Positions 1 to 64,000 of a stretch of 64,000 bases of DNA are shown one piece after another. Under the pieces are notes generated by a model, which was not told the origin of the DNA, did not search any database, and saw nothing but the letters and a program-made list of their open reading frames with translations. Position 1 is the first letter of the stretch. Every line of letters starts with the position of its first letter. Source of the stretch: Amycolatopsis endophytica (GTDB taxonomy: Bacteria > Actinomycetota > Actinomycetes > Mycobacteriales > Pseudonocardiaceae); contig NZ_JACCFK010000002.1 of NCBI RefSeq assembly GCF_013410405.1, forward strand, positions 1,736,001 to 1,800,000, written 5' to 3'. Position numbers and translations under genes: made by a program.

Positions 1-554
1 TCCTCCACCACTGCCGGATCGGGCGGCTCCCGCAGTAGCACCAGCCGGTGGTAGATCGGCGCCGTCGCCGTCACCACGACCCGGTTCGCGTTCGTGCCGG
101 TCGGTACCTCGCCCCGGACCACCGCGCGGTCGACCACCACTTCGCACCGCCGGTACCGGTCGCGCCAGAACGAGCGCAGCGCGTTCGCCGCCTGGTCCCA
201 GTGGAACGACGCGCTGATCAGCGTGCGGGTGAGCGACGACTCCACCTCCAGCGCGTCGAACACCTCGCGGTTGATCGACACCAGGTCACCGAACAGGGAA
301 CCCGTGTCCGCGGGCGCCCACTCGTCGTCGGACGCGGTCTCGAAGACGTCCGCGATCAGACCGCCCACGTCACCCCACCGCCGGTAGACCGTGGCCCGGT
401 GCACGCCCGCCCGGTCGGCCACCGCATCCACCGTCAGGTCCTCATACGTGACCTCGACCAGCAACGACATGGCGGCGTCGATCACCATCTCGCGCTTGCG
501 GGCGGTGCGGCCACCCGGTCGGCGACGGGGAGTTGCGGACTCCGGCTCGGTCAT
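1..554 (-). CDS. TetR family transcriptional regulator (3' end outside window)
   Basis: Reading from ATG at 554 on the minus strand, the frame stays open to the window edge, so about 184 N-terminal residues are visible and the C-terminus is missing. The N-terminus has the TetR helix-turn-helix: a basic Arg-rich lead, then AMSLLVEVTYEDLTVDAVAD and RAGVHRATVYRRW. The gene is divergent from the ABC-F/Vgb operon, with a palindrome in the shared 111-bp gap, so it most likely represses that operon and itself in response to an antibiotic ligand. The family assignment is firm. The ligand is inferred from the neighbours. Confidence 0.85.
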   Translation of the reverse strand, partial: MTEPESATPRRRPGGRTARKREMVIDAAMSLLVEVTYEDLTVDAVADRAGVHRATVYRRWGDVGGLIADVFETASDDEWAPADTGSLFGDLVSINREVFDALEVESSLTRTLISASFHWDQAANALRSFWRDRYRRCEVVVDRAVVRGEVPTGTNANRVVVTATAPIYHRLVLLREPPDPAVVE

Positions 555-563
555 GCCATGATC

Positions 564-587
564 TTAGCGCGACAGTCGTCGCATTAA
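564..587. promoter_or_regulatory. Probable TetR operator in divergent intergenic region
   Basis: A dyad with half-sites TTAnnGCGAC and GTCGCnnTAA lies at 564-573 and 578-587 with a 4-bp centre. It starts 10 bp upstream of the tetR ATG (554) and precedes the ABC-F gene. Size and position are typical of an autoregulated TetR operator. No binding data are available. Confidence 0.6.
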
Positions 588-598
588 CAACCCCGACC

Positions 599-665
599 GA
601 GGAGACAGTCCGATGTTCCGCTCCACCCACGTCCCGTCCCAGCCCGCCGAGCCGAGGAGCTCCAT
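599..665 (+). promoter_or_regulatory. Possible translated leader of the ABC-F gene
   Basis: A strong Shine-Dalgarno (GAGGAG, 599-604) lies 8 nt before an ATG at 613. That frame (MFRSTHVPSQPAEPRSS and onward, open to 912) is out of register with the ABC-F gene, whose own SD (GAGGAG, 654-659) and TTG start (666) lie inside it. ABC-F antibiotic-resistance genes are often controlled by translated leaders. Here the leader function is inferred only from the arrangement of the two SD/start pairs. Confidence 0.35.
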
Positions 666-2240
<1,575 letters not shown>

Positions 2241-2243
2241 TAC

Positions 2244-3107
2244 ATGCAGTTCGACGAGATCACGGTTCCCGGGAAAGGGCCCTACGGCATCACGGCCGGG
2301 CCGGACGGCCGGATGTGGGCGACGCTGGTACACGATGGACAGATCGCCCGCGTCGGGGACGCGGTGGAGGTGTTCGACCTGGATCCCGGCTGCGGGCCGG
2401 CCGTCATCACTCCGGGGCCGGACGGCGCACTGTGGTTCAGCCGCCTGCACGACCACCGCATCGGGCGCATCACCGTGGACGGCACGGCGTCGTCGTTCAC
2501 GGTGCCGTCCCCGGACGCGGGACCGTACGGCATCACGACCGGACCGGACGGCGCACTGTGGTTCACCGAGATGAACCTCGACCGGATCGGGCGCATCGAC
2601 GGCGACGGCGGCGTGCACGAAATCCCACTCGGGCTGGAGGGGTGTTTCGCGTCCACGATCGTCACGGGCGGCGATGGTGCGCTGTGGGTGACGCTGAATC
2701 AAGCCGATGCGATTGCCCGTGTCACGGTCGACGGCGAGGTCACGACGTTCCCGTTGCCGACCGAGAAGGCCGCACCGGTCGGCATCGCCCGCGGCGACGA
2801 CGGCGCGGTGTGGTTCGTCGAGATCGGGGCCGGACAGATCGGCCGGATCACCCCGGACGGGGACGTCACGGAGTTCCCGCTCCCCGACCGGGCGGCCCGC
2901 CCGCACGCCATCACCCCCGACGGCGAGGGTGGCTGCTGGTTCACGGAGTGGGGCGCCAGCCGGCTCGGACACGTGGGGCCGGACGGCGGCTTCGAACACT
3001 TCGCGTTTCCCGCGCCAGGCTCCGAGCCACACGGGCTCGCCGTCGCCCCGGACGGGTCCCTATGGGTGGCGCTGGAGATCGGGAGCGTGGCAGTGCTCCG
3101 TCCCTGA
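2244..3107 (+). CDS. vgb: Virginiamycin B lyase (streptogramin B lyase)
   Basis: A 287-residue beta-propeller built of repeated PDGALWF-type blades, the Vgb family length. Vgb linearises type B streptogramins by an elimination that opens the ester bond, without water. Candidate catalytic residues are His221 (RPHAI), Glu261 and His263 (SEPHG) and Glu278 (WVALE). Their spacing (40, 2, about 15) closely matches what is recalled for the catalytic H/E/H/E of staphylococcal Vgb. It follows the ABC-F gene by 3 nt, so one transcript encodes both drug destruction and ribosome protection. Vgb-like propellers of other function exist, but the residue match and partner gene favour a genuine lyase. Confidence 0.85.
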   Translation: MQFDEITVPGKGPYGITAGPDGRMWATLVHDGQIARVGDAVEVFDLDPGCGPAVITPGPDGALWFSRLHDHRIGRITVDGTASSFTVPSPDAGPYGITTGPDGALWFTEMNLDRIGRIDGDGGVHEIPLGLEGCFASTIVTGGDGALWVTLNQADAIARVTVDGEVTTFPLPTEKAAPVGIARGDDGAVWFVEIGAGQIGRITPDGDVTEFPLPDRAARPHAITPDGEGGCWFTEWGASRLGHVGPDGGFEHFAFPAPGSEPHGLAVAPDGSLWVALEIGSVAVLRP

Positions 3108-3165
3108 CCCCGACGGAGGCCGGGCAGGGCAGCCATGCCCCGAACCCGCACCCGGCCCCGACAGA

Positions 3166-3192
3166 GGTCGGGCAGGCCATCCCTGCCCGACC
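3166..3192. terminator. Hairpin, first of two tandem hairpins after vgb
   Basis: An 11-bp perfect stem (GGTCGGGCAGG/CCTGCCCGACC) with a 5-nt loop. A degenerate copy of the same pattern lies just upstream at about 3112-3152. It sits between the convergent vgb and tctA genes and probably supports termination. Confidence 0.5.
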
Positions 3193-3197
3193 CTGAC

Positions 3198-3241
3198 AGT
3201 GACCGGGGAGGGCGGCCCGCGGACCGCCCTCCCCGGTCACT
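3198..3241. terminator. Bidirectional intrinsic-type terminator between vgb and tctA
   Basis: Perfect 18-bp stem (3198-3215 with 3224-3241, arm AGTGACCGGGGAGGGCGG) and an 8-nt loop, ending on the tctA stop codon. It lacks a U-tract, as is common in GC-rich actinomycetes. Its position between convergent genes suggests it serves both strands. Confidence 0.7.
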
Positions 3242-4734
3242 CAGACCTCCACGGATTCGCGCCGGCGCACCAGCTTGCGCACCAATGGCCACGCCAGCAG
3301 CACCGCCACCAGCACGTACACCGCGATCGCCAGAGGGGAGTCGAACAAGCCGCTCAATTCACCGTCGCTGATCTGGAGTGCCCGGCGCATCTGTTGCTCC
3401 GCCGCCGGGCCCAGGATGACGCCGATGATCGCCGGCAGCACCGGCAGACCGAAACGCCGCATCACGAAACCGATCACACCGATGACGTAGAGGAGGATCA
3501 GATCGATCACCGAACCACTGACGGCGTACGCCCCGACGCTGGCGAAGAACAGGATGCCCGCGTACAGGTACGGGCGCGGGATCCGCAGCAGCCTCGCCCA
3601 CACCGGCGCCATCGGCAGGTTGATCAGCAGCAACAGCACCAGCCCGACGAACAGGCTCGCGATCAACGCCCACACCAGCGCGGACTCCCGCTGGAACAGC
3701 AGCGGACCCGGCTGGATGCCGTACTGCTGGAAGGCCGCCAGCATCACCGCGGCGACCGCTGTCGTGGGCAGGCCCAGCGTCAGCATCGACACCAGTGTCC
3801 CGGCCGCGGACGCGCTGGCCGTCGACTCGGGACCCGCCACGCCTTCGATCGCTCCGGACCCGAACTCGTCCTTGCGGCGGGACAGGCGTTTCTCCGTCAC
3901 GTAGGACAGGAACGTCGGGATTTCGGCGCCACCGGCCGGAATCGCGCCGAACGGGAAACCGATCACCGGGCCACGCAGCCACGGCTTCCACGTGCGGCGC
4001 AGGTCGCCCCGCGACAGCCACGGCCGTCCGACGGGGATCGCTTTCGCCTGGCTCTGCCGCAGGTGCGCCGCGACCCACAGCGACTCGCCGACGGCGAACA
4101 GGCCGACCGCGACGATCACCACGTCCACCCCGTCCGCGAGGTGCAGTGACCCGAACGTCAGCCGGGACTGGCCGGTCATCTCGTCCAGCCCCACCAGACC
4201 GATCGTCAAGCCGATCAGCAAGGAGGCGTACCCGCGGACACGGGACTTGCCCAGGACCGACGTCACGGCGATGAAGGCCAGCACCATGATCGCGAAGTAG
4301 TCCGGCGCGCCGATGTCGACGGCCAGGTCCGCGATCAGCGGCGCCAGCAGCACCAGCGCGATCGTGCCGATGATGCCGCCCACGAAGTGCCCGATCGCGG
4401 CGGCGGCCAGGGCCTGCGGGCCGCGGCCCTTGCGTGCCATGGGATTGCCCTCGATCGCCGTGACGACCGCGGCGCTCTCCCCCGGCGTGTTCAGCAGGAT
4501 CGATGTCGTCGAGCCACCGAACATACCGCCGTAGTAGATACCGGCGAACATGATGAACGCCGCCGTCGGGTCGAGGCCGTAGGTCACCGGCAGCAGCAGT
4601 GCCACCGCCATCGCCGGGCCGATGCCCGGCAGCACCCCGATCGCGGTGCCCAGCACCACGCCGATCGCGGCGAACAGCAGGTGTGACGGGGTCAGCGCGG
4701 TGCCGAAACCCGCCCACAGATTCGACAGGTCCAT
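3241..4734 (-). CDS. tctA: Tripartite tricarboxylate transporter large membrane subunit TctA
   Basis: 497 residues with about 12 hydrophobic segments. The N-terminus carries TctA hallmarks: [17 protein letters not shown], then [21 protein letters not shown], with the PG motifs near residues 35 and 84. TctA forms the ion-coupled channel for citrate or other carboxylates delivered by periplasmic-type TctC. It is the last gene of tctC-tctB-tctA, 3 bp after tctB. The substrate cannot be read from sequence. The divergent CitA/CitB-like two-component system fits a di- or tricarboxylate. Confidence 0.92.
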
Positions 4735-4737
4735 CAG

Positions 4738-5265
4738 CTACAGCACCCCCATCAGTGGGCCGCCGGGCAGCGGAACACCCAGCAGCACGGTGAACGCGAA
4801 CCAGGTCACGAGCGACACCGCGGCCGCGATCAACGGGTCGCGCACCAGGTGCCTGCTGCCCAGCGCGTAGGCCGCGCCCCAGAACATGATCGCCGACGAC
4901 AGCGGGAAACCGAGGGTGCCGATCAGCGCCGCGTTGGCCAGGAAGGCTCCCGACAACAACAGCACCGTCCGCCAGTCGGCGGGGGCGTCGAGGTCGACGT
5001 CCTCCCCGGCTTCCGCCTCGCCGCGGCCGCCGCGCAGCACGTCGCGTGCCAGCAGCAACGCCACGAGCAGCAACAACGAGCCGACGAGAACCGGCACCGC
5101 CTTGGGGCCCACCGGCCCGCGCTGCGTGAAATCCGCCGGGATCCGCAGCGCGTCGGCCAGCACCAGCACGCCGACCGCGAACAGGAACGCGCACACACCG
5201 AGTTCGGAATGCGCGCGCCACCACGACTTCGATCGCGGCGACGTCTCTTCCTCGACCACGCTCAT
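4738..5265 (-). CDS. tctB: Tripartite tricarboxylate transporter small membrane subunit TctB
   Basis: 175 residues from ATG at 5265, with four predicted membrane segments (VCAFLFAVGVLVLADALRI, LLLLVALLLA and two later ones), the TctB pattern. An SD GGAGG lies upstream at 5276-5280. The open frame extends upstream, but that extension corresponds to the duplicated junction segment described separately, so the internal MSVVEEE start is preferred. It partners TctA in the membrane complex. Confidence 0.88.
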   Translation of the reverse strand: MSVVEEETSPRSKSWWRAHSELGVCAFLFAVGVLVLADALRIPADFTQRGPVGPKAVPVLVGSLLLLVALLLARDVLRGGRGEAEAGEDVDLDAPADWRTVLLLSGAFLANAALIGTLGFPLSSAIMFWGAAYALGSRHLVRDPLIAAAVSLVTWFAFTVLLGVPLPGGPLMGVL

Positions 5266-5361
5266 GCCAGCCCCACCTCCTCCAGTACGGCACGCCCGCC
5301 GGGAATCCGACGTCCCCCAAGGTGGCATGGGGGAACCGGGAAACGGTGCATCGTCACGCTC
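5266..5361 (-). repeat. Duplicated tctC-end/tctB-start junction with internal hairpin
   Basis: Read on the minus strand, the tctC end encodes VLKELGLA followed by a TGA embedded in ATGAGCGTG. About 96 bp later the sequence again encodes VLEEVGLA followed by ATGAGCGTG, which is the tctB start. About 27 of 33 bases are shared. The interval carries a 7-bp hairpin (TCCCCCA/TGGGGGA, 5313-5319 and 5328-5334, 8-nt loop). The simplest reading is that a former ATGA overlap between tctC and tctB was split by a short duplication carrying a REP-like hairpin. Confidence 0.55.
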
Positions 5362-6346
5362 ATGCCAGCCCCAGCTCCTTCAGCACCGAGGCCACGCGGT
5401 CGTTCTCCGTCTTCAGGAACGCCGCGAACTCGTCCCCGGGCTGGAAGGCCGGTGTCCATCCGTTGCGCTGCAACGCCTCCTGCCACTGTGGCGTGTCCTG
5501 CAGGCGCGTGAACAGGCCGATCAACCGCTCGCGGTCACTGTCCGAGAGACCGGGTGGCGCGACGATGCCGCGCCAGTTGGTGAACGCGACGTCCACACCG
5601 GACTCCTGCAGCGTGGGCGCGTCGATGCCCGGCACCCGCACCGGGCCCGTCACCGCCAGTGCCCGCAGCGCGCCGGCGTCGATCTGGTCGCGGGTTTCAC
5701 CGATGCCGGAGACCCCGAACGCCACCTTGCCGCCCAGCACGGACGCCATCAGCTCGCCGCCACCGTCGAACGGGATGTAGTTGACCCGCGTCGGCGGGAT
5801 CCCCGCTGCCTGGGCCATCAGCATCGGCGCCAGGTGGTCCGGGCCGCCGGGCGCCGAACCGCCACCGACGGGCACGCTGCCCGGGTCGGCCTTCCACGCC
5901 CCCACCAGCTGCTGGATCGTCTGGTAGGGCGAGTCCTTGCTGACCACGATGATGTCGGACTCTTCGGTCAGCTTCGCCACCGCCGTCGTGTCCTGCAGCG
6001 ACGACGGCGACTTGTTCGTGTACACCGAGCCGACCACACCGAGGCCCATGGACATGGCCAGTTTGCCGTTACCACGTTCGTTCACCAGCCGCCCGAGGCC
6101 GACCGTGCCGCCGGCGCCGGGCAGGTTGAACACCTCGACGTTGCCGTTGAGCCCGGCGTCCTCGACCGCCTTCACCGCCGTGCGGGCCGTGATGTCGTAG
6201 CCGCCGCCGGGCGAGTTGGGAACCATCATCCGCAGACCCCGGATCTGGGGCCCGGTCTCCTCGCCGCCCGCCGTCACCAGCGGGGGAACGAGCAGGAGTG
6301 CCGCGGCGGCGCCGAAAACGGCGAGCCACGCCTTGCGATTCTTCAT
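5360..6346 (-). CDS. tctC: Tripartite tricarboxylate transporter substrate-binding protein TctC
   Basis: 328 residues from ATG 6346 (upstream GAGGTG). A signal segment (NRKAWLAVFGAAAALLLVPP) is followed by the TctC/BugD-type fold: MMVPNSPGGGYDITAR near residue 40, NLPGAGGTVGL, and ITQ-like TGPVRVPGIDAPTLQESG toward the C-terminus. No lipobox cysteine is obvious, so it may be membrane-anchored through an uncleaved segment or simply secreted. It captures carboxylate outside the membrane for TctAB. First gene of its operon, divergent from the sensor kinase. Confidence 0.9.
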   Translation of the reverse strand: MKNRKAWLAVFGAAAALLLVPPLVTAGGEETGPQIRGLRMMVPNSPGGGYDITARTAVKAVEDAGLNGNVEVFNLPGAGGTVGLGRLVNERGNGKLAMSMGLGVVGSVYTNKSPSSLQDTTAVAKLTEESDIIVVSKDSPYQTIQQLVGAWKADPGSVPVGGGSAPGGPDHLAPMLMAQAAGIPPTRVNYIPFDGGGELMASVLGGKVAFGVSGIGETRDQIDAGALRALAVTGPVRVPGIDAPTLQESGVDVAFTNWRGIVAPPGLSDSDRERLIGLFTRLQDTPQWQEALQRNGWTPAFQPGDEFAAFLKTENDRVASVLKELGLA

Positions 6347-6419
6347 CAGCGCACCTCGTTGTGGACCTTCGTCGACGGGCATCCTGCCGCCCGCCACGGC
6401 CGCTGTCACCCGTTGCGCG

Positions 6420-6448
6420 CTTATCGGTCCTTGTGGTCATTGTGGTCA
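6420..6448 (-). promoter_or_regulatory. Candidate tctC promoter overlapped by a 9-bp tandem repeat
   Basis: TTGTGGTCA is repeated exactly at 6431-6439 and 6440-6448. On the minus strand this region offers a -35-like GTGACC/TGACCA and a -10-like GATAAG about 17-18 bp apart, roughly 65-75 bp before the tctC start. Tandem direct repeats over a promoter are a usual binding pattern for response regulators, here plausibly the CitB-like regulator encoded divergently. Confidence 0.4.
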
Positions 6449-6477
6449 CGGCCCGCGCCGCGCCCGCGGATGCGATA

Positions 6478-8046
6478 GTGAGGGACGTGGGTGCCCAAGG
6501 ATCGCTGGCCCGCCAGCTGCTGGGCTGGCAGCTGATCATCGTGTTCGCCCTGCTCGCGTGCGTGTTCGGGTACTCGGCCGTGCAGTCCGACCGGACCTTC
6601 ACCGACACGCAGGGCCGCAAGCTGCTCGCCGTCGCCGAACAGGTCGCCGCGACCGCCGGGGTACGGGCGAGCCTCGCCGACCCCGTCCGGCGCGACGCGC
6701 TGCCCGCCTTCGCCGAGAGCGCGCGCACCCTCTCCGGCGCGGATTCGGTGATCATCGCGGCGCCCGACCGGCGCGTACTCACGTCTCCCGATCCGAACCA
6801 GCTGCGCACCGAGCTGCCGCTGGGCTCCTCGACGGTGCTGCGGGGCCGTGCGTGGGTCGGTGTCGTGAGCGGCCAGCTCGTCGCTCACGTGCCGGTGCTC
6901 GGCGACGCCGGACAGCTCGTCGGGATCGTCTCCGCCGGCACCGCGACACCCGGCTTCTTCGAAGGCATCGCCAACTCCCCCGGCACGGCGCTGACCCTGC
7001 TCGGCATCGCCACCGTCGTCGGCGTCGCCGGGTCGCTCCTGCTCACCTGGCGCGTCAAACGGCAGACGCTGGGCATGGAACCACGCGAGATCACCGCATT
7101 GGCCGAACACCGCGAGGCGTTGCTGCACGGCATCAAGGAGGGCGTGCTCGGCCTCGACCCGCAGCACCGCGTCACCCTCGTCAACGACCAGGCCCGCGAT
7201 CTGCTGGCCCTGCCGGAGGACTGCGTCGGGCGCGCCGTGGACGAGCTGGGCCTCAACGAACGGCTCACCGACGTCCTCACCGGCCGGGCCCGCGGTGTCG
7301 ACCAGATCGGTTTGCGCGCCGGGCGCGTGCTCGCGCTCAACCGCATGCCGATCGCGCGCGGCGCGGTGGTCACGTTGCGGGACCGCACCGAACTGGCCGC
7401 GCTGCGCGAGGAACTCGAAGCGACCTCCCGCGCCACCGACACGCTCCGCGCGCAGGCCCACGAGTTCACCAACCGGCTGCACATCATCGCCGGCCTGATC
7501 GAGCTGGGCGAGTACGACGAGGTGCGCCACTACGTCGATCTGGTCAGCCAGGCCCACGAGAAGTGGCATGAGGAGGTGACCGCGCACATCGCCGATTCGG
7601 CGGTCGCGGCCCTGCTCATCGCGAAGGCCAGCCTGGCCGCCGAGCGAGGTGTCGGCCTGCGCCTGGCGCCCGGCACGCGACTGGACGATGTGGACGAGCA
7701 GCTTTCCGCCGACCTGGTCACGGTCGTCGGCAACCTCGTCGACAACGCGCTGGACGCGCTGGCGGGCCGCGACGGCGACTGGATCGAGGTCGAGATCCGT
7801 CAGGACGCCGGATCGGTGTCGGTGGTGGTGCGTGACTCCGGTCCGGGCGTGGCGCCGGAGATCGCGACCGAGGTGTTCGCGCACGGCTTCACCACGAAGG
7901 CGGCCGAACACGGGGGTCAGCGCGGGCTCGGGCTCGCGCTGACGCGGCAGACCTGCAAGCGGCGCGGCGGTTCGGTGGCCGTGCACAACGCCGACGGCGC
8001 GGTGTTCACCGCCGTCCTGCCCCTGCGAGCGGAGGTGCCGCGGTGA
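6478..8046 (+). CDS. CitA/DcuS-type sensor histidine kinase
   Basis: About 522 residues from GTG 6478 (GTG 6487 is also possible). A first membrane helix near residues 13-35 (GWQLIIVFALLACVFGYSAV), an extracytoplasmic PAS-like ligand domain, and a second helix (LTLLGIATVVGVAGSLLL) are followed by a PAS domain. The kinase core has the His motif AHEFTNRLHIIAGLIELG, N box DNALDAL and G boxes DSGPGVAP and GQRGLGLAL. This order is that of the CitA/DcuS/DpiB family, which senses carboxylates. It is divergent from tctCBA and overlaps its response regulator by GTGA, so it likely controls uptake of the transporter's substrate. Confidence 0.88.
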   Translation: MRDVGAQGSLARQLLGWQLIIVFALLACVFGYSAVQSDRTFTDTQGRKLLAVAEQVAATAGVRASLADPVRRDALPAFAESARTLSGADSVIIAAPDRRVLTSPDPNQLRTELPLGSSTVLRGRAWVGVVSGQLVAHVPVLGDAGQLVGIVSAGTATPGFFEGIANSPGTALTLLGIATVVGVAGSLLLTWRVKRQTLGMEPREITALAEHREALLHGIKEGVLGLDPQHRVTLVNDQARDLLALPEDCVGRAVDELGLNERLTDVLTGRARGVDQIGLRAGRVLALNRMPIARGAVVTLRDRTELAALREELEATSRATDTLRAQAHEFTNRLHIIAGLIELGEYDEVRHYVDLVSQAHEKWHEEVTAHIADSAVAALLIAKASLAAERGVGLRLAPGTRLDDVDEQLSADLVTVVGNLVDNALDALAGRDGDWIEVEIRQDAGSVSVVVRDSGPGVAPEIATEVFAHGFTTKAAEHGGQRGLGLALTRQTCKRRGGSVAVHNADGAVFTAVLPLRAEVPR

Positions 8047-8720
8047 TCCGGGTCCTGGTGGTGGACGACGACTTCATGGTCGCCAAGGTCCACAGTGGAT
8101 ATGTGGCGCGTGCGCCCGGGTTCACCGTCGCCGGTGTCGCGCACACCGGCGCGGAGGCGCTGCGGGCGGCGCGCGAGCTGCGGCCCGACCTCGTGCTGCT
8201 CGACATCTACCTGCCGGACCTGGACGGCCTGTCGGTGCTGCGGCAGCTGCGGGCCGATCCGGCGACACAGGACATCGACGTCCTGGTCATCACCGCCGCC
8301 CGTGACGTGGAGACCGTGCGGGGCGCGTTGCGCGGCGGCGCGCTGCACTACCTGATCAAGCCGTTCTCCTCGTCCGCGCTGCAAGCCCAGCTGGAGGAGT
8401 TCGCCACGCTGCACCGGAAACTGCACCGGCTCGCGCAGCGCAGCACCGCCGGGCAGGAGGACGTGGACGCCGTGTTCGGGGCCCGCACGCCGAAGTCGCT
8501 GCCGAAGGGGCTGACCGAGCAGACGGCCGAACTGGTGCGCCAGGCCCTGCAGGCGCATCCGGATGGCCTGTCGGCGAGCGAGTGCGCGGGCGCGACGGAC
8601 CTGTCGCGGCCCAGCGCGCGGCGCTATCTGGAGCACTTCGTCGCCGCGGGACGGGCCGAGGTGCGCCTGCGCTACGGCGGGACCGGCCGACCGGAGCGGC
8701 AATACCACTGGCGGGTGTGA
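8043..8720 (+). CDS. CitB/DcuR-type response regulator
   Basis: 225 residues, GTG start overlapping the kinase stop. The receiver domain has the acidic pocket (VVDDD), phospho-acceptor aspartate in LVLLDIYLPD and the lysine in YLIKPF. The C-terminal part carries a short HTH (LSASECAGATDLSRPSARRYLEHF) typical of the CitB/DpiA/DctR group rather than OmpR or NarL output domains. Probable activator of the tct genes through the repeats upstream of tctC. Confidence 0.88.
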   Translation: MIRVLVVDDDFMVAKVHSGYVARAPGFTVAGVAHTGAEALRAARELRPDLVLLDIYLPDLDGLSVLRQLRADPATQDIDVLVITAARDVETVRGALRGGALHYLIKPFSSSALQAQLEEFATLHRKLHRLAQRSTAGQEDVDAVFGARTPKSLPKGLTEQTAELVRQALQAHPDGLSASECAGATDLSRPSARRYLEHFVAAGRAEVRLRYGGTGRPERQYHWRV

Positions 8721-8742
8721 AGGCGCGTTATCCTGCCCCGCG

Positions 8743-9753
8743 GTGAAGAGCGAACCGATTCCCGTGGTCCTGGTCGCCGGATACCTGGGCTCGGGCAAGA
8801 CGACCCTGGTCAACCACCTGCTGACGCACGCGCGCGACCACCGCATCGGGGTGATCGTCAACGACTTCGGCCGCATCAACGTGGACGCGCTGGCGGTCGC
8901 CGGCCAGGTCGACGCGATGCTGCCGATGGGCAACGGCTGCCTGTGCTGTGCCGTGGACACCGCGGGCCTGGACCGGATGCTGGAGCGGCTCGCCGAGCCC
9001 GGCCAGGGCATCGACGCGATCGTCATCGAGGCCAGCGGCCTGGCCGAGCCGCGCGACCTGGTACGGATGCTGCTGGCCAGCGAGAACCCGCGCATCGCCT
9101 ACGGCGGGCTGGTCGAGGTCGTGGACGCCGTCGAGTTCGAGACCAACCGGCTGCGCCATCCCGAACTGGACGAGCACCTGCGCTTCGCCGATCTCGTGGT
9201 GCTGAACAAGGCCGACCAGCGGGACGATCCCGGCATCGTCGAACTCATCCGCAAGGTCAGCGACGGCCGTCCCGTGGTGCCGGCCTCGTTCGGCGCGATC
9301 GACCCCGGCCTGCTCTTCGACGCCGGTGAGCGCCGGCCGGTGGCGCGGCAGCTGTCCTTCGACGACCTGCGGCACGAGGACGGGCATCACCACGAGCACC
9401 TGCACGACGCCTACGGCAGCGTCGAGTTCAGTTCGGACACGCCACTGCATCCGCGGCGCCTGCTGGCGTTCCTGACCGAACGGCCCGCCGGGCTGTACCG
9501 GATGAAGGGCCCGGTGGACTTCGGGGTGCCCGGGCACGAGGGCCGGTTCCTGCTGCAGACCGTCGGGCCCTACCTGCGGTTCCACCGCTCGCCATGGGAC
9601 GGCCCGCCGGGCACGCGCCTGGTGCTGATCGGGACCGGACTCGACGCCGACGACCTGCTGAGGAGGCTGGCTGCCTGCGCCGAGCCCGATCCGGAGGCCC
9701 GCACGGAACGCGCGATCCTGCCGGTCCTCAAGTACTGCGAGGACCACGCGTAG
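8743..9753 (+). CDS. CobW/COG0523 family GTP-binding metallochaperone
   Basis: 336 residues from GTG 8743 with a likely leaderless -10 (TATCCT) close upstream. GTPase signature: Walker A GYLGSGKTTL near residue 14, the CxCC metal site GNGCLCC, and NKAD for guanine specificity. A His-rich loop (HEDGHHHEHLHD) lies between the GTPase and the C-terminal CobW_C domain. Family members insert or traffic Zn, Co, Ni or Fe. The metal here is not determinable, and no Zur-type box was recognised upstream. Confidence 0.85.
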   Translation: MKSEPIPVVLVAGYLGSGKTTLVNHLLTHARDHRIGVIVNDFGRINVDALAVAGQVDAMLPMGNGCLCCAVDTAGLDRMLERLAEPGQGIDAIVIEASGLAEPRDLVRMLLASENPRIAYGGLVEVVDAVEFETNRLRHPELDEHLRFADLVVLNKADQRDDPGIVELIRKVSDGRPVVPASFGAIDPGLLFDAGERRPVARQLSFDDLRHEDGHHHEHLHDAYGSVEFSSDTPLHPRRLLAFLTERPAGLYRMKGPVDFGVPGHEGRFLLQTVGPYLRFHRSPWDGPPGTRLVLIGTGLDADDLLRRLAACAEPDPEARTERAILPVLKYCEDHA

Positions 9754-9843
9754 CGGCCGCGCACCCACGGGAAGGTGGGACTCGCGGTAACTCAGCGCCG
9801 TCCGCGGGCGATAGGGGGAGCAACCCGGCGAGGAGTGGTTCCC

Positions 9844-10044
9844 ATGCGTGCGATCAGGTGGTTCTGGGCGGTGGTTGCCGTGGCGTTCGCCGTGACGGCC
9901 GCCCTCGAGGTCTACCTGGCGGTGACCATGGCCGCGGCGTGGTCGTGGGCACTGGCCGGACTGTTCGTCCTCGCGTGCGTGGCGTGCGCGACGGCGGCGC
10001 TCCGCCGGGACCGCATCAGCCCGCCGCGCGACCCCGGGATCTGA
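9844..10044 (+). CDS. Small two-helix membrane protein
   Basis: 66 residues from ATG 9844, preceded by a good SD (GAGGAG). Two hydrophobic stretches (WFWAVVAVAFAVTAALEVYL and the segment ALAGLFVLACVACATAALR) are followed by a basic, proline-containing tail (RRDRISPPRDPGI). No family recognised. Start chosen for its SD; a longer upstream frame lacks one. It lies between the CobW gene and the ANTAR gene on the same strand, without overlap. Confidence 0.6.
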   Translation: MRAIRWFWAVVAVAFAVTAALEVYLAVTMAAAWSWALAGLFVLACVACATAALRRDRISPPRDPGI

Positions 10045-10088
10045 CCTCGCCTCTGTCGCGGCGCACCGCTATGGATAAGACTGTCCGG

Positions 10089-10805
10089 GTGACGGACGAA
10101 CTCATCAGACCCGCCGAAGGTCCCGAACTGGCGGACGCGCTCAGCGCGGTCGTGCGCACGCTCGAGCCGGAGCCGGACGTCGAGCAGACGGTCACGAACA
10201 TCGTCCGAACCGTGACCGGCTCGGTGCCGGGAACCGAGGACGCGGGGATCTCACTGCTCGACGGCGGCAGCCTGTCCTCCGTCGCCCCGTCCAGCGAGCG
10301 GGTCGCGCGACTCGACGAGCTGCAGCACAAGCTCGGCGAGGGCCCCTGCGTGGACGCCGTGTTCGAAGACGTCGCCTATCGCACGGGTGACGTCGGCCTG
10401 GACCAGCGCTGGCCGCAGTTCGGTGCCGGTGCCGCCGAGCTCGGGGTCCGCTCGATGCTGGCGATCCGCCTCTACACGGGGAAAACGCTGCTGGGCGCGC
10501 TGAACCTGTACTCCTCGGAGCGTGACGCGTTCGACGAGTCGGCCGAGCACGTGGGCGGGCTGTTCGCGGCACACGCGGCGGTCGCGCTGGCCGGTTCGCG
10601 CGCGCAGCAGCAGCTGCGCAGCGCCCTGGAGTCCCGCGACGTCATCTCGATGGCGAAGGGGATTTTGATGGAACGGCACCGCGTCACCGACGACCAGGCG
10701 TTCCACCTGCTGGTGCGCGCCTCGCAGAACTCGAACCGCAAGCTGCACGACGTGGCCCGCTGGCTCGTCACCGGCACCAACAACGCCATCAACGACGGTC
10801 AGTAG
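10089..10805 (+). CDS. GAF and ANTAR domain-containing regulator
   Basis: About 238 residues. A GAF-like sensory domain (roughly 15-160, including LDELQHKLGEGPCVDAV and LGVRSMLAIRLY) precedes an ANTAR RNA-binding domain (LESRDVISMAKGILMERHRV, ending HDVARWLVTG). ANTAR proteins bind paired hexaloop hairpins in nascent RNA to antiterminate. The GTG at 10089 is chosen because TAAGAC lies about 7 nt upstream, as for a leaderless transcript. An in-frame ATG at 10071 would add six residues. The signal sensed is unknown. Confidence 0.82.
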   Translation: MTDELIRPAEGPELADALSAVVRTLEPEPDVEQTVTNIVRTVTGSVPGTEDAGISLLDGGSLSSVAPSSERVARLDELQHKLGEGPCVDAVFEDVAYRTGDVGLDQRWPQFGAGAAELGVRSMLAIRLYTGKTLLGALNLYSSERDAFDESAEHVGGLFAAHAAVALAGSRAQQQLRSALESRDVISMAKGILMERHRVTDDQAFHLLVRASQNSNRKLHDVARWLVTGTNNAINDGQ

Positions 10806-10825
10806 AGCATGTTTCGAAAGCAAAG

Positions 10826-11593
10826 CTAGCCGAACGAGCCACCTCGCCCGGCGCCCGCCGTGAAGCGCTGCACTCCTTCCGCGGCTTCGGCGAGTGAGGC
10901 CATGCCGTGCCGCCATTCGCCTGCCATCGCGGCCTGCTCGTCGAGCCCGTCCTGTTCGAGCAGCGACAGCCGGTCCTGGCGCAGGCACGTCTGCGGGAGC
11001 CGGGCGAGCGCGGCGGCCAGCTCCTCGGCCGCGGCGCGTTCGGTGCCCGCCGCGACGACGCGGTTCGCCAGGCCCATCGCCAGTGCCTCGTCCGCGGGCA
11101 CCGGCCGTCCGGTGAGCACGAGGTCCATCGCCCTGCTCACGCCGATCAGGCGGGGCAGCCGGACCGTGCCGCCGTCGATGAGCGGCACACCCCAGCGGCG
11201 GCAGAACACGCCGAACACCGCGTCGTCCGCGGCGACCCGCAGGTCGCACCACAGGGCCAGTTCGAGCCCGCCCGCCACCGCGTGCCCGGCGACCGCGGCG
11301 ATGACCGGTTTGCCCAGGCGCAGCCGCGTCGGGCCCATCGGACCGGGGCCGTCGTCGCCGAGGCGGTTGCCGCGTTCGGTGCCCATCGCCTTGAGGTCGG
11401 CCCCTGCGCAGAACGTGCCGCCCTCGCCCCAGAGCACGGCGACCGCGGCGGAATCGTCGGCGTCGAACGCCTCGAATGCCTCCAGCAGGGCTCGCGCGGT
11501 GGGCCCGTCGACCGCGTTGCGGGCGTGCGGGCGGGACAGGATGACGGTGTGCACCGGGCCATCGACCTCGACCCGGACCGCGGACTCGGCCAT
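10826..11593 (-). CDS. Crotonase/enoyl-CoA hydratase family protein
   Basis: 255 residues with crotonase oxyanion-hole loops: ARNAVDGPTA near residue 25, GTFCAGADLKAMG near 60 and AGHAVAGGLELALWCDLRVA near 105. Where classical hydratases have a catalytic Glu, it reads FGVFCRRWGVPLIDGGT, so it belongs to the common actinobacterial subgroup with uncertain reaction. It starts 4 nt after the NAD(P)-binding gene and is the last gene of a four-gene unit led by the B12-binding MerR regulator. True substrate unknown. Confidence 0.8.
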   Translation of the reverse strand: MAESAVRVEVDGPVHTVILSRPHARNAVDGPTARALLEAFEAFDADDSAAVAVLWGEGGTFCAGADLKAMGTERGNRLGDDGPGPMGPTRLRLGKPVIAAVAGHAVAGGLELALWCDLRVAADDAVFGVFCRRWGVPLIDGGTVRLPRLIGVSRAMDLVLTGRPVPADEALAMGLANRVVAAGTERAAAEELAAALARLPQTCLRQDRLSLLEQDGLDEQAAMAGEWRHGMASLAEAAEGVQRFTAGAGRGGSFG

Positions 11594-11597
11594 GCGA

Positions 11598-12899
11598 TCA
11601 CGCTGTCACAGGAGTACGCAGCCGGGCAATGCCCTGGGCCATCGCCGCGAACACCACGCCCAGCACCGGCGCGCCCGCCTTCCAGTAGAGGTGCCCGGCC
11701 AGACCGCGCGGCTCGAAGACGGCCCGCTGCCGGTAGCGGCATCCGCCCGGTTCGGGCGTGACGGACAACTCCAGCCAGCCCCGGCCCGGCACCACCCGCG
11801 GCAAGTCCAGCCGCAGCACACGGGGCTCGCCCGCCGGCCACCAGCCGCGGTGCCCGCCGATCGACTCGACCACCGCCCACAGCCGGTCCGGCGAGGCGGT
11901 GCTGTGGCATTCGCGGACGTCCTCGTAGACCGATCCGCCGCTCCACGCCGGATCGGACGGCAGCGGATCCGAGGGCAGCGGGTCGGGCCACGGCTCCCCG
12001 GCGCGGCGGGTGTGTGCCAGCGCCAGGCGGAGAGCGTCGTCGTAGCCCGTCGGCTCCGGGTCGGGAATATGCTCGGCGATGTCGTGTTCACGGCAGACGA
12101 CCTCGTGCACGAGCGACTCGACCAGCGGTACGGCGATCCTGCGCGGCACCGGGGTGACGACGTCGATCCACTGCGCGGACAACCTCGGCGTGAGCACCGG
12201 CACCGGCACGACCACCCGCCGCGGGAGGTCGGCGACCGCCGCGAACCGCCGCATCATCCGCAGGTAGGTGAGCACGTCCGGGCCGCCGATGTCGAAGGCG
12301 CGGCTGACCTCCGGCGGCAGGTCCGCGGCGTGCACGAGGTAGTGCAGCACGTCCCGCACGGCGATCGGCTGCACCCGGTTGTGCACCCAGCGCGGCGTGA
12401 CCATCGCGGGCAGGCGTTCGGTGAGGTGGCGCAGCATCTCGAAGCTCGCCGACCCGGAGCCGACCACGATCGCGGCCCGCAGCACGGCGGTGGGCACGCC
12501 GGATTCGAGGAGGATCCGCCCGACTTCGGCGCGGGAGGCGAGGTGGTCGGACAGCTTGCCGGGCGGGGTGAGGCCGCCGAGGTAGACGATCCGCCGCACC
12601 CCGGCTTCGGCCGACGCGTCGGCGACGATGTGCGCGGCGAGCCGGTCGCGCTGCACGAAGTCGCGCTGGTGGAGTGCGTGGACCAGGTAGTAGACGACGT
12701 CCTGGCCGTCCAGCGCGGCGGCCACGGAGGCAGCGTCGGTGACGTCGGCCCGGACGATCTCGGCGCGCGGACGCCAGGGCACGTCGTCCAGTTTGGCCGT
12801 CGTGCGTACCGCGGCACGCACCTCGTGGCCCGCCTCCAGCAGCTCAGGGACGAGGCGGCAGCCGAGGTAGCCGCTCGCGCCGAAGACCACGCACCGCAC
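11598..12899 (-). CDS. NAD(P)-binding SDR-like protein with shortened DUF2867 C-terminal domain
   Basis: 433 residues. The N-terminus is an atypical SDR/NmrA-like Rossmann fold (VVFGASGYLGCRLVPELLEA, residues 4-23; VVYYLVHAL near 69). The C-terminus resembles DUF2867/SRPBCC-type (GGHRGWWPAG, WLELSVTPEPGGCRYRQRAV, LYWKAGAPVLGVVFAAMAQG). Relatives recalled as near 480-500 residues carry a Trp-rich stretch between GGxRGWW and the RLDLP segment that appears to be missing here. It sits 4 nt from both neighbours. Similar genes are recalled near light-responsive LitR/CarH and carotenoid or photolyase clusters, so a membrane-lipid or isoprenoid redox role is a guess. Confidence 0.75.
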   Translation of the reverse strand: MRCVVFGASGYLGCRLVPELLEAGHEVRAAVRTTAKLDDVPWRPRAEIVRADVTDAASVAAALDGQDVVYYLVHALHQRDFVQRDRLAAHIVADASAEAGVRRIVYLGGLTPPGKLSDHLASRAEVGRILLESGVPTAVLRAAIVVGSGSASFEMLRHLTERLPAMVTPRWVHNRVQPIAVRDVLHYLVHAADLPPEVSRAFDIGGPDVLTYLRMMRRFAAVADLPRRVVVPVPVLTPRLSAQWIDVVTPVPRRIAVPLVESLVHEVVCREHDIAEHIPDPEPTGYDDALRLALAHTRRAGEPWPDPLPSDPLPSDPAWSGGSVYEDVRECHSTASPDRLWAVVESIGGHRGWWPAGEPRVLRLDLPRVVPGRGWLELSVTPEPGGCRYRQRAVFEPRGLAGHLYWKAGAPVLGVVFAAMAQGIARLRTPVTA

Positions 12900-12903
12900 G
12901 GCG

Positions 12904-13662
12904 TCAGCCGAGCGTCGCGGAACGGCCGCCGCGCGCCAGCCGCAGCCCGGCCGCGACCACGACCAGGGCGACCCCGGTCAGCGCGGTCGCGACGACGGCG
13001 GTCGCGGGGGTGGCGACGGCGATCCAGGTCAGTGCCCAGGCGACGGCGAGCGCGTAACCCGCGACCGCTCGCCAGCGCGAGACGACCCAGACGGTGACAG
13101 CCGCGGTGGCGAGCGTGGCGGCACCGGCCAGGACGACCGCGACGGTGTCCGGCGGGCGGATACCGAGCGCGGCGCCGGTGGTCGCGGCTCCGGCGACCGT
13201 CGCCGCCGTCACCCAGCCCGCGTAGAGCCCGAGCGGGATGTGCAGCAGGAGCCGGTCGGCCCAGCCGCGGGCGGGGCCCAGTTTCGCGAAGGCGGTCAGC
13301 AGGCACGCCAGCAGCGCGACGATGACGACCTCGGACACGACGATCCAGTGCTGCGTGAACACCACGATCCAGGCCGCGTTGAGCACGCCGGACACGGCGA
13401 GCCACCATCCCGTCCGGCGGTGCACGTCGCGGTGGCGCTGGGCGGGCAGGGCCTGCCACACCGCCGTGACCAGCAGGACCGCGTAGATCAGCGACCAGAT
13501 CGTGAACGCCGTGCCCGCCGGGAGCAGCAGGGTCGGATGGGAGTTGGCCACGTCCCCGACCGGCTCGCCGGTCAGGCCCGCTCCCCCGGCCGTCCCCGCC
13601 ACGAACTGCAGCGCCGCCGTCACCAGCACCGCCCCTGCACGCGGGCCGTCGGATGTCCTCAC
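12904..13662 (-). CDS. TspO/MBR-like tryptophan-rich sensory protein
   Basis: 252 residues from GTG 13662, which has GGAGG at 13673-13677. An upstream GTG at 13743 has no SD. At least six hydrophobic segments are seen, with the TspO-like elements FTIWSLIYAVLLVTAVWQAL, GVLNAAWIVVFTQHW and LYAGWVTAATVAGAA. TspO proteins bind porphyrins and respond to light or oxidative stress. Position directly after a B12-binding MerR photoreceptor-like gene fits that theme. Longer than classical 160-residue TspO, like other actinobacterial members. Confidence 0.72.
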   Translation of the reverse strand: MRTSDGPRAGAVLVTAALQFVAGTAGGAGLTGEPVGDVANSHPTLLLPAGTAFTIWSLIYAVLLVTAVWQALPAQRHRDVHRRTGWWLAVSGVLNAAWIVVFTQHWIVVSEVVIVALLACLLTAFAKLGPARGWADRLLLHIPLGLYAGWVTAATVAGAATTGAALGIRPPDTVAVVLAGAATLATAAVTVWVVSRWRAVAGYALAVAWALTWIAVATPATAVVATALTGVALVVVAAGLRLARGGRSATLG

Positions 13663-13747
13663 CGGATCCCCGCCTCCTTCGTCGCCATCCGGTGGGCTTC
13701 CTCCTGGAGCGGCCGCGTAAACGGTGGTGCTCGGTTCGGGCACGAAT

Positions 13748-14629
13748 TCAGCTGAGAGCTTCGACCGCCTCCGCGAGGGTCCGCAGCCGTTCCGTGCCGG
13801 TGGGCACCGCGACCCGCTCCCAGCCCGGACCTGCCACGAACAGGCGCGTGTCCGTCAGTTCCCCGACCGGGACCTGCCTCGCCAGATCCTCCGTATGCGC
13901 CCAGACGACGGTGGCCGCGGGTCTGCGGGTTGCCACGGCCGTGACGAGCGAGTGCGGTGGTACGCGGGCGCCCAGCGAGATGGTGCCGCGGCCGCGTTCG
14001 GCGAGAGCGTGGCGCAGCACTTCCAGCGGCAGGGAGTGCTGTTCGTCCGGGGCGCAGGCCAGCAGGACCGACGCGGCGCTCGTGGTGCCGGGCGGGATGG
14101 CGTGCAGTGCGGCGATGATGCCGTCGGTGGCCAGATGCTCGACCTCGACCGGGCCGCCCGGCTCGGCGCAGCGCTCCCCCAGCTCCCGCAGGAACGGCAC
14201 GAGCAGCTTCTGCCAGGTGTCCACCGTGCCGTGACGGTCGAGAAAGCCGACCACGATGCGGCGGAAGGCGTCCGGGTCCAGTTTCTCCGCTGCACCGCGC
14301 AGGGAGCGTCGCCGCCGGGAGGCGACACGGTCCGGCAGCTCCCCCGGCATCGTTGCCGGGGGCGCGGCGCCCGTGCTCACCGTCGCAGCCGCACTGGCCA
14401 CCGGGACGCCCTGCCGCACGAGGTGCACCACCCGTTCCAGGCGCCGCAGGTCGCCGGCCGTGTAGCGGCGGTGCCGCCCCGGCTCGCGGGAACTCGGGCC
14501 GAGGCCGTGCCTGCGGTCCCAGCTCCGCAGCGTCGCGACCGCGACACCGAGCCGGCTCGCCACCGCGGCCGGGGTCAGCACCGCCTCGGGCGGCATCGCC
14601 TCCCGCGCGGCCGGCCCCGTGCGGCTCAT
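13748..14629 (-). CDS. MerR family regulator with cobalamin-binding domain (CarH/LitR-like)
   Basis: 293 residues from ATG 14629. The N-terminus is a MerR winged helix (LTPAAVASRLGVAVATLRSW to GRHRRYTAGDLRRLERVVHL). The C-terminus resembles the B12 photoreceptor domain: TWQKLLVPFLRELG with Trp139, VEVEHLATDG with Glu164-His165 (comparable to CarH Glu141-His142), and DEQHSLPLEVL with His198 as candidate axial ligand (CarH His177). In that family adenosylcobalamin drives tetramer DNA binding in the dark, and light releases it. It heads the operon with the TspO-like, NAD(P)-binding and crotonase genes. Light control is inferred from these residues. Confidence 0.82.
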   Translation of the reverse strand: MSRTGPAAREAMPPEAVLTPAAVASRLGVAVATLRSWDRRHGLGPSSREPGRHRRYTAGDLRRLERVVHLVRQGVPVASAAATVSTGAAPPATMPGELPDRVASRRRRSLRGAAEKLDPDAFRRIVVGFLDRHGTVDTWQKLLVPFLRELGERCAEPGGPVEVEHLATDGIIAALHAIPPGTTSAASVLLACAPDEQHSLPLEVLRHALAERGRGTISLGARVPPHSLVTAVATRRPAATVVWAHTEDLARQVPVGELTDTRLFVAGPGWERVAVPTGTERLRTLAEAVEALS

Positions 14630-14843
14630 CAGTCCACGCCTCCCGAAAGGTGTCCGCACCGCCCTGCCCGCGGCGCACCCTTCGATTGTGCAACATTCGC
14701 GCCGGACCCGGTCGCGGATCAACTCAGTGACCGGAACGCGCCGCCACGAACGTCAGCCGCGGGTGGCCCGCGAGGGTGCCGGGCCGGACCCGCTGAGGCG
14801 GTGATCGCCGTGCTCCGGGCGCGCCCGTCTAGGGTTCGGGCTT
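14630..14843. promoter_or_regulatory. Divergent promoter region of the B12-MerR operon and a crotonase
   Basis: The region holds a short dyad TTGTGCAA (14686-14693) and, for the rightward crotonase gene, a leaderless-type -10 TAGGGT (14830-14835) 8 nt before its GTG. On the minus strand TTGATC (about 14718) could be a -35. The MerR operator could not be fixed with confidence. Confidence 0.35.
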
Positions 14844-15614
14844 GTGACTGTGCGCCTGGAGACCGAGCCGAGCGGGCTGGCCGTGCTGACGATCGACGCG
14901 GGGCCGCTCAACCTGTACACACTGGATCTGCACGCGGACTTCGACGCCGCGCTGGACCGCCTCGGGGACGCGCGGGCCCTGCTGGTCCGTGCCGAGGGCA
15001 AGATCGTGAGCGGCGGGGTGGACGTGTCGCTGTTCGCGGCGCAGGAGACGCCGGAGCAGGCCAAGGAGATGTTCGACCGGATGCTGGCGCTGCCGGAGAA
15101 GATCGCGGCGCTGGAGATCCCGACGGTGTTCGCGGCGCACGGGTTGTGCCTGACGTGGGCGTTCGAGGTCGCGGTGGCGTGCGACCTGATCCTGGCGGCG
15201 TCGAGTGCGTCGTTCGGCCTGGTCGAGAAGGTGGTCGGGTTGACGCCGACGATGGGCGGCACGCAGCGGCTGGCCGCGCGGGCCGGCGTCGGCCGGGCGA
15301 AGGAGTTCGTCATGACCGGCGAGCGGTACCCGGCTTCGGCGCTGGAGCACTGGGGTGTGGTGAACCGCGTCCTGCCCGACGACGGCTTCGACGCCGCCGC
15401 ACGCGCCTTCGCGACCGCCTTGGCGGAGGGCCCGACCCGCGCCCACGCGGCGACGAAGAAGGTGCTGGACCACTTCTCGGCAGGCGGCGTCGCCGAGGCG
15501 AACACCCACATCACGACGATCGCCGCGGACCTCTACCGCACGGAGGACCTGCGCAACGCGGTCCGGTCGTTCCTCGCGGAGGGGCCGGGGAAGGCGAAGT
15601 TCACCGGCCGCTGA
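14844..15614 (+). CDS. Enoyl-CoA hydratase/isomerase family protein
   Basis: 256 residues, GTG start, probably leaderless (TAGGGT 8 nt upstream). Crotonase fold: EGKIVSGGVDVSLFA around residue 51, AAHGLCLTWAFEVAVACDLI near 97, then FGLVEKVVGLTPTMGGTQRL with a Glu in the usual catalytic region. The second oxyanion loop is unusual (LCLTWAFE rather than GxGxGGGxE). Monocistronic between the divergent MerR operon and the convergent fahA. The acyl-CoA substrate is unknown. Confidence 0.82.
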   Translation: MTVRLETEPSGLAVLTIDAGPLNLYTLDLHADFDAALDRLGDARALLVRAEGKIVSGGVDVSLFAAQETPEQAKEMFDRMLALPEKIAALEIPTVFAAHGLCLTWAFEVAVACDLILAASSASFGLVEKVVGLTPTMGGTQRLAARAGVGRAKEFVMTGERYPASALEHWGVVNRVLPDDGFDAAARAFATALAEGPTRAHAATKKVLDHFSAGGVAEANTHITTIAADLYRTEDLRNAVRSFLAEGPGKAKFTGR

Positions 15615-15658
15615 TCGCCCCTCCGGCCCGGCATGACCGCACGCCGGGGCAGGTCTCG

Positions 15659-16831
15659 TCATTGTCGGGCCGGAAGGATCCTCCCCCGCACCTCGCCGAA
15701 GCCGATGCGGCCCGCTGTGCCCGGCGCGGTGGCCGAGATGGTGACCTCGTCGCCGTCGAGGAGGAACGAGCGGTCCTCGCCGTTGACCGTCACCGGCTCC
15801 TTGCCGCCCCAGGTCAGTTCGATGAACGCGCCGCGCTGGTCCCTCTCCGGACCGGAGATCGTCCCCGACGCGAACAGGTCACCGGTCCTGGACGAGGCGC
15901 CGTTGACCGTCAGGTGCGCCAGCATCTGCGCGGGCGACCAGTACATCTCGCGGTAGGGCGGGCGCGTGACCTCCTGCCCGTTCCACACCACCGACAGGTC
16001 GATGTCCAGGCCCCAGTCCGCGGACTCCCGCAGGTAGGGCAACGGCTCCGGGTCCTGCGCTGGGGTCGGCACGCGGGCGGCGTCCAGCGCGAGCAGCGGC
16101 ACGACCCACGGCGAGATCGACGTCGCGAAGCTCTTGCCCAGGTTCGGGCCCAGCGGCACGTACTCCCAGGCCTGGATGTCGCGCGCGGACCAGTCGTTGA
16201 CCAGCACGGCACCGAACACGTGCTTCGGGAAGTCCTGCGTGGACACCGGCGAACCCAGTGTCGACGGGACGCCGACGATGAAGCCCAGTTCGGCCTCGAT
16301 GTCCAGCCGCCGGGATTCGCCGAACGACGGCGCGGCCTCGTCCGGCGCCTTGCGCTGTCCGCACGGCCGCACGATGTCCGTGCCCGAGACGACGACCGTC
16401 CCGGCCCGCCCGTGATAGCCCACCGGCAGGTGCTTCCAGTTCGGCATCAGGGGTTCGGCGTCCGGCCGGAACAACCGGCCCAGGTTGGACGCGTGGTGCT
16501 CGGAGCAGTAGAAGTCCACGTAGTCCGCGACCTCGACCGGCAGGTGCAGCTCCACTTCGGACACCGGGAAGACCGCCGCATCGGGCACGTCGCCGGTGAC
16601 CAGCTCGGTGATCCGCTGACGCACCGCAACCCAGCGGTCGTGGCCCTGCGCCATGAACGCGTTCAGCGACGGGCGGGCGAACACGTCGTCGCCGAGCGCC
16701 ACGGCCAGGTCCACCACGGAATCCCCGGCACGGACGCCGACGCGTGGCGCTGTGCCGGGCGTGGAGAACACGCCGTAGGGCAGGTTGGCCACCCCGAACA
16801 ACGAGCCTTCGGGGATGTCGATCCTGGTCAC
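15659..16831 (-). CDS. fahA: Fumarylacetoacetase
   Basis: 390 residues. It hydrolyses 4-fumarylacetoacetate to fumarate and acetoacetate, the final step of tyrosine/homogentisate breakdown. FAH signatures: VDFYCSEHHASNLGRLFRP with the catalytic-region His, LPVGYHGRAGTVVVSG, the metal and substrate segment EAELGFIVG, and VNDWSARDIQAWEYVPLGPN. It overlaps the preceding unknown gene by 4 bp and is the last gene of the hmgA operon. Confidence 0.95.
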   Translation of the reverse strand: MTRIDIPEGSLFGVANLPYGVFSTPGTAPRVGVRAGDSVVDLAVALGDDVFARPSLNAFMAQGHDRWVAVRQRITELVTGDVPDAAVFPVSEVELHLPVEVADYVDFYCSEHHASNLGRLFRPDAEPLMPNWKHLPVGYHGRAGTVVVSGTDIVRPCGQRKAPDEAAPSFGESRRLDIEAELGFIVGVPSTLGSPVSTQDFPKHVFGAVLVNDWSARDIQAWEYVPLGPNLGKSFATSISPWVVPLLALDAARVPTPAQDPEPLPYLRESADWGLDIDLSVVWNGQEVTRPPYREMYWSPAQMLAHLTVNGASSRTGDLFASGTISGPERDQRGAFIELTWGGKEPVTVNGEDRSFLLDGDEVTISATAPGTAGRIGFGEVRGRILPARQ

Positions 16832-17652
16832 GCCGTCACTCCTCCTTCCAGCGCCGAGGCCGGGACCAGTCCCAGGTCCGCCAGCTCGGCCACCGGTTCG
16901 TCGATGCTGCAGGTCCCGAACGAGCGGAACACCCCGCGCGCACCCGGGTCCACTTCGGACACCAGCTCCGCCACCCGCGCGCCGTCGCGCTCCGCGAGCA
17001 ACGCCACCAGCTCGCTTTCGGAAGCCTCACACCGCGCGGCGGCCGTCGCCAGCAGCAGGTTCAGGAACCCGTGCTGTTCGAACCCCGTCGAGGGGTCGGT
17101 GTTGCGCAGGGCGTGGTGCAGGCCCGCGGTCGCCTTGAACGGAACACCGGCACGCACGACGGCGAGCACCGCGGCGGCCAGCTCCGCCTCGTCCGGGTAG
17201 AGCGAAGCCTGCACCCCGCCGGTGCGGAACTTGGCCTGGTGCCCGGTCTTCGCGCAGGTCGCGATCACCTCGGCGCGCCGGTCGTCGCGCGGGATCTCCA
17301 CGAACACCGGTACGTCACCGGCGACCTCCAGCGCGCGGAAGAATTCCGGCACCGAAGACTCCGCGGGCACCGCGACCTCGAACCCCACGAGCCGCACCGG
17401 GAGGTCGGCGGCCCGGCCCAGAGCGTCCGGCAGCTGGGCCGGGCCGCCGGGCGCGGTCACCGCCAGATCCAGCGGATCCGAGACGACCGCGCCCAGTTCG
17501 GCGAGCGCGGGTGCGGCCAGGATCAGCGGGCCGACCAGCTCGCCGTAGCCCGACGCGAGGTGCTTCGCATGGTCGGGCACCGCCTGGTCCAGGGGCTTGA
17601 GGCCCGGCGGAAACACCGCCGCGTCGTCGAGGAATCCACGGAACAGGCTCAC
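16828..17652 (-). CDS. Conserved protein of the homogentisate operon, function unknown
   Basis: 274 residues from GTG 17652, which overlaps the hmgA stop by GTGA. Nine further upstream codons are open but lie inside hmgA. Recognisable stretches: SLFRGFLDDAAVFPPGLKPL at the start, KFRTGGVQASLYPDEAELAA, VPFKATAGLHHALRNTD and GFLNLLLATAAA. The alternating beta/alpha pattern with conserved KFRTGG and KATAGLHH looks like a barrel-type fold. Similar proteins are recalled next to hmgA/fahA in actinobacteria. It might replace maleylacetoacetate isomerase, which is absent here, but nothing in the sequence proves that. Confidence 0.7.
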   Translation of the reverse strand: MSLFRGFLDDAAVFPPGLKPLDQAVPDHAKHLASGYGELVGPLILAAPALAELGAVVSDPLDLAVTAPGGPAQLPDALGRAADLPVRLVGFEVAVPAESSVPEFFRALEVAGDVPVFVEIPRDDRRAEVIATCAKTGHQAKFRTGGVQASLYPDEAELAAAVLAVVRAGVPFKATAGLHHALRNTDPSTGFEQHGFLNLLLATAAARCEASESELVALLAERDGARVAELVSEVDPGARGVFRSFGTCSIDEPVAELADLGLVPASALEGGVTA

Positions 17653-18839
17653 TGCGGCCCCCGCCCGGCCCAGGTCCACGCGTAGTTCGGGTCCTCGGCC
17701 GCGCGACCCCCCTCGCCCAGTTCGAGCGGGCGGAACGTGTCGACCATGACGGCCAGCTCGTCGAAGTACTCGACGCCGATGCTGCGTTCGTAGGCGCCGG
17801 GCTGGGGGCCGTGCGAATGCCCGCCGGGGTGCAGCGAGATCGAGCCCTGCCCGATGCCGGAGCCCTTGCGGGCCTCGTAGTCGCCGCCGCAGTAGAACAT
17901 GACCTCGTCGGAGTCCACGTTGGAGTGGTAGTACGGCACCGGGATGGACAGCGGGTGGTAGTCCACCTTGCGGGGCACGAAGTTGCAGATGACGAAGTTG
18001 TCGCCCTCGAACACCTGGTGCACGGGCGGCGGCTGGTGCACGCGCCCGGTGATCGGCTCGAAGTCGCTGACGTTGAACGTGTACGGGTACAGGCAGCCGT
18101 CCCAGCCGACGACGTCGAACGGGTGCTGCGGGTACACGAACCGCGTGCCGACAAGTCCGCTGCTGCCGCGGTGCTTGATCAGCACCTCGACGTCGGTGCC
18201 CTCGGCCAGCAGCGGTTCGGACGGCCCGTGCAGATCGCGCTCGCAGTAGGGCGCGTGCTCCAGCAGCTGACCGTACTTCGACAGGTACCGCTTGGGTGGC
18301 GTGATGTGCGAGTTCGCCTCGATGGCGTACGCACGCACCTGGCCGTCGGGCAGCCAGCGGTGCGTGGTGGCGCGCGGCAGCATCACGTAGTCGCCCTGCT
18401 TGAACGACAACGCGCCGAACACCGTCTCGACGACGCCCTCACCGGACTCGATGTAGACGCACTCGTCGCCGATCGAGTTGCGGTAGAGCGGCGAGACCTC
18501 GCCTGCCGCGACGTAGGAGATGCGCACGTCGCCGTTGCCGAGCACGAGCCGCCGTCCGGTGACGATGTCGCGGGACTTCCACTCCTCGCCCCCGAACAGG
18601 TCATGCAGCTTGAGGTGCCGCGGCTTGAGCGGATGGTTCGCCTCGGTGGTCAGGTCCGGAAGCTCCCAGACCGACGAGCCGACGATCGCCGACGGGATGT
18701 TGCGGTGGTAGAGCAGCGAGGAGTCGGCGGAGAAACCCTCCTCCCCCATCAGCTCCTCGTAGTACAGGCCACCCTCGGGTGTGCGGTGCTGGGTGTGCCG
18801 CTTGGGGGGAACCGCGCCGACCTGCCGGTAGTACGCCAT
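17649..18839 (-). CDS. hmgA: Homogentisate 1,2-dioxygenase
   Basis: 396 residues. Cupin-fold Fe(II) enzyme opening the homogentisate ring to maleylacetoacetate. Metal and active-site motifs in the C-terminal half: PVHQVFEGDNFVICNFVPRK, YHSNVDSDEVMFYCGG with His and Glu ligands, and SLHPGGHSHGPQPGAYE with further His. First gene of hmgA-unknown-fahA, with a MarR-type operator 26 bp upstream of its ATG. Confidence 0.95.
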   Translation of the reverse strand: MAYYRQVGAVPPKRHTQHRTPEGGLYYEELMGEEGFSADSSLLYHRNIPSAIVGSSVWELPDLTTEANHPLKPRHLKLHDLFGGEEWKSRDIVTGRRLVLGNGDVRISYVAAGEVSPLYRNSIGDECVYIESGEGVVETVFGALSFKQGDYVMLPRATTHRWLPDGQVRAYAIEANSHITPPKRYLSKYGQLLEHAPYCERDLHGPSEPLLAEGTDVEVLIKHRGSSGLVGTRFVYPQHPFDVVGWDGCLYPYTFNVSDFEPITGRVHQPPPVHQVFEGDNFVICNFVPRKVDYHPLSIPVPYYHSNVDSDEVMFYCGGDYEARKGSGIGQGSISLHPGGHSHGPQPGAYERSIGVEYFDELAVMVDTFRPLELGEGGRAAEDPNYAWTWAGRGPQ

Positions 18840-18864
18840 GACCTCGCCTCCTTGCCGGTCCTAT

Positions 18865-18884
18865 GTAGTTAATGTATGTACTAC
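18865..18884. promoter_or_regulatory. MarR-type operator upstream of hmgA
   Basis: 20-bp dyad GTAGTTAATGTATGTACTAC between marR (stop 18903) and hmgA (start 18839). The pattern GTAGTTAATGnnTnnACTAC recurs at 19453-19472 in front of marR. Two matching sites flanking one regulator strongly suggest its operators. Confidence 0.7.
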
Positions 18885-18902
18885 TTTGCCGGAGCGCAAG
18901 GA

Positions 18903-19427
18903 TCAGTTGCGGCCCCGCACGTCGAACTGGTCGCGGTGGGTGATCAGCTTGTCCAGCAACATGACCAGCACACGCTGCTCGGCCTCGGTGAGCACGTTGG
19001 TCCACTCGTACTCGCGCTCGTTCTGGTCGCGGAACACCTCGACCATCTCGGCCTGGCCGCCCTCGGTCAGCGACAGCAGCACCGAACGGCCGTCGTGCTC
19101 ACCGGGCGTGCGCTCCAGCAGACCGTCGGCGACCAGCGTCTTGGCCAGGTTCGACACCGCGGCCCGGCTCATGCCGGTCAGCTCGGCGGCCTTCTTGGCC
19201 TCCAGCGGGCCGGCCAGCCAGGTGACGAACAGCAGCCGGAACCCGGACCAGGACCGGCCGCGCGGCCGGTGGACGCTGGACTCCAGGTCGTAGGTGACGA
19301 TGTTGGACGCGCGGTTGAGCGTCAGCAGCACCTCGGTGGCGAGCTGGTGCCGGAAGCCGAACTCGTCGGCGAGCCTGCGGTTGGCGAGCTCGACGAAGGA
19401 CCAGAAGTCGAGCTCGCCATCCGCCAT
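18903..19427 (-). CDS. MarR family regulator of homogentisate catabolism
   Basis: 174 residues. Winged-helix core: WSGFRLLFVTWLAGPLEAKK, then ELTGMSRAAVSNLAKTLVAD (recognition helix) and the wing ERTPGEHDGRSVLLSLTEGG. Encoded just upstream of hmgA on the same strand, with a shared operator motif before both genes. The inferred role is repressing hmgA-fahA and itself until an aromatic acid such as homogentisate binds. The function is inferred from operators and position. Confidence 0.85.
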   Translation of the reverse strand: MADGELDFWSFVELANRRLADEFGFRHQLATEVLLTLNRASNIVTYDLESSVHRPRGRSWSGFRLLFVTWLAGPLEAKKAAELTGMSRAAVSNLAKTLVADGLLERTPGEHDGRSVLLSLTEGGQAEMVEVFRDQNEREYEWTNVLTEAEQRVLVMLLDKLITHRDQFDVRGRN

Positions 19428-19452
19428 GACCGCACCCCTGACGTCCGAACAA

Positions 19453-19472
19453 GTAGTTAATGCCTAAACTAC
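19453..19472. promoter_or_regulatory. MarR-type operator upstream of marR
   Basis: GTAGTTAATGCCTAAACTAC, 6-bp perfect arms GTAGTT/AACTAC. It lies 25 bp before the marR ATG and overlaps the last codons and stop of the upstream MFS gene. Same motif as the hmgA operator. Confidence 0.7.
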
Positions 19473-20786
19473 CTGATGCGTGCGTTCCACGCCACGCCGT
19501 TCCTTCGTCACCTTGAGGAAGCACAGCATCACCGCGCAGATGACGAGGCAGCCGATCGGGAAGTACAGGCCCACCGACACGTCGTCGGCGGTGGCGTTCT
19601 TGCCGATCACGTAGGGCCCGAAGAACCCGCCCAGTGCCGCGATCGAGTTGATCGCCGCCAGCCCGACCGCGGTGTGTTCCTTCGACAGCACCCGCGCGGC
19701 CAGCGCCCAGTACGGCGCGAGGTAGCCGAGCACGCCGATCGCGACCAGCGACAGGCAGATCAGCGCGGCGACCGGGGTGTGCCGGAACTGGATGGTGCCG
19801 AACAGCCCGACCGCGGCCAGCAGCATCATCGCCACCACGTGCCCGCGGCGCTCGCCGGTGCGGTCGGAGTTGCGCGCCACGACCAGCATCCCGACGGCGC
19901 CGACGATCCACGGGATCACGCCGAGGAACCCGATGTTGGTCGCCGAGTAGCCCGGGTCCATCTGCTTGACGATCTGCGGCACGAAGAAGGTGAACCCGTA
20001 CAGACCGCACGCGGCGAACAGGTTCGCGAAGGCCAGGTACAGCACCTTGCGGTCCTTCATGACCCGCAGCTGACCCAGGAAGGTCTCCTTCTGCTCCGGC
20101 GCGTAGTCCTTGTTGATCTCGGTGTCCAGCCAGTCCTTCTCCTCGGCGGAGAGGAAGCTCGCCTGAGCGGGCTTGTTCGGCAGCCAGGCCAGCACGACCA
20201 GGCCGACCAGCACGGCGGGCAGGCCCTGCAGGATGAACACCCAGCGCCAGCCGGACAGGCCGAACCAGTGGATGTGGTCGAGGATCAGGCCGCCGGTGAG
20301 GCTGCCGAGGATCATCGCGACCGGCTGGGCCAGCGCGAGCGTGGCGATGGCGCGACCGCGTTCCTTCGGGCGGAACCACAGCGTCAGGTACAGCAGCAGG
20401 CCGGGGTAGAGGCCCGCCTCGGCGATGCCGAGCACGATCCGCGCGATGTAGAGCTGCGGGATGTTCTGCACGAACCCGGTGATCGCGGTGACGATCCCCC
20501 AGCTGATCGCGATGCGGGCGAGCCAGATTCGCGCACCCACCTTTTTCATGATCATGTTGCTGGGAATCTCGAACACGACGTAGGCAAGGAAGAAGATCGC
20601 CGACGCGGTGCCGAACACGGCCGCCGTGATCAGCAGCTCGTTCTGCATGCCCAGCTGGGCGTAGCTGATGTTCGACCGGTCCATGTAGTTGAACACGTAC
20701 AGCAGCGCGACCAGCGGCAGGACTCTGCGGCTGACCTTGCGAATCGTGCGGCTGCCGATGTCACCGGCAGCGAGTGGTGCGCTCAT
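19464..20786 (-). CDS. MFS transporter, anion:cation symporter (phthalate/tartrate permease) type
   Basis: 440 residues from ATG 20786 (SD GAGGAGAG), 12 predicted helices. ACS-family features: LYVFNYMDRSNISYAQLGM near residue 30, VVFEIPSNMIMKKVGARIWL, GIAEAGLYPGLLLYLTLWF and PKERGRAIA in the loop. Such carriers import carboxylated organic compounds with protons. It begins 28 bp after the flavin dehydrogenase stop, so it is probably the last gene of the snoaL-SDR-SDR-dehydrogenase operon and supplies its substrate, rather than belonging to the homogentisate set. Confidence 0.85.
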   Translation of the reverse strand: MSAPLAAGDIGSRTIRKVSRRVLPLVALLYVFNYMDRSNISYAQLGMQNELLITAAVFGTASAIFFLAYVVFEIPSNMIMKKVGARIWLARIAISWGIVTAITGFVQNIPQLYIARIVLGIAEAGLYPGLLLYLTLWFRPKERGRAIATLALAQPVAMILGSLTGGLILDHIHWFGLSGWRWVFILQGLPAVLVGLVVLAWLPNKPAQASFLSAEEKDWLDTEINKDYAPEQKETFLGQLRVMKDRKVLYLAFANLFAACGLYGFTFFVPQIVKQMDPGYSATNIGFLGVIPWIVGAVGMLVVARNSDRTGERRGHVVAMMLLAAVGLFGTIQFRHTPVAALICLSLVAIGVLGYLAPYWALAARVLSKEHTAVGLAAINSIAALGGFFGPYVIGKNATADDVSVGLYFPIGCLVICAVMLCFLKVTKERRGVERTHQVV

Positions 20787-20814
20787 GTCTCTCCTCATTG
20801 AGTCCACAGAAGTC

Positions 20815-22218
20815 TCAGACCGCGCTGCGGCCCGCCAGGCGGCCCATCGTCAGGGCGTTGGCGACGGCGTTTCCGCCACCCACGTACCGCTGGCCGAGCA
20901 CCCCGGCTCCGGCCTCACCCGCGGCGAACAGGCCGTCGATGACCTCGCCGCGTTCGTCACGCACGGCCGCGCGCGCGTCGATCTCCAGTCCGGCGTGCGT
21001 GCACACCAGCTCCGCGGGCAGCAGGCGCGCGGCGTAGAACGGGGGTTCGCCGATCGGGTCCGGGTTGCCGGTCGTGCCCTTGTTGGCGAGCGTGCGGTGA
21101 CGCAGGAACTCGGGGTCGTGGCCGTGCGGCAGCTGCCCGTTCCAGCGGCGCACCGTCGCGGCCAGCGCGTCGGCCGGGATCCCGGCCTTGCCTGCCAGTT
21201 CTTCGAGACTCCCCGCGCGCAGCGTGCGCCCGGCTTCCGCTTCGGCCAGCACGTGGTCGGCGTCCCAGTGCGCGTACCCGGCGGGCAGGCTCGCGCGGGC
21301 CCGTTCGTCGAAGATCGCCCACACCGTGCCGCCCTGCTGCTCGATGATGCCGCTGGACACCGCGTAGGAGGCGTCCTCGTCCATGAACCGGCGGCCGTCG
21401 CCGTTGACGTAGATCCGCGATTTCGGCGGGAAACCCGACTGCCAGTGGTGCAGACGCTGGAAGTAGGCGGTCGGCAGCAGCAGCCCCCAGCCGTCGCCGG
21501 TGACGCCCGCGCCGACCTGCGCGCCGAAGCGCAGGTGGTCGCCGCGGCTGCCGTCGGCGGCGACGACGAACAGGTCCTCCCCCGCCCGCAACGCCGCCGG
21601 GTAGTAGCGGGCCAGCAGGTCCGGGTCCTGCGCGAACCCGCCGCTGGCGACCACCACCGCGCCCGCGGTCACCTCGATGCCGTCGGCGACGACACCCGCG
21701 ACCCGGCCGTCCTTGTCGATCAGTCGCTCGGCCCGGGTGTTGAGCACGACCTCGACGTTCCTCGCGCGAGCCGCCTTGGCGAGCACCTGGACCACGCCGT
21801 AGCCCTGGTCCTTGGGTACGTGCCCGCGCCAGACGTCCTCGACCCCGGCCTGGCACAGACCCGGGGTGTGCGCGTTGCCCGACACCTTCGCCGGGATCTC
21901 CACGCCGAGGCCGATCAGCCATTCCAGCGTGGGGCCCGAGTGGCGGCAGAACGCCTCGATCAGCCCCGGGTTGAGCTGCCAGGAGTTGAGGTCCATGTAG
22001 TGCTGGAAGAAACGCTCCGCGGAGTCCTCGACGCCCAGCGCGGCCTGCACGCTCGTGCCGGCGGCGGTGAACATGCCCGCGGACAGCTGCGTGGAGCCGC
22101 CCAGCTCCTTCTCCGACTCGAACAGCAGCACCGAAGCGCCCTGCTCGGCCGCGGTCACGGCCGCGGCGAGCCCGGCGCCACCGCCACCGACGACCACGAC
22201 GTCCCAGTCGTCACTCAT
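20815..22218 (-). CDS. FAD-dependent oxidoreductase, 3-ketosteroid dehydrogenase/fumarate reductase-like
   Basis: 467 residues. FAD-binding Rossmann start VVVVGGGGAGLAAAVTAAEQ (residues 7-26), ESEKELGGSTQLSAG, and C-terminal GLFAAGEAGAGVLGQRYVGG and NALTMGRLAG. This is the fumarate reductase/KstD fold used to dehydrogenate ring ketones or reduce enones. Overlaps the SDR gene upstream by 4 bp. With two SDRs and a SnoaL-like protein it suggests oxidation of a cyclic alcohol to a ketone and then desaturation. Steroid or terpenoid specificity is a guess. Confidence 0.82.
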   Translation of the reverse strand: MSDDWDVVVVGGGGAGLAAAVTAAEQGASVLLFESEKELGGSTQLSAGMFTAAGTSVQAALGVEDSAERFFQHYMDLNSWQLNPGLIEAFCRHSGPTLEWLIGLGVEIPAKVSGNAHTPGLCQAGVEDVWRGHVPKDQGYGVVQVLAKAARARNVEVVLNTRAERLIDKDGRVAGVVADGIEVTAGAVVVASGGFAQDPDLLARYYPAALRAGEDLFVVAADGSRGDHLRFGAQVGAGVTGDGWGLLLPTAYFQRLHHWQSGFPPKSRIYVNGDGRRFMDEDASYAVSSGIIEQQGGTVWAIFDERARASLPAGYAHWDADHVLAEAEAGRTLRAGSLEELAGKAGIPADALAATVRRWNGQLPHGHDPEFLRHRTLANKGTTGNPDPIGEPPFYAARLLPAELVCTHAGLEIDARAAVRDERGEVIDGLFAAGEAGAGVLGQRYVGGGNAVANALTMGRLAGRSAV

Positions 22219-22991
22219 GCGAGGTCCCCTCCGGTCTCGGCGATGATGCGGTGGTAGAGGCCGTTGGACACCAGACCGCCGTCCACGGTGACCTCACTGC
22301 CGGTCATGTAGCTGGAGCGCCGCGAGAGCAGGAACAACACCGCCTCGGTGATCTCCGCCGGCTTCGCCATGCGCCCGGCCGGAATGCTCGCGACGGCCGA
22401 GGTGACGAACGTGTCGGCACCCGCCAGCAGCGCGGTCTCGACAAGTCCGGGATGGACGGAGTTGACCCGGATCCCCCATTTCGCGAAGGTGCCCGCGGCC
22501 GATTTGGACAGTCCGGTCAGGCCCCACTTGCTGGAGGAGTACGCGGGCGAGAAGTAGCCGATCTGGCCGGAGATCGAGGAGATGTTGACGATCGAGCCGC
22601 CACCGGAGTCCCGCATCAGCCCGGCCGCGGCCTTCATGCCGTAGAACGGGCCGAACAGGTTGATGCGCAGGACCTGCTCCCAGACCTCGTCGGTGGTGTC
22701 GAGGAATTCCAGGCGCCGGGAGATGCCGGCGTTGTTGACGAGGCCGGTGAGACGACCGCGGGTCCCCCGGATCTCCTCGACGACCCGCGACCACGCGGCC
22801 GGGTCAGTGACGTCCAGCTCGTGCGCGGACGCCGAACCGCCTTGGTGCCGGATTTCCTCGGCCACCGGGGTCGCGTCGGCGATGTCGGCCAGGCACACGT
22901 GCGTGCCATGCTGCGCGAGCGCCCTGGCGTGGCTGGCGCCCATGCCCGCGGCGGCGCCCGTGATGAGCACCGTGTCCGGGTACTCAGACAT
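22215..22991 (-). CDS. SDR family NAD(P)-dependent oxidoreductase
   Basis: 258 residues, classical SDR. Cofactor motif TGAAAGMGASHARA (11-24), NNAG at about 90, catalytic Ser in SISGQIGYFSP, YxxxK in AYSSSKWGLTG, and a C-terminal YMTGSEVTVDGG. Probably an alcohol/ketone step in the same route as the flavin dehydrogenase. Overlaps both neighbours (8 bp and 4 bp). Confidence 0.88.
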   Translation of the reverse strand: MSEYPDTVLITGAAAGMGASHARALAQHGTHVCLADIADATPVAEEIRHQGGSASAHELDVTDPAAWSRVVEEIRGTRGRLTGLVNNAGISRRLEFLDTTDEVWEQVLRINLFGPFYGMKAAAGLMRDSGGGSIVNISSISGQIGYFSPAYSSSKWGLTGLSKSAAGTFAKWGIRVNSVHPGLVETALLAGADTFVTSAVASIPAGRMAKPAEITEAVLFLLSRRSSYMTGSEVTVDGGLVSNGLYHRIIAETGGDLA

Positions 22992-23790
22992 GCCGCGACC
23001 CGCCGTCGACGGCGATGCTGTGCCCGGTCACGTACCGCGCGCTGTCGGAGAGCAGGAACAGCAGTGGGCCGACGACCTCCTCCGGCGAGCCGAGCCGGTG
23101 CAGCGGCACGACGTCGAGCGCGTGCCGCAGCGCGGCCGGGTCCTCCTTGACCCAGCGGGTCATTTCGGTGTCGATGTAGCCGGGGGCGATCGAGTTGACC
23201 CGGATGCCCTGATCGCCGAACTCGACGGCGAGGCTTTCGGTGAGGTGCGCGACGGCGGCCTTCGACGTGCAGTAGGCGCCGCGGCCCCGGCGCACGCGGA
23301 CCGCCGACACCGACGACATGTTCACGATCGCGCTGCCCGGTTCCATGTGCCGCGCGGCCGTTTGCGCGCCGTAGAGCACGCCTTCGACGTTGACCTTCAA
23401 CGTCGAGTCGATCTGCTCCGGCGTGATCTCACCGGCGAGCGCGAACGGGAAGATGCCGGCGTTGTTGACCCAGAAGTCGAGGCGCCCGAACCGCTCCAGC
23501 GCCAGCTGCGCCACGGTTTCGTGGTCTTCCGGCTTGGTGACGTCGATGCGGGTGCCGACGACCTGGCCGGGCTTGGCGGTCTGCGCGAGTTCGGTATTGA
23601 TCTCGGTCGCGGTGGCGAGCATCTGCTCTTCGTTGATGTCGGCGCCGACGACGTGCACGCCGCGCGCGGCCAGTGCCGCGGTGAAGCGCGCGCCCATCCC
23701 GCGGGCCGCGCCGGTGACGACCGCGACCTTGCCCGCGAGTTCCGGGTAGACGGCCGTCATCGGCTCGTGCTGGGCGCGTGTGTCGCTCAT
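22984..23790 (-). CDS. SDR family NAD(P)-dependent oxidoreductase
   Basis: 268 residues, classical SDR with a short N-terminal extension. TGAARGMGARFTAALAARG near residue 26, D of VVGADIN favouring NAD, NNAGIFPFA, SSVSAVRVRRGRGAYCTSKA with catalytic Ser-Tyr-Lys, and YVTGHSIAVDGG. Sits between snoaL-like and the second SDR in one tightly packed operon. The two SDRs are clearly different in sequence and likely act on different hydroxyls or faces. Confidence 0.88.
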   Translation of the reverse strand: MSDTRAQHEPMTAVYPELAGKVAVVTGAARGMGARFTAALAARGVHVVGADINEEQMLATATEINTELAQTAKPGQVVGTRIDVTKPEDHETVAQLALERFGRLDFWVNNAGIFPFALAGEITPEQIDSTLKVNVEGVLYGAQTAARHMEPGSAIVNMSSVSAVRVRRGRGAYCTSKAAVAHLTESLAVEFGDQGIRVNSIAPGYIDTEMTRWVKEDPAALRHALDVVPLHRLGSPEEVVGPLLFLLSDSARYVTGHSIAVDGGSRHV

Positions 23791-24203
23791 TCGTTGTTCT
23801 CCTTGCTGTGTGTGTCGTCGCGGCGCACCTCTCGCCGCTGGATGCGCCAGCTGCCCGCGTACCGGACCAGGCGGTCGGTGATCGTGGTCTGGCGCAGCAG
23901 TTCGGACGGGCTGTCCGGCAGGGTGCGCACGATCTGCAGGTAGGCGTGCACGGTCAGCTCGTCCCCCGAGGGCATCACGTGGAGGTTGGTCAGCACATGG
24001 CGCGTGACGCCCGGCTGTTTCGCGAAAACTTCGGCGAACTCGGTGAGCGCGGCGGTGCCGGTCACCGGGGCGGGGTAGCTGGGCGAGTGGAACTCACCGT
24101 CCGGGGCGAAGGTGGCGGCCCATTCGGCAGCGTGGCCCTCGTCGATGTAGTGGCTCTGCGCGCCGTACAGCTGGTGTACGAGCGCGAGCGTCTCCACGTC
24201 CAC
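23787..24203 (-). CDS. SnoaL/NTF2-like family protein
   Basis: 138 residues from GTG 24203, chosen for GGAGG 5-6 nt upstream. An earlier GTG at 24227 lacks an SD. NTF2-fold pattern: LVHQLYGAQSHYIDEGHAAEWAATF, TLTNLHV-like LTNLHVMPSGDELTV and a final GSWRIQRREVRRDD. These small proteins act as isomerases, hydratases or dioxygenase subunits, for example delta5-3-ketosteroid isomerase-like. First gene of the operon, divergent from the IclR regulator. Confidence 0.75.
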   Translation of the reverse strand: MDVETLALVHQLYGAQSHYIDEGHAAEWAATFAPDGEFHSPSYPAPVTGTAALTEFAEVFAKQPGVTRHVLTNLHVMPSGDELTVHAYLQIVRTLPDSPSELLRQTTITDRLVRYAGSWRIQRREVRRDDTHSKENNE

Positions 24204-24221
24204 GATGACCTCCTGCGGGGC

Positions 24222-24265
24222 TTGCACAACCGGCTCGGCGTGCTATTATCGCACGCAGCGTGCGA
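24222..24265. promoter_or_regulatory. iclR promoter with perfect palindromic operator
   Basis: TTGCAC (24222-24227) and TATTAT (24244-24249) are 16 bp apart on the plus strand. Immediately downstream and overlapping the expected start point is a perfect dyad, TCGCACGC-A-GCGTGCGA (24249-24265). It is the best palindrome in the 113-bp gap between the snoaL-like operon and iclR, so it probably serves both. Confidence 0.6.
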
Positions 24266-24316
24266 ACTACGGAAACAGTAGGTCGCGGTCCGGCTGGTCG
24301 TCAAGGGGGTGCCCGC

Positions 24317-24988
24317 GTGTCCGAAGTCGACTCGGGGATGTCGAAAACGCTGCACAACGGCCTGCAGATCCTGGAGTTGCTCGTCGCGCACCCGCAGGGG
24401 ATGACGTTGACGGAGATCGCCGACGGGGTCGGCGTGCACCGGACGGTCGCGCACCGGCTCGTGCGGACGCTGGAGGCGCACCGGTTGTGCCGCCGGGACC
24501 GGTTCAAGCGGATCTCGCTGGGCACCGGACTGGTGCGCCTGGCCGAGCCGGTGGAGCAGGACCTGCGGACGCTCGCGCGCCCCGTGCTGGAGGAACTGAC
24601 GGACCTGACGCAGGCGACGGCGCACCTCGTGGTGCGTGAGAACGCCGAAGAGGTCCGGATGCTGATGATCGTGGAACCACGGCAAGCGCGGATGCACGTG
24701 AGCTTCCAGCCGGGCCAGGTCGACCCGATCGACCGTGGTTCGGCGGGCCTGGCGCTGCTCGCTTCGGGGCCTGCGGTGGACGGCGAGCGGGAAGAGGTGT
24801 CACTGGCCCGCAAGCGGGGTTTCGCCGTGTCCTACGGGGAAATCGCGCCGTCGGTCATCGGGGTGTCGGCCATGGTGCCGGGCCGCGAGATCAGCATCGG
24901 CCTGTCACTGTTCTCCGCCCCCGACGAGGAAGCACTGGGCCGCACAGTGGTCGACGCGGCCCAGCGGCTGGCGTCGCTGCTTCGGTGA
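24317..24988 (+). CDS. IclR family transcriptional regulator
   Basis: About 223 residues from GTG 24317 (GTG 24260 would overlap the operator). N-terminal winged HTH: KTLHNGLQILELLVAHPQGM, LTEIADGVGVHRTVAHRLVR. The C-terminal IclR effector domain is shorter than usual, with GSAGLALLASGP and a final AMVPGREISIGLSLFSAPDE. Divergent from the five-gene catabolic operon it presumably controls. The effector is unknown. Confidence 0.83.
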   Translation: MSEVDSGMSKTLHNGLQILELLVAHPQGMTLTEIADGVGVHRTVAHRLVRTLEAHRLCRRDRFKRISLGTGLVRLAEPVEQDLRTLARPVLEELTDLTQATAHLVVRENAEEVRMLMIVEPRQARMHVSFQPGQVDPIDRGSAGLALLASGPAVDGEREEVSLARKRGFAVSYGEIAPSVIGVSAMVPGREISIGLSLFSAPDEEALGRTVVDAAQRLASLLR

Positions 24989-25150
24989 CTCGCGTCGCGG
25001 CGCGAGTCCCACGTTCCAGACCGCGAGTTGACCATTCGCGCCGCAAGCAACGCCAACCGCCAGCGCAGGGGCGTAGCGAAGCGAAGCCCGGCGTCCTCAG
25101 CCACGCGCAGCGCCAAATGCTCCAACGGTTCCGCCACTTCAACACAGAAC
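24989..25150. other. Intergenic segment with a repeated 20-mer
   Basis: No gene supported. It holds GGGCGTAGCGAAGCGAAGCC (25068-25087), which recurs exactly in inverted orientation at 52255-52274. The 20-mer appears to be a chromosomal intergenic repeat. Small open frames here show no family resemblance. Confidence 0.5.
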
Positions 25151-25400
25151 CTACGCCGCGGGACGCACCACGATCTCGTTCACGCCGACCTCCGGCGGCT
25201 GCTCCACCGCGAACGCGATCGCCGCCGCGGGTACCGCCCGCTCGCGCGAGGGCGGTGACCCAACCGCGCACGAAGCGTGCGTCCACATGGAGCCGGTCCA
25301 AGGCGGACAACGGCAGCACGCCCCCGCCGCCGACGTCTCGGCGGCCGCCCACCCCATCCGCAGCACGCCCCGGTTGCTGATCAGCACCGGCTTGGCGTTC
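25151..25400 (-). pseudogene. Remnant of an SDR-type oxidoreductase gene
   Basis: The minus-strand frame ending at 25151 closes with AIAFAVEQPPEVGVNEIVVR followed by PAA and a stop, a typical C-terminus of YdfG/SDR proteins. The same frame begins near VLISNRGVLRMG, resembling the SDR VLINNAGV segment, with only about 50 unrelated residues between instead of about 130. No Rossmann start or YxxxK is found. It looks like an internally deleted, dead gene. The C-terminal match is good and the upstream match tentative. Confidence 0.5.
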
Positions 25401-25589
25401 TCCCGTTCTCACCGGCAACCCCTCGGCGCAACGAGGAGAACACCCAGGCTGTGGTGTACCCACCCTCCCGCACCCGCACCGCATCCACTGCCATCACCAG
25501 GCACATCTCGGTCGAGCGCGGTCAGCGAACGGAGAGCCCGCGCGGCCAGAATTCGGCGATCCTCATCGCACCAGAACAAGGAGTTCCAC
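25401..25589. other. Upstream region of the secreted Cys-rich protein gene
   Basis: Nothing else recognised in this stretch. An AAGGAG SD at 25578-25583 belongs to the gene starting at 25590. No clear promoter or operator was identified. Confidence 0.4.
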
Positions 25590-26072
25590 GTGAGAAACAC
25601 AGCGCGGACCTGGCTGCGCAAACGGCCGGCCCTGATCGTCACGACCACGCTCGCCGCGGCGACAATCACGCTGACCGCCGCTCCGAGCGCCGCCGCCGAA
25701 CCCGGGTTCCTGTCGTCCTGCTCCTATTCGCACGTCGCCTGCAAGAACGGTGCGAAGGTCTCCGTCCCGAGTCCTTACAACCGCTGTGAAACAGCCGGTT
25801 CGTCGGTGGGATCCACCCAGGTGTGCGTGCTCTACGACGGTGACGTCGTCTACGTGAAGGACGGGTCGGCCGACGGACGCTCGGCACTCGGAACCATCGT
25901 GGCCACCAGCGGTGTCGAGTACCGGATCTGCCGTAACCCGCACGGCAGCGGAACCTGGGCGAAGTGCACGTGGAACTGGGGTGAGAGCGCCAAGAAGACA
26001 GTCCAGGGTGGTGTGAAGCAGAGCGCTGCTCTCGCATCCTACAACAATCTGTGGTCGTTCACGAGCAACTGA
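25590..26072 (+). CDS. Small secreted protein with six cysteines, function unknown
   Basis: 160 residues from GTG 25590. A basic N-terminus (RNTARTWLRKRP), hydrophobic core and ALA-type site after SAAA near residue 38 indicate export. The mature part (about 121 residues) has six Cys (SSC, VAC, NRC, QVC, RIC, AKC), enough for three disulfides, plus several Trp and Tyr and no recognised catalytic motif. Monocistronic. It could be a secreted inhibitor, a small wall-binding protein or an effector; none of these can be chosen from the sequence. Confidence 0.75.
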   Translation: MRNTARTWLRKRPALIVTTTLAAATITLTAAPSAAAEPGFLSSCSYSHVACKNGAKVSVPSPYNRCETAGSSVGSTQVCVLYDGDVVYVKDGSADGRSALGTIVATSGVEYRICRNPHGSGTWAKCTWNWGESAKKTVQGGVKQSAALASYNNLWSFTSN

Positions 26073-26128
26073 TCCCGGTTCGTGGCGGAGTCGGTCACGG
26101 GTGTCGGCGGAAGTCCTAAGCTCGGAGA

Positions 26129-26749
26129 ATGGCGAAGTACTTCGACGTGCATCCGGACAATCCCCAGCGTCGCTCGATCGGGCAGATCGTCGGCCTCCTG
26201 CGGCAGGACGGCCTGATCGTCTACCCGACCGACTCCGCTTACGCGCTGGGCTGCCAGCTCGGCAACCGGGACGGCCTGGACCGCATCCGCTCGATCCGTC
26301 ACCTCGACGACCGGCACCACTTCACGCTCGTCTGCCGCGACTTCGCCCAGCTCGGCCAGTTCGTGCACATCGACAACACCGTCTTCCGCGCGATCAAGGC
26401 CGCCACCCCGGGCAGCTACACGTTCATCCTCCCGGCCACCAAGGAGGTGCCGCGGCGGCTGCTGCACCCGAAAAAGAAAACCGTCGGCGTGCGCATCCCG
26501 GACCACGTCGTCGTGCAGGCGCTGCTCGACGAGCTGGGTGAGCCGCTGGTGTCGAGCACGCTGCTGCTGCCCGACCACGACGAGCCGCTCACGCAGGGCT
26601 GGGAGATCAAGGACGAGCTGGACCACGTCGTCGACGCCGTGGTCGACTCGGGCGACTGCGGCACCGAACCCACCACGGTGATCGACTTCTCCGGTGACGA
26701 GCCGGAGATCGTCCGGAAGGGTGCCGGGGACACCGCGCGTTTCGAATAG
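26129..26749 (+). CDS. Sua5/YciO/YrdC-type L-threonylcarbamoyladenylate synthase family protein
   Basis: 206 residues, ATG start with a leaderless-type -10 TAAGCT 6 nt upstream. YrdC-domain landmarks: GLIVYPTDSAYALGCQ (28-43), IRSIRHLDDRHHFTLVCRDF, GSYTFILPATKEVPRRLLHP, TVGVRIPDH and SSTLLLPDHDEP. The order resembles the YciO branch (with KRxxxxHF-like region and 206 residues) rather than essential YrdC/TsaC. It therefore may be an accessory dsRNA/nucleotide-binding paralog. Confidence 0.85.
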   Translation: MAKYFDVHPDNPQRRSIGQIVGLLRQDGLIVYPTDSAYALGCQLGNRDGLDRIRSIRHLDDRHHFTLVCRDFAQLGQFVHIDNTVFRAIKAATPGSYTFILPATKEVPRRLLHPKKKTVGVRIPDHVVVQALLDELGEPLVSSTLLLPDHDEPLTQGWEIKDELDHVVDAVVDSGDCGTEPTTVIDFSGDEPEIVRKGAGDTARFE

Positions 26750-26815
26750 CTCTGGACATCGCCGCGTTCACGGGTCACGCTGGAAATACGCACTGTGATC
26801 CGCGAGGAGGCTGCG

Positions 26816-26953
26816 ATGAGACTGGGCCGGAAGCTTGCCGTGGGCGTCGTCGAAGAATCCGGGGCCGAAGAGATCGCACCGGTCGAGGAGCGCCCCGAGA
26901 CCGTCGAAACCCCGCAACCCGCGCGTCCCGAACCCGTCGCCGCCGACCGCTGA
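26816..26953 (+). CDS. Very small acidic protein (45 residues)
   Basis: ATG 26816 with a perfect-looking SD GAGGAGG at 26803-26809. Sequence starts MRLGRKLAVGVVEE and continues with an acidic, proline-rich tail of repeated Val-Glu-Glu and Glu-Thr-Val segments, ending ARPEPVAADR. It stops 3 nt before the next ATG. The basic, hydrophobic first ten residues and acidic tail suggest a peptide that docks on something, perhaps the product of the next gene. Coding is inferred from SD strength and tight spacing. Confidence 0.6.
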   Translation: MRLGRKLAVGVVEESGAEEIAPVEERPETVETPQPARPEPVAADR

Positions 26954-26956
26954 GCC

Positions 26957-27649
26957 ATGGCGGGCAGGCTGTCGTTGCGCCGCATGCCCCAGGAACGGCG
27001 CGACGTCCCGCTGCACGGCTACAAACTCGCCTACCCGATGCTCTCCGCCGAGGGCACCGATGCCGGGTTCACCGGGGTGTCACTCGGCCGCACTTACGCC
27101 TACCGCGTCGAGGCCGAGGCGAAGTGCGCGCAGAGCAGCCGCCACCAGAGCCCGTCGCGGCTGTGCGACTGCGGCTTCTACTGCTTCCACGAGCTCACCG
27201 ACGCGCGTGCGCTCGCCTGCGATCCGCAGTACCAGCAGAGCGTGCTGCTGGAGGTGGACGCCGCCGGGCGCTACTTCCGCTACGAGCGGGGGCTGCGGTA
27301 CTCGCGGCAGACGGTGCGGGCCGTGCACGCCGGGTTGTGCGCGTGCGGGTGGCCCGCGCAGGTGTTCGTCGCGACCGGCACCGGCGTGGTGGGCTGGCGC
27401 AAGCTGCTGCCGGTGTGCTCGACCTGCGCCGGCAACCGGCCGCCGTTGACGCTGGAGCATTTCGGCCGCCTGGCCGGGGTGCCGGTGCACCGGGACGACC
27501 GCGCGGTCGCCTTCACCACGGGCGCGCAGGCGGCCGGTCCCGAGATGGTGCCCCTGCTCTCGGCGGAGGTGGCGCTGCTGCACGCCCGCCTCGACGAGCT
27601 CCAGACCCAGCTGGACCAGCTCACGCGGGGCAGCGGACCTCCCACGTGA
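26957..27649 (+). CDS. Cys-rich protein of unknown function with C-terminal coiled coil
   Basis: 230 residues. Basic start, then CAQSSRHQSPSRLCDCGFYC (Cys at about 57, 70, 72, 76), a second cluster GLCACGWPAQVF and PVCSTCAGNRPP, so at least eight Cys in CxC, CxxxC and CxxC patterns that could hold zinc or an Fe-S cluster. The last 30 residues form a heptad-like helix (LLSAEVALLHARLDELQTQL). No family recognised. Encoded 3 nt after the 45-residue protein, as a two-gene unit. Confidence 0.75.
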   Translation: MAGRLSLRRMPQERRDVPLHGYKLAYPMLSAEGTDAGFTGVSLGRTYAYRVEAEAKCAQSSRHQSPSRLCDCGFYCFHELTDARALACDPQYQQSVLLEVDAAGRYFRYERGLRYSRQTVRAVHAGLCACGWPAQVFVATGTGVVGWRKLLPVCSTCAGNRPPLTLEHFGRLAGVPVHRDDRAVAFTTGAQAAGPEMVPLLSAEVALLHARLDELQTQLDQLTRGSGPPT

Positions 27650-27733
27650 CTCCGTGCGCAGCGAGGCCGTCGAGGAAGCTCGCCGCCTCGACCGCCGGGC
27701 GGCAGCGCCGAACGCGGAACTCGCGAGGCGGGG

Positions 27734-28612
27734 TCACGGGGAGCCGGGAAATGGGGGGATGCCGGCAGGGTAGTCCGTGGTGACGCGGCCGGGGAAGCTC
27801 GGCGAGCGTTTCTCCAGGAAGGCCATCACACCCTCCATCGCGTCCTTGCCCGCGCCGAGCTGGAGCAGCGCCGCCGAGTCCGCCCGGTGCGCGTCCCACG
27901 GCGTGGACGAGCCGAGCATGCCCCACAGCAACTGCCGCGACACCGCGACCGACACCGCCGACGTGTTGTCCACGATCTCGCGCGCGATCGACAGCGCCGT
28001 CGGGATCAGCTCGTCCGGCCGCACCACCCGCGACACCAGCCCGCCCGCGCGCGCCTCCGCCGCATCGAACACGCGCCCGGTCGCGACCCACTCCATCGCC
28101 TGCGAGATCCCGACCACCCGCGGCAGGAACCAGGACGACGCGGCCTCCAGCAGGATCCCGCGCCGGGCGAACACGAACCCGAACCTGGCGCTCTCACTGG
28201 CGATCCGGATGTCCATCGGCAGCGACATCGTCACGCCGACACCCACCGCGGGCCCGTTGAACGCCCCGATCACGACCTTCTTGCACGCGGCGATCCGCAG
28301 CGCCACCGAACCACCGGCGTCGCGCGGCACGCCGTCGATCTCACCGAACCCCTTGACGTCACCGATCGCGTTCTTGTCGAACGTGCCCGCGCCGCGTTCC
28401 AGGTCCGCACCCGCGCAGAACCCGCGGCCCGCGCCGGTCACCACCACCACGCGCACCGCGTCGTCGGCATCCACCTCGTCGAACGCCGCGACCAGCTCGT
28501 GCGCCATCTCCAGCGTGAACGCGTTCAGCCGCGACGGCCGGTTCAGCGTGATCGTCGCGATGCCATCGGAGACCTCGTAAGTGATCTCACCGTAACTCAC
28601 CGTACCGCCCAT
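27734..28612 (-). CDS. Enoyl-CoA hydratase/isomerase family protein
   Basis: 292 residues from ATG 28612. A GTG at 28600 overlapping the previous stop is an equally plausible start. Crotonase loops: RPSRLNAFTLEMAHELV, GRGFCAGADLERGAG, FNGPAVGVGVTMSLPMDIRI, and FARRGILLEAASSWFLPRVV with a Glu in the catalytic region. Last gene of a six-gene minus-strand operon for CoA-thioester breakdown. Hydration or isomerisation cannot be distinguished. Confidence 0.87.
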   Translation of the reverse strand: MGGTVSYGEITYEVSDGIATITLNRPSRLNAFTLEMAHELVAAFDEVDADDAVRVVVVTGAGRGFCAGADLERGAGTFDKNAIGDVKGFGEIDGVPRDAGGSVALRIAACKKVVIGAFNGPAVGVGVTMSLPMDIRIASESARFGFVFARRGILLEAASSWFLPRVVGISQAMEWVATGRVFDAAEARAGGLVSRVVRPDELIPTALSIAREIVDNTSAVSVAVSRQLLWGMLGSSTPWDAHRADSAALLQLGAGKDAMEGVMAFLEKRSPSFPGRVTTDYPAGIPPFPGSP

Positions 28613-29382
28613 CGTCCCGTGTACTTCACTTCGGTTTTCCGCAGGAACGCTTCGAACGCCGCCGGGGCGTCCTCGGTCGCGAAGTTGACCGTCTGTGCCC
28701 GCGCCTCCCCCTCCAGGGCCTCGCGCAACGTCCGGGTCGAACCCTCTTCGAGCAGCTTCTTGCTCAACGACAGCGCGACCGGCGGCAGCCCGGCGAGTTC
28801 CGCCGCCAGCGAGTCCACAAAGGAATCCAGCTCGTCGGCGGGCCGCACCCAGGTGACCAGCCCGAGCTCGCGGGCCTCGTCCGCGCCGATCATCTCCGCC
28901 CGCAGCGCGAGCCGTTTCGCCTGCTGCATCCCGACCAGCCGCGGCAGCAGCCACGACCCGCCGAAATCCAGCGACAGGCCGCGCCTGGCGAAGATCTGGC
29001 TGAACCGCGCCCGCTCGGTCGCCACGACGAGGTCGCAGCCGAGCGCGAGGTTCCAGCCCGCGCCGACCGCGACGCCGTCGACCTTCGCGATCGTCGGCTT
29101 GGCGATTTCGTTCAACGCCAGCGCGACGTCGTTCAACCGGTGCATCCGGGTCAACGGATGCTCCCCGCCGTCCGCACTCAGATCGGCGCCCGCGCTGAAC
29201 TCCCCGCCGGCGCCGGTGACGACGACGACCCGCACGTCGTCGGCCCGCTCCACCTCGCGGAACGCGTCGAGCAACCCGTCCCAGGTCGCGAGGTCGATCG
29301 CGTTCTTGCGGTGCGGCCGGTTGATCGTCACGGTCGCCACCGCGCCCGCGCGGCTCAGCAGCACCGGATCCTGCTCGGTCAC
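28597..29382 (-). CDS. Enoyl-CoA hydratase/isomerase family protein
   Basis: 261 residues from GTG 29382, which overlaps the acyl-CoA dehydrogenase stop by GTGA. Motifs: HRKNAIDLATWDGLLDAF, GGEFSAGADLSADGG, VDGVAVGAGWNLALGCDLVV, and FARRGLSLDFGGSWLLPRLV where Asp replaces the usual Glu. Paired with the next crotonase, suggesting one hydratase and one isomerase or ring-opening hydrolase in the pathway. Confidence 0.87.
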   Translation of the reverse strand: MTEQDPVLLSRAGAVATVTINRPHRKNAIDLATWDGLLDAFREVERADDVRVVVVTGAGGEFSAGADLSADGGEHPLTRMHRLNDVALALNEIAKPTIAKVDGVAVGAGWNLALGCDLVVATERARFSQIFARRGLSLDFGGSWLLPRLVGMQQAKRLALRAEMIGADEARELGLVTWVRPADELDSFVDSLAAELAGLPPVALSLSKKLLEEGSTRTLREALEGEARAQTVNFATEDAPAAFEAFLRKTEVKYTGRWAVR

Positions 29383-30434
29383 GAACCTTCCGCCAGACAC
29401 CCGGCGAGCCGGGCCAGCTGCTCGTCCTGGCCGCCGAACAGCAGCTCGCTGCTCTTGGCCCGCTTGTAGTACAGGTGCGCGTCGTGCTCCCAGGTGTAGC
29501 CGATGCCGCCGTGCAGCTGCAGCCCGGACCGGGCCGCCTCGAAGCAGGCGGGAGCGGTGAACACCTGGATGGCCGCCGCGGCCAGCGGCAGTTCCTCCGG
29601 CGCGTTGTCGGCCACCCACGCGGCGTGCCGCAGCAGGGATTCCACGCGCTCGCTCGTGCTGTAGAGGTCCGCGCACGCGTGCTTGACCGCCTGATAGGAG
29701 CCGATCGCGCGGCCGAACTGCACCCGGACCTTGGCGTACTCGACGGTCGTCTCCAGCACCTTCGCGATGCCGCCCGCCTGCTCCGCGGCCAGCGCCACGG
29801 AGGCGAGGTCACGCACCTTCTCCAGCACCGCCGCCGGATCCGCCGCGTCGAGCCGACGGGCCGGTGCCGCCGCGAACTCCAGCTTCGCCTGCCCCCGCGT
29901 CGGGTCCAAAGTGGTCAGTGTCTTCCGCTGCGCTTCCTCCGCGACGAACCACCCATCGGAGGTGTACACCACGAAGACGTCGGCGACGTCACCGGAAATC
30001 ACGAACGACGCCTGCCCGTCCAGGACCCAGCCGCCGTCACGTTCGGTGGCCGTGACCGCCGAAGGCCCCCAGGTTTGTGAGACGACCAGCGCGCCGATCT
30101 TCTCGCCGGAGGCCAGCGCGGGCAGGACTTCGGTGTCCCCCAGCGCCATCAGGGCGTCCGCCGCGAGCACGGCGGAGGCGAAGAACGGTACCGGCGCCAG
30201 CGCGCGGCCCAGTTCCTCCAGGACCACGCACCGTTCGACGTGTCCCGCGCCCGCGCCGCCGTGCTCCTCCGGCACGACGAGCCCGGTCAGGCCCAGCCCG
30301 GCCAGGTGCTTCCACAGCACGCGGTCGTAGGTCTCGTCACCGTCCACGACGGACCGGAGGTGATTGTGGTCGGCGAGCAGTTTCCGCACCGTCGACCGTA
30401 GTTGCTGCTGTTCGGAGTCGAGCACCAGCTGCAC
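29379..30434 (-). CDS. Acyl-CoA dehydrogenase, probable partner subunit
   Basis: 351 residues from GTG 30434 (SD AAGGAG). ACAD fold: GLTGLVVPEEHGGAG near residue 50, reduced FAD loop SGDVADVFVV, and C-terminal LQLHGGIGYTWEHDAHLYYK. Shorter than its neighbour (390 residues) and encoded next to it. Adjacent long/short FadE pairs in actinobacteria commonly form alpha2beta2 heterotetramers in steroid and branched-chain catabolism. Heteromer formation is inferred. Confidence 0.87.
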   Translation of the reverse strand: MQLVLDSEQQQLRSTVRKLLADHNHLRSVVDGDETYDRVLWKHLAGLGLTGLVVPEEHGGAGAGHVERCVVLEELGRALAPVPFFASAVLAADALMALGDTEVLPALASGEKIGALVVSQTWGPSAVTATERDGGWVLDGQASFVISGDVADVFVVYTSDGWFVAEEAQRKTLTTLDPTRGQAKLEFAAAPARRLDAADPAAVLEKVRDLASVALAAEQAGGIAKVLETTVEYAKVRVQFGRAIGSYQAVKHACADLYSTSERVESLLRHAAWVADNAPEELPLAAAAIQVFTAPACFEAARSGLQLHGGIGYTWEHDAHLYYKRAKSSELLFGGQDEQLARLAGCLAEGS

Positions 30435-30447
30435 GATCCCTCTCCTT

Positions 30448-31620
30448 TCAGGCGGGCCGCTGCGTGCCGACCCGCAGTTCGCGGAAGGGCACGTCACGGT
30501 CGAGGACGGGTTCGCGGGGCAGACCGAGGATCCGGTCCCCGATGATCGTGCGCTGGATCTGGTCGGTGCCACCGGCGATGCTCGACGACGGTGCCTGGTT
30601 GATCGCCAGTGCCAGCTCGTCCCCGGCCGCGTCGTCCGGGTCCCAAGCGGTCACTCGCGGTCCGCCGATCGTCCCGGCGACCGCGACGGCCTGCTGCATC
30701 AGCTGCGCACCGGCGAGCTTGGCGACCGAGCCGCGCGCGCCCGGCGGGGTGCCCGCCTCGGCCTCCTGCCGCAGCCGCGTGTTGAACAGGACCAGTGCGC
30801 GTTCCGCCGCGTACAACTTCGCCAGCTCGGCCCGCACGACGGGATCAACGTCGCGCCCGAACCGGCGGGCCGTTTCGGCGAGGTTGGCGTGCGCCAGCGG
30901 ATCGTTGCGCTTGCGCACGAACCCGCCGATGGACACGCGCTCGTGGCCGAGCATGGTGACCGCGGCCAGCCAGCCCTGACCGACCCGCCCGAGCACGGCG
31001 TCCGCGGGCAGGCGCAGGTCCTCGAAGTACACCTCGTTGAACGGCGCCCGGCCGGTCATGTCCTTCAACGGCCGCACCGTCACCGCGGGGTCGCGCATGT
31101 CGATGAGGAACATCGTCAGACCCTGGTGCTTGGGCACGTCCGCATCGGTACGGGCGAGCAGCGCGCCGAAGTCGGCGACGTGCGCGACGGTCGTCCACAC
31201 CTTCTGACCGTTGATCACCCACTCGTCGCCATCGCGGACCGCGCGGGTCTGCAGGCTCGCGACGTCGGACCCGGCGCCGGGCTCGGAGAACAGCTGGCAC
31301 CAGATCTCGTCGCCGCGCAGCAACGGCGGGAGGTAGCGGGCCTTCTGCTCGGGCGTGCCCAGGTCGACGATCGTCGGCCCGCACATGCCCATGCCGATGC
31401 GGAACACGGAGGTCGGCAGGTCGTAGTTGGCGACCTCGGAGTCAAAGATCTGCTGTTCGGCGGCGGTGAGCCCCTGCCCGCCGAACTCCGTCGGCCAGGT
31501 GATGCCGGACAGCCCGGCGTCGTAGAGGGCGGCCTGGAACCGCTTGGCGCTCTCCAGGTCCTCGTCTCCCGGCACGTTCTCGGCGAGCCAGGCACGCACC
31601 TTCTCGCGGAACTCGCTCAT
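30448..31620 (-). CDS. Acyl-CoA dehydrogenase
   Basis: 390 residues from ATG 31620, overlapping the thiolase stop by ATGA. FAD-binding segments WCQLFSEPGAGSDVASLQTR and INGQKVWTTVAHVADFG, helix region LGHERVSIGGFVRKRN, and SIAGGTDQIQRTIIGDRILG. The MCAD-type catalytic Glu position (YEGT) reads AGGT, so the base would have to lie elsewhere, as in other FadE groups. Introduces the alpha-beta double bond of the acyl-CoA made by the neighbouring ligase. Confidence 0.9.
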   Translation of the reverse strand: MSEFREKVRAWLAENVPGDEDLESAKRFQAALYDAGLSGITWPTEFGGQGLTAAEQQIFDSEVANYDLPTSVFRIGMGMCGPTIVDLGTPEQKARYLPPLLRGDEIWCQLFSEPGAGSDVASLQTRAVRDGDEWVINGQKVWTTVAHVADFGALLARTDADVPKHQGLTMFLIDMRDPAVTVRPLKDMTGRAPFNEVYFEDLRLPADAVLGRVGQGWLAAVTMLGHERVSIGGFVRKRNDPLAHANLAETARRFGRDVDPVVRAELAKLYAAERALVLFNTRLRQEAEAGTPPGARGSVAKLAGAQLMQQAVAVAGTIGGPRVTAWDPDDAAGDELALAINQAPSSSIAGGTDQIQRTIIGDRILGLPREPVLDRDVPFRELRVGTQRPA

Positions 31621-32750
31621 CACACCAACTCCAGAATCGTCGCGTTGGCCTGCCCGCCGCCCTCGCACATGGTCTGCAGGCCGTAGCGGATACCGGCGTC
31701 GCGCATCTGGTGCACGAGCGTGGTCATGATCCGCGCGCCGCTGCCGCCGAGCGGGTGACCGAGCGCGATCGCGCCGCCGTGCGGGTTGAGCGTCTTGGCG
31801 TCGGCACCGGTCTCGGCGAGCCAGGCCATCGGCACCGGCGCGAACGCCTCGTTGACCTCGAACACGCCGATGTCCGACACCGCCAGGCCGCTGCGCGTCA
31901 ACGCCTTGTGAGTCGCCGGGATGGGCGCGGTGAGCATGATGACCGGATCGTCACCAGCGAGCACGGCGGTGTGCACGCGCGCGATCGGCCGCAGGCTCAG
32001 CTGGGCGGCCTTCTCGCTGGTCGTCATCAGCAACGCGGCCGCGCCGTCGCTGATCTGCGAGCTGTTGCCCGCCGTGATGACACCGTCCTCGCGGAACGCG
32101 GGCTTGAGCTTGGCCAGCTTCTCCAGCGAGCCACCGCGGCGCACACCCTCGTCCGCGGTCACGTCCCCGATCGGCAGGAGCTGATCGTCGAAGGCGCCGG
32201 AATCCTGCGCCGCGGCGGCCTTTTCGTGCGAGGCCAGCGAGAACTCGTCGACCTGCTGACGGGAGAAGCCCCACCGCTCGACGATCATCTCCGCGCCGAT
32301 GCCCTGGTTGGGCCGCACGCCGCCGTAGCGGGCCAGCACCTGCTCGCCGAGCGGATTCGTGCCCTGAGCGGAAAAGCCCATCGGCACGCGGCTCATCGAC
32401 TCGACGCCACCGGCCACCACGACGTCATAGTGACCCGCGATCAACCCGGCGGCCGCGAAGTGCACGCTCTGCTGACTACTGCCGCACTGCCGGTCGACGG
32501 TCACGCCGGTGACGCTCTCCGGCCAGCCGGCCGCGAGCACGGCGTTGCGGCCGATGTCGCCGGTCTGCTCGCCCGCCTGGCTCACGCAGCCCCACACGAC
32601 GTCGTCGATCTCGGCCGGGTCGATCCCGGCCCGTTCGGCGAGGCCGCGCAGCACGTGCGCCGACAGGTCCACCGGGTGCACGCCGGACAGGCCGCCGTCA
32701 CGTTTGCCGACGGGCGTCCGCACCGCTTCCACGATCACCGCGTCTCGCAC
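31620..32750 (-). CDS. Acetyl-CoA acetyltransferase (thiolase)
   Basis: 376 residues from GTG 32750 (SD AGGAGGAG). Nucleophilic Cys in VDRQCGSSQQSVHFAAAGLI, His in VNEAFAPVPMAW, and CxG-type Cys in NPHGGAIALGHPLGGSGARI and MCEGGGQANA. Ends beta-oxidation by thiolytic cleavage, giving acetyl- or propionyl-CoA. Overlaps the ligase gene by 16 bp and the dehydrogenase by 3. Confidence 0.92.
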   Translation of the reverse strand: MRDAVIVEAVRTPVGKRDGGLSGVHPVDLSAHVLRGLAERAGIDPAEIDDVVWGCVSQAGEQTGDIGRNAVLAAGWPESVTGVTVDRQCGSSQQSVHFAAAGLIAGHYDVVVAGGVESMSRVPMGFSAQGTNPLGEQVLARYGGVRPNQGIGAEMIVERWGFSRQQVDEFSLASHEKAAAAQDSGAFDDQLLPIGDVTADEGVRRGGSLEKLAKLKPAFREDGVITAGNSSQISDGAAALLMTTSEKAAQLSLRPIARVHTAVLAGDDPVIMLTAPIPATHKALTRSGLAVSDIGVFEVNEAFAPVPMAWLAETGADAKTLNPHGGAIALGHPLGGSGARIMTTLVHQMRDAGIRYGLQTMCEGGGQANATILELV

Positions 32751-34309
32751 GGCTCCTCCTTCTGCGTCGCTGCGGCGGGGGCCGCGTACCGTTCCTTGAG
32801 CCGCCGCTTGACCAGTTTTCCGGTTGGGGTGCGGGGCAGTTCTTCGGCGAAATCCACGCTGCGGGGCGCCTTGTAGCGCGCGATCCGCCCGCGGACGTAG
32901 GCCAGCAGTTCGGCTTCGAGCGCCGGGCCGGGCGGGATGCCGGGCGCGGGCTGGACGACGGCCTTGACAACCTCGCCCATCTCGTCGTCCGGCACGCCGA
33001 TCACGCCGACGTCGAACACCGCGGGGTGCAGGGCGAGCACGTCCTCGATCTCCTGCGGGTAGATGTTCACCCCGCCAGAGATGATCATGAATGCCTTGCG
33101 GTCGGTCAGGTAGAGGAAGCCGTCCTCGTCGAGGTAGCCGACGTCGCCCGTGGTCGTCCACGTCTCGTGCGCGGGGTGCTGCGCCTCGCGCGTCCTGACC
33201 TCGTCGCCGTGGTAGGTGAACGGGACCTCGTCGCGTTCGAAGTAGACGGTACCGACCTCACCGGCAGGCAGCAGTTCGCCCGCGTCGTCGCAGATCCTGG
33301 CGACGCCGACCACCGCGCGGCCCACCGAACCGGGCTTGGCCAGCCACTGCTCGCTGTCGATGAAGGTCATCCCGGCGCCCTCGGTGGAGGCGTAGTACTC
33401 GGACAGGACCGGGCCCCACCAGTCGATCATCGCGCGTTTGACCTCGACCGGGCACGGCGCGGCGGCGTGCACCGCGACGCGATGGCCGGTCAGGTCGTAG
33501 CGGGCACGGACGTCGCCGGGCAGCTTGAGCATCCGCACGAACATCGTCGGCACCCACTGGCTGTGCGTGACGCGGTAGGTCTCGATGGCGCGCAGCGCGG
33601 CCTCCGCGTCGAAGCGCTCCATCATCACCACCGTGCCACCCAGGCGGTGCACGACCGCGCCGAACCGCAGCGGCGCCGCGTGGTAGACCGGCGCCGGGGA
33701 CAGGTAGGTCATGTCCGGGCCGAAGCCGTACAGGTGCCGCAGCACCGGGGTGAGCACGTCGCCCGGCTCGTCGATCTGCCGGTCGGGCAGGTCGACCTTG
33801 ATGCCCTTGGGACGGCCGGTGGTGCCGGACGAGTACAGCATGTCCGCGCCCGAGGGCTGGTCGGCGGGACGCTCGGATGAGCCGGTGGCCAGGAACTCGT
33901 CGTAGCCCGCGTAGCCGCCGGTCCCGCCGCCGTAGACGAGCTTGACCGGCACGTCCGGGAGCAGTGCGGCGACCGCGGCCGCCAACGGGCCGAGTGCGGC
34001 CGAGACGACCAGGGCCTTCGCGCCGCTGTCGGTGACGATGTAGGCGACCTCGGCGGGCGCGAGATGGCTGTTGACAGCGGCCACGTAGCGGCCTGAGCGC
34101 ATCGCGGCCCAGTAGACTTCGTAGGCGCGCGCGTTGTTGTCGCTCAGCACCGCGACGGTGTCACCGCGGCCGAGACCGGCGCTGGTCAGGGCGTCGGCCA
34201 GGCGCGCGGAACGCTCGTCGAGCTCGCCGTAGGTCAGCCGCTCCCCGGAGCCCGCCATGATCACCGCGGCCTTGTCCGGATCGGCGTCGGCGTGGGTACC
34301 CGGGTACAT
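32735..34309 (-). CDS. Acyl-CoA synthetase (AMP-forming, FadD type)
   Basis: 524 residues from ATG 34309 (GAGGAG upstream). ANL-superfamily motifs: LYSSGTTGRPKGIKVDLP near residue 175, YYASTEGAGMTFID, TTGDVGYLDEDGFLYLTDR, and the C-terminal catalytic Lys in LPRTPTGKLVKRRLKER. Activates a carboxylic acid to its CoA ester, the entry step of the operon. The substrate is unknown; the insertion KVDLPDRQIDEPGDVLTPVL after the P-loop is typical of FadD enzymes for bulky acids, as far as recalled. Confidence 0.9.
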   Translation of the reverse strand: MYPGTHADADPDKAAVIMAGSGERLTYGELDERSARLADALTSAGLGRGDTVAVLSDNNARAYEVYWAAMRSGRYVAAVNSHLAPAEVAYIVTDSGAKALVVSAALGPLAAAVAALLPDVPVKLVYGGGTGGYAGYDEFLATGSSERPADQPSGADMLYSSGTTGRPKGIKVDLPDRQIDEPGDVLTPVLRHLYGFGPDMTYLSPAPVYHAAPLRFGAVVHRLGGTVVMMERFDAEAALRAIETYRVTHSQWVPTMFVRMLKLPGDVRARYDLTGHRVAVHAAAPCPVEVKRAMIDWWGPVLSEYYASTEGAGMTFIDSEQWLAKPGSVGRAVVGVARICDDAGELLPAGEVGTVYFERDEVPFTYHGDEVRTREAQHPAHETWTTTGDVGYLDEDGFLYLTDRKAFMIISGGVNIYPQEIEDVLALHPAVFDVGVIGVPDDEMGEVVKAVVQPAPGIPPGPALEAELLAYVRGRIARYKAPRSVDFAEELPRTPTGKLVKRRLKERYAAPAAATQKEEPCETR

Positions 34310-34361
34310 GCGGCTCCTCCTCGAACCGTGGACTCCCCTGCGAGAGTGCAAGGATTCGGCG

Positions 34362-34383
34362 TAACAGTCAACACCGACTGTTA
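34362..34383. promoter_or_regulatory. Perfect TetR-type operator between fadD-like gene and tetR
   Basis: TAACAGTC (34362-34369), 6-bp spacer, GACTGTTA (34376-34383), only 7 bp before the tetR ATG and 52 bp from the ligase ATG. Perfect arms and divergent location indicate an operator controlling both directions. Confidence 0.72.
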
Positions 34384-34390
34384 ACGGGTT

Positions 34391-35032
34391 ATGGTGAGCC
34401 CCGTGGTGACCGAAACCCGGAACCGGCAGGACCGCGCGGCAGGCACGCGGACGTTGATCCTCGACGCGGCCGTGGCGTGCCTGGTCGAGCTGGGCTACTC
34501 CGGCGCGTCCACGCTGGCCATCCAGGCCAAGGCCGGAGTGTCCCGCGGGCGCCTCCTGCACCACTTCCCCTCGCGCGACGAGCTGCTGGTCGCGGCGACG
34601 CAGCACCTGACGAAGACGCGGCTGACGCAGATCGAGGAGCAGGTCGCCGAGCAGCTCGCGGGCGAACCGGAGGGGCCGCGGCGGGTCGACCGGTGCATCG
34701 AGCTGCTGTGGACGACCTTCCACGAGCCGGTGTTCTGGGCGGCGGTCGAATTGTGGACCGCGGCGCGGACCAATCCGGCACTGGCCGCGGCGCTGCGACC
34801 GGAGGAGCGGGCGCTGCGGGAGGCGATCCGCCGGGTCGGCGAGCGGATCTGGGGACCGGCGGTGGTCGCGCACCCGAACTACCCCGAGCTGGGCGAAGTG
34901 CTGTTCACCAGCATGCGCGGCGCGGCGCTGCCCTACGCCTTCGAGAGCCGCCGCCGTCCGGCGAACGACCCGCACCTCGCGTTGTGGAAGTCCATCGCGC
35001 ACCGGCTGCTCTTCGCGACCGGCCAGTGCTGA
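34391..35032 (+). CDS. TetR family transcriptional regulator of the acyl-CoA operon
   Basis: 213 residues from ATG 34391 (in-frame GTGs at 34394, 34403 and 34406 are alternatives). HTH: TRTLILDAAVACLVELGYSG, TLAIQAKAGVSRGRLLHHFP. The C-terminal ligand domain is helical, with LWTTFHEPVFWAAVELWTAA. Divergent from the six-gene fadD-type operon with a perfect palindrome between, so probably its repressor, released by an acyl-CoA. Confidence 0.86.
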   Translation: MVSPVVTETRNRQDRAAGTRTLILDAAVACLVELGYSGASTLAIQAKAGVSRGRLLHHFPSRDELLVAATQHLTKTRLTQIEEQVAEQLAGEPEGPRRVDRCIELLWTTFHEPVFWAAVELWTAARTNPALAAALRPEERALREAIRRVGERIWGPAVVAHPNYPELGEVLFTSMRGAALPYAFESRRRPANDPHLALWKSIAHRLLFATGQC

Positions 35033-35041
35033 CTCTTTCGT

Positions 35042-35283
35042 AGCCGCTACGCGGGTGTTTGCGCTGCGCGCGGATGAAAGCGTCCCGGAGGGGCCAACAC
35101 GCCGCCCGGAAGGGCCAACACGCCAGCGCGAGCGGCAAACACGGCGCGGACGCACCGTGTTTGCCGCTCCGGGCACCGTGTTTGCCGCTCCGGGCACCGT
35201 GTTTGCCGCTCCGGGCACCGTGTTTGCCGCTCCGGGCGCCGAGCCGGCGCCCAAGCCGGGCAGCGCGGGATCCCGCGTAGCGG
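35042..35283. repeat. Composite 21-bp repeat element between convergent genes
   Basis: Begins 9 bp after the tetR stop and ends 1 bp before the HMG-CoA lyase-like stop. Terminal inverted repeats CCGCTACGCGGG (35044-35055) and CCCGCGTAGCGG (35272-35283) bracket it. Inside are two diverged and one good forward unit (GGAGGGGCCAACACG, GGAAGGGCCAACACG, GAGCGGCAAACACGG), then four perfect tandem inverted units of 21 bp starting CACCGTGTTTGCCGCTCC (35153-35236). Forward and inverted units make a perfect 15-bp hairpin (35130-35144 with 35155-35169). A related copy is at 52211-52507. Confidence 0.85.
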
Positions 35284-35284
35284 T

Positions 35285-36223
35285 CTACGAACCAGTGAGG
35301 GCCTTCACGACGCGTGAAGGGCTGGGCCGCCCCAGACGCTCCGCCATCCAGACGCTCGTGGAGACCAGCGAGTCCAGGTCCGCCCCGTGCTCGACACCCA
35401 CACCGTCGAGCATCCACACCAGGTCCTCGGTCGCCAGGTTCCCGGTGGCCGCCTTCGCGTAGGGGCATCCGCCGAGACCGCCCGCCGAGGAGTCCACAGT
35501 GGTCACCCCACACCTCAGCGCCGCCAGCGTGTTCGACAGCGCCTGTCCGTACGTGTCGTGGAAATGCACGGCCAGCGAGTCGACCTCCGGGAACGCCGCG
35601 AGCACCGCCTCGACGTGACCGGGCGTCGCCACCCCGATCGTGTCTCCCAGGGACAACTGGAAGCATCCCATGTCCAGCAGGCGCCGACCCGCCGCGACCA
35701 CCTGGTCGACAGGCACGGCTCCCTCCCAAGGGTCGCCGAAGCACATCGACAAGTATCCGCGCACCTGGAGGCCCTCGTGCCGGGCCCGGCGCACCACCGG
35801 CTCGAACATCGCGAACTGCTCGTCGAACGAACGGTTCAGGTTCTTGCGCGCGAACGTCTCCGTGGCGCTGCCGAAGATGGCGATCGACTCGACCCCGAGC
35901 GCCAGCGCCCTGTCCAGGCCCCGCTCGTTCGGCACCAGCACCGGGTACCGCACGCCCTCGCGTCGCTCCAGCTTCGCCAGCAGGTCGTCGGCGTCCGCGA
36001 GCTGCGGGACCCACTTCGGGTGCACGAAGCTCGTCGCTTCGAGCGTGCCGAGCCCGGCCGCCGCCAACCGGTCCAGGAACTCCAGCTTCGTGTCCAGCCC
36101 GACGATCGCCTGTTCGTTCTGCAACCCGTCACGCGCCCCGACCTCCCAGATCGTGACCCGCTCCGGCAGCTCCGCACGGGACGCCTCCCGCTGCGGAAGC
36201 CCCAGCTCACGCACACTCACCAT
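35285..36223 (-). CDS. Hydroxymethylglutaryl-CoA lyase family protein
   Basis: 312 residues. TIM-barrel aldol lyase: VTIWEVGARDGLQNEQAIV with the metal/substrate Asp-Gly-Leu-Gln-Asn-Glu, ATSFVHPKWVPQLADAD, HFHDTYGQALSNTLAAL with metal His, and the Cys signature GGLGGCPYAKAATGNLATED. Classical role: HMG-CoA to acetoacetate and acetyl-CoA in leucine breakdown. It lies 9 bp after the FAD/Fe-S dehydrogenase in a co-directional run from the lactonase, so a related aldol cleavage in that pathway is possible. Confidence 0.9.
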   Translation of the reverse strand: MVSVRELGLPQREASRAELPERVTIWEVGARDGLQNEQAIVGLDTKLEFLDRLAAAGLGTLEATSFVHPKWVPQLADADDLLAKLERREGVRYPVLVPNERGLDRALALGVESIAIFGSATETFARKNLNRSFDEQFAMFEPVVRRARHEGLQVRGYLSMCFGDPWEGAVPVDQVVAAGRRLLDMGCFQLSLGDTIGVATPGHVEAVLAAFPEVDSLAVHFHDTYGQALSNTLAALRCGVTTVDSSAGGLGGCPYAKAATGNLATEDLVWMLDGVGVEHGADLDSLVSTSVWMAERLGRPSPSRVVKALTGS

Positions 36224-36232
36224 GCCCCCACG

Positions 36233-39064
36233 TTAACGCTGACTAACGCCGTCGTCCAGCGCGCGGGCCAGCACCTGCGCGAGGTGCAGCGCCTCGCGGC
36301 CGGTGAGGTCGTCGATCTGGGTGCGGCAGCTGAACCCGTCCGCGAGGACCATCGTGTCCGGGGAAGCCGCGTTCACCTCGGGCACCAGCACCCGCGCGGC
36401 CGCGCCGACCGACACCTCGTAGTGGCCCTTCTCGACACCGAAGTTCCCGGCCAGCCCGCAGCAGCCCGAGTCGAGCGTCCGGTTCGCCACGCCCACCCGG
36501 CGCAGCAGGCGCTCCTCGGCCGCGTTGCCCACCACCGCGTGCTGGTGGCAGTGCTGCTGCGTGATGGCCGTGGCCTCGACCCGCGGGAACTCCACGTCGG
36601 GTGCGTAGCGTTCCAGGAACTCGGCCAGCGTGAACGCCTGCGAGGGCAGGCCGTGCAGCTCCGCCTCGTCCAGCAGCTCCCGCGAGTCGTGCCGGAAGAC
36701 GGCGAGGCAGCTCGGCTCCAGGCCGACCACGGGAGTCCCGGCTTCCAGTTCCGGCCGCAGCACCCGCAACGTCCGCCGCAGCACCTTCCGCGCCACGCCC
36801 AGCTGCCCGGTCGAGATCCAGGTCAGCCCGCAGCACACCGACGACGACGGCAGCACCACGTCGAACCCGGCGTGCTCCAGCACCCGCACCGCGTCGTGAC
36901 CGACCTCGGGCGACAGGAAGTTCGTGAACGTGTCCGGCCACAGCACCACCCGCGGACGGCCCTGCTCCCGCCCGCGGAACCCGCGCCGGAACGTCCGCGG
37001 CGCGAACCGCGGCAGCGACCGCTCCGGCGTGATCCCACCCGCCTTCTTCACCAGCCCGGACAGCCGCCCGCCCAGCACGCGGTTCGCCAGCCGCGGCGCC
37101 GCCGAAGCCAGCCGCGACAGCACCGGCAGGAACCCGAGCGTGTAGTGGCTCGCCGGGCGCAGCCGTCCCCGGTAGTGCTGGTGCAGGAACTCCGCCTTGT
37201 ACGAGGCCATGTCCACATTGACCGGGCAGTCCGACAGGCATCCCTTGCACGCCAGGCACAGGTCCAGCGCCTCCAGCACTTCGGAAGACCGCCAGCCGTC
37301 GGTGATCGTCTCGCCACGCATCATCTCGAACAGCAGGTGCGACCGGCCGCGCGTGGAGTGCTCCTCGCGACCGGTGACCATGTAGCTCGGGCACATCACG
37401 CCGGACGACTTGTCGACGCAGGCCCCGACGCCGACGCACCGCCGGGTCGCCGTCGCCAGGCTGCCGCCGTCGTGCGGGTACTTCAAGGTGAGTGGCAGCG
37501 ACCGCACCGGCCCGTCGAACCGCAGGTCCGCGTCGAGCGCGCGCGGGTGCACGAGGTTGCCCGGGTTCAGCAGGTCGCCGGGGTCCCAGATCGCCTTGAA
37601 CCGCTCGAACAACGCGAGGATCTCCGGCGGGTACATGCGGGACAACAGCTCGGCACGCGCCTGCCCGTCGCCGTGCTCGCCGGACAGCGATCCGCCGTGC
37701 CGCACCACCAGGTCGGCCGCGTCCTCCATGAACGCGCGGAACTGCCGCCGCCCTTCCTCGCTGGTCAGCCCGAAGTTGATCCGGACGTGCACACAACCCT
37801 CGCCGAAGTGTCCATACGGGACACCCGTCAAACCGTACTTCCCGAGCAGGGCGCGGAAGTCACGCAGGTACACGCCAAGGTTCGCGGGCGGGACGGCGGA
37901 GTCCTCCCAGCCCGGCCACGCCTCGGAGCCGTCCGCCATGCGGGTCACGATGCCGGCCGCGGCCTCCCGCACCGACCACAGCACGCGCTGATCGGCCGGA
38001 CGGGTCTCGACGACGGTCGCCGCGCCGGTCTCTCGCGTGAGCACGTCCGCGACGTCGGCGGCCCGCGCCGCCGCGTCGGCGGCGTCTGCTCCCCCGACCT
38101 CGACGAACAGCCAGCCGCGCCCCTCGGGCAGCAGGTCGACCGCCGGATGGGACCGCCGCGTCAGCAGCGAGTCGATCAGATCGCGCCCCATGCCCTCGAC
38201 GGTCAGCGGCTTGAGCGGCAGCACCGAGGGCACGGCGTCGGCGGCCGCGATGTCGTCGGCGTACCCCGCGACGACCAGCGCGCGGGCCGCGGGCGCGGGC
38301 ACCAGCCGCACGGTGATCTCGGTCAGCAGCACGCAGGTGCCCTCGGTGCCCACGAGCGCGCGGACCAGGTTCGTGCCGTTCTCGGGCAGCAACTGCTCCA
38401 GCGCGTACCCCGACACGCGTCGCGGGATCGTCGGGAAAGCCGTGCGCAGCAACGCCAGGTTGTCCAGCGCGAGCTGCTTCGACGCCGCGACCCGCGGGTC
38501 CTCGGGCAGCTCCGGCCCGATCACCAGCCGCGCACCGTCCGCGGTCAGCACGTCCAGCGCGATCACGTTGTCCGCGGTCCGGCCCCACGCCACGGAATGG
38601 GATCCGCACGCGTCGTTGCCGACCATGCCGCCGATCGTGCAGCGGCTGTGCGTCGACGGGTCCGGCCCGAACGTCAGGCCGTGTGGCGCGGCCGCCGCGC
38701 GCAGCGCGTCCAGCACCACACCGGGCTGCACGCGCGCGGTCCGCGCCTGCGGGTCGATCTCCAGCACCCGGTCGAGGTGCCTGCTGTAGTCGACCACGAC
38801 ACCCCGCCCGAGCGCCTGCCCGCCGATGCTGGTGCCGGAACCCCGTGCGGTGATCGGGATTCCGTACTCCCGGCACAGCCGGACCGTCGTCTCCAGGTCC
38901 TCCACAGTGGACGGGAAGACGACGGCCACCGGCACGTGCCGGTAGTTCGACGCGTCCATGCTGTAGGTGGCGCGCGCCGTCGTGCCGGATTCCACCTCAC
39001 CCGTGAGCGCGTGGCCCAGTTCCCCGAGGAACCGGGCCACGCGCTCGTCGGTAGCCACGGTCAT
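36233..39064 (-). CDS. FAD-linked/Fe-S 2-hydroxyacid dehydrogenase (YdiJ-like, possible D-2-hydroxyglutarate dehydrogenase)
   Basis: 943 residues fusing three modules. The N-terminal VAO/PCMH FAD domain has PITARGSGTSIGGQALGRGV near residue 70 and DPSTHSRCTIGGMVGNDACG. A ferredoxin-like module has CVGVGACVDKSSGVMCPSY and CLACKGCLSDCPVNVDM. C-terminal CCG domains have SSVCCGLTWIS and LDSGCCGLAGNFG. E. coli YdiJ, of the same architecture, oxidises D-2-hydroxyglutarate. Start overlaps the FmdB-like stop by ATGA. Its partner, a transhydrogenase that makes D-2-hydroxyglutarate, lies one gene upstream. D-lactate is the main alternative substrate. Confidence 0.85.
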   Translation of the reverse strand: MTVATDERVARFLGELGHALTGEVESGTTARATYSMDASNYRHVPVAVVFPSTVEDLETTVRLCREYGIPITARGSGTSIGGQALGRGVVVDYSRHLDRVLEIDPQARTARVQPGVVLDALRAAAAPHGLTFGPDPSTHSRCTIGGMVGNDACGSHSVAWGRTADNVIALDVLTADGARLVIGPELPEDPRVAASKQLALDNLALLRTAFPTIPRRVSGYALEQLLPENGTNLVRALVGTEGTCVLLTEITVRLVPAPAARALVVAGYADDIAAADAVPSVLPLKPLTVEGMGRDLIDSLLTRRSHPAVDLLPEGRGWLFVEVGGADAADAAARAADVADVLTRETGAATVVETRPADQRVLWSVREAAAGIVTRMADGSEAWPGWEDSAVPPANLGVYLRDFRALLGKYGLTGVPYGHFGEGCVHVRINFGLTSEEGRRQFRAFMEDAADLVVRHGGSLSGEHGDGQARAELLSRMYPPEILALFERFKAIWDPGDLLNPGNLVHPRALDADLRFDGPVRSLPLTLKYPHDGGSLATATRRCVGVGACVDKSSGVMCPSYMVTGREEHSTRGRSHLLFEMMRGETITDGWRSSEVLEALDLCLACKGCLSDCPVNVDMASYKAEFLHQHYRGRLRPASHYTLGFLPVLSRLASAAPRLANRVLGGRLSGLVKKAGGITPERSLPRFAPRTFRRGFRGREQGRPRVVLWPDTFTNFLSPEVGHDAVRVLEHAGFDVVLPSSSVCCGLTWISTGQLGVARKVLRRTLRVLRPELEAGTPVVGLEPSCLAVFRHDSRELLDEAELHGLPSQAFTLAEFLERYAPDVEFPRVEATAITQQHCHQHAVVGNAAEERLLRRVGVANRTLDSGCCGLAGNFGVEKGHYEVSVGAAARVLVPEVNAASPDTMVLADGFSCRTQIDDLTGREALHLAQVLARALDDGVSQR

Positions 39065-39414
39065 GAAACCGGTTCACCGGCCCGCAGCGGCGCGGCGGCG
39101 AACCGGCCCTCGTGGGCGAGCACCGGACGGCGGTCGCCGCCCAGCTCGGGGTATTTCTGCTCCAGTTTCTCGCGCCGGGTCATCTGCCGGTGCCAGTGCC
39201 GCACCGTTTCCCGGTCACCGTCACCCGTGCCGCGCCAGCTCTTCGGCGCGTCGTCCCGGCTGGGACCGGCCGAAGCGACCCCGCCCAGCCGCACCGCGGG
39301 TGGCAGCCGGTGGGGCACGGAACCGCACTCGCAGTCCGGGGCCGGACTGGCGGACGACGGCACGAGCGCCTCGAACCGGTTCCCGCAGTCACACGCGTAG
39401 TCGTAGATCGGCAT
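39061..39414 (-). CDS. FmdB-like zinc-ribbon protein
   Basis: 117 residues from ATG 39414. Starts MPIYDYACDCGNRFEALVP with a CxC pair and later CECG, the FmdB zinc-ribbon pattern with the first knuckle altered to CDC. The rest is polar and basic (MTRREKLEQKYPEL). FmdB-like proteins accompany several alcohol and formamide-degrading enzymes, often as presumed regulators or activity factors. 4 bp from the transhydrogenase and overlapping the dehydrogenase. Confidence 0.75.
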   Translation of the reverse strand: MPIYDYACDCGNRFEALVPSSASPAPDCECGSVPHRLPPAVRLGGVASAGPSRDDAPKSWRGTGDGDRETVRHWHRQMTRREKLEQKYPELGGDRRPVLAHEGRFAAAPLRAGEPVS

Positions 39415-39418
39415 CGGC

Positions 39419-40696
39419 TCACCAGTTCTCGATCGATTCGGCGAAGATCGCCGACAGGTCCTCGCCCCGCACCGGCCGCGGGGCCGTCGCCAGCAGCCGC
39501 TCCTGCTTGAGCGTCCCGTCGACCAGTCCGGAGATGTCGCTCTCGTCGTAGCCGACACCGCCGATCCCGTTGGGGGTGCCGATGTCGCGCATCAACGAGG
39601 ACAACACGAACGGCAGCTGGTCGACGGGGTCGTGCTGCTCGGGCGCGTGCGGGTCGAGGATCCGCGCGGCCCGCAGGTGCTTGTCCGGGTTGGTCGGGAA
39701 GGTGAACCGGAACGCCGCCGGCGCGGTCAGCGACACCGATTCACCGTGCGGGACCAGCGCCTCGTCCTGCGGGTAGTTCTTCGGCCGGTAGTCCTTGACG
39801 CGCCCGGCGATCGGGTACGCGCAGGCGTGCGGGATGTGCACGCCCGCGTTGCCGAAGCCCATCCCGGCGAACGTGGCGGCCAGCATCATGTCCGACCGCG
39901 CGGCCAGGTCACCGCCGTTGAGCACGGCCTTGCGGAACGAACGGGCCAGCAGGGTCAGCGCCTGCTCGGTCCAGGCGTCGGAGATCGGGTTCGACCCGCA
40001 GTAGGCGACACGGGTCTCCGGACGGTGCCGGGCGAAGGAGTCGAACGGCTTGGCCGTGTAGGACTCCAGCGCGTGGCACAGCACGTCCATGCCGCTGGCC
40101 GCGGTCACCTCGGGCGGCATGCTCAGCGTGAGCAGCGGGTCGACGACCGCCATCGACGGCCGCAGCCGCGGGTGGCTGATACCGGCCTTCACCTTGAGGT
40201 CGAGGAAGTCCATGATGCACACCGGCGTCGTCTCCGACCCCGTGCCCGCCGTGGTCGGCACCGCGACCAGCGGCTTGAGCGGCCCGTCCGGCGCCTTGCC
40301 CTGGCCGATCGGCTTGTTGACGTAGTCGTAGAGGTCGGCCGGGTAGGTGGTCATCAGGTTGATGGCCTTGGCGGTGTCGATCGAGGAGCCGCCGCCGACC
40401 GCGATGAAGCCGTCCCACTCCGACTCCTTCGCGAAGTCGACCGCGGCCTGGATGCTGACGTCGGTCGGTTCGACGTGCACCTGGTCGTAGACCTCGACGG
40501 TCAGCCCGCCCGCCTTGGCGGCGTCGGCGACGCGCTGCGGCACGCCCGTGGAGGCGATGCCGGGGTCGGTGACGATCAGGACCCGCTGCGCGCCCATCTG
40601 GGCGAGATCCCAGCCGATCTCGTCGACGGCGCCGGGCCCGAACTTGAGCGGGGTCGCACCCCAGGTGAAGACGGTTTCGTTCAGGTACTCGGTCAC
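39419..40696 (-). CDS. Iron-containing alcohol dehydrogenase, hydroxyacid-oxoacid transhydrogenase (ADHFE1/HOT) type
   Basis: 425 residues. Closely follows the HOT pattern: FIAVGGGSSIDTAKAINL (97-114), PLVAVPTTAGTGSETTPVCI (142-161), SGMDVLCHALESYT with Asp204 and His208, YCGSNPISDAW, GFGNAGVHIPHACAYPI with His290, LVPHGESV with His317, and GTLKQERLLATAP. HOT oxidises 4-hydroxybutyrate to succinic semialdehyde while reducing 2-oxoglutarate to D-2-hydroxyglutarate, without free NAD. Between a BlcC-like lactonase and a YdiJ-like dehydrogenase, this activity fits well. An NAD(P)-linked alcohol dehydrogenase is the alternative. Confidence 0.82.
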   Translation of the reverse strand: MTEYLNETVFTWGATPLKFGPGAVDEIGWDLAQMGAQRVLIVTDPGIASTGVPQRVADAAKAGGLTVEVYDQVHVEPTDVSIQAAVDFAKESEWDGFIAVGGGSSIDTAKAINLMTTYPADLYDYVNKPIGQGKAPDGPLKPLVAVPTTAGTGSETTPVCIMDFLDLKVKAGISHPRLRPSMAVVDPLLTLSMPPEVTAASGMDVLCHALESYTAKPFDSFARHRPETRVAYCGSNPISDAWTEQALTLLARSFRKAVLNGGDLAARSDMMLAATFAGMGFGNAGVHIPHACAYPIAGRVKDYRPKNYPQDEALVPHGESVSLTAPAAFRFTFPTNPDKHLRAARILDPHAPEQHDPVDQLPFVLSSLMRDIGTPNGIGGVGYDESDISGLVDGTLKQERLLATAPRPVRGEDLSAIFAESIENW

Positions 40697-40708
40697 GGAA
40701 GTCCCCTT

Positions 40709-41515
40709 TCAGCCGAAGTGCCCGTCGGGCGCGAACGGAAGCGTGGCGGCCTGCGCCGGATCGTGGCCGAAGATGACCTCGGCGTTCGTTTCCTCGGCGA
40801 TGCGGCGCAGTTTCTCCACCGACTCCAGCCAGCGCACGCTGTCCCACACGATCGCGGCGCCGACGGCGGGCGGGCCCCAGCTCTCGTCCAGGTAGACGGC
40901 GTCGGAGGTGAAGATCTTGGTGCCCGCACCGGGCAGGTCCACCCGCAGGGACATGGTCCCCCAGGTGTGTCCGGGTGTCGCGATGACGCTGACGCCGGGC
41001 GCGATCTCGGCGTCGCCGGAGACGAGTTCGTAGTCGATGCCCTCGTAGTCGACCTTGAGGTGCGCGCCCTTGAACGGCCCGTCGATGCCGAGCGCGCCGT
41101 CGTGCTCGTCGGAGTTGACGACGATCCGGGTCTTGCCGTTGTCGAACAGCTTCGCGTTGGCGGCATGGTCGAAGTGCAGGTGGGACAGCACGAGCACGTC
41201 GATGTCGTCCGGGGTCAGCTCCAGGCTCGCGAGCGAGTCCTGCAGGTAGCTGGTGCCCTCCTGGACGGGGAAGAACTCCTGCAGACCGGTGGGCGCCCAG
41301 CGGGTCTCCCAGTCCTGCGGGACGCCGGTGTCCCAGAGGATGCGCCCGTCCGGATGCTCGATGAGCACCGCATGGGTGGGACAGGTCGTCCACACCGCCT
41401 CTTTGCGGGTGTCCGAACGGTCGGTGATGGTCGCGCCCGGCTTCAGCAGCAGCCAGGTCTGGTCGCATTCCATGGTTCCGGTTCTGAGCAGGTGGACTTT
41501 GCTCGGTGCCGTCAT
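40709..41515 (-). CDS. MBL-fold lactonase, AttM/BlcC-like (gamma-butyrolactone or AHL lactonase)
   Basis: 268 residues from ATG 41515 (SD GGAGG). Metallo-beta-lactamase zinc site: [26 protein letters not shown] and FGHDPAQ. The C-terminal [20 protein letters not shown] aligns by eye with AttM/BlcC (SVQKLRTYAEKHDATVVTGH). BlcC opens gamma-butyrolactone to 4-hydroxybutyrate, and relatives open acyl-homoserine lactones. First gene of the operon, 13 bp before the transhydrogenase; a 12-bp palindrome lies 47 bp upstream. Confidence 0.82.
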
Positions 41516-41562
41516 CTGCGCCTCCTTGCGCCTCGTGATCCGGCCGAGGCACAGGGTGGCAT

Positions 41563-41574
41563 GTAGCATGCTAC
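41563..41574. promoter_or_regulatory. Perfect 12-bp palindrome, probable GntR operator before the lactonase operon
   Basis: GTAGCATGCTAC, immediately after the gntR stop (41575) and 47 bp before the lactonase ATG. A compact, AT-rich dyad fits GntR/FCD operators. No copy is seen in the 61-bp gap between gntR and the aldehyde oxidoreductase genes, so control of that side is unproven. Confidence 0.6.
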
Positions 41575-42288
41575 TCAGTCAACGCCGGGGTACGCGGTCC
41601 ACTCCAAGGAGACCGGCGGGAGCGCGTCTCCGCTGGCGGCGGCCTCCTGGCTGATCAGCAGGCGGCCGGTGTGCAGCAGGTGGGCACGCATCGATTCCGC
41701 AGCCGCCGCGGCCTCGCCCGCCTCGATGCGGGCGAAGATCTCCTCGTGCTCGGCAAGGATGTCGGCCAGCGTGCGGGACGTGTCGACGGTCGAGCTCCCC
41801 CGCAGCAGCACCATGTCACGCAGCGAGTCGATGTAGCGGGCGAGCCGGACGTTGCCGGAGGCGGAGTTGATCACTTCGTGGAAGCGCCGGTCGGCGGCCA
41901 TGAAGGTGGCTTCATCGTGCCTGTCCGCCGCCACGCGCATGGCCTTGAGCTGGGCATCCAGGTCCCTGACCCACGCCGCGGTCCGTTGCGTCACCGCGCG
42001 GTAGGTCGCCGGAACCTCCAGCAGCAGCCGGATCGCGAAGACCTCCTCCAGATCGTGCAGCGACGTCTGGAGGATCCGCACCCCGCGGTTGCGCTCGAAG
42101 CGCACCATGCCACGCTCGGCCAGCTGGATCAGCGCCTCGCGCACCGGCGTCCGGGACACGCCGAGACGCTCGGCGAGGTCGTGCACCGAGTAGAGACTGC
42201 CCGCGACCAGTTCACCGTTGACGATGGCGGTCTTGAGCTCGTCGAGGAGCTTCCCGGCGAGGTTGGCGTCGTTCCCGATCTGCCGCAT
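41575..42288 (-). CDS. GntR family regulator, FadR/FCD subfamily
   Basis: 237 residues from ATG 42288. N-terminal GntR winged HTH ([50 protein letters not shown]). All-helical FCD domain with the metal-site pattern: Asp and His in [14 protein letters not shown] and [20 protein letters not shown]. Divergent from the molybdenum aldehyde oxidoreductase and directly upstream of the lactonase operon, so it likely responds to a small carboxylate such as 4-hydroxybutyrate or succinic semialdehyde. Effector inferred. Confidence 0.85.
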
Positions 42289-42349
42289 CCGCGCATTTTC
42301 CCACGCCGCACGCGGTTTCACGCCGCAGGCGCCGGGTACGCCCTCCGGC

Positions 42350-42853
42350 ATGGACGCGGAGATCACCTTGCGCGTCGACGGCGCCGCCCGCCGCCTGACG
42401 CTGGACACCCGCACCACGCTCCTGGACGCCCTGCGTGAACGGCTCGGGGTGACCAGTCCGAAGAAGGGCTGTGACCACGGTCAGTGCGGCGCGTGCACGG
42501 TGCTGATCGGCGGCAGGCGGGTGCTGTCCTGCCTGTCGCTCGCGATCGCCCAGGACGGGGCCGAGGTCACCACCGCCGAAGGGCTCGCGGACGACGGCGA
42601 GCTGCACCCCGTCCAGCGGGCGTTCCTCGAACACGACGGATTCCAGTGCGGGTACTGCACGCCGGGCCAGATCTGCTCCGCCGTCGGGATGCTCGACGAG
42701 GCCGGGCAGGGCTGGCCGAGCCACGTCACCCCGGACATGAGCACGCGTCCCGCCCTCACCCGCGCCGAGATCGCCGAGCGGATGAGCGGCAACCTGTGCC
42801 GGTGCGCCGCCTACGACGGGATCGTGGGCGCGATCGAGGAGGCCGCGCGGTGA
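42350..42853 (+). CDS. Aldehyde/xanthine dehydrogenase small subunit, 2x[2Fe-2S] (PaoA/YagT-like)
   Basis: 167 residues from ATG 42350. Plant-type ferredoxin cluster KGCDHGQCGACTVLIGG with a further Cys, then the helical second cluster FQCGYCTPGQICS and GNLCRCAAYDGI. Lacks the long Tat leader of E. coli YagT, so the complex may be cytoplasmic. Overlaps the FAD subunit by GTGA. Confidence 0.92.
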   Translation: MDAEITLRVDGAARRLTLDTRTTLLDALRERLGVTSPKKGCDHGQCGACTVLIGGRRVLSCLSLAIAQDGAEVTTAEGLADDGELHPVQRAFLEHDGFQCGYCTPGQICSAVGMLDEAGQGWPSHVTPDMSTRPALTRAEIAERMSGNLCRCAAYDGIVGAIEEAAR

Positions 42854-43821
42854 AACCGTTCGCCTACGACTCCCCCGCCGACGCCGCCACCGCGGTCCGG
42901 ACCGTCGCCGGGGACCCGTCGGCCATGTACCTGGGCGGCGGCACGAACCTGGTCGACCACCTCAAACTCGGCGTCGCCCGGCCGGGCCGGATCGTTGACG
43001 TCACCCACCTGACCTCGACCGAAATCGTCGAACGGGACGGCGGGCTGTCGATCGGCGCCGGGGTCCGCAACAGCGAGCTGGCCGCCGATCCGCGGGTGCG
43101 GTCCCGCTACCCGGTGCTGGCTTCGGCGTTGCTGGCCGGCGCGTCCGGGCAGCTGCGCAACATGGCCACCACCGGCGGGAACCCGTTGCAGCGCACGCGG
43201 TGTGTGTACTTCCAGGACGTCACCACAGCGTGCAACAAGCGTGAGCCGGGTTCGGGCTGCTCGGCGATCGGCGGGTACACGCGCTACCACGCGATCCTCG
43301 GCGCGTCTTCGGAGTGCGTGGCCACGCACCCGTCGGACATGGCGGTCGCGCTGGCCGCGCTGGACGCCTCGGTGCGGGTGCTCGGACCGGACGGCGAGCG
43401 CACGATCCCGTTCACCGAACTGCACCGGCTGCCCGGCGACTCGCCGGAGAAGGACACGGTGCTGGAGCACGGCGACCTGATCACCGCGATCGACTTGCCC
43501 GCGCCTCCCGGAGACCGCCAGCGGTACCGCAAGGTCCGCGACCGCGCCTCCTACGCTTTCGCGCTCGTGTCGGTGGCGGCGGTGCTGTCCGTGGACGACG
43601 GCAGGATCCGGGACGCGCGCCTCGCGTTCGGCGGGGTGGCGCACAAGCCGTGGCGGGCGTGGCAGGCCGAAGACACGCTACGCGATGCTCATGTTTCGGA
43701 GGACGTGTTCCGCGCCGCAGCCGAGGCCGAGCTCGCGCAGGCGGAACCGTTGCCCGGCAACGAGTTCAAGGTTCCCCTGCTGACCCGCACTCTCGTCGCC
43801 GTCCTCCGGGAGCTGTCATGA
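42850..43821 (+). CDS. Aldehyde oxidoreductase FAD-binding medium subunit with [4Fe-4S]-type insert (PaoB/YagS-like)
   Basis: 323 residues. FAD loops MYLGGGTNLVDHLKLGV and ATTGGNPLQRTRC. The insert RCVYFQDVTTACNKREPGSG through GCSAIGG and SSECVATHPSDMAVAL carries the Cys set that holds an extra [4Fe-4S] cluster in PaoABC, unlike ordinary xanthine dehydrogenases. Overlaps both neighbours by 4 bp. It passes electrons from molybdenum and Fe-S centres to the final acceptor. Confidence 0.9.
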   Translation: MKPFAYDSPADAATAVRTVAGDPSAMYLGGGTNLVDHLKLGVARPGRIVDVTHLTSTEIVERDGGLSIGAGVRNSELAADPRVRSRYPVLASALLAGASGQLRNMATTGGNPLQRTRCVYFQDVTTACNKREPGSGCSAIGGYTRYHAILGASSECVATHPSDMAVALAALDASVRVLGPDGERTIPFTELHRLPGDSPEKDTVLEHGDLITAIDLPAPPGDRQRYRKVRDRASYAFALVSVAAVLSVDDGRIRDARLAFGGVAHKPWRAWQAEDTLRDAHVSEDVFRAAAEAELAQAEPLPGNEFKVPLLTRTLVAVLRELS

Positions 43822-45890
43822 CCGCGATCGGCAAACCGCTGGTGCGGCGCGATGGTGCGCGCAAGGTCACCGGGACCGCCACCTACGCCTACGAAACACC
43901 ACTCGACGCGCCCCTGTTCTGCCATCCCGTGCAGGCCACGGTGGCGCGGGGCCGGATCACCGCGATCCACACCGCCGACGCGGAGATGCTCGACGGGGTG
44001 CTGGACGTGATCACCTACCGCACCGCCGAACGGCTCGCGTCCACCGAGGACGCCGAGCTGGCGGCGCTGCAGGACCGGGAGGTCGCCTTCCGCGGGCAGC
44101 TGGTCGGGCTGGTGCTCGCCGAGTCGTCGGAGAGCGCGCGGCACGGCGCGGAACTGGTGACCGTGGACTATCACGAGCACGCGCACGACACCGAGCTGTC
44201 CGCCGACCGTGACGATCTCTACCGGCCCGAGAAGGTCAACCCCTCGTTTCCGACGGACACCGGCACCGGGGATGTGGACGCCGCCATGGCCGCGACGGAT
44301 GTGACGGTCGAGCAGACCTACCGCACGGCGATGTACCACAACAACCCGATGGAGCCGCACGCCACGACGGCGTGGTGGGACAACGACTCCTTGACGCTGT
44401 GGGACTCGACGCAGGGCGTGCACCCGTCACGCACGACGGTCGCGAAAGTGTTCGGGCTGCCCGAAGAGCGGGTGCGCGTGGTGTGCCCGTTCGTCGGCGG
44501 CGGGTTCGGCTCCAAGGGACTGCCGCACGTGAACGTCGTGGCGGCCGCGATGGCCGCGCGAGCCCATCCGGGACGGCCGGTGAAGCTCGCGCTGACGCGG
44601 CAGCAGATGTTTTCGCTGGCCGGGTACCGGACGCCGACGATCCAGAAGATGCGGCTGGGCGCGGACTCCGACGGGCGGTTGGCGGCGATCAGCCTGGACG
44701 TGGTCGAGCAGACGTCGCGGATCAAGGAGTTCGCGGAACAGACCGCGTTGCCCGCGCGCATGATGTACGCCGCGCCGAACCGCCGCACCACGCACCGGCT
44801 GGCGGCGCTGGACGTGCCGGTGCCGTCGTGGATGCGCGCGCCCGGCGAGTGCCCCGGCATGTTCGGGCCCGAGGTGGCGATGGACGAACTGGCCTGCGAG
44901 CTGGGCATCGACCCGATCGAACTGCGGGTGCGCAACGAGCCGGAGACGGACCCGGATTCGGGAAATCCGTTCTCCAGCCGTCACCTGGTGGAGTGCCTGC
45001 GCGAGGGTGCGCGCCGGTTCGGCTGGGCGGGGCGCGATCCGCGGCCCGGCGTCCGGCTGGAGGACGGGTGGCTGGTCGGCACCGGCGTCGCCGCGTCGGT
45101 GTATCCGGCGCGGACCAACCCCGGGTCCACCGCGAACGTGCGGTTCGACGGCGGCCGGTACGTCGTCGAGATCGGCGCGGCCGACCTGGGCACCGGCGCG
45201 TGGACCGTGCTGCCGCAGATCGCCGCGGACGCGCTCGGTGTGCCCGTCGAGGAGGTCGACGTCCGGATCGGCGACACCGACTACCCGAAGGCGACGGTGG
45301 CAGGCGGGTCCACCGGAACGGCGACGTGGGGTTCGGCGATCGTCGAGGCGGCGCGGACGTTCCGCGACAAGTTCGGCCGCGACCCCGGCGACGGCGACGA
45401 GGCCGACGCGACGACCGGGGAGAACCCGGCGAGCGAGCGGTACGCGATGTACGCGTTCGGCGCCCAGTTCACCGAGGCGCGGGTGCACGCCGACACCGGC
45501 GAGATCCGGGTGCCCCGGCTGCTCGGGGTGTTCGCCGCGGGCCGCATCATCAACCCGCGGACGGCGCGGTCGCAGTTCCTCGGCGGCATGACGATGGGCC
45601 TGTCGATGGCGTTGCACGAGGACAGCGTGTGGGATCCGCGGTTCGGGCAGGTGGTGAACCACGATCTGGCCGAATACCACGTCTCGGTGAACGCCGACGT
45701 GGACGACGTGCAGGCCCACTGGCTGGACGAGCAGGACGACCAGGTGAACCCGCTGGGCAGCAAGGGAATCGGCGAGATCGGGATCGTGGGAACCGCGGCG
45801 TCGGTGGTGAACGCGGTGTTCCACGCGACCGGGGCACGGATCCGCGACCTGCCCGTCACCCTGGACAAGGTGCTGCCGTTCCTGCCCTGA
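43818..45890 (+). CDS. Aldehyde oxidoreductase molybdenum-binding large subunit (PaoC/YagR-like)
   Basis: 690 residues. Xanthine-oxidase fold with PLVRRDGARKVTGTATYAYE at the start, VVCPFVGGGFGSKGLPHVNV (molybdopterin binding), SWMRAPGECPGMFGPE, and the active-site Glu in GSKGIGEIGIVGTAASVVNA. About 40 residues shorter than typical YagR. Oxidises aldehydes to acids with water as oxygen source. In this context succinic semialdehyde is the attractive substrate, though aromatic aldehydes are the known PaoABC preference. Confidence 0.92.
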   Translation: MTAIGKPLVRRDGARKVTGTATYAYETPLDAPLFCHPVQATVARGRITAIHTADAEMLDGVLDVITYRTAERLASTEDAELAALQDREVAFRGQLVGLVLAESSESARHGAELVTVDYHEHAHDTELSADRDDLYRPEKVNPSFPTDTGTGDVDAAMAATDVTVEQTYRTAMYHNNPMEPHATTAWWDNDSLTLWDSTQGVHPSRTTVAKVFGLPEERVRVVCPFVGGGFGSKGLPHVNVVAAAMAARAHPGRPVKLALTRQQMFSLAGYRTPTIQKMRLGADSDGRLAAISLDVVEQTSRIKEFAEQTALPARMMYAAPNRRTTHRLAALDVPVPSWMRAPGECPGMFGPEVAMDELACELGIDPIELRVRNEPETDPDSGNPFSSRHLVECLREGARRFGWAGRDPRPGVRLEDGWLVGTGVAASVYPARTNPGSTANVRFDGGRYVVEIGAADLGTGAWTVLPQIAADALGVPVEEVDVRIGDTDYPKATVAGGSTGTATWGSAIVEAARTFRDKFGRDPGDGDEADATTGENPASERYAMYAFGAQFTEARVHADTGEIRVPRLLGVFAAGRIINPRTARSQFLGGMTMGLSMALHEDSVWDPRFGQVVNHDLAEYHVSVNADVDDVQAHWLDEQDDQVNPLGSKGIGEIGIVGTAASVVNAVFHATGARIRDLPVTLDKVLPFLP

Positions 45891-45895
45891 CGGGG

Positions 45896-46300
45896 TTTCC
45901 CGAGGGCCGCCTGCCGGATTCGATCGTGGAGTACCTGGACGTGATCGGGCGGCTGACCGATCCCGTCGCCTACGGTGGCTCACCCGAGGACGCCTTCCAC
46001 CTCGTGTGCCCGGCTCCGCCGGGCTACGGTTTCAGCGACACACCTTCCACATCGGGCTGGGGAATCCAGCGCATCGCCGACGCCTGGGCGGTTTTGATGG
46101 CCCGGCTGGGTTATGCGCGGTACGGCGCGCGCGATCTGATCGAGAGCGAACGCGCCGGGCTGGAGAGCCTCGCCTCCCGCTGCTGGGCCGCCCGCCGTGA
46201 CACCGACATCCGGTACTGGAACGAGCCACGGCGAGGGGGTCATTTCGCGGCCATGGAAGAACCGGAGGTGATCCGCGCGTTCTTCCGGCTGGTCCGCTGA
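45896..46300 (+). pseudogene. Epoxide hydrolase remnant with internal deletions
   Basis: One frame joins three separated pieces of an epoxide-hydrolase-type alpha/beta hydrolase. First, DSIVEYLDVIGRLTDPVAYG through DAFHLVCPAPPGYGFSDTPS and AWAVLMARLGYARYGA (nucleophile-elbow side). Next, LIESERAGLESLA. Last, DIRYWNEPRRGGHFAAMEEP and a stop at 46300. The GGDWG nucleophile region and cap domain are missing and there is no good start, so it is non-functional. It lies directly after the aldehyde oxidoreductase genes. Confidence 0.75.
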
Positions 46301-46576
46301 GCCCTGACCGCACCGCCGTGACACCGTGTCCTTCGTCACCGGCAGCCACCGACGGTCTTTTTCCGAACACCAGGTTTGCGGCGTCCACCACCGGGGTAGA
46401 CAGCCGCCGGAGTCGCAGTCCGGTGGTCGCGCAGGGGTGCCGTCGGATGGAGCAGGAAGCCCTGGCCCACCTCCCCCTCGGCGGGCCGGGGCTTCCGTCT
46501 GTCCAGGGGCAGTGCTCGGGCCCGCGCACCGGCGCGGGACAATGGCAGGCGCACCCGACCAGCAAAGGACCGTTCC
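46301..46576. other. Intergenic region before hisS with a strong hairpin
   Basis: Holds a 14-bp stem (GGAAGCCCTGGCCC, 46455-46468, with GGGCCGGGGCTTCC, 46483-46496; one G-U pair, 14-nt loop) preceded by a GGTGCCGTCGGATGGAGCAG stretch. Similar hairpins close the right end of IS200/IS605-type tnpB elements in actinomycetes, so a worn element end is possible. A terminator or hisS leader is the alternative. No intact transposase is present. Confidence 0.35.
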
Positions 46577-47863
46577 ATGGCGAAGGCCGCCGAGCCACCT
46601 TCAGGTACCCGCGACTTCCTGGCCGACGAAGTGCGTCGCCGGAAGGCGGCGTTCGACACCGTCAGCGCGGTCTTCGAGCGCTACGGCTTCGACCCCCTGG
46701 AGACCCCGGCCTTCGAACGCCTGGAGGTGTTCGCGGGCAAGCTCGGCGAGGACGCCTCGGCGCTGATCTTCAAGATCCTCAAGCGCGGGGTGCACGAGGC
46801 CAGCGGCGAGGCCGACCTCGCGCTGCGCTACGACCACACCGTCCCGCTGGCGCGGGTCATCGGCACCTACGGCAGCAAGCTGCCCTCGCCGTACAAGCGC
46901 TACGCGATCGGCCCGGTGTGGCGCGCCGACCGCCCGGCGCAGGGCCGGTTCCGCGAGTTCGTGCAGTGCGACATCGACACCGTCGGCTCGTCCTCGCCGC
47001 TGGCCGACGCCGAGACGGTCTGGGCGCTCAACGACGCGCTGACCGCGCTGGGGGTCGAGGACTTCCGGTTCCTGGTCAACAGCCGCCAGGCGCTGCACGG
47101 CCTGCTGGAGGCGTACGGCATCCCCGAGGAGGCGGGCGCCCGGGTGCTCGGCAGCCTCGACAAGCTGGACAAGGCCGCACCGGACGCGGTGGTCGCCGAG
47201 CTGGCCGACCGCGGGCTCGCGGCCGAGACCGCGGAGAGCCTGGTCGGTGACGTCGTCGCCCCCGACACCGACCGCATCCGCAAGCAGCTCGACACCACCG
47301 AACGCGGCCGCGCCGGGCTGGCCGAGGTCGACCGGCTGCTGGAGCTGACCGCCGGTCTGCCGTCCGGGCGCGTCGTGTTCACCCCGCGCATGGTGCGCGG
47401 CCTGGACTACTACACCGGCCCGATCTTCGAGGTCACCGCGGCGGGCTACCCCGGTTCGATCTGCTCCGGCGGACGCTACGACGGTCTGGTGGCGAAGCTG
47501 GGCGGCCCGGACCTGCCCGCGTGCGGCGGGTCGATCGGCCTGGAGCGGATCCTGGCGGGCCAGGCCGCCGCCGACGCCGAGGCCGGTGCGCTCGACGTGG
47601 CGCTGACCGTGCTCGGCGCGGAGGATCAGGTGCTGCGGCTGGCGAACCAGCTGCGGGCCGACGGCCTGCGCACGGCGGTCTACCTGGGCACCTCGGGCAA
47701 GCTCGCACGCCAGCTCAAGTGGGCGAACGACCAGCACGCCCGCACCGTCCTGATCTACGGGCCCGCCGAGCAGGAGGCGGGCGAGGTCACCGTGCGGGAC
47801 ATGACCTCCGGCGAGCAGACGCGCGTCCCGGTCGCCGACGTACCCGCCCACCTGCGGCGATAG
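46577..47863 (+). CDS. hisS: Histidyl-tRNA synthetase, archaeal/eukaryotic-style
   Basis: 428 residues, class II synthetase. Motifs: PPSGTRDFLADEVRRRKAAF at the start, LALRYDHTVPLARVIG (81-96) in place of the bacterial RPEGT-type loop, FKR-like YKRYAIGPVWRADRP with GRFREFVQCDIDTVGS (motif 2), histidine-A signature RGLDYYTGPIFEV, and a C-terminal anticodon domain (LTVLGAEDQVLRLANQLRAD). The RYDxTVPLAR and QCDIDTVG forms are those of archaeal/eukaryotic enzymes. It is probably a second, horizontally acquired HisRS, which only the rest of the genome could confirm. Confidence 0.88.
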   Translation: MAKAAEPPSGTRDFLADEVRRRKAAFDTVSAVFERYGFDPLETPAFERLEVFAGKLGEDASALIFKILKRGVHEASGEADLALRYDHTVPLARVIGTYGSKLPSPYKRYAIGPVWRADRPAQGRFREFVQCDIDTVGSSSPLADAETVWALNDALTALGVEDFRFLVNSRQALHGLLEAYGIPEEAGARVLGSLDKLDKAAPDAVVAELADRGLAAETAESLVGDVVAPDTDRIRKQLDTTERGRAGLAEVDRLLELTAGLPSGRVVFTPRMVRGLDYYTGPIFEVTAAGYPGSICSGGRYDGLVAKLGGPDLPACGGSIGLERILAGQAAADAEAGALDVALTVLGAEDQVLRLANQLRADGLRTAVYLGTSGKLARQLKWANDQHARTVLIYGPAEQEAGEVTVRDMTSGEQTRVPVADVPAHLRR

Positions 47864-48529
47864 TCACTCCCGGCCGGGCGCGCCGAACGGCAGGTCGTCC
47901 AGGCTCGCCCGCAGTCCGTGCAGGTCGGCGAAGGTGCGGGCGGCTCCGCTGTCGGTCAGTTCGGCCGCGGAGAACCCGCCGGTGAGCAGGCCGACCGAGG
48001 GCAGGTCGATGCGTCCCGCGGCGACGCAGTCCCACACCGAGTCGCCGATGACCACCGCCTGTTCGCCCCGCACCTTCTCCAGCGCGACCTCCAGCAGATC
48101 GGGTTCGGGTTTGGTGGCCTCGACGTCCTTCGAGCTGGTCCAGTCCCCCGCCAGCTCGCGGCCGTCGATGAGGTCGAGGTAGTGGTCGACGTGATCGGGT
48201 TTGCCGGAGCTGGCCAGTACCACCCGGTAACCGGCGTCGCGGGCGGCCCGCAGCAGTTCGTGCGCGCCGTCGAGGGCGCACACCTCCGGCAGCATCCCGT
48301 CGACGAGTTCCTTCCACTTCGCCCGGACGTCGTCGCCGCACGAGTCCTCGGCCTCCTTGCCCGCGACCTCGGGCACGAGCTGGTCACCGCCCATGCCGAT
48401 GGCCCGGTGGATCCGCCACACCGGCACGGTCACGCCGTAGCAGCGGAACGCGCGGAACCACGCGAGCGAGTGGTGGTAGTTCGTGTCCACCAGCGTGCCG
48501 TCCACATCGAGCACGAGAACCTTGGCCAT
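47864..48529 (-). CDS. HAD superfamily hydrolase (phosphoglycolate phosphatase-like)
   Basis: 221 residues from ATG 48529 (GTG 48547 would add six). Motif I VLVLDVDGTLVDTNYHHSLA, cap domain, motif II VVLASSGKPDHVDHYL, motif III Lys in SSKDVEATKPEPDLLE, motif IV VVIGDSVWDCVAAGRIDLPS. Likely phosphatase or phosphonatase-like enzyme for a small sugar phosphate. Convergent with hisS, leaving no gap. Confidence 0.86.
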   Translation of the reverse strand: MAKVLVLDVDGTLVDTNYHHSLAWFRAFRCYGVTVPVWRIHRAIGMGGDQLVPEVAGKEAEDSCGDDVRAKWKELVDGMLPEVCALDGAHELLRAARDAGYRVVLASSGKPDHVDHYLDLIDGRELAGDWTSSKDVEATKPEPDLLEVALEKVRGEQAVVIGDSVWDCVAAGRIDLPSVGLLTGGFSAAELTDSGAARTFADLHGLRASLDDLPFGAPGRE

Positions 48530-48568
48530 GCCCGACGGGTTGCCCACGGCGACCAGCCGGGAAACCGC

Positions 48569-49000
48569 TCAGCCGAGCGTGCTCACATACGCGAGGAGCC
48601 CCACGACGGGCACGCCCGCGAGCACGAACCGCAGGTCGCGCCGCGGCGCCTCGCGCACCAGCCGCACCCCGGCCGGAACCAGTGCCACGCACAGGCCCGC
48701 CGCGGCCACGACCGACCGCACGGTCGTTCCCTTGAGGACGCCGAGCGGCATCGCCGAGGCGGCCGCCAGCCCCAGCGCCTGCACCGGGTGCAGCACCCGG
48801 CTCCGCCACGCCCCGAACGCGAGCACCGGCCAGCCGATCAGGATCGCGAACGACAGGTAGCTGAACAGGTGAAGGTCACCGTATGCCTCGCCGACGAAGG
48901 CGGTGGCGAACCCGGCGCCCCGGTGCCGGGCCAGCGCGAGGGCCGCCTGGTCGAACCCGGCGTGGAAGGTCCGTTCGAACAGCCCGGTCACGACCAGCAC
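48569..49000 (-). CDS. Membrane protein of unknown function, possibly 5'-truncated
   Basis: 143 residues from GTG 49000, four hydrophobic segments (FSYLSFAILIGWPVLAFGAW, LGLAAASAMPLGVLKG, VVAAAGLCVALVPAGVRL, FVLAGVPVVGLLAYV). The frame continues open upstream (RRAHGTGWGVWGAVLVV) but without ATG/GTG, up to where the sensor-kinase remnant begins on the other strand, so the N-terminus may have been lost at a deletion junction. Family not recognised. Confidence 0.5.
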   Translation of the reverse strand: MLVVTGLFERTFHAGFDQAALALARHRGAGFATAFVGEAYGDLHLFSYLSFAILIGWPVLAFGAWRSRVLHPVQALGLAAASAMPLGVLKGTTVRSVVAAAGLCVALVPAGVRLVREAPRRDLRFVLAGVPVVGLLAYVSTLG

Positions 49001-49027
49001 CGCACCCCAGACACCCCATCCGGTGCC

Positions 49028-49130
49028 GTGCGCGCGGCGCTCTACGATGGTGACCTGACCGCGGAACCGTTGCCGCGCGGCGGTTTCCGCGTCGCCGCCG
49101 TCCTGCGGTACGACACGCCGGAGGTTCCCG
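49028..49130 (+). pseudogene. C-terminal remnant of a NarL-family sensor histidine kinase
   Basis: The plus-strand frame reads VRAALYDGDLTAEPLPRGGF then RVAAVLRYDTPEVPVA, the usual extreme C-terminus of DesK/NarX-type kinases (after GMRERA). Nothing upstream encodes the ATPase or DHp domain. The response regulator start at 49131 follows directly. The kinase was apparently deleted except for about 35 codons. Confidence 0.65.
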
Positions 49131-49772
49131 TTGCCCGAACCGCTCCGGCTGGTGATCGCCGACGATCAGGCGTTGCTGCGCGGCAGTTTCCGGGTGCTGG
49201 TCGAGAACGAGCCCGACATGACGGTGGTCGGCGGGGCGGCCACCGGCACCGAGGCGATCGAGGTCGTGCGGGCGACCGCGCCGGATGTCGTGCTGATGGA
49301 CGTGCGGATGCCCTGGATGGACGGCATCGAGGGGACACGCGTGCTCATCCGCACGATGTTCGATCTGGACTCGCACGTCTTCGGGGCGCTGCGGGCCGGC
49401 GCAGCGGGCTTCCTGCTCAAGGACACCCGCCCGGCCGACCTGTGCACCGCGATCCGCGTGGTCGCCGCCGGGGACGCGCTGCTGGCACCGGCCGTCACGC
49501 GCCGCCTGATCGCCGAGTTCGCGCGGACGACGACGGCGCCGCCGCGGCTGACCCGGGAGCTCGACGTGCTCACGCCGCGCGAGATCGAAGTGCTGACGCT
49601 CATCGCGCAGGGCCTGCCGAACACCGAACTGGCCGGGAACCTGCACCTGTCGATGGCGACGGTGAAGACCTACATCGGGCGCTTGCTCACCAGACTGCAC
49701 GCCCGCGACGGTGCCCAGCTGGTCATCCTCGCCTACGAGAACGGCCTGGTCACCGCCTCCGGACCGGTCTAG
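49131..49772 (+). CDS. NarL/LuxR-type response regulator with shortened receiver domain
   Basis: 213 residues from TTG 49131. The receiver has LRLVIADDQALLRGSFRVLV and phospho-Asp in DVVLMDVRMPWMDG. It then passes from GIEGTR straight to VLIRTMFDLDSHVFGALRAG, about a dozen residues shorter than the norm, removing much of helix 3/strand 4. C-terminal LuxR HTH intact: LTPREIEVLTLIAQGLPNTE, LSMATVKTYIGRLLTRL. With its kinase gone it may be an orphan, constitutive or decaying regulator. Confidence 0.8.
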   Translation: MPEPLRLVIADDQALLRGSFRVLVENEPDMTVVGGAATGTEAIEVVRATAPDVVLMDVRMPWMDGIEGTRVLIRTMFDLDSHVFGALRAGAAGFLLKDTRPADLCTAIRVVAAGDALLAPAVTRRLIAEFARTTTAPPRLTRELDVLTPREIEVLTLIAQGLPNTELAGNLHLSMATVKTYIGRLLTRLHARDGAQLVILAYENGLVTASGPV

Positions 49773-50407
49773 AGCCCGAACAGTGGACGGCAGGGCTGGA
49801 AACCCTCGATCGTCACCGGGACGCCGCCGCGCCACGCCTCGCGGGTCAGGCGCAGCCGTCGCTCGATGGCGAGCTTTCCGCGCACGACGTGCCGCGCGGT
49901 GCCGTCCGGCCGGTAGCCGAGCTTGCGGGACACCGCGAGCGAGGCGGCGTTGTCCTCGAAGGCGCCGGAGACCGCCTCGTCGGCACCGAGGGCTTCGAAG
50001 GCCAGGTGCAGCACGGCGGCGCGCATTTCGGTGCCGATGCCCTGTCCCTGGTACCGGCGGCCGATCCAGGATCCGGTGTGCACCTCACGGGTGATCGCCA
50101 GGTCCCGCCCGTTGACCGTCTGCTGGCCGACGACCTCGCCGTCGCGGAAGACGGCGAGGTCCAGTCCCCAGTCCCGCGGTGTCCAGCCGCCGAGCCTGCG
50201 CCAGAAGTACTGCACCACCGATCGCGCGACCAGTTCCGGTTCCTGATCGGTCCACGTGACGATGAACGGCTGCACCCCCGGATCGTGCACGCCGTCGGCG
50301 GCCAGCCCGGCGAGCGCGGACAGTTCGTCGGAATCGGGCAACCTCAGTTCGAGCCGCGGAGTCCTTATCCGCAGCCCGAAAACCGGGAACTGATCGGCGA
50401 TCACCAT
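49769..50407 (-). CDS. GNAT family N-acetyltransferase (RimJ/RimL type)
   Basis: 212 residues. Acetyl-CoA loop GSWIGRRYQGQGIGTEMRAA near residue 112-131, and the RimJ/RimL features FEDNAASLAVSRKLGYRPDG with RTPRLELRLPDSDELSALAG at the start. Acceptor unknown: protein N-terminus, amino acid or antibiotic. Convergent with the response regulator (stops overlap by 4 bp). Confidence 0.85.
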   Translation of the reverse strand: MVIADQFPVFGLRIRTPRLELRLPDSDELSALAGLAADGVHDPGVQPFIVTWTDQEPELVARSVVQYFWRRLGGWTPRDWGLDLAVFRDGEVVGQQTVNGRDLAITREVHTGSWIGRRYQGQGIGTEMRAAVLHLAFEALGADEAVSGAFEDNAASLAVSRKLGYRPDGTARHVVRGKLAIERRLRLTREAWRGGVPVTIEGFQPCRPLFGL

Positions 50408-50446
50408 CTCATCTTGGACCAGCGCGGCGCCGCGGAAAATCCGATT

Positions 50447-51544
50447 TCAGGTCACGAACTCCATGTCCGGGTAGCGCGGCGACGGCCCGTCCAGCAGGTG
50501 GTCGTTCCGGTCACGCAGCCACCGGTCGAAGAACGAGGCCACGTAAGCGCGCTGGGTGCGTACCGCGGTGTCCGGGTCGAGCGTCCCCACCTTGACGCCC
50601 AGTTGCGGCAGCAGCGTCACGGCATCGGTGAAGGAGGCGTGTTCGCTTCCACGCAGTGTGAGCTGCCGCGCCCATCCCGGCGTGGCGGCGAGGAACGCTT
50701 CCCAGCCGGGGCCGGTGTCGATCTCCCCGTCCTTGCCGACCAGCAGGAAGGGCTTCGGAAGCCCCTCGGCCGCGGGCGGCATCAGGCTGCCGTCGAGGTA
50801 GGTCAGGTTGCCGTCCAGGTTCACCCCGGCCACGACGCGCGGATCGGCCGCCATCGTCAGTGCCGCCGCCGCGCCGCCCATCGAGTGGCCGACCATCCCG
50901 ACCCGGCTGACGTCCATGCGGGTCGCGATCGAGTCCAGCACGAACCGGGTGTCCGTCACCCGCACGTCGAGCGCCTCGCGCACGAACGCGTCCGGATCGC
51001 CGGGGCCGACCATGGTCCGCACCGAACCGTCCGGGAACTGCACCTCCGGCGACTCCCCCGTGTGATCGATGCTCACCACCACACAGCCCCGGCTCGCCAG
51101 GTCCTCGGCCGTCGCGGTGCCCCAGGTGCGCGGTTCGCCCAGGCCCGGCGAGTACACGATCACCGGATGCCGTCCCGGAAGCGGCATCGCGTCACGCCGT
51201 GCGCGGGTCCGCACACCGGCCCAGTCGGTTCCGGCAGGCACGCCGAGTCCGAGTAGTCCGTTGGCGGTGACGGCGTCGAAGTGCGCCGCCGCGCCCGGCA
51301 GCATGTACGGCGCCGGTGCGCGACCGGGCAACGCCGGATAGTGCACGCTGACCATCAGCTCACGCGCCCCGCCCTGCCACGGATCCGCCCGCGACGTGTC
51401 GACCAGGTGCAGATCCGTTTCACCGACGCGGTACGGGCCGGTGAGCGCGGGCAGCGTGAGCCGCGGTGACGCCGACGCGGGCACGGCCGAGGCGAGCAAC
51501 ACCGTCGCGGCGAGGAGGAACGATCTCCGCATCATGGTGATCAT
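50447..51544 (-). CDS. Secreted alpha/beta hydrolase, PAF acetylhydrolase/lipase-like
   Basis: About 365 residues. Starts at 51544, 51535 and 51532 are all ATG and in frame. Signal peptide MRRSFLLAATVLLASAVPASA. Catalytic Ser in VGMVGHSMGGAAAALT, Asp in VAGVNLDGNLTYLDGS, His in LRGSEHASFTD, the PAF-AH II/polyesterase-like arrangement. An oxyanion region is HPVIVYSPGLGEP. Probable exported esterase for short esters or polyesters. Monocistronic. Confidence 0.83.
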   Translation of the reverse strand: MITMMRRSFLLAATVLLASAVPASASPRLTLPALTGPYRVGETDLHLVDTSRADPWQGGARELMVSVHYPALPGRAPAPYMLPGAAAHFDAVTANGLLGLGVPAGTDWAGVRTRARRDAMPLPGRHPVIVYSPGLGEPRTWGTATAEDLASRGCVVVSIDHTGESPEVQFPDGSVRTMVGPGDPDAFVREALDVRVTDTRFVLDSIATRMDVSRVGMVGHSMGGAAAALTMAADPRVVAGVNLDGNLTYLDGSLMPPAAEGLPKPFLLVGKDGEIDTGPGWEAFLAATPGWARQLTLRGSEHASFTDAVTLLPQLGVKVGTLDPDTAVRTQRAYVASFFDRWLRDRNDHLLDGPSPRYPDMEFVT

Positions 51545-51618
51545 GATGTCGCCTCGCACCGCGCGCGACATCCGGGAACGCCCTGAGCGCGACCCCGGAA
51601 CGGGGTTAGGGTCACCGG

Positions 51619-52206
51619 ATGGCAGCAACCGGCACCACGGTCACCGGTCAGGACTGGGAGGCCGCGCGGCTCACCGGTGAGCGGTACGAGCAGGTCACCT
51701 TCGTGCGGGCCGACCTGAGCGAGGCGGTCACCGAGGGCGTCGTCTTCAGCGGGTGCACCTTCCGCGACAGCCGGTTCAACGCCTCCGGGCACACCGGCGC
51801 GGCCTTCCTCAACTGCACGTTCACCGGCTGCTCGTTCTTCGACGCCACGTTCACCGACTGCAAGCTGACCGGCTCGGTATTCGACCGCTGCACCTTCGAC
51901 CTGCTGTCCGTCGAGGGCGGCGACTGGTCGTTCACCGGCCTGGCCGGCGCCGACCTCCGACGAGCGTCGTTCACCGGCGCGCGCCTGCGGGAGACCGACC
52001 TCATCGCCGCCCGGCTGGCGGGCGCCAAGCTGAACCGGGTCGACCTCACGGGCGCCGAACTGCGCGACGCCGACTTCTCCGGCTGCGACCTGCGGGGCAG
52101 CGAACTGTCCGGCCTGAACCCACTGCAGGTGCGGCTGGTCGGCGCGATCATCGATCCGGGGCAGGCGTTCGTCCTGGTCCACGCGCTCGGGCTGGAGATC
52201 CGCTGA
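51619..52206 (+). CDS. Pentapeptide-repeat protein (MfpA/Qnr-like shape)
   Basis: 195 residues, leaderless-type -10 TAGGGT 8 nt before the ATG. Repeating A(D/N)LXX-type units run through almost the whole chain, with central Phe or Leu (VVFSGCTFRDSRFNASGHTG, ADLRRASFTGARLRETDLIA), forming a right-handed beta-helix. The end (IDPGQAFVLVHALGLEIR) is a capping helix. Length is near MfpA. Such DNA mimics can protect gyrase from quinolones, but many have no such role. Confidence 0.82.
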   Translation: MAATGTTVTGQDWEAARLTGERYEQVTFVRADLSEAVTEGVVFSGCTFRDSRFNASGHTGAAFLNCTFTGCSFFDATFTDCKLTGSVFDRCTFDLLSVEGGDWSFTGLAGADLRRASFTGARLRETDLIAARLAGAKLNRVDLTGAELRDADFSGCDLRGSELSGLNPLQVRLVGAIIDPGQAFVLVHALGLEIR

Positions 52207-52210
52207 CCGG

Positions 52211-52507
52211 AGCCGCTACGCCGGTTTTTGCGCTACGCGCCTCACTCCGGCGACGGCTTCGCTTCGCTACGCCCTGGGCCGTGGGCCGGCGGATTGTGCC
52301 CTCCCGAACCCGATCTTTCAGTGTTCGGTTGCCGAGGGGGCTGGGGATCGGGTTGCGGGCCAGGACCGGTTCGGGTGGTGGGGCGCGTCGCGCTGCCGGG
52401 TGCGATACCGGGGCGGCAAACACGGCGCCCGGAGTGGCAAACACGGCGCGGTGCGTGGCGTGTTTGCCGCTCGCGTTGGCGTGTTTGCCGCTCCGGGCAG
52501 CGAGTTG
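52211..52507. repeat. Second copy of the composite 21-bp repeat element
   Basis: Starts 4 bp after the pentapeptide-gene stop and runs to about 16 bp before the glucanase stop. The first 30 bp (52211-52240) match 35042-35071 at 27 of 30 bases. Then come the inverted copy of the 25068 20-mer (52255-52274), two forward units (GGGCGGCAAACACGGCGCCC and GGAGTGGCAAACACGGCGCG, 52411-52450) and two inverted units (GGCGTGTTTGCCGCTC, from about 52458 and 52479). No terminal inverted partner is visible at the right end. Short frames through it encode only periodic peptides. Confidence 0.78.
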
Positions 52508-52522
52508 GCCCAATCCTTACGA

Positions 52523-53356
52523 TCAGGTCGTCACGCGCACGTAATCGACCACGAGCTGCTGCGGGAACTGCGTGCTGCCGTCCGGGTCGCCGGGCCAGTA
52601 CCCGCCGACCGCGAGGTTGACGATCAGGTAGAACGGGTGGTCGAACACCCACCGGTCGCCGCCCAGGTCGGCGGGGGTCCGGGTCTGGTAGAGGGCGCCG
52701 TCGACGTACCAGCTGATGCGGTCCGGCGCCCAGTCGACGGCGTAGGTGTGGAAGTCGTCGGAGAAGTTCGGGCCGTTGTAGTAAGCGCCGATGCCCTCGG
52801 CACCGGAGTAGCCAGGACCGTGGATCGTGCCGTGCACGGTGTTCGGCTCGAAACCGACGTTCTCCATGAAGTCGATCTCACCGCAGTTGGGCCAGCCGTT
52901 GCTGCCGATGTCGTTGCCCAGCGCCCAGAACGCCGGCCACATGCCCTGCCCGCGCGGCAACTTCATGCGGGCCTCGAAGTGGCCGTAGGTCTGGGTGAAC
53001 TTCCCGGCGGTGTTGAGCCGCGCCGAGGTGTACTCGCACGGCCCGTACCAGCAGTTGTAGCCGGCGGGGTTCTCGCGTTTCGCGGTGATGACGAGGTGGC
53101 CGTTGCCGTCGAGCGCCGCGTTGGCGGCCCCCGCGGTGTAGTACTGCCGCTCGTGGTTGTTGACGTTGTCGCCGGTTTCCAGTTGCCACTTCGAGCCGTC
53201 CACCGCGCTGCCCGCGGCTCCGTCGAAGTCGTCGTTGAACGTCACCGCGGCGGCCAGCGCGCCGCCGTCGGCCTGGGCGGGTGCGGCGGCCAGGGTCGCC
53301 GCGGTGACCAGTGCGGGGAGGAGGAAGCGGACCAAGCTCGACATCGGCATCGACAT
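52523..53356 (-). CDS. Secreted GH16 family beta-1,3-glucanase (laminarinase-like)
   Basis: 277 residues from ATG 53356. Signal peptide SSLVRFLLPALVTAATLAAA ending APAQA. GH16 jelly roll: ITAKREN, YTSARLNTAGKFTQTYGHFE, MWPAFWALG, and catalytic ExDxxE in NCGEIDFMENVG, followed by HGTIHGPGYSG and FHTYAVDWAPDRISWYVDG. Hydrolyses beta-1,3-glucans such as fungal wall or laminarin outside the cell. No carbohydrate-binding module. Confidence 0.93.
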   Translation of the reverse strand: MSMPMSSLVRFLLPALVTAATLAAAPAQADGGALAAAVTFNDDFDGAAGSAVDGSKWQLETGDNVNNHERQYYTAGAANAALDGNGHLVITAKRENPAGYNCWYGPCEYTSARLNTAGKFTQTYGHFEARMKLPRGQGMWPAFWALGNDIGSNGWPNCGEIDFMENVGFEPNTVHGTIHGPGYSGAEGIGAYYNGPNFSDDFHTYAVDWAPDRISWYVDGALYQTRTPADLGGDRWVFDHPFYLIVNLAVGGYWPGDPDGSTQFPQQLVVDYVRVTT

Positions 53357-53530
53357 CACGCCTTTCCGACCGTTTGTTGTGGGGGAGAACAAAGGTAGCG
53401 CGGTCTAGACCACTGCGGAAGGGACTTTCGTCGGAAACTTTCCACCCTCACACGAGTGACCCGCGTCCGGGGGAGGCGCCGTTTCCGCGATCCCGGACCG
53501 GGTACGCGAGGCGCCGAGGAGGTAAGTGCC

Positions 53531-53716
53531 ATGAACATGTTCGACAAGGCCAAGGACGCACTGAGCAAGAACCCGGACAAGGCCGACCAGGGCATCGACA
53601 AGGCCGCCGAGGCCGCCAAGGGCCGGTTCGGCGAGCACGGGGACAAGATCGACCAGGCTTCCGAGAAGGCCAAGGACTACGTGCGCGGCCAGCAGGAGCC
53701 GCCGCCCCCGCAGTAG
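53531..53716 (+). CDS. MT0933-like small antitoxin family protein
   Basis: 61 residues from ATG 53531 with SD GAGGAGG. Highly charged helical sequence FDKAKDALSKNPDKADQGID with repeated KAxxxxxKA units and a C-terminal proline run, matching the MT0933/Rv0909 antitoxin family. In mycobacteria it pairs with a START-like toxin (Rv0910); no toxin gene is adjacent here. It could be a solitary antitoxin or a stress-type small protein. Confidence 0.72.
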   Translation: MNMFDKAKDALSKNPDKADQGIDKAAEAAKGRFGEHGDKIDQASEKAKDYVRGQQEPPPPQ

Positions 53717-53729
53717 TCCACAATGGAAC

Positions 53730-53766
53730 GAGCCCTCCGGGACGAGATCCACGTCCCGGAGGGCTC
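53730..53766 (+). terminator. Intrinsic terminator after the small antitoxin gene
   Basis: Perfect 14-bp stem GAGCCCTCCGGGAC/GTCCCGGAGGGCTC with a 9-nt loop, followed by TTCT, 13 bp after the stop codon. Confidence 0.75.
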
Positions 53767-53807
53767 TTCTGCCGGCCCATCGGCCTGGGGCGCACTCGGG
53801 GAGGAGG

Positions 53808-54170
53808 TTGCCGGGCACGCCACGCACGGTCGCGCTGACGCACGCGCATGACGACCACGACCACGCCCACGGCGCCGGTCGCGTGGCCGCCGAGGGCGCG
53901 ACGATCCTGGCCGGGGCCGCGGGCGAGGTGCCATCCGGTCCGCACACTTACGACATGCTGTTCAGCTGTGACGGGGTCGCCATCGACCCGCCAGGCGACA
54001 TCGATCAGCCGGGCCGCGCACCCTCGATCTGGGCGGGACGTCGGTGGCGGTGGTGCCGGGTTCCGCGCACACCCACGGCGCCGCGGCGATCTCCGGGTCG
54101 GTCGAGGGATGGCTGGAAACGCTGCCCTGGCTGGAGAGCTTCGGTGCGGGACTACATCGAGTGGATACTC
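53808..54170 (+). pseudogene. Metallo-beta-lactamase-fold hydrolase remnant
   Basis: One frame has VALTHAHDDHDHAHGAGRVA then EGATILAGA, the HxHxDH metal site of MBL hydrolases. After about 54010 the match shifts frame to RTLDLGGTSVAVVPGSAHTH, the next metal-site strand. Downstream fragments (SIWAG; DYIEWI) also look MBL-like. The enzyme is much too short, frame-broken and lacks intervening residues. Reading is by pattern only. Confidence 0.45.
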
Positions 54171-54201
54171 GCGACGGTCAGCCACCCTCGCGCGCCGCCG
54201 G

Positions 54202-54624
54202 TCAGCGGATCTTCTCGCCGTACACGCGGTCGACGGTCAGCGCCATGAGCACCCGGCGGTCGGACACCATGACCTGCCGGTACTCGGCCCAGTCCGGGTG
54301 CTCCCCCGCGGCGCGCCGGTAGTAGTCGACCAGCGCCCCGACCTCGGGCCCGTCCGGATCGTCACCCGGCCCGATCAGCTCGACGGTGCCTTCGGCGGTC
54401 GCCCAGGCCCAGCCGTCGGAGCTGGTGACCTCCAGCGCCGCACGCGGGTCGCGGCGCAGGTTCCGTGTCTTGGCACGCCCGTCGGTCATCGACACCAGGA
54501 CGACACCGGCCTCGCGGTCGTAGAAGGGCGTGACGGGCGACAGCTGAGGCAGGCCGTTCGCTTTGATGGTGGCCAGAACTCCGAGCCTGGCCTCGGCGAG
54601 CAGCTCGCGCGGATCGAAAGTCAT
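54202..54624 (-). CDS. PPOX-class F420/FMN-dependent family protein
   Basis: 140 residues from ATG 54624. Split-barrel flavin/F420-binding pattern: RLGVLATIKANGLPQLSPVT, PFYDREAGVVLVSMTDGRAK, TRNLRRDPRAALEVTSSDGW, and a final YRQVMVSDRRVLMALTVDRV. FDOR-B proteins reduce F420-activated substrates or bind haem breakdown products. Substrate unknown. Confidence 0.83.
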   Translation of the reverse strand: MTFDPRELLAEARLGVLATIKANGLPQLSPVTPFYDREAGVVLVSMTDGRAKTRNLRRDPRAALEVTSSDGWAWATAEGTVELIGPGDDPDGPEVGALVDYYRRAAGEHPDWAEYRQVMVSDRRVLMALTVDRVYGEKIR

Positions 54625-54657
54625 GCGCCGATCATGCACCTTCGCACGGATGTGAGG

Positions 54658-55251
54658 TCACGACGCCGGGTACAACCGCCCCATCAGGTCCAGCACCTCG
54701 TCGATCATCTTGCGGGCCTTGGCCTTCGACGGCGCCGCCGCGACCTCGCGTCCGGCCTCGGTCGCCATGGCCGTCAGGCACAGCACCAGCATGTCGCTCA
54801 GCGGCCGCGTATGCCCGTTGACCAGCGTCGAGTTGGCATGCAGCCACTCGCGGAACCGCTGCCGCGTCAGCAGGCCGAATCCGGCGGGCCCGCTGCCGGA
54901 CAGGAAGATCCGCGCCAGCTGCCGCTCCTCCCAGCACCCGTCGAGGTAGGCGCGGGTGCCGGCGATGAACAACCGCAGCGCGTCCTCCTCCCCCGCCGCC
55001 AGCGCAGTGCGGAACGCGCGCGCCGACCGGTGCTGCTGCCGCTTCGTGTACTCGTCGTACAGCGTGATCCACAGGTCCGCCTTGGCGGTGAAGTGGTGGT
55101 ACAGGCTGCCGATGCTGGCGCCGGCCCGGTCGGCGATGTCGACGAGCTTGGCGTCCTCGTAACCGGAGGCGACGAACACCTCGCGAGCGGCGTCGAGCAG
55201 CGCCGCGCGGGTGATCTGCGCCCGGGAGCTGCCGGTGGTGGCCTCGGTCAT
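54658..55251 (-). CDS. TetR family regulator linked to the liv-type transporter
   Basis: 197 residues from ATG 55251. HTH: RAALLDAAREVFVASGYEDA, LVDIADRAGASIGSLYHHFT. Helical ligand domain with FIAGTRAYLDGCWEERQLAR. Located 76 bp after the transporter-binding protein gene in the same direction; probable regulator of the ABC operon and the divergent hydrolase, where AACAG-type repeats lie (60089-60189). Confidence 0.84.
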   Translation of the reverse strand: MTEATTGSSRAQITRAALLDAAREVFVASGYEDAKLVDIADRAGASIGSLYHHFTAKADLWITLYDEYTKRQQHRSARAFRTALAAGEEDALRLFIAGTRAYLDGCWEERQLARIFLSGSGPAGFGLLTRQRFREWLHANSTLVNGHTRPLSDMLVLCLTAMATEAGREVAAAPSKAKARKMIDEVLDLMGRLYPAS

Positions 55252-55327
55252 CCCCCGATTGTGCCGGACCGCACGGCCCGCGCCGGTCCCGGCGTGACGT
55301 GAGCCCCGCCGGGACGCGGCGCTCACC

Positions 55328-56632
55328 TCATGCCGCCGGAACGCCGTTGACCGGCGCCGCGGGCTGCGGTGTCGTGTACGGCACGACCGGCCCGTCGCCG
55401 TCGTCGGTGGTCAGCGGCGTGCCGGACAGCACCTGCTGCCCGCCCGTGATGGTCGAGATCTGCCCGCCGGTGTAGCCGGCGTGCGAGTCCGGCCCGTACC
55501 GGAACGGCACCAGGCCGGGCCCGGTGAACCCGCCCTTGTTCAGCGCGTCGATCAGGCCCTGGCGCGTCAGGTCCTTGCCCGCGGCCTGCAAAACCTGCGC
55601 GAACGTGTAGGCGTAGGACATCGCGTAGATGACGTTGCCGTCGAAGGGCAGGTTCGGGATGTACTGATCGTGCACCTTCCGGAACAGCTCGATCCACGAG
55701 TTCTGCCCGCCGGTGGTCGAGGGCAGGTAGGCGCTGCTGACCAGCCCCTCGATCAGATCGGTGCCCGTCACCGGGGCCCCGCTCTGTTTGGCGTAGTTCT
55801 CCAGCAGCCCGGAGACCGTCACCGGGTCCGCGCCGACGCTGGAGGCGACCAGCTGCGGACTGTAGCCCAGGCGGAGCGCGGTCAGCTTGAACAGCGCGGT
55901 GTAGGCCGGGATCGTCTCCAGCACCACGACCTCCGCGCCGCTGCGCGCGATGGCCGACACCTGCGCCGCGACGTCGGTGTTGCCCGGCTGGTAGGGCTGC
56001 CGCGACACGACCAGGTTCTGGTCGATGAACTTGTCCAGGCCCTTCATGCCGTCGGCGCCGAAGTCGTCGTCCTGGTAGAAGTAAGCGACTTTCTTGCCCG
56101 CGAAGTTCTTCGTGACGTAGTCACCGAGGATCTTGCCCTCGACGGTGTAGTCGGGCTGCCAGCCGTAGGTGTAGGGGTTGCGGTCCGGCTGGTCCCAGCA
56201 GGTGCAGCCGGAGGCGACGAACAGGTCCGGCACGCGGGAGCTGTTGAGGAAGTCGACGACCTTGGTGTGGGTGGGCGTGCCGAGCGCGCCGACCATCGCG
56301 AAGACCTTGTCCTCCAGGACGAGCTGCTTCGTCAACGTCACCGTGTTCGCCGGGTTGTAGCCGTCGTCGACGTACTTGAGGTTGATCTTGCGCCCGTGGA
56401 TGCCGCCGCTTGCGTTGATGTAGTCGAACATCGCCTTCGCCGCGGGCCCCTGCTCGCTGTAGCCGGGCGCCGCGTTGCCGGTCAGCGGCAGGGTGCTGCC
56501 GATGAGCACCTCGGTGTCGGTCACGCCGGGCGTGCTGCCACCGCCGCCACCCCCTCCGCCGCACGCCGTCAACGTGAGCGCGAGCGCCGCGGCGAGCGCG
56601 ACCGCCGCGCGCGGGCGTCTGGACAGGACCAT
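55328..56632 (-). CDS. livK: Branched-chain amino-acid-type ABC transporter substrate-binding lipoprotein
   Basis: 434 residues. Lipoprotein signal ALALTLTAC with the acyl-Cys at about residue 24 and a Gly-rich linker. Type I periplasmic-binding fold: VLIGSTLPLTGNAAPGYSEQ, YINASGGIHGRKINLKYVDD, VAYFYQDDDFGADGMKGLDK. Not necessarily an amino acid: this family also binds amides, aromatic acids and lipids. The divergent hydrolase suggests the ligand may be a product of that enzyme. Confidence 0.88.
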   Translation of the reverse strand: MVLSRRPRAAVALAAALALTLTACGGGGGGGGSTPGVTDTEVLIGSTLPLTGNAAPGYSEQGPAAKAMFDYINASGGIHGRKINLKYVDDGYNPANTVTLTKQLVLEDKVFAMVGALGTPTHTKVVDFLNSSRVPDLFVASGCTCWDQPDRNPYTYGWQPDYTVEGKILGDYVTKNFAGKKVAYFYQDDDFGADGMKGLDKFIDQNLVVSRQPYQPGNTDVAAQVSAIARSGAEVVVLETIPAYTALFKLTALRLGYSPQLVASSVGADPVTVSGLLENYAKQSGAPVTGTDLIEGLVSSAYLPSTTGGQNSWIELFRKVHDQYIPNLPFDGNVIYAMSYAYTFAQVLQAAGKDLTRQGLIDALNKGGFTGPGLVPFRYGPDSHAGYTGGQISTITGGQQVLSGTPLTTDDGDGPVVPYTTPQPAAPVNGVPAA

Positions 56633-56641
56633 CTCGTCTCC

Positions 56642-57700
56642 TTAGATCTTCCGGTTCCGTCGGAGCAGGCGGCCGATCCGGCGCACCCCGGACTGGATGC
56701 CGCCGGGGAAGGCCAGGATGACCAGGATCAGCACCAGCCCGTAGAGGACCAGCGGGATGTTGGCGTAGATCGCGCGCGGCAGGTCGGCCCGCTGCGCGAG
56801 GTCGGTGGACCAGGTGGGCAGCAACGTCACGATCACCGCGCCGTACACCGCCCCGGCGAGGCTGCCGAGCCCGCCCAGCACCGCCGCGGTGAGCAGGGAC
56901 AGCGACAGGGCCAGCGTGAACGCCCCCGGCGCGGCCAGGTTGTTGACGATCGCGAAGAGCCCGCCCGCCAGCCCCGCGCACCCCGCGCTGACGCAGAACG
57001 CGAGGATCTGGATCCGGGCGACGTGCACCCCGGACAGGGCCGCGGCGTCCTCGTCCTCGCGCACCAGCCGCATGTCACGGCCGAGCCTGCTACGGCTGAG
57101 GTTGGCCAGCAGGAACAACACGGCCACCAGGCAGATGCCGCAGATCCAGGACTGCCACCGCTCCAGTGGGAACGTCTCGCCCAGCGACAGCGGCGGCACC
57201 GGCGGGCTGACGACCAGTCCGTTCGCACCGCCCAGCAGTTCGCGCAGGCCGTGGTAGTCGGCCAGCGACGGCAGCCCGACCGCGAGCGCGAGCGTCGCGC
57301 CCGCCAGGTACGGGCCGCGCAGCCGCGCCGCGGCCACCCCGACGAGCGCGCCGACCAGTGCCGTCCCCGCGGTCGCGACGATCAGCACCGGCGCGAGGCT
57401 CCAGCCCTCGTTCTCCAGCAGCAGCGCCGAGGTGTACGCGCCGACCGCGACGAAAGCGCCGTGCCCCAGCGAAATCTGGCCGGACAGTCCGGACAGCACC
57501 GTCAGTCCCGCCACCGCGATCGCCGTGTAGGAGATCTGGGCCAGCTGCAGGTTCGCGAACGGGTCGAGCACGATCGACAACGCCCAGAACCCGAGCAGCC
57601 CCAGCACCGCCCAGCACCCGTGCCGCAGCAGGGTGGAGCGCCGCCACAGCGGCAACGCGCGCGTCGCGCTCGGGCGCGCGGGTGTTTCCGTCATCGTCAT
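56642..57700 (-). CDS. livM: Branched-chain amino-acid-type ABC transporter permease LivM
   Basis: 352 residues, about ten membrane segments. LivM landmarks: GLSGQISLGHGAFVAVGAYT near residue 95, and GRDMRLVREDEDAAALSGVH with the EAA-like loop, AGGLFAIVNNLAAPGAFTLA. Overlaps livH by 4 bp and is followed 9 bp later by the binding protein. Confidence 0.92.
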   Translation of the reverse strand: MTMTETPARPSATRALPLWRRSTLLRHGCWAVLGLLGFWALSIVLDPFANLQLAQISYTAIAVAGLTVLSGLSGQISLGHGAFVAVGAYTSALLLENEGWSLAPVLIVATAGTALVGALVGVAAARLRGPYLAGATLALAVGLPSLADYHGLRELLGGANGLVVSPPVPPLSLGETFPLERWQSWICGICLVAVLFLLANLSRSRLGRDMRLVREDEDAAALSGVHVARIQILAFCVSAGCAGLAGGLFAIVNNLAAPGAFTLALSLSLLTAAVLGGLGSLAGAVYGAVIVTLLPTWSTDLAQRADLPRAIYANIPLVLYGLVLILVILAFPGGIQSGVRRIGRLLRRNRKI

Positions 57701-58575
57701 ACCCGCCGCCTCGCTCCCGCGCCGAACAACCCGTGCGGCCGCACCATCAGCACGACGATGAGCACGACGAGCGCACCCAGCGTCACCACGTCCGGGCCGA
57801 GGTAGCCCGAGACGAGACTGAGCACCAGCCCCAGCACCAGCCCGCCGACGACCGCGCCGGGCGGGCTGTCCAGTCCGCCGATCACCGCGGCGGTGAACCC
57901 GAACACCAGCACCGCGTCGAACGCCGTGGGGCTGACGAAGGTGCTGGGCGCGATGAGGACCCCGGCGATGGCGCCGACCACCGCGGCCAGCGCCCAGCCG
58001 ACGGTCAGCATCCGGCCGACCCGCACCCCCAGCAGGCGGGCCACCTCCGGCGCGAACGCCGTGGCCCGCATCCGCAGCCCGATCGACGTGCGGCGGAACA
58101 CGACCGCCAGCACCACCATCACCGCGAGCACCACGCCGACGATCCAGAGATCGTTGAGGGAGAACAGGATCTGGCTCCCGCTCACCTCGAAGCCCGCGAT
58201 GGAGAACGCCGGCGGGTAGGACTGCGGCGTGCCGCCGAACACCATCCCGGCGATGCCCTGGAGCCCCACCAGCAGACCGAAGGTGACCACGACCGCGTCC
58301 AGCGGCGGCCGGTTCGCGACCGGGCGGATCAGCACCCGCTCGACCACGGCGCCGAGCACGAGCCCGGCGGCGATCGCGACGGCCAGCGCCAGCCAGTACG
58401 AACCGCCGTGGCTGATCACGGTGTAGGCGAGGAACGTGGTGATCATCAGCATCCCGCCCTGCGCGAAGTTCACGATGCGGGTGGAGCGCCAGATCAGCAC
58501 CAGTGCCAGCGCGACCGCGGCGTACACCGTGCCGCTGGTCAGCCCGGCGAGGGTCAGGTCGAGGAAACGGCCCAT
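57697..58575 (-). CDS. livH: Branched-chain amino-acid-type ABC transporter permease LivH
   Basis: 292 residues from ATG 58575, which overlaps the livF stop (ATGA). LivH features: GLTSGTVYAAVALALVLIWR, TRIVNFAQGGMLMITTFLAY, EAA loop FRRTSIGLRMRATAFAPEVA, GFTAAVIGGLDSPPGAVVGG. Eight membrane segments. Confidence 0.92.
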   Translation of the reverse strand: MGRFLDLTLAGLTSGTVYAAVALALVLIWRSTRIVNFAQGGMLMITTFLAYTVISHGGSYWLALAVAIAAGLVLGAVVERVLIRPVANRPPLDAVVVTFGLLVGLQGIAGMVFGGTPQSYPPAFSIAGFEVSGSQILFSLNDLWIVGVVLAVMVVLAVVFRRTSIGLRMRATAFAPEVARLLGVRVGRMLTVGWALAAVVGAIAGVLIAPSTFVSPTAFDAVLVFGFTAAVIGGLDSPPGAVVGGLVLGLVLSLVSGYLGPDVVTLGALVVLIVVLMVRPHGLFGAGARRRV

Positions 58576-59282
58576 CACATCTCCAGGTAGGCCCGGCGCA
58601 CCCGGTCGTCGGCGGCCAGCCGGGCGGCTTCGTCGTCGGCGACCTTGCGGCCGACGTTGAGCACGATGGCGCGGTCGGCCACGGACAGCGCGGTGCCCGC
58701 GTTCTGCTCGACCAGCAGCAGCGTCAGGCCGGTGTCGGCGCGCAGACCGCGCAGGGTCGCGATGATCTGCGCGGCCGTGCGTGGCGCGAGCCCCAGCGAC
58801 GGCTCGTCGAGCAGGAGCAGTTCGGGACGGCTCATCAGCGCCCGCCCGATCGCGAGCATCTGCCGCTCCCCGCCGGAGAGGGTTTCCGCGCGCTGGTTGC
58901 GGCGCTCCGCCAGCGGCGGGAACAGCTCGAACATGCGCGCCACCCCGGTGCGCAGCCACCCGCGGTCCCGCCGCCACAGTCCGCCGAGACGCAGGTTCTC
59001 CTCGACTGTCAGCTCGACGATCACCCCGCGCCCCTCGGGCACGTGCGCCACGCCCAGCCGCACCAGGTCCTCCGGGCCGCGGCGGGTGATGTCCTGGTCG
59101 TTCAGTCGCACTGCGCCGGCTTTCGGGCGCAGCAGACCGGACAACGCGCGCAGCAGCGTCGTCTTGCCCGCGCCGTTCGCGCCGAGCACCGCGGTGATCG
59201 AACCCCGCTCGACGGTCAGGTCGACCTCGTGCAGCGCGCGCACCGGTCCGTACTCGGCGACCAGGCCGCTGACCTCAAGCAT
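58575..59282 (-). CDS. livF: Branched-chain amino-acid-type ABC transporter ATPase LivF
   Basis: 235 residues from ATG 59282, overlapping livG by 8 bp. Walker A GANGAGKTTLL near residue 35, Q-loop region HVPEGRGVIVELTVEENLRL, signature LSGGERQMLAIGRALM, Walker B LLLLDEPSLGLAP, H-loop replaced by the LivF-typical LLLVEQN. Confidence 0.93.
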   Translation of the reverse strand: MLEVSGLVAEYGPVRALHEVDLTVERGSITAVLGANGAGKTTLLRALSGLLRPKAGAVRLNDQDITRRGPEDLVRLGVAHVPEGRGVIVELTVEENLRLGGLWRRDRGWLRTGVARMFELFPPLAERRNQRAETLSGGERQMLAIGRALMSRPELLLLDEPSLGLAPRTAAQIIATLRGLRADTGLTLLLVEQNAGTALSVADRAIVLNVGRKVADDEAARLAADDRVRRAYLEM

Positions 59283-60054
59283 CGGCGGCCACCGCTTCAC
59301 CGAGGTAGGCGCGCTGCACGGCCGGGTCCTCGCGCACCACCGCGGGGGTCCCGGCCGCGATCACCTCGCCGAAGTCCAGCACGACGAGCCGGTCGCAGAG
59401 GTTCATCACGAACTCCATGTGGTGCTCGACGAGCATGACCGTGGTGCGCTGCCGCAGCCCGCGCACGATGTCGGCCAGCTCGGTGATCTCGGCGGCGGAC
59501 AGGCCCGCGGCGGGCTCATCGAGCAGTAGCAGGCGAGGTTCGCTGATCAGCGCGCGGGCCAGCGCGACCCGCTTGCGGACGCCGTAGGGCAGGCTCGCGC
59601 AGTGACGGTGCGCGACGTCGCCGATGCCCAGCGATCCGAGCATCCCCAGCGCCTGGTCCCGCAGCTTCAGTTCGTGACGCTCGGCCCACGGCGAGGCCAG
59701 CAGCGCGCCGATCGGGCCGGTGCGGGAGCGGTGGGTCGCGCCCGCCGCGACGTTGTCCAGCGCGGTCAGGTTGGGGAAGAGCCCGAGCCCCTGCAGGGTG
59801 CGGGCGATGCCCAGGCGAGTCAGCTGGTGCGGACGTGGGTCGAGCCGGCGACCGTCGAACGACAGCGCGCCGGAATCCGGGCGGACGAATCCGCAGATCG
59901 TGTTGAACAGGGTCGTCTTGCCTGCGCCGTTGGGACCGATCACGCCGAGCACCTCCCCTTCGGCCACGTCCAGCGAGACCGCTCGGAGGACCCTCAATCC
60001 GCCGAAGGAGACGGTGCATTCGTCCACTCGCAGCAAGGGAGCTTCCTGCGCCAT
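59275..60054 (-). CDS. livG: Branched-chain amino-acid-type ABC transporter ATPase LivG
   Basis: 259 residues. Walker A GPNGAGKTTLFNTIC near residue 38, signature region SLPYGVRKRVALARALI (LSxGxxR replaced by LPYGxRK, as is common in LivG), Walker B LLLLDEPAAGLS, and LVEHHMEFVMNLCDRLVVLD. First gene of livGFHMK-tetR, divergent from the DUF6351-type hydrolase. Confidence 0.93.
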   Translation of the reverse strand: MAQEAPLLRVDECTVSFGGLRVLRAVSLDVAEGEVLGVIGPNGAGKTTLFNTICGFVRPDSGALSFDGRRLDPRPHQLTRLGIARTLQGLGLFPNLTALDNVAAGATHRSRTGPIGALLASPWAERHELKLRDQALGMLGSLGIGDVAHRHCASLPYGVRKRVALARALISEPRLLLLDEPAAGLSAAEITELADIVRGLRQRTTVMLVEHHMEFVMNLCDRLVVLDFGEVIAAGTPAVVREDPAVQRAYLGEAVAADA

Positions 60055-60088
60055 TTCTTGCGACCACCGCCTCTTCGCAGCCTGTCAA

Positions 60089-60189
60089 AACAGAATCTGG
60101 TTCGGTTTGGAGGGACCGTACACACTCAGGACCCGATTGCCCAGACCCTTCGGACAATCGCCGCAAGCGTGATTCAACAGAATCCTGTT
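60089..60189. promoter_or_regulatory. Two AACAGAATC-type repeats in the livG/hydrolase divergent region
   Basis: Site 1 AACAGAATCTGGTT (60089-60102) and site 2 AACAGAATCCTGTT (60176-60189). Site 2 is a dyad (AACAG-N4-CTGTT) and is preceded by GATTC, giving a second overlapping dyad (GATTC-N4-GAATC). One lies near livG, the other near the hydrolase gene, as expected for a shared TetR-type repressor. Confidence 0.55.
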
Positions 60190-60272
60190 CTGTGCTGTTG
60201 TGGTGACCTGGCGGCGTGCTATACCCGAGCGGGGCGCCACGACGAGGTGGCGCGCGAACCAGGGGGTGCCCA

Positions 60273-62324
60273 TTGCTGCGCGCACTGGTGTTGGTGGCCG
60301 CTCTGACGGCGCCGCTGCTCACGACCGCGACGGCCACCGCGGCACCGCCACGGCTGAGCGTCGAACCGGTGTCCAATCCACATCCCGACCTGGTCAGCGG
60401 CGGGCAGGTCCTGGTGCGCGTGCCCGCGCTGCGGGACGTGCGCGTGAAGGCCAACGGGCGGGACGTCACCGAGGTGTTCAAGCAGGAGGGCGACAGCCTG
60501 CTGGGCTTGGTCGACGGCCTGCGGGACGGCGTCAACGAGATCACCGCGAGCGCGTCCGGCCGGGCCCGAGCCAGTTTGCGAGTGACCAACCACCCGATCA
60601 GCGGGCCGGTGTTCTCCGGCCCCCAGCAACAACCTTTCGCCTGCGAGACGGAGGCGTACGGCCTGCCTGCCGCGACGCCGCCACTGTGCGGCGCGCCCAC
60701 GCAGGTCACCTACCAGTACCGGACGACCGACGGACGGTTCCTTCCGCTGGACGATCCGGCCTCGCGGCCCGCCGACCTCGCCGTGACAGCCACGGGCGTG
60801 CCCTACGTCGTCCGGGTGGAACGCGGCACGATCGATCGCGCGGTGTACGAGATCGCGGCACTGTCCGACGGCACGCAACCGTCACCGTTCACCCGGGAGC
60901 ATGGCTGGAACGAGCGGCTCGTCTACACGTTCGGCGGCGGCTGCAACTCCGGCTTCCACCAGGGCGCCTCAACCGGCGGAGTGGTCGACGACCTGTTCCT
61001 GTCGCAGGGGTACGCGGTCGCCTCGTCGAGCCTGAACGTGCTGGACAACAACTGCAGCCCGATCATCTCCGCAGAGGCCGCGATGATGGTCAAGGAGCAC
61101 TTCACCGAAACCTACGGGCCGGTACGGCACACGATCGGCTGGGGCGGTTCGGGCGGCGCGATCCAGCAGTACGACATCGCCGAGAACTACCCGGGCATCC
61201 TGGACGGGATCATCCCCGGAATCTCCTACCCCGATCCGCTCACCACGGCGGGCCCGGTGTCCGACTGCCGCCTGCTGAACCGGTACTTCGCCGGAGCGGG
61301 CAGCACTTTCACGCCCGAGCAGCGGCTCGCGGTGTCCGGTTTCGCCAGCTACAGCACGTGCGCGTCGTGGGAGCTGACGTTCGCCAGCCGGGCCACCGCG
61401 ACCGGCAGCTGTCACGCGTCCATTCCGGTGTCGCGGCGCTGGGATCCGGTGTCCAATCCCGACGGTGTCATCTGCAATTCCAACGAACAGCTCGTGAACC
61501 AGTTCGGGCGTGACCCGCGCACCGGTTTCGTGCGCAGCACCCTGGACAACACCGGCGTGCAGTACGGGTTGTCCGCGCTGCGGGACGGGACGATCACGGC
61601 GGCGCAGTTCGCCGATCTCAACGCGGCTGTCGGCGGACTGGACTACACGGGTGCGCCAGTGGCGCGGCGCAGCGCGGCGGATCCGCGGGCGCTGGCGGCG
61701 GCCTACCGGACCGGGCTGCTGAACTCGGCGTCGCTGGGGCTGCGCACGACGCCGATCATCGACCAGCGCACGGACCTCGACCTGGCCGGCACACCTGCGG
61801 ACATCCACACCGCCGAGTGGTCGTTCGTGATGCGGGAACGGTTGCGCCACAACGGGATCGAGGGAAACCAGGTGATCATTGCCAACCACCTCACGGCCGC
61901 CGAAACGGCGGCGGCGAGCCGGTACGAGCTGGACGCGATGGACCGCTGGCTCACCGCGATCGGCAACGACCGCTCACACCGCAGCGTGCAGCACAAGGTG
62001 GTGGCGAACCGGCCGCCGGACCTCAGTGACGGGTGTTACGTGTCGGCGACCGAGCGGATCCAGGAGCGGTTGACCTACCCGTCGCGGGGACGGTGCGGGG
62101 AGCTGTATCCGGTGGCGGCCAACACGCGGCTGGCGGCGGGGTCGGGGCTCGCCATGGACGCGCTGAAATGTCGCCTGAAGCCGATCGACTTCCGCGACTA
62201 CCCGGTGCGTTTCACCCGCGAGGAGCAACAGAAGTTGCGTTCCGCGTTCCCCGGCGGGGTGTGTGACTACCGCAAGAGCGGGGTGGGTTCGCGTCAGCCT
62301 TCCGGAGTATGGCAAAGGTACTAG
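60273..62324 (+). CDS. Secreted DUF6351/tannase-like hydrolase
   Basis: 683 residues from TTG 60273 (SD AGGGGG). Signal peptide LRALVLVAALTAPLLTTATA. An N-terminal beta domain (PHPDLVSGGQVLVRVPALRD) is followed by an alpha/beta hydrolase-like region: LVYTFGGGCNSGFHQGAS, GYAVASSSLNVLDNNCSPII and a nucleophile-type elbow IGWGGSGGAIQQYDI. About ten Cys suit an exported enzyme. Substrate unknown; polyhydroxyalkanoate oligomers, plant phenolic esters or steroid esters are possible. Divergent from the liv transporter that may import its product. Confidence 0.72.
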   Translation: MLRALVLVAALTAPLLTTATATAAPPRLSVEPVSNPHPDLVSGGQVLVRVPALRDVRVKANGRDVTEVFKQEGDSLLGLVDGLRDGVNEITASASGRARASLRVTNHPISGPVFSGPQQQPFACETEAYGLPAATPPLCGAPTQVTYQYRTTDGRFLPLDDPASRPADLAVTATGVPYVVRVERGTIDRAVYEIAALSDGTQPSPFTREHGWNERLVYTFGGGCNSGFHQGASTGGVVDDLFLSQGYAVASSSLNVLDNNCSPIISAEAAMMVKEHFTETYGPVRHTIGWGGSGGAIQQYDIAENYPGILDGIIPGISYPDPLTTAGPVSDCRLLNRYFAGAGSTFTPEQRLAVSGFASYSTCASWELTFASRATATGSCHASIPVSRRWDPVSNPDGVICNSNEQLVNQFGRDPRTGFVRSTLDNTGVQYGLSALRDGTITAAQFADLNAAVGGLDYTGAPVARRSAADPRALAAAYRTGLLNSASLGLRTTPIIDQRTDLDLAGTPADIHTAEWSFVMRERLRHNGIEGNQVIIANHLTAAETAAASRYELDAMDRWLTAIGNDRSHRSVQHKVVANRPPDLSDGCYVSATERIQERLTYPSRGRCGELYPVAANTRLAAGSGLAMDALKCRLKPIDFRDYPVRFTREEQQKLRSAFPGGVCDYRKSGVGSRQPSGVWQRY

Positions 62325-62478
62325 GCCGTTCAGGCGATTCGACGCGTTCGACACGATGTGGTGAAGTTCTTGCGCGGCAACGGTTCCTGTTCGGGCATAG
62401 TCGGTGGGGAAGGAGAAACCTCACGGAAGAAGGCACGAAAAGCCATGGCCGGTCACTGCATTGCGCTCCCGGGACACA

Positions 62479-62508
62479 TTGCGACACCCCATGAGTGCGC
62501 CCTAGCGT
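62479..62508 (+). promoter_or_regulatory. Leaderless-type promoter of the cytokinin-dehydrogenase-like gene
   Basis: TTGCGA (62479-62484) and TAGCGT (62503-62508) are 18 bp apart. The GTG start follows 6 nt after the -10, leaving no room for an SD. Confidence 0.5.
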
Positions 62509-62514
62509 GGCGGA

Positions 62515-63813
62515 GTGAACCTGAGCCACGACGACGGCCCGCGCGAAGCGGCGTCTGTCGACTTCGGGCACCTCGTGCACCGGCGGCCATCTGCGGTGGC
62601 GCGGCCGCGTTCGGCCATCGAAGTCGCCGAGGTGGTCCGGGCCGCGGCGGCGGACGGGATCCCGGTCGCCGCACGGGGTCGCGGTCATTCCGGGTACGGG
62701 CAGGCCCAGACGGACGGCATCGTGCTCGACCTGTCCGCCCTCGCGGAGGTGCACGAGGTCCGTGACGATCGCGTCGTCGTCGACGCGGGTACGGGCTGGC
62801 GCGCGGTCCTGGACGCGGCGTGGCGGCACGGCAGCGCGCCACCGGTGCTGACGGACTACCTGGGTCTGTCGGTGGGCGGGACGTTGTCGGCCGGTGGCAT
62901 CGGCGGGACGAGCTTCCGGTACGGGCTGCAGACCGACACCGTCACCGAGCTGGAGGTCGTCACGGGCGACGGTGTGGTGCGCACGTGCGGACCGGGTGAC
63001 GAGCTGTTCGCGGCGGTGCTGGGTGGTCTCGGCCAGTGCGGGATCATCACCCGTGCGACGCTGCGGCTGACCGGTGTGCCCGAACGGGTCCGGCGCCACG
63101 AGATCGACCACGACACGGTCGTTTCGGCCGCGGCCGAGCAGCTCCGGTTCGTCGAGGACGGGCGCTACGACTTCGTGCAGGGCCAGGTCCGCTACGGCGA
63201 ATCCGGGCGGCGGATCTTCCTCGAAACCGCCACCTACTACACACCGCCCGCCGCACCCCGCGACGACGGTGAGGACCTGCCGTTCCCGGAGTTCCAGCAC
63301 CGCCTGGACGCGGCCGAGGCGCTGCTCACCCAGACCGGCGCGTGGTTCCACCCGCACCCGTGGTGGAACTGTTTCCTGCCCGCGTCCACGGCCACGGAGT
63401 TCCTGGAATCGCTGGTGGGACAGCTGCGCGCGGACGACCTCGGCCCGGCCGGGTGCGTGTTGTTCTACCCGGTGTTCACGGCGAGGGTGCACACCCCGCT
63501 GGTCCGGCTACCGCCCGAGCCGGTCGCCTACCTGGTCGCGCTCCTGCGTTTCCCGCCCGACGACACCGCTGTCGCCGAGCGGCAGGTCGCCGACAACGTC
63601 CGTCTGTACCGCGAGGCCCGCGATCTCGGCGGTCTGACCTACCCGATCGGCGCGATCCCGTTCACCGCGTCCGACTGGCGCCACCACTTCGGCGCCCGAT
63701 GGCCCCGCTTGCGAACCTGGAAGGAGCACTACGACCCGGCCCACATCCTCACCCCCGGACCCGGCATCTTCACCGCCCCCGGCTCCGGCACCCCGAGGAC
63801 AACCGACGACTGA
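62515..63813 (+). CDS. FAD-linked oxidase, cytokinin dehydrogenase-like
   Basis: 432 residues, GTG start. VAO/PCMH fold: RGRGHSGYGQAQTDGIVLDL, where the His of GHS is the covalent-FAD residue in CKX. Then LTDYLGLSVGGTLSAGGIGG, SFRYGLQTDTVTELEVVTGD and the C-terminal WKEHYDPAHILTPGPGIF, all close to plant CKX (WTDYL, VGGTLSNAG, GPQ, LSPGQGIF). CKX removes the isoprenoid side chain of cytokinins. No signal peptide, so it would be intracellular. A different N-substituted amine or alcohol oxidase is possible. Confidence 0.8.
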   Translation: MNLSHDDGPREAASVDFGHLVHRRPSAVARPRSAIEVAEVVRAAAADGIPVAARGRGHSGYGQAQTDGIVLDLSALAEVHEVRDDRVVVDAGTGWRAVLDAAWRHGSAPPVLTDYLGLSVGGTLSAGGIGGTSFRYGLQTDTVTELEVVTGDGVVRTCGPGDELFAAVLGGLGQCGIITRATLRLTGVPERVRRHEIDHDTVVSAAAEQLRFVEDGRYDFVQGQVRYGESGRRIFLETATYYTPPAAPRDDGEDLPFPEFQHRLDAAEALLTQTGAWFHPHPWWNCFLPASTATEFLESLVGQLRADDLGPAGCVLFYPVFTARVHTPLVRLPPEPVAYLVALLRFPPDDTAVAERQVADNVRLYREARDLGGLTYPIGAIPFTASDWRHHFGARWPRLRTWKEHYDPAHILTPGPGIFTAPGSGTPRTTDD

Positions 63814-63890
63814 TCTCCGGCCGGCCCCAGGACTGACGCCCGGGCAGCCCCACCATGCCTACCTGGAGCGCAGGCCGGACGGGAGGTCGC

Positions 63891-64000
63891 ATGGGGGTAC
63901 GCCACTACCTGCGCAACGAACGCCGCACCATGACCGCGATCGGGCTGGCGGTGCGGGGGCGGAAAGCGCTTGCGCCGGACGCCGTCGCCGTGCCGTACTC
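63891..64000 (+). CDS. Start of a protein-coding gene (truncated by window end)
   Basis: ATG 63891 with GGGAGG at about 63881. The 36 visible codons begin MGVRHYLRNERRTMTAIGLA and continue VRGRKALAPDAVAVPY without a stop. Co-directional with the CKX-like gene, 77 bp downstream. Too short for assignment. Confidence 0.5.
   Translation, partial: MGVRHYLRNERRTMTAIGLAVRGRKALAPDAVAVPY

What the first reader, a model, noticed from the sequence alone, without database searches (positions are those of the whole stretch)
35285..45890. Possible gamma-butyrolactone/4-hydroxybutyrate pathway: lactonase, HOT transhydrogenase, YdiJ-like dehydrogenase, Mo aldehyde oxidase
Seen: one minus-strand run encodes an AttM/BlcC-like MBL lactonase, an ADHFE1-like transhydrogenase, an FmdB-like ribbon and a YdiJ-like FAD/Fe-S dehydrogenase with gaps of 12 bp or less. 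A GntR gene lies between it and a divergent PaoABC-like operon. Known: BlcC opens gamma-butyrolactone; HOT converts 4-hydroxybutyrate plus 2-oxoglutarate to succinic semialdehyde plus D-2-hydroxyglutarate; YdiJ oxidises D-2-hydroxyglutarate. Inference: the set recycles 2-oxoglutarate and sends electrons to the membrane, a redox-neutral alternative to Agrobacterium blcABC. In an actinomycete it could also quench gamma-butyrolactone signals.
Basis: partly seen in the sequence, partly recalled or inferred. Interest (0 to 1): 0.82.

Follow-up and report, generated by a model that had tools for sequence, protein, structure and literature searches.

The report
Actinomycete operon for GHB breakdown
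A soil actinomycete carries a small operon that looks able to open gamma-butyrolactone and burn the resulting 4-hydroxybutyrate (GHB) with the same unusual enzyme pair that animals use, and its regulator and DNA switch site recur on a plasmid of a tetrahydrofuran-degrading bacterium, which makes the role testable.

Summary
The genes are as described, 35285-45890. The working unit is smaller: a GntR regulator, a 19-bp putative operator (41556-41574), then lactonase, HOT, FmdB and FAD/FeS dehydrogenase. HOT has both insertions that define the animal GHB transhydrogenase subfamily. It lies within 20 kb of the FAD/FeS gene in 26 of 80 HOT-bearing genomes. In Rubrobacteraceae-type genomes and on a Deinococcus plasmid HOT lies beside an AttM/BlcC lactonase. 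On pYYL1.1 of a tetrahydrofuran degrader, HOT and the FAD/FeS gene lie near a monooxygenase cluster, with a 63%-identical regulator and two perfect operator copies. Not upheld: the window's lactonase is not AttM/BlcC, the dehydrogenase misses the YdiJ cut-off, and PaoABC and an unmentioned HMG-CoA lyase are lineage-local neighbours. New: lactonase and FmdB travel together (15 of 15 loci against 1 of 65). Best reading: NAD-independent 4-hydroxybutyrate oxidation by a 2-oxoglutarate/D-2-hydroxyglutarate shuttle. No activity has been measured.

The parts
41575..42288 (-). GntR-family regulator with FCD domain (from the ATG at 42288; the longest frame begins at 42417)
   Evidence: Pfam GntR and FCD; 63% identical over 159 aa to the GntR of pYYL1.1
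41556..41574 (-). 19-bp inverted repeat GTAGCATGCTACATGCCAC, putative GntR operator, directly after the gntR stop and 40 bp before the lactonase start
   Evidence: Unique in the genome at 0-1 mismatch (at 2 mismatches the reversed control pattern has as many hits); inner 12-mer exact in the window and 9 further Amycolatopsis genomes; perfect copies of the consensus GTGGCATGNNNCATGCCAC on pYYL1.1. Binding is inferred
40709..41515 (-). Metallo-beta-lactamase-fold lactonase, AhlD-like
   Evidence: Pfam Lactamase_B, HLHFDH motif, best solved relative GcL lactonase, clade with AhlD-type proteins
39419..40696 (-). HOT: hydroxyacid-oxoacid transhydrogenase-subfamily iron alcohol dehydrogenase
   Evidence: Pfam Fe-ADH; both HOT insertions
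39061..39414 (-). FmdB-family zinc ribbon protein
   Evidence: TIGR02605 above cut-off; co-occurs with the lactonase
36233..39064 (-). FAD + Fe-S dehydrogenase, likely D-2-hydroxyglutarate dehydrogenase
   Evidence: Pfam domains; catalytic residues aligned to human D-2-HGDH; linked to HOT in 26 of 80 HOT-bearing genomes
35285..36223 (-). HMG-CoA lyase, 9 bp downstream; probably a local neighbour
   Evidence: NF004283 above cut-off; 0 of 80 named HOT loci
42350..42853 (+). PaoA-like 2Fe-2S subunit of a divergent molybdenum aldehyde oxidoreductase
42850..43821 (+). PaoB-like FAD subunit
43818..45890 (+). PaoC-like molybdenum subunit

Best explanation
Lactonase, HOT, FmdB and FAD/FeS dehydrogenase form one GntR-controlled catabolic operon for 4-hydroxybutyrate and its lactone. 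Inferred steps: the lactonase opens gamma-butyrolactone (or a close lactone) to 4-hydroxybutyrate; HOT, with bound NAD, passes the hydride of 4-hydroxybutyrate to 2-oxoglutarate, giving succinic semialdehyde and D-2-hydroxyglutarate; the FAD/FeS dehydrogenase oxidises D-2-hydroxyglutarate back to 2-oxoglutarate and hands the electrons to an unidentified, probably membrane, acceptor; an aldehyde dehydrogenase encoded elsewhere makes succinate. FmdB serves the lactonase in an unknown way. GntR sits on the operator at 41556-41574 and is released by a pathway metabolite. Shown here: genes, subfamily features, conserved linkage, operator conservation, and a related regulator with the same operator beside a monooxygenase cluster of a tetrahydrofuran degrader. 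Inferred: every activity, the inducer, regulator binding and co-transcription.
For: HOT insertions present, absent in BlcB (definition from PMC5125639 section 14). HOT-FAD/FeS linkage: 26 of 80 genomes within 20 kb, 11 within 500 bp, 25 of 27 pairs on one strand. Catalytic residues kept and an Arg, shared with YdiJ, where D-lactate and glycolate enzymes have hydrophobic residues. AttM-type lactonase within 6 kb of HOT in 11 of 14 f33 regions, two of which were scored and pass the AttM cut-off, and next to HOT in Deinococcus. Succinic semialdehyde dehydrogenase above its cut-off near HOT-FAD/FeS on the PH-06 plasmid. pYYL1.1 of a tetrahydrofuran degrader: monooxygenase, aldehyde dehydrogenase, GntR, HOT, FAD/FeS and two perfect operator copies. 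Rubrobacter offered gamma-butyrolactone as sole carbon source made only P3HB (PMC8146576 passages; the authors do not show the data).
Against: No biochemistry. 43 of 96 HOT rows in the tree have none of these partners nearby, so HOT also works elsewhere. Lys401, essential in human D-2-HGDH, is Trp here (YdiJ lacks it too). The lactonase is nearest AhlD-type enzymes, named for acyl homoserine lactones. No aldehyde dehydrogenase of the genome passes the SSADH cut-off (best 586 of 646 bits, 29 relatives). The genome has no relative of the pYYL1.1 monooxygenase at 1e-60, so the source of the lactone is unknown. Two of the nine lactonase relatives found in HOT-bearing genomes are not near HOT.
Confidence: 0.72

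Rival explanations
1. The HOT-FAD/FeS pair serves another hydroxyacid, such as 3-hydroxypropionate or 3-hydroxybutyrate, and the lactonase with FmdB is a separate accessory.
For: C. elegans HPHD-1, a HOT ortholog, is reported to use 3-hydroxypropionate with recycling by DHGD-1 (PMC10096224 passages). HOT-FAD/FeS occurs without a lactonase in 22 of 80 named loci. PHA synthase-type genes lie in 10 of the 20 loci.
Against: Two different lactonase types sit beside HOT; succinic semialdehyde dehydrogenase near HOT; tetrahydrofuran context, whose proposed path runs through 4-hydroxybutyrate (PMC7464125 passages).
Confidence: 0.14
2. Quorum quenching: the lactonase destroys acyl homoserine lactones or gamma-butyrolactone signals, and the neighbours are incidental or use a by-product.
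For: AhlD-type clade; GcL lactonases are the best solved relatives.
Against: The operator and GntR cover HOT and FAD/FeS on pYYL1.1 without a lactonase match; lactonase and FmdB recur with HOT in 15 named loci.
Confidence: 0.07
3. Mevalonolactone-type route: lactone to hydroxyacid, aldehyde and acid, ending at the HMG-CoA lyase.
For: The HMG-CoA lyase is above its cut-off and directly follows the FAD/FeS gene here and, 91 bp away, in L165.
Against: No HMG-CoA lyase within 6 kb of HOT in 80 named loci; in five other Amycolatopsis genomes it is 3-8 kb beyond the FAD/FeS gene; no CoA ligase or transferase in the unit.
Confidence: 0.04

Closest known systems
Agrobacterium blcABC (attKLM) operon with BlcR
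   Same: Lactonase plus iron ADH for gamma-butyrolactone to 4-hydroxybutyrate to succinic semialdehyde (PMC5924552 passages; gene order seen)
   Different: BlcB lacks the HOT insertions; lactonase 29% identical; IclR regulator; SSADH in the operon; no FmdB and no FAD/FeS gene
Animal HOT (ADHFE1, HPHD-1) with D-2-hydroxyglutarate dehydrogenase
   Same: Same enzyme pair: HOT makes D-2-hydroxyglutarate, a flavoprotein recycles it (PMC10096224 and PMC5125639)
   Different: Here an operon with lactonase, FmdB and regulator; the dehydrogenase is an FAD/FeS fusion
YdiJ D-2-hydroxyglutarate dehydrogenase of E. coli
   Same: FAD + Fe-S fusion; shared catalytic residues and Arg
   Different: 29% identity, far below the YdiJ cut-off
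DhdR, GntR-family D-2-hydroxyglutarate sensor of Achromobacter
   Same: GntR regulator beside a D-2-hydroxyglutarate dehydrogenase; palindromic operator (PMC8651671 passages)
   Different: Operator GTTATCAGATAAC there, GTGGCATGNNNCATGCCAC inferred here; no HOT named in the passages read
HOT-FAD/FeS segment of plasmid pYYL1.1, Rhodococcus ruber YYL
   Same: GntR 63%, HOT 63%, FAD/FeS 54% identical; same operator
   Different: Next to a monooxygenase cluster; no match to the lactonase or FmdB; an IS element separates regulator and HOT

Membership tests
HOT subfamily of iron ADHs (cd08190, ADHFE1) | Two insertions of 19 and 13 residues absent in other iron ADHs | tested here: met
   16 and 13 residues at the corresponding places, both absent in BlcB (definition)
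HOT subfamily of iron ADHs (cd08190, ADHFE1) | Iron ADH fold and metal ligands | tested here: met
   Pfam Fe-ADH; D204, H208, H290, H317 invariant (that these are the ligands is recalled)
HOT subfamily of iron ADHs (cd08190, ADHFE1) | Bound cofactor, 2-oxoglutarate as hydride acceptor | not testable with these tools
   Needs enzyme assay
AttM/BlcC lactonase | NCBIfam AttM cut-off (390 bits) | tested here: not met
   94 bits; 29% identity to pAt AttM
AttM/BlcC lactonase | HxHxDH metal motif of the superfamily | tested here: met
   HLHFDH
AhlD-type lactonase | Clade with AhlD | tested here: inconclusive
   61% to a protein that a source names AhlD; clade support 99 in a quick tree with long branches; no tested AhlD sequence was at hand
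YdiJ D-2-hydroxyglutarate dehydrogenase | NCBIfam YdiJ cut-off (1350 bits) | tested here: not met
   456 bits; 29% identity
D-2-hydroxyglutarate dehydrogenases | Residues for metal, C1-carboxyl and C2-hydroxyl (human Arg386, His434, His441, Glu475, His476) | tested here: met
   Aligned residues identical (list)
D-2-hydroxyglutarate dehydrogenases | C5-carboxyl residues Thr390, Lys401, Tyr432, Asn443 | tested here: inconclusive
   Ala, Trp, Tyr, Arg here; YdiJ also lacks Lys and has the Arg
blcABC operon | IclR regulator, SSADH, NAD-type iron ADH, AttM | tested here: not met
   GntR, no SSADH, HOT-type ADH, other lactonase
PaoABC | NCBIfam cut-offs of PaoA and PaoC | tested here: not met
   PaoA 266 of 322, PaoC 666 of 1180 bits (the PaoC query was an over-long frame)
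HMG-CoA lyase | NCBIfam NF004283 cut-off | tested here: met
   377 of 246 bits
DhdR regulators | Operator GTTATCAGATAAC | tested here: not met
   The inferred operator differs

The most novel reading that the evidence does not exclude
Bacteria run a dedicated, operon-encoded 2-oxoglutarate/D-2-hydroxyglutarate hydride shuttle that oxidises 4-hydroxybutyrate without free NAD+, the same logic as the animal GHB pathway; a GntR with operator GTGGCATGNNNCATGCCAC controls it and is shared with tetrahydrofuran degradation, and an FmdB zinc ribbon is an obligate partner of the lactonase.
Probability: 0.5. Interest if true: 0.72.

Novelty: new variant of a known kind. Interest (0 to 1): 0.62.

Why it matters
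[quoted passage not shown] A defined operon, an operator that can be tested by gel shift and a clear candidate substrate make that question testable in ordinary soil actinomycetes. If true, D-2-hydroxyglutarate, known as an oncometabolite, is an everyday hydride carrier in bacterial catabolism; the enzymes would matter for breakdown of tetrahydrofuran and gamma-butyrolactone; and the FmdB zinc ribbon gains a concrete partner to test.

Tried and rejected
Mevalonolactone route (prompted by the HMG-CoA lyase): dropped, because the lyase is not near HOT elsewhere. Downstream FadD4/thiolase/acyl-CoA dehydrogenase/hydratase genes as part of the run: dropped, since a divergent TetR gene and a repeat-rich gap separate them. 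PaoABC as part of the unit: not excluded, but there is no operator copy in its gap, and it is near HOT in 1 of 80 named loci. The structure model of HOT reached mean pLDDT 70 and was not used. A promoter scan found no sigma-70 site; the TTGAC element before the operator is by eye.

Controls that cut against the operator: the 12-mer first used is at chance level when 2 mismatches are allowed (1 found, 0.64 expected). The 19-mer at 2 mismatches gives 2 forward and 1 reverse hits in the genome while its reversed control gives 3 and 3. At 3 mismatches Markov copies of the 80 named loci give 7 hits. I therefore lean only on hits with 0-1 mismatch.

Papers: HOT with operon gave 3 papers; six tetrahydrofuran and transhydrogenase terms gave 8; two searches were broader. 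In the listings and passages seen none describes a bacterial HOT operon, but subscription journals are not held.

Limits of the counts: the simple gene caller missed some HOT genes, so counts come from six-frame searches or genome searches. Some named loci end less than 6 kb from HOT. Searches used 80 of 83 HOT-positive genomes; three with partial HOT matches were dropped. The tree used the 80 named loci, the window and 15 of the 19 regions L141-L159 (without L147, L149, L151, L152), and none of L161-L169. In the lactonase tree long frames were cut to 285 residues and L055, L107 and AttM are long branches. The AttM cut-off was scored for 2 f33 proteins; the rest were called by similarity to one of them. 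PhaC was confirmed on two proteins; the presumed PhaE had no NCBIfam match.


Full report
What is there. The window lies in a 7.2-Mb genome of an Amycolatopsis close to A. thermalba and A. thermophila (HOT 96% and 93% identical). The described genes are intact and in the stated order and spacing. Downstream, a repeat-rich gap (35044-35280) and a TetR gene on the other strand mark off a separate beta-oxidation operon.

HOT belongs to its subfamily by sequence. [quoted passage not shown] Against Agrobacterium BlcB, the iron ADH of the blc operon, P0004 has 16- and 13-residue insertions at the corresponding places; BlcB has neither and is 34% identical. P0004 is below the cut-off of each of the 17 NCBIfam models it matches, including the C. 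necator 4-hydroxybutyrate dehydrogenase (201 of 500 bits).

The FAD/FeS protein has YdiJ architecture, but is 29% identical to E. coli YdiJ and scores 456 of 1350 bits on the YdiJ model. Aligned to human D-2-HGDH (residues from PMC7801405 passages) it keeps Arg386, Tyr432, His434, His441, Glu475 and His476. Thr390 is Ala, Lys401 is Trp and Asn443 is Arg. The same Arg stands in YdiJ, which is reported strictly specific for D-2-hydroxyglutarate (PMC9504171 passages), in the 27 other HOT-locus proteins that the pattern could read, and in the 9 f33 proteins it could not read. D-lactate and glycolate enzymes have hydrophobic residues there. This favours a dicarboxylate but does not prove it.

Linkage. 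HOT is in 49 of 150 genomes drawn from the order (1e-60) and 37 of 346 drawn from the phylum (1e-80). Of 80 HOT-bearing genomes, 68 hold a FAD/FeS relative at 1e-90; in 26 it lies within 20 kb of HOT, in 11 within 500 bp, and 25 of 27 pairs share a strand. About one pair would be expected by chance (my estimate from genome sizes). In 80 named HOT loci, within 6 kb of HOT: FAD/FeS 27, FmdB 16, window-type lactonase 15, GntR 11, AttM-type 2, PaoC 1, HMG-CoA lyase 0. Against over-reading: 43 of 96 HOT rows in the tree have none of the partners.

Lactonase and FmdB go together. 15 of 15 named loci with the window-type lactonase have FmdB, against 1 of 65 without (Fisher p 2e-15); that one (L055) has a fragmentary lactonase frame (82 bits). 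On the HOT tree the two traits change together in about 10 of 12 independent contrasts and never oppositely (sign test median p 0.002). In L162 (G490) the lactonase is a short remnant and FmdB is gone, while HOT and FAD/FeS remain. Lactonase and FAD/FeS are independent of each other (5 of 15 against 22 of 65, p 1.0). HOT therefore has two separable partners: lactonase + FmdB, and the dehydrogenase.

Other lineages point to 4-hydroxybutyrate. In f33 genomes (Rubrobacteraceae, judged by clustering with two named loci), 11 of the 14 regions L141-L154 have an AttM-type lactonase within 6 kb of HOT, two have another lactonase and one has none. The two AttM-type proteins scored pass the AttM cut-off (414 and 421 against 390); one was compared with AttM of A. 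tumefaciens pAt and is 58.6% identical. PHA synthase-type genes lie in 10 of the 20 loci (class III and class I PhaC confirmed on one protein each). L148 reads aldehyde dehydrogenase, SDR, HOT, AttM-type, FAD/FeS on one strand (SDR by eye). Rubrobacter offered gamma-butyrolactone as sole carbon source formed only P3HB, data not shown by the authors (PMC8146576 passages). On Deinococcus wulumuqiensis pDrdI HOT is followed by attM after 15 bp. On the plasmid of Mycobacterium dioxanotrophicus PH-06 HOT overlaps FAD/FeS by 4 bp, and a succinic semialdehyde dehydrogenase above its cut-off lies 4 kb away on the other strand. On a R. pseudokoreensis plasmid an annotated succinic semialdehyde dehydrogenase, an MFS transporter and HOT are neighbours, without the FAD/FeS gene beside HOT.

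The strongest single link is pYYL1.1 of Rhodococcus ruber YYL, a tetrahydrofuran degrader (PMC7464125 passages; the paper gives the proposed path through gamma-butyrolactone and 4-hydroxybutyrate to succinate). A 25-kb stretch holds a multicomponent monooxygenase (Pfam), an aldehyde dehydrogenase, a GntR 63% identical over 159 aa, HOT (63%) and FAD/FeS (54%). That this monooxygenase is the tetrahydrofuran one is inferred from the strain and recalled, not tested. The window's own genome has no relative of it at 1e-60.

Operator. A 19-bp inverted repeat, GTAGCATGCTACATGCCAC, lies at 41556-41574, directly after the gntR stop and 40 bp before the lactonase start. Its inner 12-mer occurs exactly once in the window region and in each of L161-L169 and once in the whole genome. 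The 19-mer is unique in the genome at 0-1 mismatch; at 2 mismatches it is no commoner than its control. Perfect copies of GTGGCATGNNNCATGCCAC stand before the lactonase in three Pseudonocardia loci with a linked GntR (L039, L042, L044); L072 (Planotetraspora, GntR divergent) has a 3-mismatch form. The nine named lactonase loci without a linked GntR have no such copy before the lactonase. pYYL1.1 has two perfect copies, one upstream of the aldehyde dehydrogenase/monooxygenase side and one after its gntR; an IS1380 lies between the latter and HOT. None lies in the GntR-PaoA gap.

Inducer. DhdR, another GntR regulator, senses D-2-hydroxyglutarate beside its dehydrogenase and uses a different operator (PMC8651671 passages). 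D-2-hydroxyglutarate is therefore one candidate inducer here, beside 4-hydroxybutyrate and succinic semialdehyde.

Lactonase identity. It is not AttM (94 of 390 bits; 29%). Its clade, support 99 in a quick tree, holds AhlD-type proteins of Arthrobacter, Rhodococcus and others, whose context I did not see. GcL lactonases are the best solved relatives. With a 94%-identical relative as query and a cut of 1e-55, 1 of 346 phylum genomes, the window's own, has this type, so 15 of 80 HOT loci is a real association. In HOT-bearing genomes 9 of 80 have a relative at 1e-25; in 7 it lies within 5 kb of HOT and in 2 it does not.

HMG-CoA lyase and PaoABC. The lyase is 9 bp from the FAD/FeS gene here, 91 bp in L165, 3-8 kb in L161-L164 and L166, and outside the stretch read in L167-L169; its best relatives occur in all 19 Amycolatopsis genomes searched. 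PaoABC lies beyond the GntR in 8 of 9 relatives; the ninth contig ends first. Both look like stable local neighbours, not parts of the unit, though the lyase may well be read through here.

Verdict. A new variant of a known kind: gamma-butyrolactone/4-hydroxybutyrate catabolism in which an NAD-type dehydrogenase is replaced by a transhydrogenase and a flavin recycler. The pathway is well supported by context and untested by chemistry.

Noticed in passing
window 27734-34309 and 34391-35032: Separate operon of FadD4-like ligase, thiolase, two acyl-CoA dehydrogenases and enoyl-CoA hydratase frames, divergent from a TetR gene.
   Followed up: partly
window, about 35150-35235: Four near-identical direct repeats of GCCCGGAGCGGCAAACACGGT-type units between the HMG-CoA lyase and the TetR gene (read by eye).
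   Followed up: no
L162 (G490): The lactonase is a short remnant and FmdB is missing, while GntR, operator, HOT and FAD/FeS remain.
   Followed up: partly
L052, L053, L057 (Actinomadura): HOT lies next to genes that look by eye like tryptophan 2,3-dioxygenase and kynurenine 3-monooxygenase, a possible other role of HOT.
   Followed up: no
L050, L068, L069 (Amycolatopsis), L156: HOT is next to a small thioesterase-like gene (by eye).
   Followed up: no
Nocardioidaceae loci such as L061, L085, L086, L101: HOT and FAD/FeS, often overlapping by 4 bp, sit near large RNA polymerase-like and ribosomal-type genes (by eye), with no lactonase.
   Followed up: no
G000:C2:1328748-1331648: The genome has a second FAD/FeS relative, 51% identical, away from HOT.
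   Followed up: no
plasmids of Natrinema and Haloferax (hits H31-H33, H35): Genes annotated as hydroxyacid-oxoacid transhydrogenase, 36-39% identical, occur in haloarchaea.
   Followed up: no
L059, L099, L155: MFS transporters that look by eye like metabolite:H+ symporters lie near HOT; an annotated MFS gene also precedes HOT in L177 and L179.
   Followed up: no
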